This document shows, piece after piece, positions 1 to 64,000 of a stretch of DNA of 64,000 bases. The position numbers and the translations under genes are program-made. The stretch spans positions 4,836,001 through 4,900,000 of the forward strand of contig JAVHKY010000029.1 in the NCBI GenBank assembly GCA_035079385.1. The letters run 5' to 3'. The DNA comes from Aspidiotus rigidus (lineage: Eukaryota; Arthropoda; Insecta; Hemiptera; Diaspididae). Position 1 is the stretch's first letter; each line of letters opens with the position of its first letter. The notes below the pieces were generated by a model, which was given only the letters and a program-made list of their open reading frames with translations, was not told where the DNA came from and made no database searches.

Positions 1-1347
1 CAGAGCAGCGATGCTGAAGAAAAACAACGTGCACAGTGAAGTTATGTACACTATCGGTAGAAATAGTAGATTCAGAGGAAAGGGAGCAGCGCCTGTAAAA
101 GCAATGCATACAAAAGTCATCGCATTCATTCAAAGAGAAGAAATCGATTTGTCCACAACTATCACATACTGTTGATGCCCTTTAAAAAATCTCCGATCCC
201 AGAACCTAAGGTTTTCAATGGATGAATCAACATCATACTCAATGTTTCCGAAAGCACAACAGATGGAGAAACTTGAGAAAATGGATCAACTTGGAACGCT
301 TTATGATACCGCTTACATTCTTCTGCGTGATAAACGAATGCAATTTTGAATTAGAAAGTCCAAAAGAATATCATCATATTTAATGATGAACAAATAATTT
401 ACCGTCCACCGATCCGAAGAGATAATTCCAGAATGAATTCCGTCTCGGACTACAAACGTCTGGAATATTCGAAAGCTTCTGCATTTCGGCAAATCTCTCA
501 GCCACAGCTTCCTAAAAAACAGTCCCATGAACGAGCGACCTTAGAGCAATGAAACTATTACATTCATACAAACCTGATACATTTTCCACCAATTCACGGC
601 CAAGCCACCAATGAAGAAAATCAAATACAAAAATACCGTGATTCTTTTCGCACTCTTACCTACAGCAAACATCCATAAAACAACTCCGAATGTGACCACG
701 GTTGTCATTATCGCGATTTTCTGACCATCAAACATGATTTTATCACAAATTTGAAGGCATCAATATGGACACAAACGCTGTTTGTACTCACTTCCCACGA
801 CATGTGATGAAATAATTGTCCGATAGGATTCAAATACGGGGTTAATAAATTGAAACTGTATCCGCGATCAGCACTTAGAACAGCCGTCAAGATTTCATCA
901 AGCTCTGTTAATTTCGAAGAAGAAATACTCTGCCCAAGCATGGTCAAACGAGACAACTCATCAGTAGTGATAAGAACCGGTATTTCTGTTTCGATTCTGG
1001 TGCCAGGTTCGAGAATTTTATCCTGAATCAAACAAAGGAATGGATCAGTGGTATTATTCTGAATCGCTCACCTCGTTAATGATGAACGGACAAACCTTCA
1101 AGTCTGCAGATTGAAGGAAACGATTGATGAATCTTTCAATGAATATCGCGTACTTTTTGATCTCTTCATTGTCGTACTCGACGCGTTTCTTGTTCGCAGT
1201 CCCATCGGTAGTGTCAGCTGGAACTCTCATGCTTTTTGTGTATCTATCGTAATGTCTCAAGTCGGTGGGATCAACCCAATCACTGGGTATGTAATCATGA
1301 TCGGAGGCGCAGACAAAGCTGAACCAACACAAAATAATGAGAATCAT
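1..1347 (-). CDS. CLCC1: CLCC1-like ER chloride-channel protein (3' part outside window)
   Basis: Probable chloride channel CLIC-like protein 1, an ER membrane protein. Exons on the minus strand: 1347-1072, 1022-792, 720-574, 511-403, 322-170 and 92 to beyond base 1; all junction phases agree. The N-terminus is a signal peptide (MILIILCWFSFVCA) followed by DWVDPTDLRHYD, which resembles the WIDPTDMLNYD start of vertebrate CLCC1. Exon 3 carries two hydrophobic segments and then NWWKMYQ, joined to EAVAERFAEMQ in exon 4, the usual order around the family's first two membrane spans. Exon 5 has HPLKTLGSGIGDF, like the PLKHIG-GTG-F stretch before the last span, and the final visible exon is a new hydrophobic segment. 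The C-terminal tail is cut off by the window. Family assignment is by remembered similarity; exon structure is seen directly. Confidence 0.8.
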
Positions 1348-3559
1348 ATTAATCCGACATCGAAGAGTTGTAATCTAGATCGAATTCTTAGTAAAAAACA
1401 ATAGCATCCAACTCGACTTTAGCTCGAGAATCTCAAGAGCTAAGATGTTAACGCATGATTGTGAGCTATAACAATACGGCAGTCATAAAAAGTGTAGGAT
1501 TTTACAGTAAATTCCGATAATTCTGATGATTTTAGCACCTACAAAGTTGTAGTAATTATTCACGTCTCTCTTCAATACCGTATTACCCTTATCAAAATCT
1601 CTACTGCTTATCAATCCAGTCGACACTCATCGACTTAGTTATCAAACGATAGAATGATGTAGAAGACTTTATTTCTCAGAATCTGGAGAAAAGTATCTCC
1701 TTCATGAGTAAGAAAGATACTTTTATTCGAATTGCAAAATTGAATAATGCGTATCATTCGGTTCATTCCAGAGCTTCATCTATTTTTTAAATGAAGGCAA
1801 AGTGGAATATTGACGTAGGATCACAATGAAAGTACGTTATGATCTAATTTCCTCAAAAAATTTCTAAAATAAGGGTAAATAAGTAAATAACTTGAGTACA
1901 GGACACCCCCCCCCCCCTCCATAAGATATGAGAATATTGAGAACATGAACTACTATCATTTACAAGCTCCCTGCTGAACGCAATGATGAAGATGATGGCC
2001 TTTGTGCCATCAGCAAACCCTTAATTGGTGGGACACCTCTTTCCATCCTTTTGACCCTTCTAATTCAGAATCGACTCCTTCTACAGGACAGTTTGCAAAC
2101 AAATTCTATTTTCATAATTTCATTTCTTTAAAGTAGGAATTATTAATTTAAAAGAAAAATAATTAAAAGTTTACTAGACCTGAAACTAGGTTTTTCAGCG
2201 TCTCAAGCACAATACTTATTTTATAATGACTTGAAAATAATTGTAAATTAGGATTTACTTCTCTCCCAGCGGCTACAGCCACTCTTCATGTGTTGATGAC
2301 CACAGTCAGTCCGCTGTTTTGCCTTCGTCTCGTGCCCCAATGGGTTTCTCAAACCATATACCTCATTTGAATAATCAATCTAGAAAAAAACTTAGGCCTA
2401 ATTGATACCCGAGATATCTATTTGTTTTTATTCAAATAGACTTCTACACTCACATAAACTTCCAATTCATTATTTAATTTATAATTTAAGTAATTAGAAT
2501 TTCAATTAAGTGTATACTCACCATAATTAATTATCAATCCAAATAATAAAGAATATCCTCGGGTGTATTGATTGTTTGTTTATTTGATGGACATATAGAT
2601 TTTTCAAATCAAAATTTTCTAATATATACGTCCCATCACCTGTTTTTTAAAACTATGCTGAGAATTTTGTCAAATGAGATTTTGTAAGCTTCAAGAGATA
2701 ATGAGGTTTATGTGTCGCATTTTATATTTTTCCATAAAAGAATTTTATGATATTTTACAAAGATTCTGGATTTTTTGATCCCAGACTTCCGATACTCAAA
2801 ATGTGATAGTGCACATATTCCTGTGCGTAGAAAGAATTTGAATCAATTTCATTTCTCCTTCTCAGAAGTATATTTCCAAAATTAATTTACCCTTCATCCT
2901 TCTCCTCATTGTTTTCCAAAAAAATCATCAATAATTAATTAAGAATGAAGTTTATGGGTTCTTGGAATCTTCGAGGAGCATAGCTTGGGGGGAGGGTACA
3001 GGGGGTTTATCCCCTTTCTACAAATTAATGCAGTTGGTATAAATCAAAACAGCGTATCTTGATAGAATTGAAGTACAAGTTGACATTAAACTTGTATACA
3101 ATCACTCCACCCCTTCTTCTCCCTCTTCTCATAGATAATCCTCGCTGCACCTCTTGATCCGCCTAAGCAATTTCAATTTCTAAATATTTCGACACGCTTC
3201 ATTTTGCATTTGGAAACCCTAATAACTATTCAAAATGAGAAAATAAAAAATGGACCAATTTTCTATAAATTTAAAGAATTTCAAGTGCTCTTCCAATTAG
3301 AAGACACTTCGATTTTTTAGGAAAGTTTGGAGATGGAATTTATTGTAAATGCCTGTGTGGCAAAAGAAACGAAAAAAAAAAGGTCTCATCAGTCATTTCC
3401 AGGTTCCATAGGGCCTGGAAATCAAAATTTTAATATCACTATTTATTGGCCACCATACGACGTTTTATAAAAGTGAATAATTTTGATTCAGTAGGCCTCT
3501 TGTAATGATTAAAAAATCCTTTAAATTGATTCTCAAGTTGTCGGTCGAATCCTCACAAT
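1348..3559. other. Intergenic region, no gene seen
   Basis: About 2.2 kb of AT-rich DNA between two divergently transcribed genes (CLCC1-like on minus, RFX-like on plus). It must contain both promoters. I see a homopolymer C run near 1905-1916 and no convincing coding exon, RNA gene or mobile element. Confidence 0.6.
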
Positions 3560-6223
3560 ATGGAGAATATTTCGTTAATTAATTCAAATTCATGTTGTAA
3601 TGCGATTTTGAAATTGAAATGCTGGGTAAGTTCTTGAAACAAATTCGATGATTCGATTTTTTATCCCACCTTTCATCTTGAATGATGCAAAGATTTTTAT
3701 TTCGTTTTTTCTTTTCCTCTTTACTCAGCTGATTCTGGCTAGATATGGCGCATCAAAATTAGATATAGTGAGGCAACTTACTCAAGATGCAGCTTTAGAT
3801 GAATTTCAAACCAGACTGTACTTGAAAAACCGATTTTCATTGGTATCCGATAAATTCACGTACTTTATGCGAAGTGTGTTCGATAAAACGATGAAATATG
3901 TTTCGGATTACATTTGCTCACCTGATTGGTCAATTTTCCTGGAAAACGGTAGGCTTTTTTTTTTTTTTAAAGATGATATTTCTTTTCTTTCCTTAGATGA
4001 AGAACGTTCTTTCTTCTTGCCTTCTTTTCTTCGGGACGATTATGTCAGTAGGTATTTTATACAAGAAAACCTTCAGGTTTATTACGATTGATTTCTGAAG
4101 TACTGAGATCAAATTAAGGGAATTCGCATTACTTAGAAATATTAAACGATTGTACTCACACATTCAATTAGGAAAGAAAAAAGATACCTAATCTATTAAC
4201 ATGAAAATATGTAATGAGTTACGTTTTCATGTATAGTCTACTCGACTCCAAAGATAATCATATAAAATTTCTTAAGTTGAAATTTTCTCAATTTTCGTGC
4301 GCGATTGTAAGAAATCGAAAATCGAGCATCACATTATTTTCCTTAAGATTCGGTACCTACCTAGAAAAAGGAAGATACTGTACTTGAATCTGGTGGAGCA
4401 AGCATTAGTTAAGCTCTATCAAACTTTCCCATCTCTACGATTCAAAACAAATGAAAATAACTACTGAAACTCATTTCAGGTAACGATTCTTTATGGCTCC
4501 TCAATAACGTCATCAGGGATGAAATTTTAATCGCATCAACCTTCTTCACATCGGCTAGTCATACAGACTGTTCGGTGGCATTTTGTGACGTAAAAAATGA
4601 GGTTTGTCAAACCACCAATAAATATACCTATGTCTGACGCTCAATATGATCATTACTAATTCGGAATCGTGATTTTTAGATATTTTCTGTTATCGATTCT
4701 TGGTCAGATGCGATTACGTTTTCTTACTCAAACTTCATTTCGGCCACACTGTCGAACATTTTCGTGCACAGGATGAAAGATCTCATCACAAAATACGAAT
4801 GCGTACCCCAGAGTGTAGACACGCGTTGGCTGTACGAAGATATAATAAAACTAAATTGCCCTTCCAAATCGTCCGGAACTGCCTATCCCGAAGACGACAA
4901 TTCTTTATGGTTTATTAATTGTTCGTTCGGTTTGCAGTACTTCGACGACAGTAGCGATATGGACGATTTCTACTTTTACACAGAAAATGAACTGTCTCAA
5001 AAGCTGGCCGACTGGTTCTTCATTGAATGTTTAAACGATTTCCGATCCACGACGGAACGCGTTCTTCAACTGGGAAACGACAATAAATATGGCGCTCGTA
5101 TTTATGGCAAAGAAAAACTTTCAACCTTGCTCGATTTGCCGGTTTCCGATTTAGAATTCCAGCTGATGATGTCGGAGGATCAATTTCGCACCGATATGAA
5201 CGTAGCCGAGGGACCACACTATTACGTCCCGGCGCCAGATCTGACCGAATTGCAAATGTGCAAACGGGAGCAGAGCGAAACAACGGAAACGAGCGCGGAA
5301 TTGACGATGAAAAATGGTTTCGATTTGCTGGATTCAGTTTTTCAAGAGTACGGAGATTCGGAATTGAATAATAAAATAACGGATATTAAAATGGAACTAA
5401 ACGAATTTTGCGCCGGTGATGGTTTGATAAACGGTTGCGACGAGGCTAAGGAAATGGGCGAGGGAGAGTACAGCGACAGGGCAACGATCAAAATGTATAA
5501 TTACGAAGAAATAGATACGATGCCGAAATTACAAGTGATTGGAAAACATCAAGCTCAGGAAGAAGCCGAGAACGGACGCGGTTATCCGACAGTTCAACAA
5601 AAGAGAAGAGGTCGACCAAGAAAGTAAGTTGTGAGACGAGAAATTTAGTGCATACTCGTTAGTATTTTTTTAACCCTATCAATTACGCTGCGCAGGATCG
5701 ACGAATTCAATCACGCTTCCGTCAAGAACGGCCAACACAAATATTCTCAAGAAAATGTTCTGGTAAGCCCTCGTCTGAGAACAAGAAATACCTTTAGAGG
5801 TGGAAATTAAATCGATTACATTCACAGGATTGCAGTAATTGGATAAGCGATAATTTTTTCGAAGTGGTAGGAAACAAACCAGCCATCGATCGCGCCCGTC
5901 TATATGAATTATACACCAATTATTGCTTATTGAAACTATGCACTCCGGTTGACAGAGCGCTTTTCGGAAAAATTATTCGAAAGGTTTTTCCAAAATTACG
6001 ATCACGTAGATTAATACAGAAGTAAGTGTTTCATCCTTAGCATAAATTATGGCTTTCTCTCGCATAACAACTATTTTACACGCTCTTTTTCAGCCAAGTA
6101 TTAAAATACCACTACGTGGGACTGAAACCAAAATTTGCCGAATTAGAACAAGCATTATTGTACGCCGATTCTTCGATGAATCCTCAAGAAATATTTCTTT
6201 CCTACGTTCCGGTAGATACTTAA
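3560..6223 (+). CDS. RFX-type DNA-binding protein with AT-hook-like motif
   Basis: Putative nuclear transcription factor. Exon model: 3560-3625, 3729-3948, 3997-4047, 4480-4601, 4680-5623, 5696-5762, 5828-6021, 6094-6223; 1794 nt in phase, 597 residues plus stop. The C-terminal 80 residues look like an RFX winged helix: NWISDNFFEVVGNKPAIDR, LYELYTNYC, then ALFGKIIRKVFPKLRSRRL and LKYHYVGLK. Just before it, RRGRPRK at the end of exon 5 is an AT-hook core within a basic run. The first 460 residues are acidic and unrecognised. Oddity: the usual GTRGQS-like wing between RRL and KYHY is IQNQVL here, so a typical X-box contact is altered. The start ATG at 3560 is inferred from a donor at 3626 and a phase-0 junction; a downstream start is possible. 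Tail-to-tail with HCCS. Confidence 0.65.
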
Positions 6224-6579
6224 AAGCGTAACAATAATGTTTTAGTGTCGTTTTAATCTTGTATTCTCATAGTTTTTTATTTATTATATCTGCACACTTT
6301 CGAGTGTTACTTACACGTGATATTTTTAAATTATTTTTACTGTTTGTAACCCTCTAAATTAATAGTTCATACACGTTTCTTTCTTCCGAATAGTATATTG
6401 ACAAGATATTCTCAAGCGATCGTTACATCTTCCCAGGCTGAACGATACGAGGAAAATAAGAGCACGGCTACGACGTAACTACGTTTATTTTCACTCACTA
6501 GAACAATAATCATACGCAGTATGAGTAAGAGAACAATATTACTGTATAGTTTGGCAGGACGACTGTCAATATTGATCGT
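6224..6579. other. Convergent intergenic spacer
   Basis: About 356 bp between the stops of the RFX-type gene and HCCS, holding both 3' UTRs. Nothing else is recognisable. Confidence 0.6.
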
Positions 6580-8257
6580 TTATTCTGATTCCGACTGCGT
6601 TGAGGAAGGAGGGGAGTACCTCCAACGCCAGTAAGTGACCTGAAATATTAAAAAATTGAAAGAACATTTTTTTATACGATAAATTCAGCGATGAGGTGAA
6701 CTTCCTTACTTTCATTCTATCCCACATATTTCCGATAGAGTCCAAAGCAGGTCTCACATCTAAAATCGCAAACGTGTAGTTTTGTTTCACATCTCCGCCA
6801 CTGTAATAATCGATTACGTATCGTACATCTTTACCACAACGATCAACAATCCAGTCGTGCCTATCAAATGGTAACTCGTAACTACAAAAACAGATGCGGA
6901 AAAAAATTACATTTTTGATAACGTGATTTAGAAAAATTAGAATAAAAGCGTTTGTTTTACCAACCCCATCCAGTTTCTGATTCTGGCTCTTGGGCTGTAA
7001 TCTTGCGCTTTACCGCCAAAACTTTTGAGCTGCGGTGTCATACACTCACTTGCGTGCAAAGCCTCCCATTTCAATACCTTTTAGGAAGTACAAAAATGGT
7101 TCAGAAATAATTTCAGATAATTTACATACTGAGCATTAAAACTTCGATATACTTTTTAAAATCACTTCTAGGTTTGATGAGAGAAAATATTTTGAGGCCC
7201 TCTAAATTCGTAACTTTGTATGGGTTTCTATCGAATGTAATTTAGCTAACTATCGATACAATATGGATGGTGTCATAGTCCTACATATATGATTTCCAAC
7301 GGGTAATTACACAACAAGCTAATGCTTGACGAACGTTAGCAAACAATAGGCGAATAATAATTGCGAATTTTCAGTAAATTGATTTTAAACAATATTCGAC
7401 ATAACTATCGACGGAAGTAGAAGGTCTGGAACAAATTGTGTGTAAATTCAAAACAATGATTATATTCATTTCACCTCCTTCCACGCTTCTTCGTTGTTCG
7501 CATTGTGTATTTTGATAATAACATCCATATCTTTAGGCGATAAATCATCATCTTTCCATCGCCATCCTTTCCTCAGCATGGCGTTCCAGAACATCTGAAA
7601 GATATTACAAGTCATTGTACAATCAAAGTATTTCATTGAACCATGTAATTAATTGATTTCTCGACATACCTGAGCCGAAGGATACACCCAAGTTTCTCCA
7701 TTAGTTCCAGCTTTCGGTATGGATGACTCTTCGCGCGATGTTGAAAGTGGAAAAGGTTGGTCAGGCGCAGGCTGTTGGTTTGCCGGTGGCATCTTCAAAA
7801 TGAAAGAGACCATGAGTGATCGTTGCGAAGAACAAAGATATTCGGAGATGAGCGTCAACAAAAGTTGAACTAAACTATCGTATTCGTTGTGGTCTTTGAT
7901 AACGGCTTAGAAATGGCACACAGATGATTTCAAGCGAGCATGAAAATACGTATCAATTTGATAAACCTACCATGTTCCTAGGGTCAACGTCATCATGAGG
8001 CACTGGACAACCTCCGGAACTACGCTGTTCTTTCTGTAAAGAACAAAATTTGGTTTATACAAATATAACGATTCCTGATTGAAATATAGAGCTCACAGAA
8101 CGATTTGACTAACTTTGGCTTCGGTTTTATGTACAGGGCATCCTTCAGGAGGCTCACCGCTAATATTTTTATGACTCAAGTTAGGAACATTATTGGTAGA
8201 TGTTGCTGGTTCAGCAAACACAGTTTTAGGACTAATGACTGAATTTGTATTTCCCAT
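6580..8257 (-). CDS. HCCS: Holocytochrome c synthase (cytochrome c heme lyase)
   Basis: Attaches heme covalently to the CXXCH cysteines of apocytochrome c (and c1) at the mitochondrial inner membrane, facing the intermembrane space. Minus-strand exons: 8257-8114, 8033-7971, 7792-7670, 7594-7475, 7077-6965, 6881-6710, 6639-6580; 795 nt, 264 residues, close to the family's usual 260-300. Two Cys-Pro heme-regulatory motifs are visible (GCPVHK and GCPVPHD), then [18 protein letters not shown], the conserved [12 protein letters not shown] segment, [15 protein letters not shown] and [19 protein letters not shown]. The last exon gives [12 protein letters not shown], matching the family C-terminus. 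The conserved HDW histidine is present. No breaks. Identification is firm. Confidence 0.95.
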
Positions 8258-9040
8258 CTGAAATACAAATGTGTAACAGATATGTTATTTTTGAACTAGT
8301 GATATAGAAACACGATATAATGTTTTTGTACTCACGGCTAGTATGAGAGATTTAATTTCAAGTGTATTTTATCCGTATTCTCACCGTCCGAAAATACATT
8401 TGAGAATAATCTCTTAAGATTTCGTGATTGTCACATCGACCAATTGACCGATGTGTGTTATCTTACTGCTTATACAGTACAGGTATTTCTTCGACGATCA
8501 AGTATGACTGTTGACCACGTTTTTATCTCTTAGAAATTGTTTGGTTGTATCGCACTTCCTTCACTGACATTACTTACTAATTAGGTTGTCTTTTGAGGCC
8601 AGGGTCTTTCTGAAGCAAACGGTTCCTCTTGGCAGACTAGATTTTTGGCACTTCAACAGTTCAACACCCGCTCGTAGCTTACATTCACAACGAGACGAAC
8701 AATGATAAAATTTAGCTAAATTTGTCTCAATCAAAGTTTGAAAAAGTAGAATAATTTTATTCGTGAACTTGAAAATCAAAATCGACACACAAACACACAT
8801 GGGTTTTGAAGGGTAAGAAGGGGAAAAGGGATTTTACTTCGGCTGATGTAATGTAAATAGGTGATAGGTAGGTAGTGGGCGGACGTCACGCGTCGACGAA
8901 ACAAACATCATCAAACGTCACCTACTCACGTTAATAGATAGAAATGATTTCTTTGTAGCGCTAGTATCGCATGAACTTGGTGACAATTATAACCTACCAA
9001 AAACCCTGGCCTAAAACCTACCATAATTAATATTATTTCT
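8258..9040. other. HCCS upstream region
   Basis: About 780 bp upstream of HCCS, expected to hold its promoter. A GC-richer patch around 8875-8900 contains GGACGTCACGCGTCGAC, which includes a CRE-like GACGTCA core. This is only suggestive. No coding exon is seen. Confidence 0.4.
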
Positions 9041-9065
9041 TTTAGCTCATTTCGACCCGTCAAGT

Positions 9066-9338
9066 ATGGTTAACGAGTTCGTTCCAGAATCAGATTTAAT
9101 CGAGAGAACTTCGGTATTCATCATCCTTACGAATATCTTAGTTTCCTGTTTCTGTCTCTTCCAGTTAGTTCCTTCTTTTCGCTGGTGTCTCCTTTATTTC
9201 CTAGCTCTTCATGCAAAATCTTTCTTTGCAATCGATTCTTCCTTGATGATGACTGTTCAGTCAAAGGCAGATTCATTCTCAGTTTTTTTTGCAAATTTTG
9301 AAAAGATCGACAGAACAAGGATTTTATGGGGAACATAG
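9066..9338 (+). CDS. Doubtful small protein-coding transcript
   Basis: A 90-codon frame that I do not recognise. Points in favour: a good acceptor (TTTCTTTTAG) lies about 20 nt upstream of the ATG, and an AATAAA signal sits about 17 nt after the stop, so a short plus-strand transcript is plausible. An optional in-frame intron (9114-9164, GT to CCAG) would leave about 73 residues. Points against: no family match, a hydrophobic middle of the kind random AT-rich frames give, and no visible first exon. It lies head-to-head with HCCS and could be a divergent transcript from that promoter. Confidence 0.2.
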   Translation: MVNEFVPESDLIERTSVFIILTNILVSCFCLFQLVPSFRWCLLYFLALHAKSFFAIDSSLMMTVQSKADSFSVFFANFEKIDRTRILWGT

Positions 9339-9360
9339 CTAGCTGTAGCCTATTCAATAA

Positions 9361-10380
9361 AGTTTTAGCAGCGACTCAGTCACCACACCTTATAATTTTC
9401 TGGTCTCGTCATTTTTATTACAGAAAACGATCATTGATAAGGAATTGATGATCGAAATTTGTAGTGATACTCGCACGTCGAGTCCGAGACGAACAGTACG
9501 GTATCAATAGAATAATTATCAACTTCTAATAGTGATGATGGTCTACATACACATCAACGGGATCAATTTTGACAATTTTTATTCCAGTAAATCGATTGAG
9601 GTTTCGAGATTATCCAAGTAAGAAGTTCAATTTTAGGACATGAGAATCTACTGTCTAATAATCCAAGAACCAGCAAACTTACCATTTGTTCAGTCCAAAT
9701 TCTAAATCTCATCTACCCACTATAGTATCTATAGGTAGGCCATGCATGTTTTCAGAACATTATTTTCGGTAGAATCGATTCTCCTATTCTGCAGTTATAC
9801 AATTTTTGAATTTAATCTTCTGTCATCAGAATCTTTATCTTTTCGTATCATTTTCAGTATTGATTCAGTTTCCATTGAATAGCAATTTTCACTTTTACTT
9901 CCATCATCAATCTTATTCCATCGATCCTTTGAAACACGAGACTTTCAATAAAAAGGCAGTATTATTTGTTCTTAATTTTTATTATTACGGTAGTCAAGAT
10001 TGTACTATAATGACTTAAGTACAACATTAAAAATAAAGTCTCAATACAATGTACTACAAATTTACTACACACAAAATTGGACGATTATCCGTCGTTGGTT
10101 ACGACAACTTCCGGAGTCGATGATGAAGTTTACTACGAATGAGGTATAAAGTAACATTAAGTCTATTCAATAATAAGCGTAATAACACTTAAAAAAAATA
10201 CAATATAAAAAAGAAGAGTTTCAATTTAAGTCATAAACGGTTCGGAGTCAGTAGGCACCGCCTAATGAATTTGATAAAAGATTAACTAAGTACAGTTATC
10301 GCAATTCCAAGCGAGTCACAGAAATATTATAAAATTCGTATGTTTTATTTACATGATATAAAAGATCGTTCAACAATAAT
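9361..10380. other. Intergenic, no gene recognised
   Basis: AT-rich DNA. A short plus frame at 9806-10018 is unsupported. AATAAA occurs near 10030. Nothing here can be named. Confidence 0.5.
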
Positions 10381-10527
10381 TCAATCAAAAATTCTACTGT
10401 TTTCATTCAAATTCCATTCGAGGAAAAAATTTAAAAAATGAATCAGCTGACGAAAAGTACGTTGGCCCGGTTGTTCCGAAATTCCATACGTTCCGAAAAC
10501 GTAAAATAACCATTTGTTATTCGTCTG
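10381..10527 (-). pseudogene. Orphan exon-like segment, family unknown
   Basis: After a good minus-strand acceptor (TTCTTTAATTTGCAG) comes a codon-rich 48-residue frame: TNNKWLFYVFGTYGISEQ, then PGQRTFRQLIHFLNFF, then a stop. It reads like the last exon of a gene. No matching upstream exon is visible between here and the Tudor gene's stop at 10764, and its phase-0 entry does not fit a splice from Tudor exon 9, which ends in phase 1. It may be a relic, an alternative 3' exon using a donor I have not found, or chance. Confidence 0.25.
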
Positions 10528-10763
10528 CAAATTAAAGAAAAATATTATGTCAGAAAAATTAGAAAACAAAATAATGAAAATATAATTTTACAACTTTTCG
10601 TTCAGTATAATTAAATGAACAAATAATTGGAAATTTTGTCTTCTTCGTTACAATTCCCTCAAACTTGAAAAGTTGATAAAATAGAACCGTAATTACGATC
10701 TGAACTTCTTCCTAATTTTATTCTTAAATTTATTCACCTTAAAACTTATGAATACAGCGACAG

Positions 10764-13700
10764 CTACGTGGCGTCAGTGTTCAACTCATCAGAAGAGATA
10801 GCATTGTCAGGTGACGCAGGAACAGGTCCATTTTCCGACAAACTAGAGTTGGATAATTTGTCATCTGAATGAAAGAAGAAAGAAATCGAATACACATTTC
10901 AAGATTCTACCCGCGCTGTACAAACGAACATATTAAAGAAAAGAATTACTCACTTTCAGGAACTTTTCTACGAACAGCTAACCCTTTCTTGACTAATAGA
11001 CTGCCTACATCGGCATTTTCCTCGTTAGTGAGATCTACAGCCCATGTGACTGAGCCTTTTAGGTTGATACACTCCTTGAAAGTCAAAGTGTAAGCGCCTC
11101 CGTCAAAGAAATCACTTACGCCCTCTAATGCAGACCATGGCGTATTTTCATCGATAGTCTCTACGTCGTGAAGTTTACAAGAAACAGCTTGAACTGGTAT
11201 CTGGCAATGCTCTTGTTTGATTGCCCAAATTTGACCTTTTCCAACGACCGAACTAATTCCAAAATCGACAAATGATACCATAGCACCTGTTATCAATTCA
11301 AAATCAAATAATCGTTAGTTCACAGAGAATGTTGGTCGACGAAAGAGAAGATCATGAAACAATGACGCGAAAAGTCTCAAGTTTGAATCCTCTTTGGGAG
11401 TTTCTCTCTGTTTCATGATTTTCCCCTCCCTTGATCATCGTGATTAAATTTCCCATTAAATAAAAATTACCATGCGGTCGACCATGCAGAAATCGAGCTC
11501 TATAGAGAGCGTCACTTTTATCACGTGCTATAATACAATCGTTGTGCTTCAGCGAATTTACGTTTACTGGTTCACAACGGGAATAATCGTCTTGAAAACT
11601 ATCAGTCATCGCGCGGAAATCGTCGTCAGGAATCGGTATCACATGAAATAGGGACGGGTTCGCAAAAAAAGTGATGATTACTTCGAGCTGCTGACCGGGT
11701 TTGAAGTCAGGTTCGACAAACTGAGCACCTCTTCCATTCGGCAAACTAGGAGGTCTATAAAACGAATGGCGGTTTAGAGCAAGCATATTCCGCATAATTT
11801 AGTAATATTGATTATCACTTACTTCGGTTTTTGCCACGTGTCTGAACTGGGATTTACTTTTTTTGCCTCAATATCCCTTTCCAGAATCTCGGTCATGGAT
11901 AGAGTTTCGAGTTTCCGGAGTGGTTCGGTACTCTGATCGGATTTTGGTGACGCGCCTGTAAGGCACGAAGGAATAAGTTCATCTTGTGACGACCAAGTGC
12001 CCAGGTCAAAACCTTCCCACACGTCGTCCGACTTGGGTCTAGGTTCTTCCGACCAAGTGAATCGTTTTATAGGAACACGATTATAAGATCTAGATTGGCT
12101 TTCTTCCATGTGTTCGTTCGCAACTAAATCATTGTTCATCACTGGCCTATAACAAATATCATAGAACCGATACAGATGGAATTTTCCAATTTGAATACAA
12201 AGAAGGCTACGCACTTTTCTAACGTCAAATTTTCATCGTTGACTACCACAGTGATCAGCCCGCGATCCCGAAGATTTGAAGCTGTAAAAAGTACGTATTT
12301 ATAATTTTTCAAGTGTTGGCGAATGCAAGGAAAGAAGGATCTTGAGACAATATTGCAAATAATTTTTAGGAAGCAGAACACTATTAAAAGTAAATACTAA
12401 AATTCACTTTAAAATGGCGGAAATATCAAACTTACTTTGTAACGAATCATTCATTGGCCTTAAATTATCATCGGTTAGTCCATCGTTAGACCCATAAGTC
12501 GATTCAGGAGTCACTTGGAAACGTTGCAACAAAATATCCTTTACGTTTTGTTGCGTGGTCTTGTCGAACAAGTCAACGAGGAAAACGTCATCCGATAATA
12601 CATTCAACACACGCATCCTGTATTCATTCGCGGCAACAATTTCGGAAAAATTCGCAGCAACGTCCTCTCGTGACGATACTTCGGCATCCAAATTGAGTTG
12701 ACATTCGACCGCTTGTATAGGACCCAATGAGATAATTTTATCGCTCGCAATGCGCAAATTCGAAACGTGCACCTAAATTGTATCGAAAAATAAATCTTTA
12801 ATAATCGAAATGGTGACTCGAACAGTTATCATCGCAATCAATTCCACTTACTAATTCTTTGTTGCCGTAATCGACAAGTAAGACTTCGACCATGCCTGCT
12901 GGATTTATGTCGCTCGTAACTATCGCACGATACCACTTCTGATCACCCAGGTACAAAGAACAGACGGGCATATTTTTGGTTACCTCGCTCACAAGTGGTG
13001 CATCAGTCGCGCAATAATGCTCAACTACGTTCATGATATTGGTTAATTGATCTTCGTTGAGACTCCATTGCACGAAAAATCGAACTCCGGATACAAGTGA
13101 AACAGTAACATCGGCTTGGGAGTTCCTATAAAATCATAAGATTGATTTTAATCGTTTAATTTATGGTTCTTATGATTCGTAATTAAATCTGATTTTCTTT
13201 TCAATCATTCCGAGATAAATGAATCGATTTGTGAAATATTTTACAGCACGAGGGTAGCGAATCCTTTATTTTTATTATTTTTTCTATTCCTCCAACTAAT
13301 TTAGCGAATAGTTCTCCAATAGAACTCTAACAATAAAATTAGATAATTATTGTTTAATGGTGGCGGAGTGGTACGAACACGGCCTTGTAACCCAAAGGTC
13401 CGCGGTTTGACACCAGCTTCGAGCAAGCGTTAACAGTAGCAGGTTATTTCTCGAACAATCACTTCCAACATCGTGCTATCTCAACCTGTATCAGCAACGA
13501 GTCGGATAATCTAGAAGTGGGGATTACCGGCGGTATCTAAACGCTCGAACAGAAGCTGTGGATCTGGTTCAGCGTCGTGAAGACGCGGTTAACCGGCTAA
13601 ACCAGCAACCCCTATCTCACACACATGCGAAGTAAATTAGTACAGTATGATAACGAACGTGTAAAAATAATAACGCAGCATTTCGTCACCTTCCCAAGCC

Positions 13701-15522
13701 GGACTAGGGCACCGTGGGAAATGTAGTCCTAATACACCGCACCACAGAATATTCACAGAGTGTGGTGCGAGGCCATTGGCTAAAAATTGGCGTAAGTGAG
13801 GCTGTTATTATTATTATTATTATTATAAAACGACTTTTCCTGCACATAGGAAAAGCCGTTTTATTAAACAATAATTATCTAATATGATATTATCCTTGCA
13901 CGAATAAAATCATCTTTATATTCTAACAATAAAATTTCGAAGTCCGAAATTTTGAAAAACACATAATTTTTGCACGTAATAAGTTGAGAATTTTACTCAC
14001 TTTTTAAAAGGAATTCGTTTATATTGTGAAACTTGCGGCGGTTTCAATCTACTTAGTATTTCATCTTTGATATTCACCATCTTATCGTCTTTCTTGAAAT
14101 ACAACTCACAATATTGTCTCGGATGCGCTTCCGGCTTCATTACTTTCAAATAAAAAGTATCGCCAGAATTCATAATGAAGTCTGAGAACAATTTATCCGC
14201 CTCTTTGGATGCGAGTAATGGATGATCTTTACAACCGGTTAAAGAAAATCTCGAGGCGAACATAGGGCTATGTGTAAATCTAGAACGAAAGAGTTTCTAT
14301 AAATTCAAAGCCAGAAGATATCAACGAATACTTCAAGTTCTACTCACTGAGGTGGGATTTTATAAATTTCATTCAACGGTACGCTTTCGATGGTACCGTA
14401 ATCGACAAAAATAAGTATGGCACGATCAGCCATAACGGTGGTAACGACAGCTCGGCATAAGGAATTATCTCCAGAATACCGACCGAGACAAAAGGTGCAA
14501 GGAAGCAACGGATCAGTGAAAGGTTCTGGTGCCGCATTATTCAGTGCCGTCATGAATGGACTCAACATGTTATCAACGTTCGACTAAACAAAGAAATCGG
14601 AATCAGATTTTACGAATTATAGAAAAGTATTATACGAATTCAATATTATTACCTTCACTTGGACTATGAAACTTTGCATTCCGGAAATAGTATTAGTGAC
14701 GTACACTTCACACTGTAAGCCAACGGCAAAGGTGGGAGCAAGTGGGATCGTCCGCGGGGTCGGTACATGATTGACCCTATCCATTTGTGAATGAGGAGTA
14801 ATATTCGAAGATGAAGTCGGAACTCTGTAATTATTGGAATCTGCAAAAGCCGGCGGAGAAATTGAAAGCGGTCGAGAAACAGCTGCGGCAGGGTTTTCTT
14901 TGATGCTTATGGCGACTTTCATTTGATCTAAAGTTGCAGAGCTAACGTAACCACGATTGATTAGGAAACCTGCGAACGACATCGCTTGTCTTCCATTCGA
15001 AAATTGCACGTTCACCAAAGGGTAGCCATCCACTACTGAATCAATATCACATTTTATATTCTCTTTCGTGAGTCTACAGATGGCATTCATCGTTTGTAGT
15101 TCGTCTACAGGCCATTCCTTCACTTTTAAAACAGCATCGAGAATATACCCGCATGGTGGAGAATCCGGTAACACAATAAAACGTAATTCTGGTACAGCGT
15201 TAATCAATCTAAGTTCGTGCAATTCGTAATAACCAGTTCCACCGATATCTAGAAACTGAACTTGTACGATCGTTCCTCTTCCGTCCTCTGAATCAAGTAT
15301 TTTTGCACGCTTGTATTTTCCAAAGAGCGGAACTAAAACTGTCTCACCTGGAGCCACATCGCTAGCTGAACGTAATCGTCCATCTCCTTTTTCAAGTTTC
15401 GCATTGTAGTTTTCCAGAATGCGATCGATTAATTCGATCTGGCAGTCGTCGCGAACACCGAAAACTTTAATTAAAGGATCGTCCGGAACGACACGCGTAA
15501 TTTTTGCCGGTACGAACACCAT
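10764..15522 (-). CDS. Multi-Tudor-domain protein (Tudor/TDRD1-like)
   Basis: Germline-type scaffold expected to bind symmetrically dimethylated arginines of PIWI proteins in nuage. Ten exons: 15522-14653, 14583-14348, 14279-14001, 13125-12852, 12772-12436, 12281-12215, 12146-11823, 11754-11471, 11286-10954, 10864-10764; 3105 nt in phase, 1034 residues. At least four Tudor cores: a divergent one in exon 1 (VPLFGKYKRAKI, VQFLDIGGTGYYEL), RAILIFVDYGTIESVPL in exon 2, EVLLVDYGNKELVHVSNLRI across exons 4-5, and ALYRARF then MVSFVDFGISSVV across exons 8-9. The last is followed by an SNase-like strand set ending SLLVKKGLAVR. The aromatic and DYG/DFG cage signatures are intact in three of them. No RING, MYND or KH domain is visible. 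Orthology within the family is unresolved. Intron 3 carries a SINE. Confidence 0.85.
13338..13883. mobile_element. tRNA-derived SINE-like unit inside 21-bp inverted repeats
   Basis: Lies in intron 3 of the Tudor gene. A perfect 21-bp inverted repeat (13338-13358 and 13863-13883, starting ATTAGATAATTATTG) brackets the unit. From 13359 a tRNA-like head has an A box (GTGGCGGAGTGG) and a B box (GCGGTTTGACACC) about 45 bp later, with CTTGTAACCC at the anticodon-loop position. The body is unrelated sequence. The 3' side ends in a TTA microsatellite (13804-13826) and a hairpin at 13827-13862. A and B boxes imply RNA polymerase III origin. Confidence 0.7.
13827..13862. repeat. Short hairpin at SINE tail
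   Basis: AAACGACTTTTCC, an 8-nt loop (TGCACATA), then GGAAAAGCCGTTT: a 14-bp stem with one mismatch. It sits between the TTA repeat and the right outer inverted repeat. Confidence 0.7.
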
Positions 15523-15912
15523 TGTTAACTTCCAAAATCAATAGTTAAAACAGAAACTGATCTGATACACATGTAGCTTTAACGTAAAACTACAACGAGC
15601 GAGTACCTTCGTATTGAAACTAGCAACTGATGCAATGTATATTTATCAGAAATTAAAAGAAGACCGATTGAATAGAGTTCGAATAATTCGAAATACTGTA
15701 TCACACGAGACGACCAAGCTCGTTAGATGTGAATATGTGAACACGGAACAAAACAACGCACAGAGAACAAAGTACACAATGATAACAACAACAATAACAT
15801 GAGTGTTTTGAATCTCTTACTGTTATTAGTGAGTAGGGAAGTAGGAGGAGCAACAATCGCCGCACGGTATAAACAGCTGGAGTCCGACTCCGAACCTGAC
15901 GAACAAACATAA
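15523..15912. other. Tudor gene upstream region
   Basis: Likely 5' UTR and promoter of the Tudor gene. AC-rich and AT-rich, with no coding exon recognised. Confidence 0.4.
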
Positions 15913-16045
15913 CTGCCGTACGAAGTTGAATTGACGTATATGCAAAAAATGAATACGAGAAAAAGAGGCTATATCACGTATACCCATAACCTCTTTCTCT
16001 TGTATTCATTATCTGCATATACGTCAATTCACCTTTGTACGGCAG
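15913..16045. mobile_element. 133-bp foldback MITE
   Basis: Two arms of about 60 bp (15913-15972 and 15986-16045) are inverted copies with about eight mismatches around a loop of roughly 13 nt. Ends read CTGCCGTAC and GTACGGCAG. ATAA flanks both sides (15909-15912, 16046-16049), a possible 4-bp target-site duplication. The transcript would fold into a long hairpin, so a small-RNA precursor is an alternative reading. Confidence 0.8.
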
Positions 16046-16290
16046 ATAACACGATGGGGAGGGGAGAAGTAGCGAAAATATTGTTATTGTCAATGCCACA
16101 CCTTTGACTGTTACGTTATGTGGACTGCGCTAAGCGGTAAAAATTACGGCTCAACATCTACTGTTACGCTAACCAGAGTATTGCAGCCGAAAAATTCGGC
16201 TTCGGCTTACGGCTGAAGCTGACGACCTTCAAAAATTTGGATTCGGCTTACGGCTTATGGCTGATCAGAAAAATTCGGCTGGCTTTCGGC

Positions 16291-16752
16291 CACGGTATAA
16301 GATGAAGAGGTAGTGACACGAACGTATTCTGACTGTGGTAAACGCTGTCCGTGATTTTGAAGTAGTTCTGAACATCCCGAGCGCAGCGCTCGTGATGAAA
16401 GTGATGGGTAATGTACAGAGTCTTATGGGAACGCCGCTACTTTCAAAAATTTATTGCAGGATCAGGAATCAGCCGATGCATTTCATATTTGGCATAAAAA
16501 TACCATTTAATCTACTCTATAAAATTTTGAAAGAATCACCCTTCTAAGTAAATTCTTGGATTTTTTATAATCCTTGGAAATTTCATCAATACTAGGGTAC
16601 CAACGGTAACGTCTCGGCGCAGGTGGGGTGTAGAAGGAACAGGGAAACAGCCCGAGTGTTCGCTGCAAACCTAGCGGAAGTTTGTACGTACAACTTCAAA
16701 ACTGCGGACACGATTTTAGCGTTGTGTCATTACCTCTTCATCTTATACCGTG
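16291..16752. mobile_element. 462-bp hAT-like MITE nested in the larger element
   Basis: Inverted ends of 29 bp with one mismatch (begin CACGGTATAAGATGAAGAGG). Flanked by an 8-bp duplication CTTTCGGC (16283-16290 and 16753-16760), which is sequence of the host element. So it inserted after the 2.1-kb element existed. No coding capacity. Confidence 0.88.
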
Positions 16753-17185
16753 CTTTCGGCTGACTTATGGCTGGCTGATCACTGATTTTTTGGCGGGATT
16801 TCAGCTGATTTTCGGCTGATTTTTGGCTGGCTGATGATTTTGTTGTCGGTTTGTTGCAACCAGGGAATGAAAAACGTAACAAAAATATGAATCTGTGTTC
16901 TGTGGATTGAGTGACAAACTGACAAACGAGGCAGAAAGCCGAAAACATGGTAAGCCAGACTGCTTCTGAGGGAAGCGTGTAAGTTTGAGGTTTGAGCATC
17001 AAAATTTTCGAGATCAATTCATTGAATTCAATTCACATAATGAAAAAATGAGTTTGGAATTGGAAGTGGCACAAGTTATTCTTTCTCCCGATCAATATGA
17101 TTTTAATCTGGTTGTCGATTCTTTATGACGACCCATTTTGAAAATCGCCGGGGCCCGGGAATACACACAACACAAGCACGCAACA

Positions 17186-17941
17186 GACGAGAGGATGTGC
17201 GAAGTACTAATCCAAAGTCTCCTCGTGCCTTATCAATTTGTTTCGTTCGCCGTATGTCATACTCGGAGTAAGAGGCGAGTAAGAGTGATGCCGCTGGACT
17301 TTGAAATATTTTTGTACTTCTTGGACTTGGAAATATTTTCAACTATTGGACTTGGAATTATTTTCCAATGGGGGGAGGGGGGACTTCGAAGTATTTTCAT
17401 AAATGGACTTGTAAAATTTTTCAAGTGTTGGACTTGGAATTATTTTCCAATTGTTGGACTTGAAAATATTTTCATACTTCTTGTTTCTAAGTCCAAGAAT
17501 TGAAAATGAAAAATTTCACACATATATGAAAATATTTCAAAGTCCCACAATTTGAAAATAATTTCAAGTTCGACAGTTGAAAATAATTCTAAGTCCCATA
17601 ATTTGAAAATATTTCAAAATCCAACAATTGGAAAATGATTCCAAGTCCAGCAGTTGAAAATATTTCAAAGTCCCATAATTTGAAAATAATTCCAAGTCCC
17701 ACAGTTGAAAATATTTCAAAGTCCAACAATTGGAAAATAATTCCAAGTCCAACAGTTGAAAATATTTCCAAGTCCAAGAATTCAAAATGAAAAATTTCAA
17801 GTCCTAGAAGTACGAAAATATTTGAAAGTCCCGCGGCATCACTCTTACTAACCTCTTACTCCAAGTATGGCATACGGCAAACGAAATGAATTGATAAGGC
17901 ACGAGGAGACTTTCGATTAATACTTCGCACACCCTCTCGTC
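17186..17941. mobile_element. 756-bp foldback element with internal minisatellite
   Basis: Long inverted arms of about 140 bp begin GACGAGAGG and read through GTGCGAAGTA. A 6-bp direct repeat GCAACA flanks it (17180-17185 and 17942-17947). The centre (about 17320-17790) is a minisatellite of roughly 30-bp units built on GGACTTGGAAATATTTTC, oriented one way on the left and the other way on the right. Open frames here (repeating LDLELFSN) are by-products of the repeat. Confidence 0.8.
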
Positions 17942-18287
17942 GCAACAGAGTGCAGACAATATGTTAAAAACACGATTAATATTTAATAGTACTAGTTATA
18001 ACAGGCAGACTCTGATAACAGGGATCACCAGTTCAGATCGATACTGCTAGCCTGCTATACAGATTATAGCCTACAAGATCGAGAACTGCGTGTCACACGT
18101 CATGTCATTTCGCGCGTATGAGAAATAAGCCGAAAATCAGCCGAAAAAATTCGGCTGAATTTGGCTTTCGGCTTCCAAGATGTAAACATAAAGCTGGCTT
18201 TCGGCTTTCGGCTTAATGGCCGGGAATTCGGCTGAATTCGGCTTTCGGCTTTTGGCTTTCGGCTGGCTGCAATACTCTGACGCTAAC

Positions 18288-19190
18288 GGCGTCGTATACT
18301 TGATAATATAGTCGGCAAAACCACGTTTTGCGCGGTGCGGAAAGGTGTACGTGTGTATTTTAAATGAGCGTGGTTTTGCCGATCACATCCTGTGGACGCT
18401 TTTTTCGGTCGTTTCACACATGCAGGCGAGCGCAGTACACGTACAGCATTGCGATCTGTATGCTGTGTCGAACCTTGAACTGTCTTTAAAGGCACATAAT
18501 TTATCACGCTTTCGAACTATCCGGGTTCAGAGCAGAACAGACATGTTGTAGTTACAGGGATATAATGCAAGCAGCAAGGGGAAGTTGTGTGGAATGTCCT
18601 TCAGTGGGAATGCACGATGGAATGCATAGGTACGACTTTCTAATTTCCATCAGCTCAGCCGAGTGGTTCTCATAATTTCCAAACATTTTGAAGGGTTGGA
18701 ATGGTTTAACAATGGAATTCTGACAATTTTCCAATTTCTATCAGCTCAGTCGAGTCGTTCTTTAAATTTCCAAACATTTTGAAGGGGTGGAATGGTTTAA
18801 CGATTGAGGTGTACGGGTATTTGGCATTTTGATGCAATATTTTTAGCCATTTGTCGCCTATCACACGTCATACAACAAGATCAGATCGCATTATGGACCC
18901 TCTATCTGCCGGCCACGTATGTCTAAATTGACGATCAGGCAAATTGTATCTTCTGAGCGATAAAGAAAGAATATGTCTTCCTAAATGTCGATTGTTGATG
19001 CATGTTAATTCAATTTTGAAGAGCAGCTTTCTAGCCGATTTCGACACGCTAGAAAGCAAAAAATTAGATGCCATTACGGGAGTGCAATGGCAGCGGGGAA
19101 CCCGCTGTTATCTGATTAATCACAAACTGCAGTAATTGAATTTAAATTAGGATAATAATATCACAAAATCTGGACGCAGCGGGACCCAAG
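18288..19190. other. Repeat-flanking DNA with a 92-bp tandem duplication
   Basis: No gene recognised. A 14-bp inverted pair TCGGCAAAACCACG / CGTGGTTTTGCCGA lies near 18311 and 18368. At about 18640-18815 a unit of about 92 bp is repeated twice, beginning near ATTTCCATCAGCTCAG and ending near GGAATGGTTTAACGATTG. Confidence 0.5.
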
Positions 19191-19431
19191 TTGAAATTTT
19201 CCTCAGTTCTATTCCCATCACAAGTAAAATTCTTTTGGAGTCGAACTGCTATCATATACAGTTCTAGAGTCGACCTTTTTCTAAGTTTCATCCTATTCTT
19301 GAGTTCCCTTCTCCATCATTATAATATAAAGCTTGAGGGTCAGCATTCCAAGTTCCACTCCTATTTACGTCCCTTTCCTACCATGTAAAAGTCGGAAGTC
19401 AAAATTCTTTCAAGTCCCATTCATATCATAA
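19191..19431. repeat. Degenerate 45-bp minisatellite units
   Basis: Diverged copies of the window's 45-bp family (core AGTCGAAATTTTTCCAAGTC, then a TCTATCATAT box), interrupted by the CACTA-like element that follows. Confidence 0.6.
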
Positions 19432-19803
19432 CACTATGCAACAGTCAAAAAAATGCTGGAACGAGAATAGGTGATTCTTGAAGTATTTATCACGCTAAAA
19501 TTCAATTCCGTTTTCCGTTTTTCGCTAGCAGGTCTAGATTTCCTGTAATTATTGCAACAACGTGCCGGTCTTTGCAACAAATTGCCGCGCATCGTCGCGG
19601 AACGTATCGAAGAACCCTGCGAACCTGCGTAACGTTCGCAACGATGCGCGGCAATTCGTTGCAAAGACCGGCACGTTGTTACAATAATTACAGGAAATCT
19701 AGACCTGCTAGCGAAAAACGGAAAACGGAATTGAATTTAGCGTGAAAAATACTTCGAGAATCACCTATTCTCGCTCCAGCATTTTTTTGGCTGTTGCGTA
19801 GTG
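19432..19803. mobile_element. CACTA-like palindromic MITE
   Basis: 372 bp. Ends are CACTATGCAACAG and (inverted) CACTACGCAACAG. TAA lies on both sides (19429-19431, 19804-19806), the 3-bp duplication typical of CACTA/EnSpm elements. The arms are about 165 bp each, roughly 95% identical, with one 1-nt indel, around a loop of about 40 nt. No coding capacity. Transcription would give a near-perfect hairpin. Confidence 0.87.
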
Positions 19804-20625
19804 TAATTATACAGCTCGAGAGTCGAAATTTTACACAACTCCCTCCACTACCATTTGAGCGCGCTGTAATTTCTACCATATGTAGCTCGTTAGTCGAAAT
19901 TTTACCAAGTACCCCTTCCATCAGACATAGCTCGAGAGTCGAAATGAAGCGCTGCGTGGAAAAAGGCCTCCGTTCCATAAAAAATACATTAGCAAAAACC
20001 CTTTTTCCACGAAGCGCTTCAAATTATTCCAATTCTCCTTCCTAGAGAGACAAAATTTTTCCCTAGAATTTTTTCAAGTTCCCTTCCTATCATATGACGC
20101 TTAGAGCCTGAAGTTTTTCAAGTTTCGAAAATGATGACGTGACGACATGAACGCACTGCAATTTCAAGGAAGCCGTAGTTTTTCCAAGTCCCCATCTTGA
20201 GGCTGGAATTCTTCCAAGTCCCTCCCCCCCCCTCATCATATATAGATCAGACGCTCAAACTTTTCCAACCTCCTATCATATATAGCAAGAGACTCGAAAT
20301 TTTTCCAAGTCCCCCTTCTAACATATGTAGCTCGAGAGTCAACATTTCTCCAAGTCCCATTCTTATCATATAAAGCTTGGAGGCTGAAATTCTTCAAAGT
20401 CTCCCGCGCCCCTATCATATATCGCTCAGAAGCTGAAACTTTCCTAAGCTCTACCATACATGGCTCGAGAGAGGAAATTTTTGTACGCCCGAGAGTGGAA
20501 ATTTTTCCAGAGTAGAAATTTTTCCAAGTCCCCCTCTTATTAAATAAAGCTTGGAATCTGGAATTCCTCCAAGTCCTCCTCCCCCTATCATGTGAAATTC
20601 TAACTGGTGTATGTGTCTGCAAAAC
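19804..20625. repeat. 45-bp minisatellite array
   Basis: Head-to-tail degenerate units of about 45 bp: AGCTCGAGAGTCGAAATTTT, TCCAAGTCCCCCTTC, TATCATATAT. Since 45 is a multiple of three, one minus-strand frame stays open and gives a 15-residue repeat (such as IYDRRGTWKNFDSRA). I take that frame as an artefact. Confidence 0.8.
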
Positions 20626-20639
20626 GAGGATCAGTGGAA

Positions 20640-20935
20640 TGAAACTTCGGTTATTTCATCCCACGAGTTGATTTGATTACAGGGTGTAAGGTAGGTACTA
20701 TGATAAACTTTTTGAAATAGGTCGTTTCAAAATTGGAAATTTAAGCCTTCACTGTTCACTCTTATGTTTGACAATTTCTGGTAATGTCCAGACAGGCATT
20801 GCGACTACTACTGCATTTCTACAATCACCAAACAAATAAAGCGACTTCGGACGATTGAGGAACCCCTCCCAATTTTTCAAAGCAATACTAGTGAGAACAA
20901 GGGATGCATGAACCTACGGTAATATGGACACGTTT
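20640..20935. repeat. Dispersed repeat A, copy 1
   Basis: Starts near TCATCCCACGAGTTGA and ends near ATGAACCTACGG. A second copy in the same orientation lies at about 23690-23942, with many substitutions and small indels. Shared blocks include GACAATTTCTGGTAAT and TCCAGACAGGCATT. Element class unknown. Confidence 0.65.
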
Positions 20936-21617
20936 GGGGTCAATTGAAAGTTGTGGGATGAACTACCTTCAAATTTTCCTTTTTTCCCTTATTTCCGTTT
21001 TTTCTTCGGTATTAGAAATGATAATCGAGAGAGGAAGGAGAATTGGGGAAATTGGGAGAATTTTAACCATCAAGGAAGTAGAACTCAACCGGTGGAGCCC
21101 TCGAATGTAAAGGGCTTCAGAGATTCAAAAAAGGAAAAAAATGGTATCAAATGAGAATAATATGGGTAGTTTTCCTTAAATAAAACCCAGGGTTCCCAAG
21201 GGCTTTAACTGGGAAAAAACACAAAGGGATATACAGTGCTTCAAATGGAGGTCAAAGAGGTAGTTTTTCTCATGTTTTCGGTGGCTTTAGAGGGGGACAA
21301 ATTATTCACCAGGTATAGAAATGATAGAAGCGGACTCGAAAGAAACCCAGCTATCAAAAAAGTTGGGATTGAAAAAATAACGAATATCGAGCAATGTGAG
21401 ACAGGGGGGAGACTCAGAAAACTTCGAGTTTTGGAGACGTCAATTTTCAATTCAATTCTCCATAATTATCTAAACTAAACGTATCCCAAAGAACAGGTTC
21501 CCCAAATTCTTTGTTCAACTTTGTTATGGTAGCCGTGACTTTTTCAATTCCCGCTCCTGTCATATACAGCTTGGGAATCAACATTTTACCAAGTCATATT
21601 TCTTTTTCGGATGAAGC

Positions 21618-22023
21618 TCGGCCTTCCTTTCAACCCTCCCTTTTCCATCCAGAAGATAGATCCCCAGTCAAAATTTTCCGATATTTGTATTTTTATAGAT
21701 GATTGACCAGCCCGGATCTGAGGAGCAAAAGAGAGTCATAGCCTCGGGCGCTCACTAAAAGGGAGCTTCCTCCGTTTTTCCAAATTTTTGGAAGACATCG
21801 GACCACCCTCATAGTTTCATAATTCCAGTCCACGAATGAAGATGGAGTATCGAAAACGTCGTGAACGACATGAACCGGTTCACGACCAAGATTTCGCAGG
21901 TTTATACGACTCTCCCATCTATAATTTCCTGAACAGTCAATTAGCCAGAGTGCAGAAGTTATTTTTCTACAGGAAGATATAAAAGACACCGAACCTGTAA
22001 ATTTCCTCTACCGAGCGGAGATA
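21618..22023. repeat. Dispersed repeat B, copy 1
   Basis: About 400 bp starting near GGCCTTCCTTTCAACCCTCC. Shares long blocks with 40048-40437, such as GAGAGTCATAGCCTC, GGCGCTCACTAAAAGG, CACGACCAAGA and GCAGGTTTATACGACTC. Both copies are non-coding. Class unknown. Confidence 0.7.
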
Positions 22024-23689
22024 TATCGAAGTCTAATCCAAAAACGTTTTAATGATAGACGTGCTACGATAATTGTCCAGTAGTATGATCTTTTTGCAAT
22101 TTAAAAAATCAATAACCCACCGCACTACTACGGAAATCGCTTGATAATTTTAACGGGGCTATACGCGGCATGAAGATGTATCTTCTGGATCTCGAGCGAA
22201 GGTCAAACATCCTTACAAATATTTAGTGGTTGAAACTAGATTCAACAATGAAGGACACGTTATCTTGACAACAAAAAAAAACCTACCTTTCAAAGCTCTC
22301 TCACTTCTTAGGTAGTCGTGCTGTAAATAACGGAACACGTTTATTAGAGACGAAAACTAAGGGTGAACATAACAAAAACCTTACGAGGCTGATGGTACCG
22401 TTACTAACAATTGTAAAAGAGACAACAGAGCGTGCATTGTGTGTGGTAAGGATTATTTGTTGTAGGATGTGAAGAATTGAAAGGTAAATCGCCAGTATTG
22501 TTTCGATATTGTATGAAAACATGAACTTGCTGCCAATGTATTTTGGAAAGCCATGTAGCGGTCCGGTGTGCAGGTACGCAATGGATGGTGTAATACGATG
22601 TGTGACAAAAACGCCTCACGCTGTGCTGTTACTCCTCGACGATCCCACAATCGAAAAAAAAAATTGAAACAAGATTTCGCGTAACCTTGGAATAATGTCC
22701 TGGATTGTTGTGTATGATGGGCTGGCCGAACCCAAATGCCCATATCTAGCTATTTCAGGTGCTGTGGTAAAAATGGTATCGCTAGTCTTGTATTAGACGG
22801 ATGTTCTCAGCCCATACTAATTACCGACGGTCTCGATCCTTTGCAAATGGGGTATATCAAACTACGAAAAAGAAAAAGTGTTTGAACGAAAAATAGCATA
22901 CCGAAAAAATTGTCTAAAATGATAAGTAGTGGTAACGAAAAGTACAGTACACGAAATTTTCGAGCGTTCCTCCGAAAAAAAAAAGAAACACAAGAAATTT
23001 TCCGTGTGTTCTCAGGGGAAAAAACGAGATTTGTTGGATGCAGTCTTGCCACGAAGCATCCGACGGATGGGGCGGGGATGCATCATTAGTACGTGTTGTA
23101 AACCCGTCTAGTGCAATCTTGAGGCGCACACCTCAAGAGGATGAGAGATATTTGCTTGACCTCGGAGCGATATTGTATCTTCAATCATGACACGTATACT
23201 GTTGGAAAGTTGGGGAGGGTCTTTTTGTCTCGTATTTTTGGACATAAAAAATACTTATAATATGACTCGTTTCTGGACTTTGAATTATGACAAATCATTC
23301 TTTTGAGCTGTAAAACTTCTCCGCTGACACTCAGGTCATCATGGGAAACTCAAAATGGATTGGACTTTCTTGTATGAAGATAGATTGGTCACTAAAATAG
23401 AAACTAACAGGTATATTGCATATTAAAGTATCATCCGGTGGGAATTTGAGGTTGCTGTCACTAGCACCTGAAGGAAAAACGATACCACTCGGTCGAAAAG
23501 GAAATGGGGCAGACTGGGCCAAGCCAAATGCGCGCTTCTCATTCGACAAATCAATTTTCATTATTAGAATTTTTTAGTTTTTCAATAACGCCGGAATTGG
23601 CACTTACTTATCGTTCAGCCGACATCAAATTTGATTGCATTCGGTCAAAAAGTAGTTAATTCAACTTAGCCAATTTCGCCTTTGAAAAG
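22024..23689. other. No gene recognised
   Basis: Short open frames on both strands overlap each other and show no domain. CTTGAGGCGCACACCTCAAG near 23117 is a short palindrome. Probably decayed repeat DNA. Confidence 0.4.
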
Positions 23690-23942
23690 CCATCCCACGA
23701 GTTGAATTGATAAAACTTTTTAGAAATGGGTCGTTCCAAACTTTTGGAAATTTCAGCCTTCACTATTCACGCTTCTGTTGGACAATTTCTGGTAATATCC
23801 AGACAGGCATTACGACCATTACTGTATTTCTTCAATCACCGAACAAATAAAACGACCTAGGTCGATTGAGGAAATCCTCCCAATTTGTCAGCTAAGCTCA
23901 AATCAATTCTCGTGAGAAGAAGGAATGTATGAACCTACGGAA
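23690..23942. repeat. Dispersed repeat A, copy 2
   Basis: Second copy of the repeat at 20640-20935, slightly shorter and diverged. It immediately precedes the BEL/Pao relic. Confidence 0.65.
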
Positions 23943-23990
23943 AAATCTGTCAAACCCAACTTAGTTCGGGCTTTTAATGGTACAACTTCA

Positions 23991-24185
23991 ACCCAAGAAT
24001 AATTGAATACAATCTGTGGCGAGATCAATGCCATCCTGAATTCACCGTCAGTTGTGTTACACGAGAAACGAATAGATTATTCGACGTTTATACTGACGCC
24101 TGGACACTTTCTTATTGGCAAGGAATTTGCAGAATTGCCAGAGCTAGTCACAGTTGAATGTTCAGGCATTAAATATTCCCCATGA
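23991..24185 (+). pseudogene. BEL/Pao retrotransposon relic (end of integrase region)
   Basis: A 60-codon frame contains ICGEINAILNSPS and then FILTPGHFLIGKEFAELPE. The pair EI-A-LNSRP and LTPGHFLIG is characteristic of the C-terminal integrase region of BEL/Pao pol proteins. The RP after LNS is lost, the frame is only a fragment, and no LTR is visible nearby. Confidence 0.7.
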
Positions 24186-24459
24186 TATGAAGTTCTTAAT
24201 GATTGGATCGATTCGTTCGGGAAATAATGATACATATACCGCGATTATTTGACTCAAGCCCAGACCCGTTCAGTTAATTTGTTTTAATTAAGTACAAGGA
24301 GACTCCAGTTTCCTCCTGGTTGTACAGGTAAGTTACGAAGACTTGTCTGGACCGCTATAGACCTATAGACACGTTTGGAGTCCACTGGACGTAATGGGAT
24401 CAACAACCTTCTCTTTTAACAGGAAACCTGTTCCGGCGTGCGTCGTCCGGCGAAAAAGT

Positions 24460-25207
24460 TTAAAAAATTTTGACTCTCGAGATACATAATATGTTACGAG
24501 GGGACTTGAAAAAATTTCAATTCTCGAGCTATATATGATAGGAAGGGAACTTGGAACAATTTCGACTCCCGAGCCATATATGATAGGAGACGAGCATGGA
24601 AAAATTTTGACTCTCGAGCTATATATGATAGGAGAGGGACTTGAAAAAATATATGGCTAGAGGGTCGAAATTTTTCCAAGTTTTTTGCCGTACGGCGCAC
24701 GGTGCACGGCAAACTTCTTGAAAAAAAAAACCATAAACAGGTTCCCTGTTAAAATTTCAACTCTCGGGCTATGTATGATAGGAGGGGGACTTGGAAAAAA
24801 CGACGGCTTCCTTAACGAAGTTAAACGAGGAACGCAGGGAACCTGTTTAATGAGTCATATGAGATGTGGTATTGAGAATTCAAGGAAACCTAGACGTAGA
24901 TAAAGCTCGTATAAACAAAGCCTAGACCTACCGTAAGCCTATAGTATAATATAGTTTGAGAGTCTAAATATTTCTCGAATCTAATCTCGCTATATAGGAT
25001 AGGAGGGGGACTTGGAAAAATTTCGACTCTTGAGCTATATGTTATAGAAGGGCGACTTAGAAATAATGTACAGCTCGAGAGTCAACATTTTTTCAAGTCC
25101 CTGTCCCATCATAGATGGCTCGAGAGTAGAAATTTTTCTAAGTCACCTCCTATCATATATAGCTCGAAAGCCGAAATTTTTTCAAAGTCCTCCTCCTATC
25201 ATATATA
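24460..25207. repeat. 45-bp repeats with the AACAGGGAACCTGTT module
   Basis: Mixed-orientation 45-bp units (TCGACTCTCGAGCTATATAT, GATAGGAGGGGGACTTGG) interleaved with two other modules seen repeatedly in this window. One is a C-rich and GGCGCACGG-rich stretch; the other starts ACGACGGCTTCCTTAACG near 24797 and ends GCAGGGAACCTGTTT. Confidence 0.75.
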
Positions 25208-26098
25208 CAAGGGTGCCGGGATCCCCCAAAGCTTACGAAAAGTTCGCCCCCCCAAAAAAAAAAAAATTAACAAGCAAAAAAAAAAGCCCCCCTATAATAT
25301 TACGAGAACAAAGGAAAACCTCGCCCCCTTAATTTCCTAGGAAGAATCATCTTCAAGAAAATGGCCTCACTGCACCCCTAACAAGGGTGCCGGGATCCCC
25401 CAAAGCTTACGAAGATTTCGCCCCCCCTCCAAGGAAAAAAAAAAATTAACAAGCAAAAAAAAAAATTTTCTGGCATAGCCAAATAAATGAAGATCATGTT
25501 CCATGTCTTTTATATTTTATCAGTCATCTTGAAATATTTCAGTCTAGGCTTCTACTAGGTCAAGTGTTCGTGAGATATTATTCGTTTACCCCTTTACCTA
25601 TCTTGGCGTCGTATAAGTCTTGTATGAGAAATATTTTGAGGTAATTGTGGGTGTTCTATATTTTGAGGTATCAACTTTCGTGGGGCGAACTCGCTTCGCT
25701 CGTTCGCCCCCTGTCTCGCTGTTGTATTGGAATGGTATGAGAAAATTCAAGTCTTCTATGAGAAATATGAGGTAGCGTGAACTCGCTCCGCTCATTCGCC
25801 CCCTGTCTCGCTAAATTTTCTAATTATTAATTATATTATTATTTAATTATTTATTTATTTAATTATTTAATTATTTAATTATTTAATATTATTTATTTAT
25901 TTATTTATTTATTTATTATTAATTATTATTATTACGCGGGGTGTACTCGCGAGTTTCAAAATCAGGGTCCGGCGAGAGAAAAGACATGGAACATGTCAAA
26001 AAAGCCCCCCTATAATATTACGAGAACAAAGGAAAACACCGCCCCCTAAATTTCCTAGGAAGAATCATCTTCAAGAAAATGGCGTCACTGCACCCCTA
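25208..26098. mobile_element. Tandem pair of GGGTGC-ended repeats inserted in a 45-bp unit
   Basis: Two copies lie head to tail: about 25208-25380 (short, internally deleted) and 25382-26098 (long). Each starts CAAGGGTGCCGGGATCCC and ends ATGGCSTCACTGCACCCC. The surrounding 45-bp unit is split cleanly between CATATA and GCTCGAG, with TA on each side. The long copy contains GAACTCGCTTCGCTCGTTCG-type palindromes (25687 and about 25780) and an ATTT microsatellite (about 25815-25935). No coding frame. Confidence 0.65.
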
Positions 26099-26345
26099 GC
26101 TCGAGAATCAAAATTTTTCCAATTCCCTCTCCTATCATATATGGCTCTAGAGTCGACATTTTTTCAAGTTTTTTGCTGGAAGGCGGACGGTGCACGGCAA
26201 ATTTCTCAAAAAGCCCCCCATAAAACAGGTTCCCTGTTGAAATTTTGACTCTCGAGCTATACATCATAGGAGGGGACTAGGAGAAATATTATTATGATAG
26301 AAGGGGGACTTGGAAATATTTCGACTCTCGAGCCATATATGATGA
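26099..26345. repeat. 45-bp repeat units
   Basis: Continuation of the split 45-bp unit plus the CCCCCCATAAAACAGGTTCC module, ending at the Penelope-like fragment. Confidence 0.7.
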
Positions 26346-26351
26346 AAAAGC

Positions 26352-26765
26352 TTGTTCGTTAAAATAAAGGACCCCATCCCACTGGTCCAAAGAAGCGGGG
26401 TTTACAAAATTGAGTGTAATGATTGTAATGGAATCTATATAGGCGAGACTGGATGTCAGCTCAAAATTAGAATAGATGAGCATAGGAAGGCGTGGGAAAA
26501 GAAGAAATTGGGTGATTCGGCATTTACGGACCATCTTATTACCACTGGCCATGGTTTCATAGAGGGATCTGAGTCCCTCCTCCATAGAGAGTCCTCGGCT
26601 TTCAAACGTACCGCGCTAGAACACATCGAAATTATTCGCCATCTGAATAACGATAACCTAAATGTGCTCAACAGGTACATACCTGATAAGGGTTTGAATG
26701 AACTAGTTTACGAGTATGATTCACATTGTGATGACTCGCTAGTTCAGTCATGTCCTCCTTGGTAG
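26352..26765 (+). pseudogene. Penelope-like element fragment, GIY-YIG endonuclease
   Basis: 137 codons. SGVYKIECNDCNGIYIGETG is the GIY-YIG core with the CxxC insert, followed by LKIRIDEHRKAW, DHLITTGHGF and TALEHIEIIRH. The catalytic Arg and Glu positions appear to be kept (IRIDEHR and LEHIEI). In animals this arrangement is the C-terminal endonuclease of Penelope-like retroelements. The reverse transcriptase part is missing and the copy is bounded on both sides by 45-bp repeats, so it is a 5'-truncated copy. The reading frame is still intact, which suggests a fairly recent insertion. Confidence 0.8.
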
Positions 26766-27627
26766 TTCTTGTTGCCGGCCGGAGTTGGTTCAGTTGCTTT
26801 CACGTCCCCGTTGACAATGGTTTTTTAATCGAAACCGCTCCGGTGTATTTTCATTTCTGTGGCTCTATTCAAATTACTCCGTACGTTTTAATCGTTGAGT
26901 ATGTCGTCGTTAGAGGGGGGGGGGGGCTTGGAACAATTCCGACTCTCGGGTCATATATGATACAGGGAGACTTGGAAAAACGATACCTTCCCTAACAAAG
27001 CCAATCGAGGAACGCAGGGAACCTGTTCTATGAGTCAAATTGATTTTGCTGCCCCAGAACTTGTATAACGCTAGCATGAAGGAGGTCTTGACCTACTATA
27101 AACCTAGTATGAAATAGGGCGTCATCAGTGACCTGGGCCTATTTTAGGGACTTCGAGATATATAGCTAGGAGTTTGAAATCTTTGTAAATCCCCTTGCTA
27201 TCACACAAAGCTCAAGAGTCAAAATTTTAACAGAGAACCTGTTTTATGGGGGTTATTTGAAAAAAACGACGGCTTCCTTAACGAAGTTAAGCGAGGGACG
27301 CAGGGAACCTGTTTTATGAGTCATATGGGATTTGGTATTGAGAATTCAAGGAAGCCTAGACCTAGATGAAGCTAGTATAAAGAGGGCCTACATCTACTAT
27401 AAGCCTAGTATAATATGGTTTGAGAATCTAAATTTTTCTCGAATCTCCAGCTATATATTTTAGGAGGGGGACTTGAAAAAAATGTTGATTTTCGAGCTAT
27501 ATATGATAGAAGGGGGACTTGGAAAAATTCCTATCATACATGGGTCGAGAGTCAGAATTTTTCTGTTTTTTGTTAGATGGCACACGGCAAATTTCTCAAA
27601 AAGCCCCCCATAGAACAGGTTCCCTGT
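26766..27627. repeat. Composite repeats (45-bp units, CAGGGAACCTG module)
   Basis: Includes module starts near 26970 and 27262 (ACGACGGCTTCCTTAACG type), the GAATTCAAGGAAGCCTAGAC stretch and 45-bp units. The part from about 27262 is nearly the same as 35271-35595, so the two regions are related duplications. Confidence 0.7.
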
Positions 27628-28640
27628 TAATATAGCTTTCAACAGCCTACAACAATAGAGTCTACTACTGAATGATATTATAAGTAAGTATGGGTTGCGT
27701 GAGTGAATCAAAAAAGGTAAAAATTGAATCTAAACATGATACCTGCAGAGAATTGTTAGTTCGTACCCTTTTAATCCTATATTTTATTGTGTGTTTGTGT
27801 GAGTGTGTCAGCAACCTGTCTGTGTAAAATATGCTATTTTCCAATTCAATAGTTGAATCAACTCATTGGTCATTACTACGTTTTATCCTCAGAATAAGGT
27901 ATCATGTCCATTTTCACCTTTTAAAAAGCATATTTTACACATACAGGTTGCTGACACACTCACACAAGTACACAACAAAATATTACTTTCAACAGCCTGC
28001 AACAATAGAGTCTACTACTGAATGATATTATAAGTAAGTATGGGTTGCGTGAGTGAATCAAAAAGGGTAAAAATTGAATCTAAACTTGATACCTGCAGAG
28101 AATTGTTAGTTCATACCCTTTTAATACCATATTTTATTGTGTGCTTGTCTGAGTGTGTCTTCAGCCTGTATGTGTAAAATATGCTTTTTATAAGGTGAAA
28201 ATGGACATAATACCTTTTGAGGATAAAACGTAGTAATGACCAATGAGTTGATTCAACTATTGAATTGGAAAATAGCATATTTTACACAGACAGGTTGCTG
28301 ACACACTCACACAAACACACAATAAAATATAGGATTAGAAGGGTACGAACTAACAATTCTCTGCAGGTATCAAGTTTAGATTCAATTTTTACCTTTTTTG
28401 ATTCACTCACGCAACCCATACTTACTTATAATATCATTCAGTAGTATACTCTATTGTTGCAGGCTGTTGAAAGTAATATTTTGTTGTGTACTTGTGTGAG
28501 TGTGTCAGCAGCCTGTATGTGTAAAATATATTTTTTTAAAGGTGAAAATGGACATATTACCTTTTCAATTATGGAGATAAAACGGTATTCATTTTCACCT
28601 TTAAACAGCATATTTTACCCATACCACTATAAGCCTAGTA
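27628..28640. repeat. Palindromic satellite-like repeat, multiple inverted copies
   Basis: A unit starts CTTTCAACAGCCTACAACAA, passes GTATGGGTTGCGTGAGTGA and reaches a GTGTGTTTGTGTGAGTGTG block. It is present in forward orientation from 27630, again from about 27987, and inverted from about 28170 to 28480. It folds into arms of several hundred bases. The same unit occurs at 35594-36195. Confidence 0.8.
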
Positions 28641-28881
28641 TAATATAGTTTGAGAGTCTAAATTTTTCTCGAATCTCCAGCTACATATGATAGCTCGAGA
28701 GTTGAAATTTTTCCAAGTTTTTTGCTGGACGGCACACGGCAAGTTTCTCAAAAAGCCCCCCATAAAACAGGTTGCCTGTTAAAATTTGCCGTGGGCCATC
28801 CAGCGAAAAACTTCGAAAAATTTTGAATTCTATCGGATGAAATTTTCCAAGTCCATCCCCACCTATTATAAGCTTGGAGGT
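28641..28881. repeat. 45-bp units and GC-rich module flanking the LTR element
   Basis: 45-bp units and the AAAAAGCCCCCCATAAAACA module. The LTR element that follows is inserted inside a unit; its sequence resumes at 31967. Confidence 0.7.
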
Positions 28882-29009
28882 TGTAGTAACTCAGGAAATG
28901 AGAAATACGAACATGACTATCTCGGAAAGAGCTTGTATTTCAACTCATATTGATAAACGACTACAACGACTACGAATCTACTTATGATTACATTATCAGT
29001 GTTACCACA
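28882..29009 (-). repeat. 3' LTR of the gag-less element
   Basis: 128 bp, TG...CA ends. The pol stop codon (28988-28990) lies inside this LTR. Confidence 0.92.
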
Positions 29010-31837
29010 CTTCTCCCCCCATTAATAAAGATGGAAACAAAACAAAGGAAAATACATACAGTAAAACAGAGGGTGACATCAAAAAAAAAGGTCAAAAATA
29101 AAAAACAAGGAGAGAAAAAGAAAGAAAAAGTTTTCATTATTTGTGTGAGTTGTTGGTCAGGATATAGTCTAAACTTTGCTGGTTGTGTTCTTAAACGCCT
29201 GCTTTGACGGAGATGATCTGCATGTAAACGCAATGGTGGACCCCCGGCCATTGGCTTAGCTTGATACGATAAATCTCCAGTACGACGTTGAATATGAGCC
29301 TTCTGCCAGTTGGAGTCAACTTTTCTTCGAAACAAAACAGGTTCAGTTGGAGAGAAATGACGTTCACGTTTGTTTTGATTATGGTAGAGTTTCATCTTCA
29401 AGGCTTTTTGATCAGCGTAAGCTCGAAAATCAGGTTTAAGGGTAGAAATGAATGTCCTCACTTCACGACCCAGGAACAGGAAACTTGGAGTTTGGCCAGT
29501 GGATGAGTGGATGCTATTGCGATAGACAAAGAGCATTGCCTGCAGTCTGTGCTCAGGATCTGTAAATTGGTCCCCTGATTTCTTGTAGCGGAGTTTGAAA
29601 GTTTCTATAGCGCGCTCTACTAAACCATTTGAACGACTGTGATATGGTGTTGTGTGAATAAGGTTGATTCCATTGTCTTTGAGAAACTTATGAAATTCGT
29701 GGGACGTGAAAGATGTCCCATTATCTGCAACTACAGTATTTGGAAGTCCGTATCTTGCAAAGATTGTGCGAAGTGCTTGGATTGCGAGTGCAGTAGTTTG
29801 AGCAGGAAGACGGAAGATTTCCATCCAACGAGAGAAAGCATCAATGACTACAAGCCACATTTTACCATCAAATGGTCCCGTATAGTCAATATGTAACCGC
29901 TGCCAAGGCTTGTCTGGCATGTTCCATAAGTGTAACGGTGTGTCTGGCTCATTATTGTGGAATTTCTGACATGTTTCACACACATCTGCAATGTCTTCAA
30001 TATCTTTGTTGCAATTTGGCCACCAAACAGCAGTTTTGGCTATGTTTTTCATTGTAGAGGCACCAGGATGCGTTTCATGTAGTCTGTGAAGGAGTGGTTT
30101 ACGTAGCTTTTCAGGGATGACAATTCGATCATGCCATAGCAAAAGTCCCTCCTGGACTTGAAGTTCATCTCTTTTTGTATAGAATGTTTGTAAATCTGGA
30201 TGGTGCGCAGCATGCGTAGGCCAGCCTTGTAGGGTGTAGGACATAACTGGCTTCAGGATAGGGTCTGCTGCACTGTCTTGGACAATCTGTTTGTGTGATA
30301 GTGCAGTGTATTCTAGAACAACACAGTGAATCTGTGTGACTTTATTCTGTTCCGCTTCTTCAGGTGGAGATGGTTGCTGGGAAGTTAATGGCATCCGCGA
30401 TAGCGAATCAGCAAGGTTGTTGTCATCACCGGGTAAATACTCAATTTGGTACGCAAAGTTACTTAAATAGAGCGCCCATCGAGAAAGTCTGTTTGAAACG
30501 ACCTTTGGTAGGTCTGCTTTATTTCCTAATATATGAAGAAGAGGCCGATGATCTGTCCGAAGACGAAATTCTTTTCCCAGTAAATACTGTTCAAACTTTG
30601 ATACACCAAAAGTTATTGCTAGAGCTTCGCGGTCAATACTTGGATATTTCTGTTCTGATGGGAGCAGCGTCCTTGATGCTGCTGCAATTAGTCGCAAAGA
30701 TTTGTCTGGATATTCATGCTGCAAAGTTGCTCCTAGACCATATTCACTGGCATCCACAGTTAGAACTAAGGGTAGTTCTGGTTGGAAATGAACTACAATA
30801 GCATCTGTAGTGAGTGATGACTTGATTTTGTTAAACAGATCAGTGTCAGCTTCAGTCCAAGTCCACCGAGCATTCTTCTGAAGGTGTCTATGCAAAGGTG
30901 CACATTGCGCTTGTAGGAATGGCAAGAATCGAGAATAGTAGTTTATACTGCCTAAAAATGAGCGAAGCTGTTTTACATTTTTTGGAACTGAAAGTTCTTG
31001 AATTGCTGCAACCTTGTTTTCTTTAGGTATGATACCTTCAGCTGTAACCCGATATCCCAGGTATGAGATTTCTTTTTGGAAGAGGTGTAGTTTAGCAGCC
31101 TGTGTTCTGATGCCAAGGTCGTGTAGGCGTGTAAGTACTAACCGTAACCGATGTAAATGATCTTCTCTACTTTCCCCACCGAGCGCTATATCATCTTGAT
31201 ACCAGGTAACTCCTTGCATGTCCTTTAAAACGGTATCCATAAATTTCTGAAATATCGATGGCGCGGTTGTCACACCCATTGGCAAGCGTTTGTATCTAAG
31301 ATAACCTCGGTGTGTAGCTATCACAAAATATTTCTGGCACTTGGGATCTATACCCAGCTGATAGAATGCATCTTTCAGGTCAATAACGCTAAACTCTGTG
31401 TAAGGTGATAATTTTGATACTGCTTCTTCAAAAGTAGGTAATGGATACTTATTAACAACAATGTAGGGATTTATTGTATTCTTGAAATCACCGCAAATAC
31501 GTGGTTTACCGTTTGCACGCATCTCAATGACAACTGGTGACGCCCATTCTACTGTTTCAGTTTGTGTATCAACTGGTTCAAGAACACCAGCTGAAATCAG
31601 TCCATCATATTCTTTATCAACCTCATTTTTCCAGACGAATGGGACCGGACGGGCTCGGGCAATATATGGAACAGCATTCTTACGCACCTTGATGTTTGCT
31701 GAGAAATTCTTTATATGGCCATTGCCTTCAATTAGATCCTTAAACTCATTGATTATAAGCTTCTGGTCTTCTTCATCATCGTCTGATGGCTGAATATCTG
31801 CTACTTTCTTCTTTTTCTTAACCATCCTCGTCGCCAA
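28988..31837 (-). CDS. pol: Ty3-type Pol: reverse transcriptase, RNase H, integrase
   Basis: 949 codons, uninterrupted. It starts with a lysine run (MVKKKKKVADIQ) and goes directly into the RT region: AGVLEPVDTQTETVEWASPV, PRICGDFKNTINPY, FSVIDLKDAFYQL and the active site WYQDDIALGG (YQDD in place of the usual YxDD variants). RNase H follows (LTVDASEYGLGATLQHE, DREALAI, LRTDHRPL). The integrase has an H-H-C-C zinc finger (HETHPG, CETCQKF) and a D-D-E core (DYTGPF, VADNGTSF, NGLVERAIETF). Gag, the CCHC knuckle and the aspartic protease are absent. The C-terminus runs through a hydrophobic tail into the 3' LTR. Enzymatically it looks complete, but mobility would need Gag from elsewhere. Confidence 0.95.
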   Translation of the reverse strand: MATRMVKKKKKVADIQPSDDDEEDQKLIINEFKDLIEGNGHIKNFSANIKVRKNAVPYIARARPVPFVWKNEVDKEYDGLISAGVLEPVDTQTETVEWASPVVIEMRANGKPRICGDFKNTINPYIVVNKYPLPTFEEAVSKLSPYTEFSVIDLKDAFYQLGIDPKCQKYFVIATHRGYLRYKRLPMGVTTAPSIFQKFMDTVLKDMQGVTWYQDDIALGGESREDHLHRLRLVLTRLHDLGIRTQAAKLHLFQKEISYLGYRVTAEGIIPKENKVAAIQELSVPKNVKQLRSFLGSINYYSRFLPFLQAQCAPLHRHLQKNARWTWTEADTDLFNKIKSSLTTDAIVVHFQPELPLVLTVDASEYGLGATLQHEYPDKSLRLIAAASRTLLPSEQKYPSIDREALAITFGVSKFEQYLLGKEFRLRTDHRPLLHILGNKADLPKVVSNRLSRWALYLSNFAYQIEYLPGDDNNLADSLSRMPLTSQQPSPPEEAEQNKVTQIHCVVLEYTALSHKQIVQDSAADPILKPVMSYTLQGWPTHAAHHPDLQTFYTKRDELQVQEGLLLWHDRIVIPEKLRKPLLHRLHETHPGASTMKNIAKTAVWWPNCNKDIEDIADVCETCQKFHNNEPDTPLHLWNMPDKPWQRLHIDYTGPFDGKMWLVVIDAFSRWMEIFRLPAQTTALAIQALRTIFARYGLPNTVVADNGTSFTSHEFHKFLKDNGINLIHTTPYHSRSNGLVERAIETFKLRYKKSGDQFTDPEHRLQAMLFVYRNSIHSSTGQTPSFLFLGREVRTFISTLKPDFRAYADQKALKMKLYHNQNKRERHFSPTEPVLFRRKVDSNWQKAHIQRRTGDLSYQAKPMAGGPPLRLHADHLRQSRRLRTQPAKFRLYPDQQLTQIMKTFSFFFSPCFLFLTFFFDVTLCFTVCIFLCFVSIFINGGRSVVTLIM

Positions 31838-31838
31838 A

Positions 31839-31966
31839 TGTAGTAACTCAGGAAATGAGAAATACGAACATGACTATCTCGGAAAGAGCTTGTATTTCAA
31901 CTCACATTGATAAACGACTACAACGACTACGAATCTACTTATGATTACATTATCAGTGTTACCACA
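31839..31966 (-). repeat. 5' LTR of the gag-less element
   Basis: 128 bp copy of 28882-29009. The pol ATG lies one base downstream on the minus strand, so the leader is nearly absent. Confidence 0.92.
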
Positions 31967-32156
31967 GAGGTCGACATTTTTCTAACCCTCTATGCTATCA
32001 CAATATAGCTCGAGAGTCCAGAAAAATTGAGACTCGAACTATATTATATTAGGCTTATAGTACGTCTAGCCTTCTTTATACTAGCTTTATACTATTTCTA
32101 AATCCTCCTCACATCATATATAGCTTGGAGGTCGAATTTCTTTCAAATCCCTTTCC
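31967..32156. repeat. 45-bp repeat units resumed after LTR insertion
   Basis: Starts with the right GAGGT duplication and continues the interrupted unit. Confidence 0.7.
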
Positions 32157-32514
32157 TATTGGGATGTTAACCTACGTTTGGTAGCGCTAGAATCGCCTTC
32201 CTCTCTTGCCGCACTCACTTAAATTTCTGGGTGACGATTTTACGTTCAATGTATTTGGCCATGAGAATCGAGATTTTCAATTAGTCGTAGGTGACTCAAT
32301 ACTTCATTATTAAAATTACTTCTTTCAGTTATCGATTCTCTTGAAGTGTTTAAACGAATTATAGGACATAATTTTTCGAAATACAAATTGTAATCATTTA
32401 AATCGTGTTTGAAAATTGCGAATTCCGCATCATGAAGCATGGTACGTTGAAATTATCCCCCACATCTTCGAACACGGCTACCAACTTACGCAACTTAGGT
32501 TAACATCCCAATCA
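32157..32514. mobile_element. Possible MITE with inverted ends
   Basis: Ends ATTGGGATGTTAACCTACG and, inverted, ATTGGGATGTTAACCTAAG (about 19 bp, one mismatch). No clear target duplication. A 64-codon minus frame inside (MLHDAEFAIFKHDL...) is not recognised. Confidence 0.5.
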
Positions 32515-32630
32515 CATATCTGCCGTGTGTCATCCGACGAAAAACTTCGAAAAATTTAGACTCCTATTGTATAGCTTGGAGGATGAAACTTTTTCAAGTC
32601 CCCCTTCTACCATAATATAGCTCGAGAGTT
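32515..32630. repeat. 45-bp repeat units at the edge of the broken gene
   Basis: Two or three units. The last breaks off at AGCTCGAGAG, directly before exon-like sequence. Confidence 0.65.
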
Positions 32631-32633
32631 CCC

Positions 32634-33322
32634 AAAAAGATTACGAAACGATTCAAAAAGAATTGGTAAGTACTAGGACGTCGTGAATAATTTTTCAGAG
32701 TATTTTTCTAACAATAGTGAGAAAATTTCGTTCGAACGAATTAATTCTTAGCTTCCAATGTTTTCTCTTACAAAGTGGGTATATACGAATAATGATACGG
32801 AATTCATAATATTAATTTTGAAAAAATAACTGCGAACGTTTTTTTTTTTTTTTCTCTCGACGAAAATTTATTTCTTGGCTTTCTCAAGACGTTCGAATCT
32901 CGAACGTTCGAAATCTCTTACCAATTCTATAAGTACGAATAATGCAGGCTAATTTGAGTTATCATTATTTCCAGGAAGAAGTAGTGAAGAAAGAACTCTG
33001 GTTCCATACTCAGTTAAGACTGAGACGTAATATGGAGAAAATGTGAGTTACTAACGAAGCCACCGGACACCGAAACCAACGATTGGTTAGCAGTTACTAG
33101 ATTTGAAAAGTGGACATTATTTTTCAGCGGAGAAGAAGATTATGGCTTCATATAATTCAAGAATTGCGTAAAATATGTATCAGAAGATGTAGCTGTGCTC
33201 GCGAAGCACATGAATCGTTTGTATGGGGTTCTAAATTCAAGGATTGAAGAGATATCACTTGAACCTTTCCGTGAAGAGGAGTGGAACACTATCGCCCATT
33301 GTCTGGACAGAGTGGAAGTTTA
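32634..33322 (+). pseudogene. Truncated gene remnant with an in-frame stop
   Basis: Three exon-like pieces with GT-AG borders and matching phases: about 32634-32666 (QKDYETIQKEL), about 32975-33042 (EEVVKKELWFHTQLRLRR) and about 33128-33322. The third reads GEEDYGFI, then TAA, then FKNCVKYVSEDVAVLAKHM, then IEEISLEPFREEEWNTIA and a final stop. The frame continues well past the TAA for 64 codons, so the stop looks like a mutation. The 5' end is replaced by 45-bp repeats. The predicted protein is helical and charged. I do not recognise the family. Confidence 0.5.
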
Positions 33323-33330
33323 ATATACTA

Positions 33331-34296
33331 TACTAGCGGTTGGCGACGCGCCTCCGGCGCGCCTGACCGCTAGCTGTGTGTTGAGTAGATATCTGTGTTT
33401 TATAGGTATCTGTATCTTGTAGGTATGTGTGTTTTGTAGGTATCTTGGAATTCAGATGAATTTTTAAAAAAGAAACAGTGGAAAGAGTTTTGCAAAATTC
33501 ACAACTATTCAGTTCAAAAATAAGAAAATAGACACCAAAAACTGCGACTGTACTTATAAAAATATATCAAAGTTCCGAGTCGCACAAAAATAAAATCACC
33601 AAATTAAATTTTTTACACACTAATTCACTTGAGAGCTGACTTAACGCGTGAAGCCTGTATTCATCGCAGCAGAATACAGACAAATCCATTGACATTTTAC
33701 CAGTCCCTAAGAAAACACACGGACAACAGGTAAAAAAAAGGGTAATTTCCGCTAGCCCATACGCAGTGCGCACCGTGTCTAGACATTGGTTCTTGTATGA
33801 GATACCGGATGTAAAATCCTTTATGTAGGTGTTTTTAAAACTGTGAATAAAATAACTTGCTTAGTATGGAAGTACAGCGAATACTGTAGTCACAAAATTT
33901 CCTCCTAAAAATCTGGAACCGGGCTCATTCGAAAGGAAATTACAGGGGCTACAATTTTTGTTCTCTTCAATTTTTCATAAAAATGAGTTATACTCGAGTT
34001 ATCACAATAATTCAATTTTCGAAACGGCGCCACTCAACGCGCGTAGGTCTAACGTACAGCGCAAAGCAGTTTCAGTACTCGATAATGCCCGTTTTTCCTT
34101 TATATTGAAAAAAGTCATTGTTTTCGCCCTTTTTTGAAATTACTCAGCACCTCCCCGTCAAATTTTTATTTTTATGAGTCTATGTGCTGCTCTGGGATGA
34201 GGACAATATATCCTGAAAGTTTGAAAGCGATCGGCCCAGTAGTTCTCGAGTTATAAACGGACGGACGGACAAACTTTCTGCTTTATATATTAGATA
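33331..34296. mobile_element. Dispersed element starting TACTAGCGGT, ending in GGACGGAC and TATATTAGA
   Basis: The left end holds a GC-rich hairpin, CTAGCGGT ... ACCGCTAG, enclosing GCGCC/GGCGC. The right end has GATCGGCCCAGTAGTTCTCG, ACGGACGGACGGACAAAC and then TATATATTAGA. This overall layout is common among repeats in arthropod genomes. I cannot assign the class (RTE-like, SINE-like or other) from sequence alone. Target duplication not determined. Confidence 0.5.
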
Positions 34297-35270
34297 CGGT
34301 ATCATTTTTCATTTCGAGAAGATATTATTTTGTTACGTTATTGTTATATTTTTTAAATTTAATAAAGTTTTTATGTTTTGTTACTACCTACTTATTTATT
34401 CATTGTATGTAGAAGGAAAATTTGAGTTCATATTTTCAGTGATGAAATGACGTCTGCCGGTCGGAGAAGTTAGTAAACAGTCAAGCTTGTCTCTTTTCTA
34501 TCAGTACAATCGGGTACATTTACGTAGAGCATGAGACAGATTTGAAATATGTTAATCAGAATTTTCAACCATGATGTCATGGTCGATGAATTTTTGTTCG
34601 ATTTCAAATTCTTTCAATGATTCACAAAAGTAAGGATGGATTTTTATTTCTTGGCAGACACATTGACTTAGTGTGTTCACAGAACCCAGAAAATTGCAAA
34701 AAGAATGAGAGTGAACTGAAAAATGAATTTCAATGTCATATAATCTAGCATACAATACATCTAGAGAAAACGTCGCCGTGTACCTATTTATATGCGTATT
34801 TACCTTCCTCTTAAGAATTGTGCGATGAAAGAAGATTGTAACGTTACAAGATCCTTCTGTAGACACAGTTTAGGGAATGTACCTACTTTGTATAGGACCC
34901 ATTTATTTTAGCATGATAATTATGAAACTTGGAAAAGTAATACGAGTAAATCATCAGCAGCTTATTATTGAAACAGTCCCCATTGAAGCTTGGTGAACGT
35001 ACTGAAAAAAGGTGAGTCTAGATCTTCGGACTTGAAACCATAGAGAATGGAATGCTGGAATTTCGGTTGAGTAATGGTAAACTAAATATGATACAGGTTT
35101 TGAATAGTAGTACTTATTAAATGCGAGCAAAAATTTTTTACAAGCAACTGCGTCGCACCTCCTAGATTGAAATTTTTACCAGCTTAGAAAGTTTACTTGC
35201 GATGGTTTCTTTAAAAAACAATAGAAATTTGATACAAAAGTTCTAAAATTTTCGCATCAGTGGAGAAGAA
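34297..35270. other. No gene recognised
   Basis: AT-rich. A 104-codon minus frame (34552-34866) has no recognisable domain, and I see no splice context that supports it. Confidence 0.4.
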
Positions 35271-35593
35271 AAAACGACGGCTTCCTTAACGAAGTTAAGC
35301 GAGGAACGCAGGGAACCTGTTTTATGAGTCATATGGGATTTGGTATTGAGAATTCAAGGAAGCCTAGATCTAGATAAAGCTAGTATAAAGAAGGCCTACA
35401 CCTACTATAAACCTAGTATAATATAGTTTGAGAGTCTAAATTTTTCTCGAATCTCGAGCTATATATGATAGAAGGGGGACTTAGAAAAATTCGTATCATA
35501 CATGGCTCGAGAGTCGAAATTTTTCTGTTTTTTGTTAGATGGCAAACGGCAAATTTCTCAAAAAGCCCTCCATAGAACAGATTCCCTGTTAAT
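35271..35593. repeat. Composite module, near duplicate of 27262-27627
   Basis: Begins ACGACGGCTTCCTTAACG and runs through the AAGCCTAGA segment and 45-bp units to the palindromic satellite, in the same order as 27262-27627. Confidence 0.75.
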
Positions 35594-36195
35594 ATAGCTT
35601 TAAACAGCCTACAACAATAGAGTCTACTACTGAATGATATTATAAGTAAGTATGGGTTGCGTGAGTGAACCAAAAAAGGTAAAAACATGATACCTGCAGA
35701 GAATTGTTACTTCATACCCTTTTAATCCCATATTTTATAGTGTGTTTGTGTGAGTGTGTCAGCAACCTGTATGTGTAAAATATGCTATTTCCCAATTTAA
35801 TAGTTGAATCAACTCATTGGTCATTACTACGTTTTATCCTCAAAAGGTATTATGTCCATTTCCACCTTATAAAAAGCATATTTTACACATACAGGTTGCT
35901 GACACACTCACACAAACACACAATAAAATATGGAATTAAAAGGGTATGAAGTAACAATTCTCTGCAGGTATCATGTTTAGATTCAATTTTTACCTTTTTT
36001 GATTCACTCACGCAACCCATACTTACTTATAATATCATTCAGCAGTAGACTCTATTGTTGTAGGCTGTTGAAAGCTATATTTTGTTGTGTACTTGTGTGA
36101 GTGTGTCTTCAGCCTGTATGTGTAAAATATGCTTTTTATAAGGTGAAAATGGACATAATACCTTTTGAGGATAAAACGTAGTAATGACCAATGAA
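35594..36195. repeat. Palindromic satellite-like unit, second locus
   Basis: Starts TATAGCTTTAAACAGCCTAC; arms of about 190-200 bp meet around 35,820 and the inverted arm ends CTGTTGAAAGCTATA near 36081. Same unit as 27628-28640. Confidence 0.8.
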
Positions 36196-38345
36196 GCCTA
36201 GTACAATATAGTTTGAGAGTCTAAATTTTTCTCGAATCTCCATCTATATTATGATAGCTCGAGAGCCGAAATTTTTCCAAGTTTTTTGCTGGACGGCGCA
36301 TGGCAAATTTTTCAAAAAGCCCCCCACAAAACAGGTTCCCTGTTAAAAAACGACGGCTTCCTTAACGAAGTTAAACGAGGAACGCAGGGAACCTGTTTTA
36401 CGAGTCAAATAGGATTTGGTATTGAAAATTCAAGGAAGCCTAGACCTAGATAAAGTTAGTATAAAGAAGGCCTAGACGTAAAATAAGCCTAGTATAATGT
36501 AGTTCGAAAGTCCAAGTTTTTCTCAAATCTCGAGCTATTTATGATAGGAGGGAGACTTGGGAAAATTTGTCCCCTATCATATATAGCTCGAGAGTCAAAA
36601 GTTTTCCAAGTCCCTCTTCTATCATATATAGCTTCAGATTCGAAATTTTAACAGGGAACCTGTTTTATGGGGGGCTATTTGAGAAATCTGCCGTGCGCCG
36701 TCCACCGAAAAACTTAAAAAAATTTTGACTCTCGAACTATATATGATAGAAGGGGGACTTGAAAAAAATTTCGACTCTCGCAGATCAACTAATACAAATG
36801 TAGCTCGAGAGTCGAAATTTTTCCAAACCTCCCTCCTATCATATATAGCTCAAGAGTGGAAATTTTAACAAGGAACCTGATTTATCCAACTATATTATAT
36901 TACACGAATAGTTGGTCTAGGCCTTCTTTTTACTACCTTTCTCCAAATCTAGGCTTCCTTGAATTTTCAATACCAAATCTCATTCGAATCATAAAACAGG
37001 TTCCCTGCGTTCCCCGTTTAACATCGTTAAGGAAGCCATCATTTTTCTAAGTCCCTCTCCTATCACATATGGCTCGAGAGTCGAAATTTTTCCAAGTCCC
37101 TCTCCTATCATATATGGCTCGAGGGTCGAAATTTTTTCCAAGTCCCCCTCCTATCATATATTCTCGAGAGTCGAAATTTTAACAGGGAACCTGTTTTATG
37201 GGGGGCTATTTGAGAAATCTGGCGTGCGCCGTGCGCCGTCCGCCGTCCGGCGAAAAACTTGGAAAAATTTCGACTCTCGAGCCATATATGATAGGAGAGG
37301 GACATAGAAAAATTTCGACTCTCGAGCTATATATGATAGGAGAGGAACTTAAAGAAATTTCCACTCCCGAGCTATAAATGATAGCAGGGGGACTTAGAAA
37401 AATTTCGACTCTCGAGCTATATATGATAGAAGGGGGGACTTGGAAAAAATTCGACTCTCGCGCCATATGTGATGGGAGAGGGACTTAGAAAAAATTTCGA
37501 ATCTGAAGCTATATATGATAGAAGAGGGACTTGGAAAACTTTTGACTCTCGAGCTATATATGATAGGGGACAAATTTTCCCAAGTCTCCCTCCTATCATA
37601 AATAGCTCGAGATTTGAGAAAAACTTGGACTTTCAAACTACATTATACTAGGCTTATTTTACGTCTAGGCCTTCTTGATACTAGCTTTATCTAGGGTCTA
37701 GGCTTCCTTGAATTTTCAATACCAAATCCTATTTGACTCATAAAACAGGTTCCCTGCGTTCCTCGTTTAACTTCGTTAAGGAAGCCGTCGTTTTTCTAAG
37801 TTTTTCGCTGGACGGCGGACGGCGGACGGCGCACAGCGCACGGCGCACGGCAGATTTCTCAAATAGCCCCCCATAAAACAGGTTCCCTGTTAAAAAATGA
37901 CGGCTTCCTTAACGAAGTTAAACGAGGAACGCAGGGAACCTGTTTTATGATTCGAATGAGATTTGGTATTGAAAATTCAAGGAAGCCTAGATTTGGAGAA
38001 AGGTAGTAAAAAGAAGACCTAGACCAACTATTCGTGTAATATAATATAGTTGGATAAATCAGGTTCCTTGTTAAAATTTCTACTCTTGAGCTATATATGA
38101 TAGGAGGGGGGTTTGGAAAAATTTCGACTCTCGAGCTATATTTGTATTAGTTGATCTGCGAGAGTCGAATTATTTCCAAGTCACCCCTCCTATCATCTAT
38201 AGCTCGAGAGTCGAAATTTTTTCCAAGTCCCCCTTCTATCATATATAGCTCGAGAGTCGAAATTTTTCCAAGTTTTTCGCTGGACGGCGGACGGCGCACG
38301 GCAGTTTTCTCAAATAGCCCCCCATAAAACAGGTTCCCTGTTAAA
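36196..38345. repeat. Nested giant inverted repeat of composite modules
   Basis: Several nested inverted pairs share a centre near 37.1-37.5 kb. Examples: 36346-36600 with about 37560-37797; 36650-37055 with about 37890-38345; GC-rich stretches near 37195-37260 with 37795-37880. Components are the CAGGGAACCTG-bounded module, a GCCGTCCGCCGTCC-type stretch and 45-bp units. No coding frame. The RNA would form a hairpin of hundreds of base pairs. Confidence 0.8.
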
Positions 38346-40020
38346 ATAGGGAGAAATGATCCACAATTGCTTTAAAAACAGCTAAATATCCAATGAGAAG
38401 AATTAAGGAAATTCAACATTTTTTTTTTGTAGAATCAGGAAAATTTAACGATTTTTTTCAAAGAATTAGGAAATTTAACAAATTTTTCGAGGGTTAAAAA
38501 ATGAGCTCAGCGCATAGAAAAATGGGGTTTACGCTCAGTAGCCTAGAACATACATGTCTTCAAATTTTAATAAAATATATAAATTTTTCTACCAAATCTC
38601 AACTTTTTCTCAATTTTTTCATTTTTTAAAAATTGTCTTCAAAAATCTGAAAAATCACACCAAAAATGGTGCGTAGCGTATAGTGACGCTCAACAGTAAT
38701 TTCTAAATATTAATAAAATATATACATTTTTCTACCAAATCTGCACTGTTTTTAATTTTCTCATTTTTAACTGTCTTCCAAAAACCTGAAAAATCATCCT
38801 AAAAACGACGTTGGCAAATTTTTAAATCAACCAAAAAAAACAATACATCCATCAAAAACTTCAAAAATCACTTAAAACTTACCAAACAAAAGCCCTCTTA
38901 AAAATTGCCTCCATCAAAAACTTTGAAAATCACTTGAAAATGTGAAAAATTAACCCCTACGCTTTTTTGAGATTTTTAAAATTCAATGAAAAATCAGAGA
39001 AATTAGCCGCAAAATGAAAGAAATTAACCCCTGCGCTACACTGCGCCAGAAAAATATCTTATAGCTATCTATTAAAAAAGGTGAAAAATCGAAAAATCAG
39101 TGACTATGTAGAATTTTTTTCAAGATTTTAAAACTACTGGAAAATGAGTGAAAAATGCAAAAAAAAAAAAATGTGACTGCGCTTGACTACGTCAGAAGGA
39201 ATATGACTTCAAATTTTAATAAAATCCTACAAAATCTCCACTTTTTCTCAATTTTCTCATTTCTAAAACTGTCTTCAAAAACCTAGAAAATTGCAAAAAA
39301 CTAGTGACTGCGCTTGACTGCGTCAGAAGGAATCCTCTCATATTTGTATTAAAAATAGTTAAATATTCACGAATTGGAAGATTTCGAGAATTTTCAAAGA
39401 AGTTGAAAAATGGGTAAATTTTGCTCTGCGCTAGAGAAACAGATCCTTTTGCTTCTTTTTGAGATTTTTAAAATTCAATGAAAAATGAGAAAAATTTGCC
39501 TCAAAATGAGAGAAACAAGTCCTTGCGCTTCTGTTTAGGATTTTTAAAATTATATGAAAAATGCGAAAAAATAGCCTTAGAATGTTGAAAATTAGCCCTC
39601 TGCGATTCTTCTTAGGATTTTTAAAATTGAATGAAAAATGACAGAAATTAGTCTCTGCGCTTGACTGCGCCAGAAAAAATATCTTATATATGTTAAAAAT
39701 TGATACAAAAATGATACAAAAGATCTGAAATTTTCGAACTAGTGGAGATAAAAAAAGAGTGAAATTATTCATTATTTACCACGAAAATATCAAAATAGAC
39801 AGAGTGAAAAATGGAAGATTTCTAGGTTTTTTTTTGGAGAGGTTGAAAAATGGGTGAATTTTACTCTGCGCAAGAGAAATGAGGAAGTGCGCCAGAAGGA
39901 AAAATTTGAATTTCTTACATTTTTATGAGTATTGGAAAGTAGCTCTCACGAGAGATTTATTTTATGGTAAAAATATAGAAAATTGATACAGAATTGATAC
40001 AAAAACTCTGAAATTTTTGA
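38346..40020. repeat. AT-rich degenerate repeats with a TGCGCTTGACTGCG motif
   Basis: Loosely repeated blocks of about 150-250 bp built from AAAAATGAGAAAAATT, TCAAATTTTAATAAAAT and the marker GCGCTTGACTGCGTCAGAA (near 39190, 39310 and 39660; variants elsewhere). Frames here are low-complexity artefacts. Confidence 0.6.
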
Positions 40021-40047
40021 GAAGGAATATATCTTATCTACTGACGC

Positions 40048-40437
40048 CCGGCCTTCCTTTCAACCCTCCCCTTTCCATTTAGAAGATAGATTCCCTGTTT
40101 TTATAGATGATTGGCCTACCCGAATGTGGGGGGGGGAAAGAGAGTCATAGCCTCAGGCGCTCACTAAAAGGATGCCCTCACCTTTTCATCAAATTTTTGG
40201 GGATATCGGACTACCTTCATATAATCATAATTTCAACCCCCAGATGGAGGTGAAGAATCGAATGCGTTGAGAACGACGTGAACCAGTTCACGACCAAGAG
40301 TTTGCAGGTTTATACGACTCTTTCATCCACAATTTCCTGAATAATCAACTAGCTAAAGTGAAAGAGTTATTTTTCTGAAGGAAGCTGTAAAAGACAACGG
40401 AGCCGGTAAACTCTCTTGACCGAGCCTAGAGATATAG
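40048..40437. repeat. Dispersed repeat B, copy 2
   Basis: Second copy of the repeat at 21618-22023, same orientation, diverged with indels. Confidence 0.7.
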
Positions 40438-40605
40438 TCTAGCTGTAAATCATTTTGCAGCTTCACAATTCATGGGTTAGAGTGATGCTAAGGGCTTTGG
40501 CGTGTCAAGTTCATGGGTTTTACAAGAGCATAAAACATACAAATATGCATTCGCGCGTATTGTATTTTCCTGTTTTTACAATTATAATAGTACTTTGGTC
40601 GCACT

Positions 40606-40633
<28 letters not shown>
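40606..40633. repeat. Poly(A) tract of 28 bases
   Basis: Uninterrupted A run. It is followed by about three degenerate units (about 40650-40860) sharing TTTTAAAATAAGTTG and AGTCGCATTT. Confidence 0.8.
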
Positions 40634-40636
<3 letters not shown>

Positions 40637-40860
40637 GCTAGACCATAACTACAAAACCGAACTCTGTTTTAAAATAATTTGTGATTCAGTCGCATTTATA
40701 AAAAGAAAAATATTCGCCAAACGTTAACCAAACACCATTTTAAAATAAGTTGACTAGAGACGCTTTAAAAAAATATATATATAAATTATATTGTTGACCT
40801 TGACCAAACCCTATTTTAAAATAAGTTGTACTCTAGTCGCATTTTTTAAAAAGCCCAAGA

Positions 40861-41988
40861 ATGCCAAGTCTTTTGTACAAGACTTACCCCTTACCTAACC
40901 AACAACTAATCTTATTTCAAAGTTGAATGAAATAGGTACTTCAGTAACAGTCAGAAATTAAATAATGGAACAAAGAACTGTTTAAACAAAACAACTGAAA
41001 TATAAGAAACACAAAATAATGTTCTAAACGTGGAATATTGAATCCCACAAAGATTCTTCAAAATGTCTGATCATTGGAGAATTTTTGATCATTTTCACGT
41101 TGAAGAATTCTAATATTTGAAACAACTTTACATTTTCAGCTAGGTACTCCTTCATATTTGTCAATCGGATTTTTATTTTTTTTCCTACAAAGAGTTGAAA
41201 GATTGCCTCAAGAAAGAAATATGTATCAGAAATAAATAGGTACAGGTACTTATATAGTGTTGTTGATGCTTGTGCTTTGTTTTGATCACATAGCATTTTC
41301 TGTCAATTTCATATCAGTCCTCAAGTAAGTACAATTCATTACTCCACCTTGAAATAAAAATTGCACGAAAGAAACAGTTTTCATCTCCTCCTGCACACAC
41401 TGGAAATGCTTCAGAATTTTACATACATTCAACCTTTTACTATCATTATTTGATTGGTACCAATACTTAGCTGAAATCAAAATTTATTCTGCAATTTCTG
41501 TTTCTGGGAAACATGTTATCTAATTATTGCTTTGTTTATTTTAGAAACTTCCATATTGAGGGAAATGTTAAGTTGCAGAAAGCATGCCCTATATCATAAA
41601 ATGACGTAGACCTACGTATAAACTCACTGAAATCAAAATTTACCATGAGCCTTTCTGTCTGTGGACAAACACTCATCATCACCGCTACAATTATTCATTT
41701 GACTATAGGCTACATGATTGAAAATTACAGCTCTATTATTATGATCCGAGAAAAAAGAGATTTAAATATTACAACTGCAAAAAAAACAAAACTTCTGCAA
41801 TTCTAAATACCTACTTTCCAGTATACATGCGTAATTGTATCATTCACTCAAGTTGAGAAAAGGGGGGAAACACCACTGAATTTATCAATTTGAAGTAACG
41901 TCCAAGTTGTGAAAATAAAATTAACAATATAGGCTATCTAAAGGATTGAAGAACTTTGAACATACCTAGGCTTTATCTAATGATGATG
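40861..41988. other. AT-rich, no gene recognised
   Basis: Frames at 41024-41296 and 41286-41480 (minus) overlap and show no domain. Confidence 0.4.
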
Positions 41989-41997
41989 ATTGGTGAC

Positions 41998-42371
41998 TAT
42001 AGACCTCTAAAAACACAAGATCGCTAACTTCGATAGTTCGTTGGTTCTGCCACACGTAAAAAAATCGCTGCAGTCAACCTTCAGCACTTTAACACAGGCT
42101 CTTATATGGAGAGTTGACACTAAAACTCATTTTCCTCCACAAATATTCAGTTTTTCAAAAAAATGAAGAGATGTGAATTTATTCTGCATAAAATTTCCTT
42201 TCATATGCGCCAAACTTCGAGCGAATCCGTGAAATTTTTTTCTCCCATAAGAATACATTGAGTGCGACTTTGCAACATCTGGTGGGATAAACTATAGAAA
42301 CGATTTCAGGGTAGGAAAATTTAACGCAGCGTAGATGGCGAGTTAGCGATCTTGTGTTTCTAGGGGTCTGT
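41998..42371. mobile_element. 374-bp MITE with 9-bp flanking duplication
   Basis: Inverted ends of about 30 bp (left GACCTCTAAAAACACAAGAT, right inverted GACCCCTAGAAACACAAGAT), continuing CGCTAACT. Flanked by ATTGGTGAC on both sides (41989-41997 and 42372-42380). An 8- or 9-bp duplication fits hAT-like or related transposases. Non-coding. Confidence 0.85.
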
Positions 42372-42380
42372 ATTGGTGAC

Positions 42381-43443
42381 AATAATAAAATCCAATAGTT
42401 GTCTTTTCATTGGAAACCCTTATGATGATTTTTATATTGGTTCAACCATAGCCAAACATATTGACCTAGTATTTTAACAGTAGCGATGATTACCGCACTC
42501 AGTTGCATTCTTGATTTCTCAATGCTTGATAATTATTGTAAACATCCTTCAATGAGAAAAATATACAAAATAAATTCAGCGGCAAATTATTTGCATTCAA
42601 CAACTAGAATTTCAATCAAAAATAGAGACTCAAATCAACTTCACAATCCAAAATACCAACGTTTGAAATATTGTAAGATTTCATTCCATGCACTTTATAT
42701 TAAGTAGATGATGGTCGGTGATATGATAATATACTGGTACTTACAAGTATTGAAGACATAGATTCCAACTTCCAAGCTTGTTTATTTCAGCTCTCCACAT
42801 AACTGTTTGACAATTGTTCGTTGAAATTTTGAAGGAATGAAACTGAATTCAAAAGCACAGTATAGCTTCACCATGATTGAATCACGCGTGTATTCAGAGG
42901 GCTCCAACTGACTACTGAGAGCAGCATGCAACGGATCATTTGATAAATTAATGATACATACAACTACAATTTAAAAAAAGGCAAGGATAGTAAATTTCAA
43001 GCGATTAAATGATAAGTTTGTAAACAACCAGAACTAATAGCCCTTTGAGCAGCTTGTAGCTTGTTAATTAAATGAAAAAAAAAAAGTTGGAAGTTCTACG
43101 TACAGACGAATAGAGTTTAAAATTCGCACCATATTGATCTATTATCGCAGCATTGATTATCTTTGTCTGGATCACTTGATATTGATACGTAGATTAGGAT
43201 AAATGAACATCGATATAAATATTAATTAGGAAGCAAGCGCGATACTTCCTGCAGGTATGGCTCTCTGTTTGTGTGCGATCAGGTGACGAGTCTTCCTCTT
43301 CCCCTCCATCCATCCATCTCTCCTTGCTCGTTAAACCCATCCGAACACGAACCCCCGATGCCGACAGACGTTTGACAAACTATTCGTAGCGTTGATTGTC
43401 CATTGTTTTCGTAGGTTGCTTGTGTTTTATTATTATGGATGCT
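42381..43443. other. No gene recognised
   Basis: AT-rich sequence. The last 200 bp are richer in C and T. Confidence 0.4.
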
Positions 43444-43445
43444 GT

Positions 43446-43527
43446 ATGGATGGATGGATGGATGGATGGATGGATGGATGGATGGATGGATGGATGGATG
43501 GATGGATGGATGGATGGATGGATGGAT
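43446..43527. repeat. (ATGG)n microsatellite
   Basis: About 20 uninterrupted ATGG tetranucleotides. Confidence 0.95.
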
Positions 43528-44097
43528 AACATCGACTAGGCTACATTGTATTACCTGTCCCCTATGTTTGTATCTTCGAGCAAGGCCAAAGCTTTTTGAT
43601 TAGGTATTGTAAGAACAGCAAAACTACCTTTATTTGTTCTTATAATTAGTTTTTTTTAATTTCCATCTTCTGTGATAAATTCTAATTTTATTTTGAAGAG
43701 AATGAATTTGCTAACTCATTCAGCTATTCCCTAATCAATCATTATCATTTCATACATCATATTTTTGAAAAGTTTGCAAACTAAAACCAGGGCCTGACTA
43801 AAACTAAGTCTAGAAGGGAACTGTTCAAACTTTCAAAGTGTTCAAACTCTGAAGTTTGAACTTTCAAATTTTGAAGTAGCCTAAAGACTAATGAGTAATG
43901 AGACAACTAGAAGTAAGAAAAGTGAAAACAAAGAAAAAAATATTTGCAATCTGTGAATTTGGAGACTGGAGAGTGACGAGTCACGAGATTGTCGAGTTTG
44001 TCCACTATAGTATCTAGAGGTACTGAGGTAGTAATAATATTGAATTATTTTCTAAATTATGTGATTTTTCGATGCATATGTGTTGTGTTCACGCATT

Positions 44098-44285
44098 TTA
44101 ACCGATATAACCTAAAAATATATATTTTTTAACGGTTATAGCGGTTATATCGGTTATAACAGTTAACCGTTATAACCGTTATATTTTCCCACATTTTGAC
44201 AGATAACCGATAACCGAAAAAATTTGGGAGGTCATTTGACCGATAACCGTTAACCGGTAAAAAAATTTCGGTCGCAAGCCCGGAT
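44098..44285. repeat. AACCGATAACC-type subterminal repeats
   Basis: Many copies of TAACCGTTATA and CGATAACCG in both orientations, ending near CGGTCGCAAGCCCGG. Looks like one end of a DNA transposon with hexamer-like subterminal repeats, comparable in style to the TTCGGCT repeats at 16.2 and 18.2 kb. The other end was not found. Confidence 0.5.
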
Positions 44286-45137
44286 AATTACATGTTGTAA
44301 GAAAAGCTAAATTGACTTTATTTACATCAACTCTTTCACTTTCTCCTAAATTCTGAATCTGAAGAAGGAAATTCTGGGGTAATAAATGGAGTACGGTAAT
44401 CACGCAGAAAACGATAGTAGAATGTAGAACGAAAAATAATTTTTCTAAAAGGCTCTGTTTGCCTGATCGTAACGGTTTGAGATGAGACACCTCACGCCTC
44501 AACGCCACCACACTGCCACAGGCACAGTAGACTTTTGGTCAACAAAAAAGTGAGAATGGTTTCTTATCAGCAAAAATCTTGAATAGGAAAGTTTAGTCGC
44601 GAAGTCAATTGAGTATTCTTTGCTGTTCTGTTCAGCTGATCATTGGGACGAGAACGAGAACAGCGAAAGCGAAATGCGAGAAATAAATTCCGATTCTGTG
44701 TGATATCTCCGTCGCTAATATTGAAGACGGAAATATTGTTCGCTGTAAATGCTGAACTGATGTCAAGCGGACGTCAACTATCAGAAACTATGTAGAATTT
44801 CGCATCACATTTGTTCATTGAGTCTTTTACTTTAGCTCAAACGTATCTTTATCTTATCTTTGTCTTCATAGCGATCATGTAACGACATCACATATCTTTT
44901 TGGATTGCTTTGCGCGATCAGGATACTGCCGTTACTATGATCGTGATTTTTCACGATTTTTACTCATTCTAGGAGAATTTGGTATGTATCGATTTATTCC
45001 AGTGACCTCCATATTTTTGCTGTGTAGATCTACTCTTCTTTATCATCATTTACTCATTTCAGAATCAATTTCTGAAAATTATTTCGATTGTAATGTCTGA
45101 TACGTGATGCGAATATGAACAACAGATAATACCGGCC

Positions 45138-48100
45138 ATGACTTCGAAACGCAAAGAACAATCGTTTATTCATAAGCTGAAAAACCGCGAGGTAAATGAT
45201 CGCTGATCCGCCAAGTGTTCGTATAATTGTTCACAATCGATTTACACAGGACTGGTGATTTTCTTTGATAGGTCTACGGATCATTTGTGAAGAATGTCAC
45301 TGCACCAAGCAATAAAGCTAAGCTTCTGTTTAGCGATATACCTCCTCGTTTTCGATTTCATCTCAAAACTATAATCGAAGATATGGGCAGGTAAGTATCG
45401 TAAAGTTAAACCCTACACTGTGTTTGAGGATAACTTACTCTTCGTGTTTGGTCTCCAGTCATATATTGATGGGAATGACACAATGCGGGCAGTTTATACT
45501 CACATACACGTTCACAATGGATCAGACTCAATCAAACAATAGAGTCATATACGGTTCTTCATGCTTCAAATATCAGCTACATTGGTGGAGATTCAGAGTG
45601 AACACTCCCGCAGTAAAGGTTGCCGAAGTTCCTTTATTCGAGAATCAAGATATTCATGACGTACTCACAATTGGAATTGCTCAATGGCCGACGGTCAGCA
45701 ATAAGATTTTAGTGTACGGACAGAGGTATAGTTCTTTTATTTAGCAGCGATTGCATTTTGGTATTGCAGTCATACTAAAAACGTATTATCTAATTTTCAG
45801 TTTTACCGCGCCGCAGAACGCTGATGCTTCAGAATTTCGCAAAATTTACATCACAATTACGTTAAATCCTTCCTTGGGAAATTGTAAAGACTGTTTAAAT
45901 GTTAGGAAGTCGGCAGAAGAAGATGGTGAGAATAATTTGGGTCTTTTGAAGTTCCAATATCGTTTTTTTTCCTTCTAATTTTTGTGGAATATCAGTTTCA
46001 GATAATTGGGATTTGGCAATTGGCAGTCGGTGTTTAAGGCACGGTCTAACTGTGCATACCATGTTCAGTGTATTTCCTCCATTTCCTGCGATAAACCTTT
46101 CATTCGCCCTGAAAGACGAAAATCAAATAATCGTGAACACAGGAAATAGCCTGCATGTTTTGTTCGTTGACTTAGAAGACAGCTCTTCGTGTAACGGAAC
46201 TACGAAGGGGGAGGACTCTATTGTCAACGATGAACCTCGACACAAGTACGAACTTTTTCATTTTATTGTACACTCCGTACAGGGCATCAATCGTTTTTTG
46301 ATTTTCTGGTTACGGCTTATAGGATAGGAGCTAAATTAGCAGCGAGAGGATACGATTATAAAGTTCCTGTGATAAACAATTTTCCGGATGGTAATAATGA
46401 GCACTTATTGTCGAACCCGAAAAAACGCTTGTCTCCTCGCACGATCGAAGCTAACAAGATGAAATCAAGTTTCCAAAATTCAGACTGTGATAATCAGGTT
46501 CGTGAAATGATTTACCAACCGTTCCTCTGTTGAAGGCGACTAAACCTGCTTCTCGATTGTAGTGTGAAAATTGTAAATCTGATGGTGAAGATTCATTAGC
46601 CGTACGCTCTTGTAAACGATCTAAATGCTCTTCCGTTTCTTTGGCGATATCTAAGCAGGCTTGTTTGCGACAAATTGCCAATCAGGTAATACCAGAGAAG
46701 CTCTCATACGTAATTCCTCAGCTTGTAAGATGATTTGAATTAACCGCGTTGTATTTGTAGATTTACGACTTTGCCGAAGCCGACGAAAGTTGCAATCTAA
46801 AATTTAAATGGTATCGACGCCGAACAATTGCGGATAAAATGTACGAATTTTGCTCAGATGATGAAAATACGGAGAATATACATCCGTTATCGTTGCATTT
46901 CGGCTCGAGCAGCTCTGTAGGTATTTTACGTTCTACAAACGCTGCTGCAGTTTGTAAAGAATTCGGCTCCCGTAAGGCGTGTGAGATAGACTTGGAAGAT
47001 GGCGATCGTTTATCCATTTCGTCGCAAGCTAGTGATGCTTCAGATCTCGGAGATTCGCACCTGACCGCTATATCACCTATGCCACGTTGTACTCTCGAAT
47101 CTGCCAGTTTATTGAATCGTGGAAAATTTTGGATTTACGAAAACGAGAATGATTGTTCATCGGTAGCGGGTCACAGTAGAAGTAATCACTCTAAATCGAT
47201 GGAAGGTGACAAATCGGTTAACTTTTACTTTGGATGCAAATGTGTAGTGTTTTAATTAACCTTCCTGTGCAGGATCACCTCAACTTAATCTAAATTGTGA
47301 TAAAGTGAGGCAAGACTGGGATGCGGTTCCGTTAGATAAATATTGGCTTTATGAGAACGATAACGAAAGTTCCTCGAACTCCGGATCGGGCAATAAAACT
47401 AATTGTTCGAAACTAGTTGGAGGTAATTGTTTTGAAAGTTTTACCCATAGATTCCATTACTATAACATTCACTCTTCATTACTCGTCTTCTTCCAGGAAC
47501 TTCTCAACTCAATGTTACCTGTGATTCAGTCTGGTTAGATTGGGAGACAACCTCTTTGTCACCTCGCTCAGATGTTAGTTATTCGGCAAACGCCAGCGTA
47601 GAATGCTCTGAATTAAAGTTGGATTCCGCTCGCTCGTTCCTGGAAAATTTACCCTCAATGGGTTCAACCGAGTCGTACTCGCCCAAGTGTGTCTCTCCTA
47701 TGGCTGTGAAATGCTATCCGGGAAGCGCGAACAATAGAGACCGTAATTCTAAAACCAAGGACAGTCCAACGCTCAAAAAGTTCTTTTGTCACGAGAATCG
47801 ATTGAAGTCGGTTCTCAAACTTCGTAACTGCCACTTGAAGTTTACGGATACGGAAAAAGATTCGAAGAAAGGAAATGGATCGGCGACGCACTGCAACAAG
47901 CATGGTAAAAGATCTTTCGTTCTTCCTTAAGGGTAGAGTTGAAGCTGTTTTTGTAAAAGAGGAATGGGGTGTAGGTCAGTTCTGTTTTACTTTATTGTAG
48001 GGTACTGTTTTGCAACAGTCGGGAATTCAGAGGGAAGAGAGATATTTTTTAAAAATTAGGAAAGATGGAGAAAAAGTGAGAACCCCATCCTCCCAAGCAG

Positions 48101-49631
48101 AGAAAAAAGCAGGAGAAAAGTATGTGTGAAAAGGTTGATCACCCCTTTCCCCCTGAATCATTCTTCAGGATCCGCGCCCGCTGCAATTGTAGAGCTTTTC
48201 CGCTATGAGTCGCAATGGGACAAAGGATTTAAAATTTATGTTTTTTATTTTTTGGAAACATTGGGAATATTTCGCGAACGTATCGAAATAAAATTTTTGT
48301 TGTTTCAGTTTCGTTCAAGAAATTATGTGAACCCGTTGACGGAGTTATTTATTTTTATTGAATCTAGTTTTTTCTTTTTCAGCCCGCAAAGAAATTACTC
48401 AGGATAGGTACTTAGTTCCTTGCTCGTCAACAAGATTTGAGAAGCGATATATCGAAATGGACGAAGATATTCTTTCAACTGTGACCGATGTTGATGGTAA
48501 TTTAAGTTCATCTAATTGTATCCTTTTGTATTGACGACGATATTTTTCAATCGAATGTTGAACGATTTTTCAGACGAAGATGGTGTCAATTACGCCCTAA
48601 CATTATCAGTGCACGGTACAGGTTACTCTCAGATGCATGTTATCACGAATAACAAAGCTGAAAAATTGGTACGTTCGCGAATCATTCGAGTTTTCTTACC
48701 CTCGCGTTCATGTGATCTAATCTTGTTTGCATACTGTGTTTAAGAATGTGCCATGTTGCGTGGTTCGGCAAGACAGTCTGGATATTGAACAATTTTCGTA
48801 TAAAGTGGCGGTCATCATTTGTAAATGTCAAGGCTACAAATTTCGCTTCTGTAACGATTACGACATCGAGATAGTAGATGTGCGTATTGTATCACGATAA
48901 ATGAACCCTAAAAATGCCCGAGAAATGAATTAATATTTTATTCCGTTGCCAGGTTTGCCCCTTGAACGGTGACATATTAGCTATAGTGTTTTTGAGAATC
49001 AACGCCGATCCTCCACCAAATAAAGCTAGTTCGTCAGAACCGAAGTATGTCTTTTTGAAATTACCTGCACTTATTGAAATCGGAAAAACATGTTTACGTG
49101 AATGGACAATTTTACAGACCGACGAAAGAACCAAAAGATCCACGACAGTTTTTCGAAACGCGTTGTTTGTTCATTTGGAATTCGAAGTCCAGAGCGTGCT
49201 GGTTGGAAGCATTTACTCCGCTCATCGAAGATTCCTCCTCACTTTCAAATAATAGCGGCTTGGCACCACGTAATCCTGCTCGAGTAGAAGCGAGGACACT
49301 TAGAGATTTGGGTCTTGGCTTCTTCGATGTTCCTCTAATACGACCTATCCGCTATTTCGAGCATTTAGTATTCGATAATATTCGTTTTGGTGGGTATCGA
49401 GTTCGAGAAATATTCGCATTCTTCTCATGTTATTCAAATGTTTCCTTTTCACGACTAGGTCCGTCTCAAGAAGTCATCGAAGACGAATTGAATATGATTG
49501 GATTTTTCAAAGAACCAGACGACATGGTTCTCGGTTTAGCTGATGATAGCGATGTGAGTTTCTCGGATTACGGGGACGAACAAATATTGACCGAAGATGA
49601 TGATGGGAGTGATGATCTAGATAGGTCTTGA
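45138..49631 (+). CDS. DCAF15: DCAF15-like CRL4 substrate receptor
   Basis: Likely DDB1- and CUL4-associated factor 15, which recruits substrates to the CUL4-DDB1 ubiquitin ligase. Early exons (45138-45191, 45272-45390, 45459-45725, 45801-45925, 46002-46245, 46323-46497, 46563-46685, 46761-47205, 47273-47422) close in phase and further exons continue to 49631. The N-terminal half has FKYQLHWWRFRVNTPA, VPLFENQDIHD and IAQWPTVSNKILVYG, close to the DCAF15 beta-propeller, then SRCLRHGLTVHT. The middle is long, serine-rich and disordered, with a repeated YWLYENDN/FWIYENEN motif. The C-terminal domain includes RFEKRYIEMDEDI, YDIEIVDVCPLNGDILAI and WNSKSRACWLEAFTP. The end is acidic (DEQILTEDDDGSDD). 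The last intron (about 49389-49460) is optional in frame. Family by recall. Confidence 0.8.
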
Positions 49632-52054
49632 AGTGGTTTTCTCCTATGTGTGTTTGTGCGTGTTTAGGTGTGTGAATTTTCGTACAATTCCGTGATAAGC
49701 ATTTTTTTTTTCAAGTTTTTTTTTTTTTTTTCCTTTCTCTCTTACAAAGGTTATGTTGAAAATGAGTTTCAAATACGTCATTAGTCTTCACGTGTTTTGA
49801 GAATTTGTAATTTTCGTACTGAAATGCGTTGATGGCGTTGTGCTCTCTGGTTGGTATAATTCAAATATGTTGGTATAAAACTTTTTTTCCCTCTCTTTTT
49901 CGAGTAAAAACGAACAGAAGAGAAAAATGAAAAAACTCGTTTTGAAACTCAATTTTGACGCACTTTTATAAAATCTCATTCTAACGATTATAGAATAAAA
50001 TAAAATCGTATTAGTTATATTGATTATTTCGTAATTGTAGCATATTGTTTTCAAGTATGCTACATGATAGTACAGTAACGTGTATCGTCGTATTCATAAT
50101 TTTTCTTTTTTGTGTCCGCTGTTGAATGGAAAGGTAATTGCTGTTGTTTAACAACGAACGAGCCAACGATGAGAACTCGATGAGTTGATGAATAATTTAT
50201 TGTGTTTATTTTAGAATATTGCTTTACTAAAAAGTATACCTTTCAGTATAATTCGATTTCGTATACCGTAATTTCATTTGAATGGATTCAAAGATGCGTT
50301 TGGAAATCGGAAAAAGTATTTTAGCTCTAAGAAGTTTTTCAAATAACCTTCCAACTTTTCATGCAATTGAGGAGGCGTCGAATGCAGCGACGAAAAATTT
50401 CTCGTTTGTACGCCATAAAATAAACTGTTGTATTTATAATTTTTTAGTTAGTTTCCGACGTGAATGTATTGTTTAGCGTACAGACTGAATTCTTTTTCTT
50501 TCTCTCAAATTTTCAACTCGTGACTAATATAAGTGTATGATGATTGCATTGTGAATTATTTACTTCCTTGTTCATTAGATCTGTGGATGTTTTACTTGAC
50601 GGGATTCATTATATAATTAGTGGTCAACTACATAACAGGTCGTGGGCATCTCTAAAATTTGAAAATTATGTACTGAAAATTCTCTCATTTAACGTTAGCA
50701 TTGAAAACAAACGAAAAAATTTGAAAATTTATCTGCATATAATGTCTGCTATAACGAGATTAATTTTTATAGGTTGACTAGATACTGCCTTCGAATGGAA
50801 CCCACCAGAAATAACTTCGCGTATTTGCTCCAGAGAGACTTTTTTGTCTCACAATTCATGACAATAATTGGGAAAAGAACTGCCACAATAAGTACTTTGT
50901 GCTTTCCTCAAGGGGTTCATCAAACAATGCACTTGATTGTCCATTTTCACGACCGAGTTAAATATTTTTGGACGGTGCAAGTGGATTCTTTTTGGTAGAC
51001 TTACATCTCACTGGTGTACATTAAATTCATGATTTTAGTTATTATTGGCAAATGAGCTGACTGAGTACCTGCTCGACTTCGTATCAATACATACTAGGTA
51101 TTTAATTTGGAAGATGTTGTTGTTGAAGTTCCATATTGATAATTATACCGGTATTCTCAATAAAATAAATTCTTGGAATCTTCACCACAATTTGAGGAAT
51201 GGTCTTGCGGGAGGTATTATTATTATCAATCTATCTGATCAGGTTGAGTTCTTTACTCAGAGTAGAGGCACTGATGAAGTGATGATGGTAGAGGCTTGGT
51301 AGAAGTAGGCTACATGATTTTGTGACTAATCAGAGGAGTTAGTGCTACCCGCCTACCCCAACCCTATACGTTTGACGACATCAATTTTTGGGTCGTCTTC
51401 TCTTCAACGGTGGATCGTGAATGTACAAAAATATTTGATCTGCTACAGTTTACTATTAACTGCAATAAACGTCAACCCTTACCTATAAAATTTGGGATTT
51501 TTGGTCGGAGAATAATTTAAACTTACTCCATCAATTTCCTTCAAATTAGTTCTGTTGTTGGAAAAGGAAAGAAATTTCATATCGAAGGAATTTCTTTTTC
51601 ATAACTATTGTGATAGAAAAACATCTTCGTGCCAAGCTGCAGAATGAGTATTTTAACACATATGGAAGAGTATCTTTCTGACAGATTATTGTACAGAACC
51701 ATAGAACAAGTATCATTGAATACCGTAGAAAACTCTCTTTTCCATCTCTTTTCTCTTAGGATTATCAAGTGCTCTCTGCGACCGACAGATGTCAGCTTAC
51801 TTCATTGCACTGCTTAGGCTTCAATAAGCTGGAGATGATGAACACTGATAGTGATAGTGATAAAAGTAAATGCGACTCTGTGTGAGAAAGGTGGAAACCA
51901 GTTCGAATCGAAGTAAAGCGAAGAAAATAATTTCCTCAAACGATCCTACATGAATTCTATTTTCAAATTATCCGCAATGAACATCAACTCTCACCCCAAT
52001 GATGAAATAGGAACTCCTGGAAAACTCTGAAATACTTTCCAATTTCAATTCAAA
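49632..52054. other. DCAF15 3' region and intergenic DNA
   Basis: Includes poly(T) tracts (about 49700-49730) and likely polyadenylation sites for DCAF15 (AATAAAATAAAAT near 49995). The doubtful exons listed below lie within it. Confidence 0.4.
50282..51302 (+). other. Possible unrecognised multi-exon gene
   Basis: Several plus-strand open pieces of moderate codon quality sit next to plausible splice signals: 50282-50402 (MDSKMRLEIGKSILALRSF), 50579 on (SVDVLLDGIHYIISGQLH), 50775-50998 (TRYCLRMEPTRNNFAYLLQR ...) and 51040-51302 (ANELTEYLLDFVSIHTR ...). I could not chain them into one consistent frame and recognise no domain. It could be a decayed gene or chance. Confidence 0.2.
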
Positions 52055-54324
52055 ATGAAGTCCGGAAGCATTCGTCAGTTAAGTCACTGCATATTACGAG
52101 CTTATGTTTGCAAGAATTCATCGGTAAAATATTCTACGTTCTTCTTCAGTGACCTAGGCCCTCCGATCTCTATTTGTAAAGTGGTTGCTTAATTTCTTTC
52201 CTCAGTTCATAAACAGATGCCTGAGCACTTCCTCTCTTCTACGCGCTAATGAACCAGATTCGTCTAAGGGAAAAGTGTTTGGTTCTGCTTCCGAAGCGGT
52301 GAAAGATATTCCTAGCGGTTCGACAATTCTCGTCGGAGGTGAAAATTTGTGTTTCCTATTTCCTGGGTGTTTTTCGTCATTAATCTAATTATCTAATTCC
52401 ACTACCATTTTTCTAGGATTCGGATTATGTGGTATTCCAGAAAATTTGATTGCTAGCATTTTAAAGACTGAGATTAACAACATTACGGCTGTGAGTAATA
52501 ATGCCGGCGTTGACGATTTTGGTCTCGGCTTATTGCTCAAGGCGAAGAAAATCAAACGAATGATATCTTCGTACGTCGGAGAAAATGCCGAGTTCGAAAG
52601 ACAATACTTGCAAGGAGAATTAGAATTAGAATTCACTCCCCAAGTACGTCTTCCCATCCATCATTACTTTGTTAGCCGTTCTAAACCTTATAAATTCACT
52701 TGACTGATATTTGCAGGGAACGCTGGCAGAACGTATTCGCGCTGGTGGAGCTGGAATTCCTGCTTTTTACACAGCCACTGCCATAGGCACTCTCATTCAT
52801 GAAGGAGGTGTGCCAATAAAATACACTTCTGATAATCACCATATCGAAAAATCTTCCCAAAAAAAGCTTACCCAAATGTTTAATAATCGTGAATATGTAC
52901 TAGAAGAAGCTATCAGAGGGAATTTTGCTTTAATCAAAGCTTTTAAAGCTGATCCCGAAGGAAATCTTATATTTAGGTACGTGGAAGACTGAACATTTTT
53001 AGTTAATACGAATTGTATTAAAATTTAACGTTATTCTGTTCTCAATCAGAAAATCAGCTCGAAATTTCAATTCAGTCATGTGTACAGCTGCAGACGTAAC
53101 CATCGTCGAAGTGGAAGAACTAGTCGAATTAGGTGCTTTGGACCCTGATTCAATTCATGTACCCGGTATTTATGTCGATAGAATTATCGTGGGTGAAAAT
53201 TATGAAAAACGAATAGAAGTGAGTGAACGAACGTCTATGTTCAAACTTCCAATGAATTTTAGTGTTTAATCGTACTCAAATGGTGTTAATAGAAAACAAA
53301 AATTTTGAAGAAAGATTCGAGTAATACGTTGAGCTCAACTCCAGCTGCTTTACTAAGAGAGCGTATCGCTCGGAGAGCAGCTATCGAATTCAAAGATGGA
53401 ATGTATGGTATCCTTTATATTTGTTGCTAGTCATCGCAAAAAAGAAAAAGGGTCTATTTTAGGGTAGATTCGTCCTTAACACTTTGTAGTTAATCTTGGT
53501 ATTGGTATACCAACGTTGACCAGCAACTACGTTCCCAAAGATGTGAAAGTGACATTACAAAGTGAGAATGGAATTTTAGGATTGGGAAGTTATCCGAAAT
53601 CGCGAGCTGAACTTGATGCAGATCTTATAAATGCTGGCAAAGAAACAATTACCATTACTCCCGGCGCTAGCTTTTTCGGCAGTGACGAAAGCTTTGCTAT
53701 GATTAGAGGGTAATTGGTTATTTTCGTTTGATTTGCGTTATCAAAATCAACATTTTTTAATGAATTCATTTTTATTTTTTGCAGTGGTCACATAGATTTG
53801 ACCATTCTAGGTGCTCTGGAAGTATCGCAATACGGAGACCTAGCCAGTTGGATTATACCGGTGAGTGATGATCCTTTCGAAATAGTTTTGGTCTTGCACA
53901 CCTCTTCTCGACACAGTATTTTCAATTCTAGGACGAAATGATGAAAGGTATGGGTGGAGCTATGGATTTAGTTTCGGCACCGCGTACGAAAATCATTGTA
54001 ACTATGGAACATACGTCTAAAAGTGGGGGACATAAAATTTTACCTTCCTGTTCTCTACCATTAACAGGCAAAGCTTGCGTAAATATGATCATCACCGAAA
54101 AGGTTTGTGTATACCTCCTCTGTCTTTTCATCCGAAACGTTACGATTAACGTACACGAATTAAATTATTTGTAGGCTGTATTCAAAGTCTGTCCCGAAGG
54201 AGGTTTGACTTTGGTCGAAATTGCCGACGGAGTAGAATTACCCGAAATCATCGTCTCGACAGGATGCAATTTTGAAGTGTCACAAGACTTGAAACCAATG
54301 CAACAAATCGATTTAGTTCTGTAA
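52055..54324 (+). CDS. OXCT1: Succinyl-CoA:3-ketoacid CoA transferase (SCOT)
   Basis: Mitochondrial matrix enzyme that moves CoA from succinyl-CoA to acetoacetate, the committed step of ketone-body use. Ten exons: 52055-52123, 52206-52338, 52417-52643, 52717-52976, 53050-53218, 53311-53407, 53490-53709, 53785-53860, 53932-54102, 54175-54324; 1572 nt, 523 residues against about 520 in vertebrates. The N-terminus is a mitochondrial presequence ([20 protein letters not shown]). The alpha-like half carries [45 protein letters not shown] and [13 protein letters not shown]; the beta-like half has [20 protein letters not shown] and the active-site glutamate in [10 protein letters not shown], then [20 protein letters not shown] and [16 protein letters not shown]. 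All conserved motifs are intact. Confidence 0.96.
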
Positions 54325-55204
54325 TTTCAGCGTGTTTTTGTAAATAAATATTGTTTTTCTAGTTTTTTTATTCTACGATGATTCACTTTTTAGTCCTTTC
54401 AAGTTACACACTTGAAACATTGTATCAATTTATGTAGACAAACTCTGTTGAATGGAAAAATGAGTTTCTGATAGTAAACTAAAACAATATTTCGTCAACT
54501 CTTATAGAGCGAGATATTCTGAGAGATGCAACAAGATCTCGCACTGATGACGTGGGGGAAGCTTCCTCGACAAGATGTTAGATTGATGAATGATGTAAAA
54601 ATTTCCATTATATGATACCACCGACCGATATTTCAAATTAGAAAAGCTTATCCGTTGTCCAATTTTGCAAAAGCGAAATATATAATTCATTCGTTGTATA
54701 CAACGGCAAATTTGAACAATAAGTCAAAATGTGCAAAAATTTTAGTCATTCGTAAATCCAATCCTCTCCCCCCCCCCCAAAAAAAAAAAAACATCTATCA
54801 GTCCCCCGAGCAGATCACTCATCTTCCTCTCTCTTTTAGTACAACCATCACGACAACACTGGATTTGAGAAATTTATAATTTACCTTCTTAATTGCTGCT
54901 TAGTGCTTCGTGAAGTTCATTGCAATACTAGAATTCGAAAATTCGTCAATGTTGCGTTGTGAGCTTGGTCAAATCTCGTTTCGAGCCTAACGCTGCGTCT
55001 AGTGACCTTAATCATTTATTGTTATAAGTAAAATAAATTGTTTACTACAGTAGTCCACACTTTCATTTTTTCCGACTTTTGAAACACTGAATAGGAGAAT
55101 ACGAGACCAAAAGCATTCAAATTAAACATCCGTTTTTCCTTCTCCTTCCGAGAAAATTGGACGAAGAACGTACTTAAAAAAATTTAATCAAAATAGTTAC
55201 AGAT
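54325..55204. other. Convergent intergenic region
   Basis: Between the SCOT and RpL21 stops. AATAAATATTG just after the SCOT stop is its likely polyadenylation site. A C-run then A-run lies at about 54768-54792. No gene recognised. Confidence 0.5.
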
Positions 55205-56237
55205 TTAGGCGATAAATTCGTAAGGTATTGGAGCTAAAACGATAGGTTCTTGTCCTTTCACAACGTGACCTGGTTTTGGCTCTTCTGGCTGTTCGAAACA
55301 GAAGAAATGAACACAAATAAATAGTGATAATAATGGTATACAAACCCATGCACATCTAATTTTTATCATTACTTCATCAAAAAATCATTATTGCAAAAAC
55401 AATTAGTGAAAGATGAGAAACTTCACATATATGAGAAACACATCAAAGAAAGATACAAGAGAGAATTATATAGGAAGTTTACGGAGCTCAGCACATAAGA
55501 ATTCATCTTTTTGTTGATGATTTGTAGGATGTAGATGGAATTTCAGTGTGGAATCACTTTACGACAATTATTGAAATGAAGCGATGATAAAGAAATGTGC
55601 AGATGAGCACTTATTCTTCTCAGTAGAAATAAAATGTTTCCGTTCCACTGAAGCAGATAGATGAGTGATCATGTCACGAATTATTTCACTTCGATTCTCA
55701 CCTTACGCTTCAAACTGATGGTGATTCCAGCTTTCTTAGCGTTCTTCAGTCGTTTCGAATTTTCGCGAATTCGATTTAAGAAATCTTCGCGACATTTAGA
55801 ATGCGTAACGTGTTCGATACGTACGTTTATTCTGCAAACACAGTACACAGAAATGAATGAAATTGTTTCTCAGTAGAAGAACCGAGTATTCTGATTGCTT
55901 GTTTACCTCTTCGGAATTATACGATTTCGCACACGTTTATTAACGATTACACCAAGGGCATGTTTCGTCACATTAAATACGCGACCCGTACGTCCGTGGT
56001 AAGCTTTGTAAGGCATACCTTTTTGAACAGCTCCATCACCCTAAAACACAAAACTCAATTACAACCTTCAGATTCCTGTGTTAAGAGCTCCGAAGGAATG
56101 GTTCTTACTTTAATATCGACGAAATCTCCGACTTTGAATACCTTCAAATACCGAGATAATGGGATAGTTCCATGTTTCCTGAATTTTTTGGCGAATAAAT
56201 CACGCGTACCGCGTCTGTAACCTTTCGAGTTCGTCAT
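55205..56237 (-). CDS. RpL21: 60S ribosomal protein L21 (eL21)
   Basis: Component of the large cytoplasmic ribosomal subunit. Coding exons: 56237-56109, 56040-55907, 55831-55702, 55288-55205; phases agree, 158 residues, the usual length for eL21. Diagnostic sequences: [72 protein letters not shown] segment (here [14 protein letters not shown]) and the C-terminal [12 protein letters not shown] 5' UTR intron (donor CGGTAAGT at about 56346, acceptor CCCTAG before the ATG) is typical of ribosomal protein genes. The third intron is longer (about 410 bp); I saw no snoRNA boxes in it but could not check thoroughly. Head-to-head with PET100. Confidence 0.96.
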
Positions 56238-56875
56238 TTTTTAATCCTAGGGAACGAAAGGATATAGCAAATGTTTTATTAGCTTCTTTGTAATTTATTT
56301 CATTCTCGCTACGAAATTAATAATATCTACGTATATTTTACTTACCGAAATTGTCTTGAAAGAATTTAGTTTCTTCCCGATGATCAGAAGCTTCCCAAAC
56401 TCTCGGACTCGAACTCCACGCGGCTAACTTAGATTTTTAGCATTAAAATGTGAGCGAGATCGGCAGCACTCAACACAACAATCGTGTCACGAGTCACGAA
56501 AATCCGTTCATTGGCTAGAATTTTGATCATACTCGTTCGTGATTGATCAACTTATAGTGTCTTATCAGTCCGCACTGTTCTTCGCTTAAATGCTTCATTC
56601 CTCGAATTTGGTTGAAAAGTGATAACTCTGTTCATTCAAATTTGAGTTGAATTGAATTTTTGAATTTCAATTGTTATATTTGAACATTTTACTGAGGGAA
56701 GGGTATAAATTGGTGATAGCTCTATTTCTCAACCCTCCAAGTATTGTGATATTTCATTTGACTGCTTATTGATGATGTTGACGGCGGTATAAACTTCACT
56801 AGACGTAAGTAACTTCACTTATTACCGCAACATCAGTATTTTTTCAACTATTTTTCAATACATAATTATTTCAGA
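56238..56875. promoter_or_regulatory. Shared divergent promoter region RpL21 / PET100
   Basis: Holds the RpL21 5' UTR intron (about 56253-56346) and first exon, and the PET100 5' UTR with its own intron (donor GTAAGTAACT at 56804, acceptor TTTCAG at 56873). The two transcription starts lie within roughly 350 bp of each other. No TATA box stands out. Confidence 0.5.
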
Positions 56876-57130
56876 ATGCATCATTTATCTTGGCAGTTCC
56901 AAGTGGCGAAATTTGCTGTCTTAGTGTCAATTCCGATGTTTACGTTCTGGTACGCATCAGATCCAACGCATTTCGAGAAATCTATCATAGAAGATAACAA
57001 AAAATGGACAGCTCCTATCGATTACGAAGCGATCGATCAAATAAGAAGAGTTGAACGAAGAGTACGAGAGGAAAAGTTAGCGAAGTTGAAGAAAGAATAT
57101 GAAAAGCAGCAGCAGATGCAATCGTCTTGA
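56876..57130 (+). CDS. PET100: PET100-like cytochrome c oxidase assembly factor
   Basis: 84 residues in a single coding exon, with the ATG one base after a 5' UTR acceptor. PET100 is a small mitochondrial inner-membrane protein needed for complex IV biogenesis. The sequence has the family layout: WQFQVAKFAVLVSIPMFTFW (one membrane span), then ASDPTHFEKSIIEDNKKWTA, then a charged helix with IRRVERRVREEKLAKLKKEY. This parallels human PET100 (short N-tail, span, WF-x-P motif, basic helix). Such small proteins diverge quickly, so the match rests on layout and a few positions. It is next to RpL21 and upstream of KNTC1. Confidence 0.75.
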   Translation: MHHLSWQFQVAKFAVLVSIPMFTFWYASDPTHFEKSIIEDNKKWTAPIDYEAIDQIRRVERRVREEKLAKLKKEYEKQQQMQSS

Positions 57131-57330
57131 ATTCGTTAAATTGTGATCGGCCGACGGTATAGTTCTTCGTGAGAACTTTTTTTTGTACATATAGAGATGA
57201 CAAAGGTAGTAAAAATCGTGTTCGTACGAGCGTTCGTGAAATTAATTTTAATTTAAGGTTATCACAATGAGGGAGGGTTCTTGTTACCCAATTATTTCAC
57301 AATAAAAAGAAATTAAAATAAAAAAATGGA

Positions 57331-57500
57331 GTATAATTATCACGCTAAAATTTAAGGGAATCAATCTTATCAATCAATTCCTGAGAATTAATTTTGAAAA
57401 AAAAAATATATATCTATATATATAAAAAAAATGGAGTATATCACGCTAGAATGTAAGGGAATTAATCTCATCAATCAATTCTTGAGAATTAATTCTGGAA
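57331..57500. repeat. Tandem duplication of the KNTC1 3' end
   Basis: About 70 bp at 57331-57398 is nearly repeated at 57429-57500 (shared: ATGGAGTAT, TATCACGCTA, CAATCAATTC, TGAGAATTAATT). The right copy holds the KNTC1 stop and last codons; the left is downstream non-coding. An AT dinucleotide-rich spacer lies between. Confidence 0.75.
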
Positions 57501-60283
57501 CAATCTTCTTTCATGGTATCTAGGTCGACTGAATCGATTATAGGACAAGATCTTAGTAACTTCATGGTTTCCTCGATCAACTTCTTACGATCTTCTGACG
57601 GACCCGAGGGAGCTGAAATGAATGATGGCATTCATAATTTCCACCCTTGGAATATATTCTAGAATAATACTTCGTACTTACCTTTTTTAAGGGGAGTTAT
57701 TAACACCATATTCCACGATCGTTCGAAACACGATAAATCCAAAGTATGAGATAGATTGGTCAAGCTCGGTAATATTTCCATCAAGTCTTTTACCTAGTTT
57801 TCATTCGTTACATTAGTCCTAATATCAGTTCGAGTCTCAGAAATTTATCCTTGTAAGAAATCTTACCATTTCGTGAAGGCACATTTCCATCAGAATATTA
57901 TTCCATACAACACTCGATGTGATACCGAAATATTGACAGATGCGAGCGGCCAAGCGAAAAGCGGTCTTATTTTTCAAAGCTAATACGCACTTGACAACTT
58001 CTAATTTATTGCACGAAGTGAACGATTCCATTGTGTACGTCAACCCGAGTATTTCCAACTCAGTTACGAACTCTAGTCTACTCATATAATCCCTGAAGAC
58101 GAGAAGATATAGGTTAGAAAAACCTTTATTGAATTGATTTGTCAAGACAAAGGAATACCTTAATTTTTCGATGGTGCTCCCTATAACTTGTTCCAGAACA
58201 TCTTTGCCCGTGACAGAGAACAGGCATCGCAAAGCTCGAATACGAACATATGTCGGCTTCGAGTCGTCGGTATTCTGATCAAAGACAATTTTCACTAGAT
58301 ACGGACCCAATGTTCGTAAATCTCCTTCCACGATGTAACACGCCCTAGATTTTGATACCTCATAGTACATATGTGCGTAGATGTTAGATATATTAGATAC
58401 AATTTATTCCCATGATTTACTTGAGGAAATTTTCACGATCGGTGGTTGAAAATGGATCTTGAAGAAGGTCGTCATCCTGTAATCTATGAGGACATTCGCT
58501 GTACGAAACGTTTACCATGAAGTTTTCTGGTAACAGCCACTCTTCCAGCAAGTCCAGTTTGATTTTGTTCAGATTTTGTCGGTGGAGTTTACCTATCTCT
58601 TCGGCCGCTTTATTTATATCTACAATGATATAATAAAGAAATAAGTAAGGAGCTAAAATTTTTATGGAGAGTTGGTTGATAGGTGAAAACTCGCCTGGGA
58701 ATAAAAGTATATTGCCGGAATTTCGTTCTAATATGATAGGGTCGTTGTACAGAGCCTTTATTAATTCCACGGGCTTCAGCACCAGTTGCAAATATTGTGG
58801 TTTGCCGAGTTCGTGAACGTAGAGAACATGCGTTGTAGATATAGTTAAATATTTTGAATAGCACTACATTGACAGAAGAGCACAGACAAGTTACTGATTA
58901 GCGAGTTTATGATCTAATATCCAGCGCAACCAATGTACTCACTTTATTAAAACCAGCAGTTGCTTTCTCTGATGGCTCCGTCTCTAGCCACTTCTTAGCT
59001 TGCACGAAACATAGTTTAGCTGCCATCAACTGGTCAGCACCTGATTTGACCAAGATGGTATTTTGATAGAAAAACAACATCCCAGAAATAATAATTATTA
59101 ATCCCTATAATTGCCTTACCAGGAGGTAAATGGTTCATAACATAGTACAGAGAAGCGGATGCCATTTCCAAACTGTCGATGTTATCGATGCACGTTCGCA
59201 CATCGGCTAGTAATTTTTGATGTCGAGAGTGGATGCACCATTTTACTTCCGAATTTTCCGTTAGAGTTTGTTCGGATGTCTGAAAAAAGATGAATAGTAC
59301 ATTTCTGTCTTAAATTTAAGAGGAGAAAATTAAAGGGGGTCGTACCATTTGATGAACAGCGAACGAACATAGAGTATTTTTGTCCAATTCCAGCGCATCC
59401 AATACAGTAAACCATTTAGAATAAGTGCGGATGGTCAGTTCTGGTGCTATAAAAACAAAAATTGAAAGGTGATAATCGGTACTCGATTCAGTTGAATCAT
59501 AAATTAGTCCGTGACGCGCAACTAACTGATTATTTTCCAGGGATCGCTATTCGATTTCGTCCATTTCGAAAATATTAATCTGAACGGTAATCGATGCTCG
59601 GAAATGGGAGGTAGGGGCTGGGTATTCTGATGCAGTTGGCACCAATGTTCTTTCTCGTAGTCTTGAGGTTTTCTGGAAGAAAATAATGTATTAATGCCTA
59701 ACAGAATAATTGATAGATCCGTCGAATTATAGTCAATAGAATATTTACGCTATTCTATGGTACGTTGATAAGAATAAGAAAACGTGACGATAGGTGCTGA
59801 ATATCGCGTTAGAGGGTCGAAAGATGTTCTCCTCCATCAGCGTTAGTAACACCAAATATACTTCGTAGTAATAGTAGTTTATCTGAAACAGTCAATCAAG
59901 GCCCTCGTAAGTATTTTCTCGTTTCGATACGATGTAGGCTGCGTTTATTTGAACGTACAGAATCCCAAATACTGTTGGAAATTAATTCTGAAAGTTCTTG
60001 ACGATTTTCAATGAGGCTTATGATCTCCAGACATTTATTCAGTAAGCATTTCTGCGTATTTTTCATAATGATTTCTGTAAATAGAAAGAAAATTCGTGAT
60101 AATGACAGGCGCGTACAGAAATTTCCTATGAGGCATTATCCTCCTTAGCCCTTCTTTTCGGCGTGCGCCTACCTCATGAGCTTGAATCATAAGTACAACG
60201 AAGATTAATGGACAACGTTTTGCAATGTGGTAGGCTGTAGAGTGTAGACTATCAATAATTTGGAAGAATAGTCCTGAAGGCTC
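57446..60283 (-). CDS. KNTC1: KNTC1/Rod C-terminal part (RZZ kinetochore complex)
   Basis: Probable C-terminal third of Rod, the large subunit of the Rod-ZW10-Zwilch complex that holds Spindly, dynein and Mad1 at kinetochores. Exons run from about 60273 down to 57446. 60074-59959, 59882-59749, 59672-59527 and 59446-59346 chain in phase, followed by 59280 on. Helical sequence with family-like pieces: HRLPFRLIFSKWTKSNSDPW, ASASLYYVMNHLPPGADQL, HVLYVHELGKPQYLQLVLKP, VELIKALYNDPIILERNSG, INKAAEEIGKLHRQNLNKIK and LDLLEEWLLP. The most upstream exon (60283-60173, FFQIIDSLHSTAYHIAKRCP) does not join the next one in phase by simple GT-AG splicing, so an extra exon or a defect is possible. The 5' part of the gene lies beyond the LTR element. 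Confidence 0.6.
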
Positions 60284-60354
60284 CTACTCCACTTTTGATT
60301 TTGTTCGTTAATGACCAAGTCTCCTTTGAATAGGTCGAGTTCCAAGGTTAATAT

Positions 60355-60736
60355 TGTGGCGTTCTGCTATAATAGCAGACACCGCAAGGAAGCGTACTTA
60401 TCGCTTAACTACTTCGCCGAATACGCTTGAACAACCTAGAACGTGCTCGATTGATTGTAAGGGCTCTTGCATAACCTGTTTGCCGTTCTAGAAGAAATCT
60501 CGAGAATTCCGGAAATAAGGGTGAGACTATAAATAGCCGGCAGCAACCCGATAAAGCGATTCAGTTGTAATCTTAAAAGCGATAGTTAACGTGTTCTCGT
60601 TCTTTAACGCGATTGTGTTACAGTTTAACGGTGTTTAGAAGTGTTGTACTTGCGGTACCAGTAATAAAGCTCGGTTTTCGTAATTGTTCTTTATTATTGG
60701 CGTCAAGAGATATTCAGTGACTGGTAGAACGTCACA
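60355..60736 (+). repeat. 5' LTR
   Basis: 382 bp by TG...CA ends and the PBS position. The right boundary depends on that convention. Confidence 0.85.
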
Positions 60737-60800
60737 ACTGGTGTCAGAAGTGGGATTGCGTAAGCCTACTTTCTGCGTTTGAAACTGGTGGTGATTCAAG

Positions 60801-63800
60801 ATGGTGAAGAAGAAGTTTCATGAACTTACTCGGGATCAACTCCGCGAGGAACTCCGGAATCGTAACCTCTCTGTTAGCGGAACCAAAAATGAATTAGCCG
60901 ATCGTCTGGAAAAAGCATTCGAAGACTCGGGTTTGGACGTGGCCAATTTTGAATTTGAGGTTGACGAGGCTACTGGAAACCTTGGGACTGGTACGCCAAC
61001 AAAGCAGTCTCCAGCCATAGATTTGAGTGCAATGCTGCAAATGTTGACCGATACAATGGCTAAAAATTCAGAAGATCTGAAGACTGGGTTTACTGCAATG
61101 GAGGAGAAATTTGAACGGAACAAGAACGCAGTGGAGGAGAAACTCGAACGGAACAAGAACGCAGTGGAGGAGAAACTCGAACGGAACAAGAACGCGATGG
61201 AGGAGAAGCTCGAACGGAATAAGGCAGAAATCTTTGATGGGCTCAGAGAGACTATCGATGTTGAGGTTAAACGCCAAATTGAACCAATCCAACATCAGGT
61301 TGAGGGAATCCAACAGGAATTTGGGCAACAATGGAAAATTATAGAGGAACGACTTCAAAGACTGGAAGGAAATCCAACAGTAAGCATGGTTGTGGATCCG
61401 CCAGGCGTTACTTTTTTCAGTTCTGGACCTAATGAAGGAAACATACCAGTTACGGAACCATCAAAGGCCAAAGTCAAAATACCAACATTTGATGGCGAGA
61501 TCTCTTGGGAACTGTATAAATCACAGTTTGAAATTGCAGCTCAACTCAATGGATGGGATGACAAAGCCAAGGCTGGTAATTTGATTGTCAGCTTGAGAGG
61601 AGCTGCACTACAGCTGCTGTCCAACATTGCTGAGGGTGATAAGAAGAATTACCAGAAGTTGGTTGAGGTCCTTGAACAACGCTTTGGTCAAGCTCACTTG
61701 GCTCCCATCAGGAGAAGAGAACTGAAATACCGTCGACAGAACCATGGAGAAAGTCTTCAAGCGTTTTCAAGTGAAATCCTAAAATTAACTCACCAAGCTT
61801 ACCCAGAAGCTACTATGTCAGCCATTGAACAAACTGCGCTTGAGGCATTCATTGATGGAATATTTGACTGGGAGGTTCAGAGTCAAGTTCGCATTGCGCG
61901 TTGCAAAACCTTGAAAGAAGCATTATCCTTTGCCCTGGAAGTAGAAGCTGCAAGAAAGGCGTCTTGTAGACGAGGTTCCACAAATTTGAAGCAAACAAAG
62001 GTCAGACCAACTGGAGACAAACGTCGATGCTACCACTGTGATGAAGAGGGTCACATCAAGCTCAGTTGCCCTAAGTGGAGATCACTGCAAGGTGGAAAAC
62101 TCGAACCTGGAGTTGCCAGGGGCCAACCAACTCTAGGGCCAAGGAGAAGGGCCCAAGAAATAAGAATTTCCAAAATGCGTACTTCAGGTGAGAACGTTTA
62201 TGTATCGGGATGGAATGATAGTATTGGACGCAATATAGACATGTGCATGGACTGCGCTGCTACTGGTTCAGTTATCAAGACACAATTGGTCAAGGACATC
62301 CCAGGCTTATCCATTAATTGGAGAGAAAAATACCGCCTCAGGACTGCCATGGGTGAACAAGCTTGGACCAAGGGCACTGTTGAGCTATCTATCAAGATTT
62401 CCTCAATGGTAATAACTGGAAAATTCATCCTTGCTGATATCGAAGATGACTGTATTCTGGGGCTGGATTTAATGCGAAAGTATGGGTTGATTATTGATCT
62501 GAAACATGACCTTTTAAGAAGTCCCTGTGGAGATATACCACTTTATGAGTTGGAAGCCAAGGATTGTCTCCTCCAGACCAAAGTTGAAGAAGAACTAAGC
62601 ACTGTAGTCAATGACGTGAAGAAAGAAGTCTCAGTGAAATCCATACAACTAGGTTCCAATGTGGATATGAGAAATGCTCAACAACAGGATAAAGATATTT
62701 CGGTCATCTTAGCCTGGAAGGAGAAAGGTGAACGACCAGTCTGGCAGGATATCAGCTCGCAGTCGGTAAATTTAAAGATTTTATGGTCACAATGGGACTC
62801 GCTTCAAGTAGAAAATGGAATTGTTTACCGGATCTGGGAAACAACAGATGGCAGATCAGACCGGCGTCAACTACTGATACCTGAAGCACTTGTTCCGGAT
62901 GTCTTGAAGAGTGTTCATGATGACGCATCTGGTAGTCATCTTGGAATAACAAAAACATTGGCCAAGATTCGGGAACGGTTTTACTGGCCAGCCTGTAGAA
63001 GTGATATAGAGGATTGGATTCAATGTTGCAGAACATGTAATGCCAGTAAGGGGCCCAATACTAGGGGCCGAGCTAAGATGCAAATCTACAATGTGGGATA
63101 CCCTTTTGAACGGATTGCGGCAGATATCTCAGGACCATTTCCAGAAACTGACCAAGGTAATCGTTATATTCTAGTAGTAGGAGATTACTTCAGCAAATGG
63201 ATGGATGCTTACCCACTGCCAAATTGTGAAGCCGTCACTGTTGCAACAGCGCTGGTGGAAAACTGGATTTCAAGGTTTGGAGTACCTCTGGAGTTACACT
63301 CAGACCAGGGAAGAAACTTTGAATCCCAGGTATTTGGAGAAGTGGCTAAGCTGATGGGATTGAGGAAAACTCGTACAACACCACTCCACCCACAATCTGA
63401 TGGTATGGTCGAGAGGTTCAACAAAACAATAGACCAATTCCTATCCAAAGTAATTGATAGTGACCAGCGGAATTGGGACAAGCTACTTCCATTGTTCCTG
63501 CTAGCCTATCGGTCTTCAATCCATGAGAGCACCAAGGAAACACCTGCAAAAATCATTTTTGGAAGAGAACTTCGATTACCGTGTGATTTAGAGCTGGGCA
63601 CCCCTCCTCAGCCACCTCAAGAAGTCAAGCCATTCACACAAGAACTGAAGAACCGACTTAAGCAGGTACATGAGCTGGTCAGGGAAAATTTAGAAGTTGC
63701 TAGCGACCGGATGAAGGCACGCTATGACATCTGTGCAGATGAAACCAAGTTTGAACCTCAGGATAGGGTGTGGTTCTACAACCCACAGAGAAAGAAAGGG

Positions 63801-63962
63801 AAGAACCCAAAATTACAGTGCAATTGGGAAGGACCTTGGACAGTCGTGAAGAGAATCAACGATGTCATCTATCGCATCCAACAGGACAGAAAGTTCAAAG
63901 TAGTCCACCGAAATAGACTAGCTGTATGGAGTCCGGCGTTTGAACGGGACGTTCAAAACTGA
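60801..63962 (+). CDS. Gag-protease-integrase polyprotein lacking RT and RNase H
   Basis: 1053 codons, no break. A SAP domain comes first (residues about 5-40: LTRDQLREELRNRNLSVSG, TKNELADRLEKAF). Four 11-residue repeats follow (VEEKLERNKNA, about 100-142), a hendecad coiled coil. The capsid-like Gag region starts at IPTFDGEISWELYKSQFE and ends near ALEVEAARKAS. Next is one CCHC knuckle (CYHCDEEGHIKLSC) and a retropepsin-like domain whose active site reads MDCAATGS in place of the usual DTGA/S, though ILGLDLM is kept. The protein then passes from about residue 600 directly to the RNase H-integrase linker and integrase: H-H-C-C (HDDASGSHLG, CCRTCNA), core (ADISGPF, HSDQGRNF, DGMVERFNKT). RT and RNase H are absent. 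Confidence 0.93.
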   Translation: MVKKKFHELTRDQLREELRNRNLSVSGTKNELADRLEKAFEDSGLDVANFEFEVDEATGNLGTGTPTKQSPAIDLSAMLQMLTDTMAKNSEDLKTGFTAMEEKFERNKNAVEEKLERNKNAVEEKLERNKNAMEEKLERNKAEIFDGLRETIDVEVKRQIEPIQHQVEGIQQEFGQQWKIIEERLQRLEGNPTVSMVVDPPGVTFFSSGPNEGNIPVTEPSKAKVKIPTFDGEISWELYKSQFEIAAQLNGWDDKAKAGNLIVSLRGAALQLLSNIAEGDKKNYQKLVEVLEQRFGQAHLAPIRRRELKYRRQNHGESLQAFSSEILKLTHQAYPEATMSAIEQTALEAFIDGIFDWEVQSQVRIARCKTLKEALSFALEVEAARKASCRRGSTNLKQTKVRPTGDKRRCYHCDEEGHIKLSCPKWRSLQGGKLEPGVARGQPTLGPRRRAQEIRISKMRTSGENVYVSGWNDSIGRNIDMCMDCAATGSVIKTQLVKDIPGLSINWREKYRLRTAMGEQAWTKGTVELSIKISSMVITGKFILADIEDDCILGLDLMRKYGLIIDLKHDLLRSPCGDIPLYELEAKDCLLQTKVEEELSTVVNDVKKEVSVKSIQLGSNVDMRNAQQQDKDISVILAWKEKGERPVWQDISSQSVNLKILWSQWDSLQVENGIVYRIWETTDGRSDRRQLLIPEALVPDVLKSVHDDASGSHLGITKTLAKIRERFYWPACRSDIEDWIQCCRTCNASKGPNTRGRAKMQIYNVGYPFERIAADISGPFPETDQGNRYILVVGDYFSKWMDAYPLPNCEAVTVATALVENWISRFGVPLELHSDQGRNFESQVFGEVAKLMGLRKTRTTPLHPQSDGMVERFNKTIDQFLSKVIDSDQRNWDKLLPLFLLAYRSSIHESTKETPAKIIFGRELRLPCDLELGTPPQPPQEVKPFTQELKNRLKQVHELVRENLEVASDRMKARYDICADETKFEPQDRVWFYNPQRKKGKNPKLQCNWEGPWTVVKRINDVIYRIQQDRKFKVVHRNRLAVWSPAFERDVQN
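61101..61232 (+). repeat. 33-bp tandem repeat inside gag
   Basis: Four units, nearly identical, encoding MEEKFERNKNA / VEEKLERNKNA (x2) / MEEKLERNKAE. The low divergence suggests recent replication slippage. Confidence 0.9.
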
Positions 63963-63973
63963 GGAGGGGAAAG

Positions 63974-64000
63974 TGTGGCGTTCTGCTATAATAGCAGACA
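63974..64000 (+). repeat. Start of 3' LTR
   Basis: 27 bases identical to 60355-60381; continues past the window. Confidence 0.9.

What the first reader, a model, noticed from the sequence alone, without database searches (positions are those of the whole stretch)
60355..64000. LTR element with Gag, protease and integrase but no RT/RNase H
The 1053-codon frame runs from the protease straight into the RNase H-integrase linker with no stop or frameshift. This is the reciprocal of the element at 28.9-32.0 kb. Intact frame, hendecad repeats and matching LTR starts suggest a maintained derivative rather than a decayed one. The LTRs of the two elements differ, so cross-complementation is speculative.
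Basis: partly seen in the sequence, partly recalled or inferred. Interest (0 to 1): 0.8.

Follow-up and report, generated by a model that had tools for sequence, protein, structure and literature searches.

The report
Jumping gene missing its reverse transcriptase
A retrotransposon in what is probably an animal genome still codes for its shell protein and integrase in one unbroken reading frame but has cleanly lost its reverse transcriptase, so it could move only with a relative's enzyme; this is a new variant of a known sort of dependent mobile element.

Summary
Window 60355-64000 is a Ty3/Gypsy-type element: 5' LTR, PBS-like site, one 1053-codon ORF, polypurine tract and 27 bp of a 3' LTR. 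The ORF encodes SAP-Gag, protease and integrase, but no RT or RNase H. RT-bearing relatives place the join near residue 610 (nt about 62622-62639): left side matches the segment before RT in P0227, right side the RNase H-integrase linker of P0033; about 470 residues are missing in frame. Integrase looks intact (1 of 89 conserved positions changed). The protease motif reads DCA; 86 of 88 rows covering it read DTG. Hendecad repeats also occur in P0227, so they do not show maintenance. Other families of the clade seem to have lost RT separately; four Cordylochernes gene models share one junction. Most likely this is a non-autonomous deletion derivative mobilised in trans, comparable with mouse IAP 1-delta-1. 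The RT-integrase element at 28.9-32.0 kb is real, but of another family.

The parts
60355..60736 (+). 5' LTR (about 382 bp, TGTG...CACA)
   Evidence: 27-bp terminal repeat with 63974-64000; 3' end placed by the CACA before the PBS-like site, read from the sequence
60528..60535 (+). TATAAATA box in the LTR
   Evidence: string match
60561..60566 (+). TCAGTT initiator-like motif, probable start of R
   Evidence: string match; role recalled
60663..60668 (+). AATAAA polyadenylation signal
   Evidence: string match
60739..60755 (+). primer-binding-site-like sequence TGGTGTCAGAAGTGGGA, 2 nt after the LTR
   Evidence: read from the sequence; tRNA-Leu-type assignment is recalled, not tested
60801..63962 (+). 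single 1053-codon ORF, Gag-protease-integrase
60819..60923 (+). SAP domain at the Gag N-terminus (residues 7-41)
   Evidence: Pfam PF02037, E 1.4e-9
61095..61223 (+). 33-bp tandem repeat, 3.9 copies (hendecad repeat of Gag)
   Evidence: similar 11-aa repeat in RT-bearing P0227
62028..62069 (+). CCHC zinc knuckle CYHCDEEGHIKLSC (residues 410-423)
   Evidence: position; motif read directly, no Pfam hit
62226..62477 (+). retropepsin-like protease domain with altered active-site motif DCAATGS at 62250-62270
62622..62639 (+). deletion junction: segment that precedes RT in P0227, joined to the RNase H-integrase linker
62877..63929 (+). integrase: H2C2 zinc domain, DDE core, C-terminal p58-like domain
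63961..63973 (+). polypurine tract GAGGAGGGGAAAG, directly before the 3' LTR
   Evidence: read from the sequence
63974..64000 (+). first 27 bp of the 3' LTR (cut by the window end)

Best explanation
This is a non-autonomous, internally deleted copy of a SAP-Gag Ty3/Gypsy element. SHOWN: relatives with RT exist (P0227 carries a similar SAP-Gag joined to RT; P0033 carries RT, RNase H and integrase), and this copy lacks about 470 residues of RT-RNase H in frame while keeping the 5' LTR, PBS-like site, polypurine tract, Gag and integrase. INFERRED: the deletion arose during reverse transcription by a jump between short matching stretches, as the junction of the comparable pair P0074/P0094 suggests. 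The LTR promoter makes one RNA; it is translated into a Gag-protease-integrase polyprotein, packaged in particles together with Gag-Pol of an RT-bearing relative, copied by that relative's RT and inserted by either integrase. Gag and integrase stay useful on the element's own RNA, while RT, and perhaps protease, can come from outside.
For: Structure and absence of RT. Junction mapped from both sides: WIN 590-613 against P0227 434-457 (0 of 2000 shuffles as good) and WIN 607-1043 against P0033 509-946. Nearest integrases: RT-bearing P0033 and integrase-only fragment P0123 (support 98/90 and 98/98), so on that tree the loss lies on this element's own branch. Integrase constrained: 1 of 89 near-invariant positions changed; the median of the RT-bearing reference rows is 2.2%. 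The same kind of loss in other families: P0074 (15 member sequences) is 98% identical to RT-bearing P0094 over its last 457 residues and joins at a shared QGI; four Cordylochernes proteins share one junction and the variant HSNADA, where their near RT-bearing kin P0010, P0015, P0021 and P0028 read HNNADA. The element at 28.9-32.0 kb is a recent insertion that now lacks Gag (127 of 128 LTR bases identical, 5-bp duplication), which suggests that incomplete elements get mobilised here, unless it lost Gag after inserting.
Against: Only one copy was seen; host-genome copy number is unknown (18 of 18 searches unanswered). The protease motif is altered and only 1 of 42 RT-bearing rows deviates as much in protease, which fits decay as well as trans-dependence; the contrast with integrase is statistically weak (Fisher p 0.10 and 0.042 at two thresholds). 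Other RT-less relatives look less constrained in integrase: P0157 6 of 89, P0155 7 of 89, P0052 4 of 89, P0175 4 of 86 positions changed, at or above the 90th percentile of RT-bearing rows, while P0066 and P0073 have 0 of 89 and P0074 1 of 89. No RT-bearing element with this LTR was seen. Several RT-less relatives are gene models that may hide RT in a predicted intron.
Confidence: 0.6

Rival explanations
1. A once full-length insertion lost RT-RNase H by a chance in-frame deletion in place after it had inserted; the copy is a young fossil and was never mobilised in its RT-less form.
For: Single copy seen; two of three protease active-site residues changed; one deletion in three keeps the frame by chance.
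Against: 1053 codons without a stop and 1 of 89 integrase positions changed need the event to be recent; the join lies in inter-domain stretches on both sides; relatives hold RT-less forms that look amplified.
Confidence: 0.22
2. Assembly or splicing: the RT segment was collapsed or lost in assembly, or the copy is a reverse-transcribed spliced RNA of a full-length element.
For: No reads or parent sequence could be examined; the finding is one locus.
Against: The junction keeps the frame and lies between domains; the window has no N; RT-less open frames also occur in the unnamed jgi and ena records P0066, P0073 and P0074.
Confidence: 0.12
3. A split retroelement: one RNA brings Gag-protease-integrase, a partner RNA of the same SAP-Gag family brings Gag-RT without protease, and both are packaged together.
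For: P0227, the one protein returned by the Gag-alone search (59% identity over the Gag alignment), runs from the zinc knuckle into RT with no protease between: the reciprocal defect.
Against: P0227 is one protein on a 2326-bp metagenome contig, ending inside RT, from an unknown and diverged host; its missing protease may be just another deletion; the window's protease motif is altered too.
Confidence: 0.04
4. A host gene domesticated from a Gag-integrase element.
For: Intact ORF; Gag-integrase proteins annotated as uncharacterized proteins in flies (P0052, P0157, P0175).
Against: LTR, PBS-like site and polypurine tract are present, and the 27 visible bases of the 3' LTR are identical to the 5' LTR; the fly proteins fall in another part of the integrase tree.
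Confidence: 0.02

Closest known systems
Mouse IAP 1-delta-1 subtype
   Same: In-frame internal deletion gives a fused ORF; non-autonomous, needs Gag and Pol in trans; [quoted passage not shown] passages read)
   Different: Mouse endogenous retrovirus; its 1.9-kb deletion removes part of gag and pol, whereas here RT and RNase H are removed and Gag, protease and integrase kept; amplification is not shown here
RLG_Quinta / RLG_Cereba pair of wheat
   Same: Gag-coding partner without RT, proposed to be cross-mobilised by an autonomous element with shared LTR ends and PBS (PMC11302176; abstract and passages)
   Different: Quinta lacks integrase as well; a plant element; the partner is known there and not here
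Tos17 of rice
   Same: Incomplete element that nevertheless transposes (PMC3977881; abstract)
   Different: Copia type; lacks gag, closer to the 28.9-32.0 kb element of this window
Ty3/Gypsy elements named 'K02A2.6-like' or 'transposon 412' in arthropod records, with P0033, P0134 and P0227
   Same: Integrase about 41-62% identical in the listed hits, same Gag plan, SAP-Gag in P0227
   Different: The full-length members carry RT and RNase H (P0227 ends inside RT)

Membership tests
LTR retrotransposon, Ty3/Gypsy (Metaviridae) | LTRs with TG...CA ends, PBS and polypurine tract | tested here: inconclusive
   5' LTR, PBS-like site and PPT read directly; only 27 bp of the 3' LTR lie in the window
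LTR retrotransposon, Ty3/Gypsy (Metaviridae) | Integrase of the Ty3 type, with homologs in which RT precedes integrase | tested here: met
   H2C2, rve and p58_C; Ty3 Gag-Pol among the PDB matches; RT-bearing relatives
LTR retrotransposon, Ty3/Gypsy (Metaviridae) | Reverse transcriptase and RNase H | tested here: not met
   No Pfam hit; tblastn with RT-bearing relatives finds none in 60-64 kb. Hence filed as a defective derivative, not as an autonomous member
Non-autonomous deletion derivative mobilised in trans (like IAP 1-delta-1) | In-frame internal deletion relative to an RT-bearing relative | tested here: met
   Junction mapped against P0227 and P0033, which are diverged relatives and not the parent
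Non-autonomous deletion derivative mobilised in trans (like IAP 1-delta-1) | Several copies at different sites with the same junction | not tested
   Own-genome search unanswered 18 times
Non-autonomous deletion derivative mobilised in trans (like IAP 1-delta-1) | An autonomous partner with matching LTR ends and PBS | not tested
   No RT-bearing DNA of this family was obtained; the 28.9-32.0 kb element has other LTRs
Catalytically competent retropepsin | D-T/S-G active-site triad | tested here: not met
   DCA in the window; of 88 rows covering the motif, window included, 86 read DTG and one other reads DTS; 35 rows do not cover it. Activity itself not testable here

The most novel reading that the evidence does not exclude
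A split LTR retroelement: within one SAP-Gag Ty3 family, protease plus integrase travel on one genome (this element) and reverse transcriptase on a partner genome that has lost protease (as P0227 has), so that neither moves alone; RT-less Gag-integrase forms that seem to have arisen repeatedly in this arthropod-rich clade would be stages of the same division of labour.
Probability: 0.05. Interest if true: 0.85.

Novelty: new variant of a known kind. Interest (0 to 1): 0.42.

Why it matters
Known dependent LTR elements mostly keep only non-coding ends, only Gag, or everything but Gag (recalled, apart from the papers cited). Here the one enzyme that defines retroelements is gone while Gag and integrase stay open, and relatives suggest that this happened several times. 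If confirmed by copies with the same junction, it would say which proteins must be made in cis and which can be borrowed, a question that the cited mouse IAP and wheat work also raises.

Tried and rejected
Shared RT-less lineage: SAP-bearing RT-less proteins of flies (P0052, P0157, P0175) looked at first like one old RT-less family with the window element. The integrase trees place them with RT-bearing P0134 and the window element with RT-bearing P0033; one origin of RT loss is therefore not supported. I did not run a formal one-clade test, and the bootstrap had not fully settled.

Hendecad repeats as a sign of maintenance: rejected, since RT-bearing P0227 has an 11-residue repeat in the same part of Gag.

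Fly and pseudoscorpion proteins as firm proof of RT-less genomic copies: held back, because gene models can skip RT as an intron; P0175 lacks pieces of Gag and of the integrase zinc domain in a way that looks like that, and P0024 is fused to an upstream transposase-like part.

Scans of viral contigs and genome contigs gave no useful relative; the seven weak integrase loci were not pursued. Rfam and tRNA scans of the window found nothing, so the PBS could not be matched to a local tRNA. Literature searches showed no described Gag-protease-integrase LTR element without RT, judged from the listed titles and abstract starts only; the library lacks most subscription papers. The Achilles paper (PMC4580426; abstract and passages) concerns a BEL/Pao element and was set aside.

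The host organism was not identified: a Rod_C domain and a weak Tudor match in the window and arthropod-rich relatives suggest an animal.
Full report
What is there. The window's last 3.6 kb hold an LTR retroelement: an LTR of about 382 bp (60355-60736) with TATA box, initiator-like motif and AATAAA, a PBS-like site at 60739, one ORF of 1053 codons (60801-63962), a polypurine tract that begins inside the stop codon, and 27 bp of the 3' LTR identical to the start of the 5' LTR. The window ends there, so LTR-to-LTR divergence and a target-site duplication cannot be measured.

What the ORF encodes. Pfam gives SAP at the N-terminus, a weak retropepsin below its curated cut-off, and the H2C2, core and C-terminal integrase domains; no RT or RNase H. 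The best PDB matches are foamy-virus integrase and Ty3 Gag-Pol (60 of 105 shown). tblastn with three RT-bearing relatives finds their RT part only in the element at 28.9-31.9 kb.

Relatives. Three protein searches were run, each scoring only the roughly 8000 candidates that share most words. With the whole ORF (484 matches, 120 listed) and with its protease-integrase part (1594 matches, 120 listed) the named relatives are mostly from spiders, a pseudoscorpion and insects, a few from other animals, some labelled as a fungus or bacteria (perhaps host DNA), and many unnamed; listed identities run from 41 to 62%. With Gag alone one protein was returned, P0227: 59% identical over the Gag alignment, also with SAP and an 11-residue repeat, running directly into RT without protease and ending inside RT on a 2326-bp contig. 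Gag matches of the other relatives aligned are 26-45% identical.

The junction. WIN 590-613 aligns with P0227 434-457, the segment just before its RT (score 62, 0 of 2000 shuffles of the P0227 piece reach it; BLAST E 0.005). WIN 607-1043 aligns with P0033 509-946, the RNase H-integrase linker and integrase. P0227 439 corresponds to P0033 27. WIN residue 609 thus corresponds to about P0033 41, and residue 610 to about P0033 512: some 470 residues (1.4 kb) are missing, in frame. A weaker match of WIN 572-604 to P0033 1-36 agrees (12 of 2000 shuffles reach the score of the tested pieces). P0227 and P0033 are diverged relatives, not the parent.

Where RT was lost. In an integrase tree of 227 proteins (FastTree) and in a 60-row IQ-TREE with 28 chosen and 32 randomly drawn RT-bearing rows (bootstrap not fully settled), the window element groups with RT-bearing P0033 and the integrase-only fragment P0123 (98/90 and 98/98), on long branches. 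RT-less fly proteins group with RT-bearing P0134, P0074 with P0094, P0155 with P0130 and P0012, and the Cordylochernes forms with their RT-bearing kin. RT thus seems to have gone missing several times in this clade, with the gene-model caveat. Of 27 RT-less relatives longer than 520 residues I aligned 16 with the window protein (13; P0175, P0157 and P0155): 15 keep Gag or protease upstream of integrase in one protein; P0008 has the order reversed and is probably two elements read together. The other 11 may include plain fragments.

Does an RT-less form spread? The best evidence is from relatives. P0074 (15 member sequences) is 98% identical to RT-bearing P0094 over its last 457 residues and 93% over 132 protease-side residues, and joins at QGI, present on both sides of the missing part, as template jumping would leave; the 15 members may partly be one locus in several assemblies. 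In Cordylochernes, P0031, P0060, P0077 and P0118 (contigs of three different lengths) share the junction NVMD-R(P/S)GRKH and the variant HSNADA; the near RT-bearing proteins P0010, P0015, P0021 and P0028 read HNNADA, though seven RT-bearing proteins elsewhere also read HSNADA. A fifth RT-less form of that group, P0088, has another junction. P0020 and P0024 join at a QQ run, one Q apart. These are gene models; shared predicted introns are a caveat.

Constraint. In integrase, 1 of 89 positions that are at least 95% conserved in 101 non-redundant RT-bearing rows is changed; other RT-less relatives range from 0 of 89 (P0066, P0073) to 7 of 89 (P0155). In protease, the active-site motif is DCA; of 88 rows covering it, window included, 86 read DTG and one, RT-less P0155, reads DTS; 35 further rows do not cover it. 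RT-less P0074 and P0175 keep DTG. At the 90% threshold 3 of 14 protease and 9 of 125 integrase positions deviate (Fisher p 0.10); at 95%, 2 of 13 and 1 of 89 (p 0.042). This hints at relaxed protease, but weakly.

The neighbour. The element at 28.9-32.0 kb encodes RT, RNase H and integrase only, has 128-bp LTRs with one mismatch and a 5-bp duplication ACCTC, and so is a recent insertion that now lacks Gag. It belongs to another Ty3 family (30% integrase identity) and has other LTR ends; it suggests that incomplete elements move in this genome but is no obvious partner.

Verdict. Observation confirmed. Compared with IAP 1-delta-1, Quinta and Tos17 (passages or abstracts seen) it is a new variant of a known kind.

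Noticed in passing
28877-31971 (- strand): Small LTR element with RT, RNase H and integrase but no Gag or protease; LTRs 127 of 128 identical, 5-bp target duplication ACCTC: a recent insertion that now lacks Gag.
   Followed up: partly
P0227 (metagenome protein; no window coordinates): SAP-Gag relative that runs from the zinc knuckle straight into RT with no protease between, the reciprocal loss to the window element.
   Followed up: partly
window 62250-62270, and protein P0155: The two rows whose protease motif departs from DTG (DCA and DTS) are both RT-less; the other 86 rows covering the motif, some of them RT-less, read DTG.
   Followed up: partly
24400-38350: Many related direct and inverted repeats with units of about 45 bp that contain CTCGAG, scattered over 14 kb on both strands; nature not determined.
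   Followed up: no
57837-58370 (- strand): ORF matching the Rough deal (Rod) C-terminal domain, E 3e-10, perhaps an exon of a host kinetochore gene.
   Followed up: no
60363-60379 and 63982-63998: The LTR has a near-perfect palindrome (CTGCTATAATAGCAG) just inside its start.
   Followed up: no
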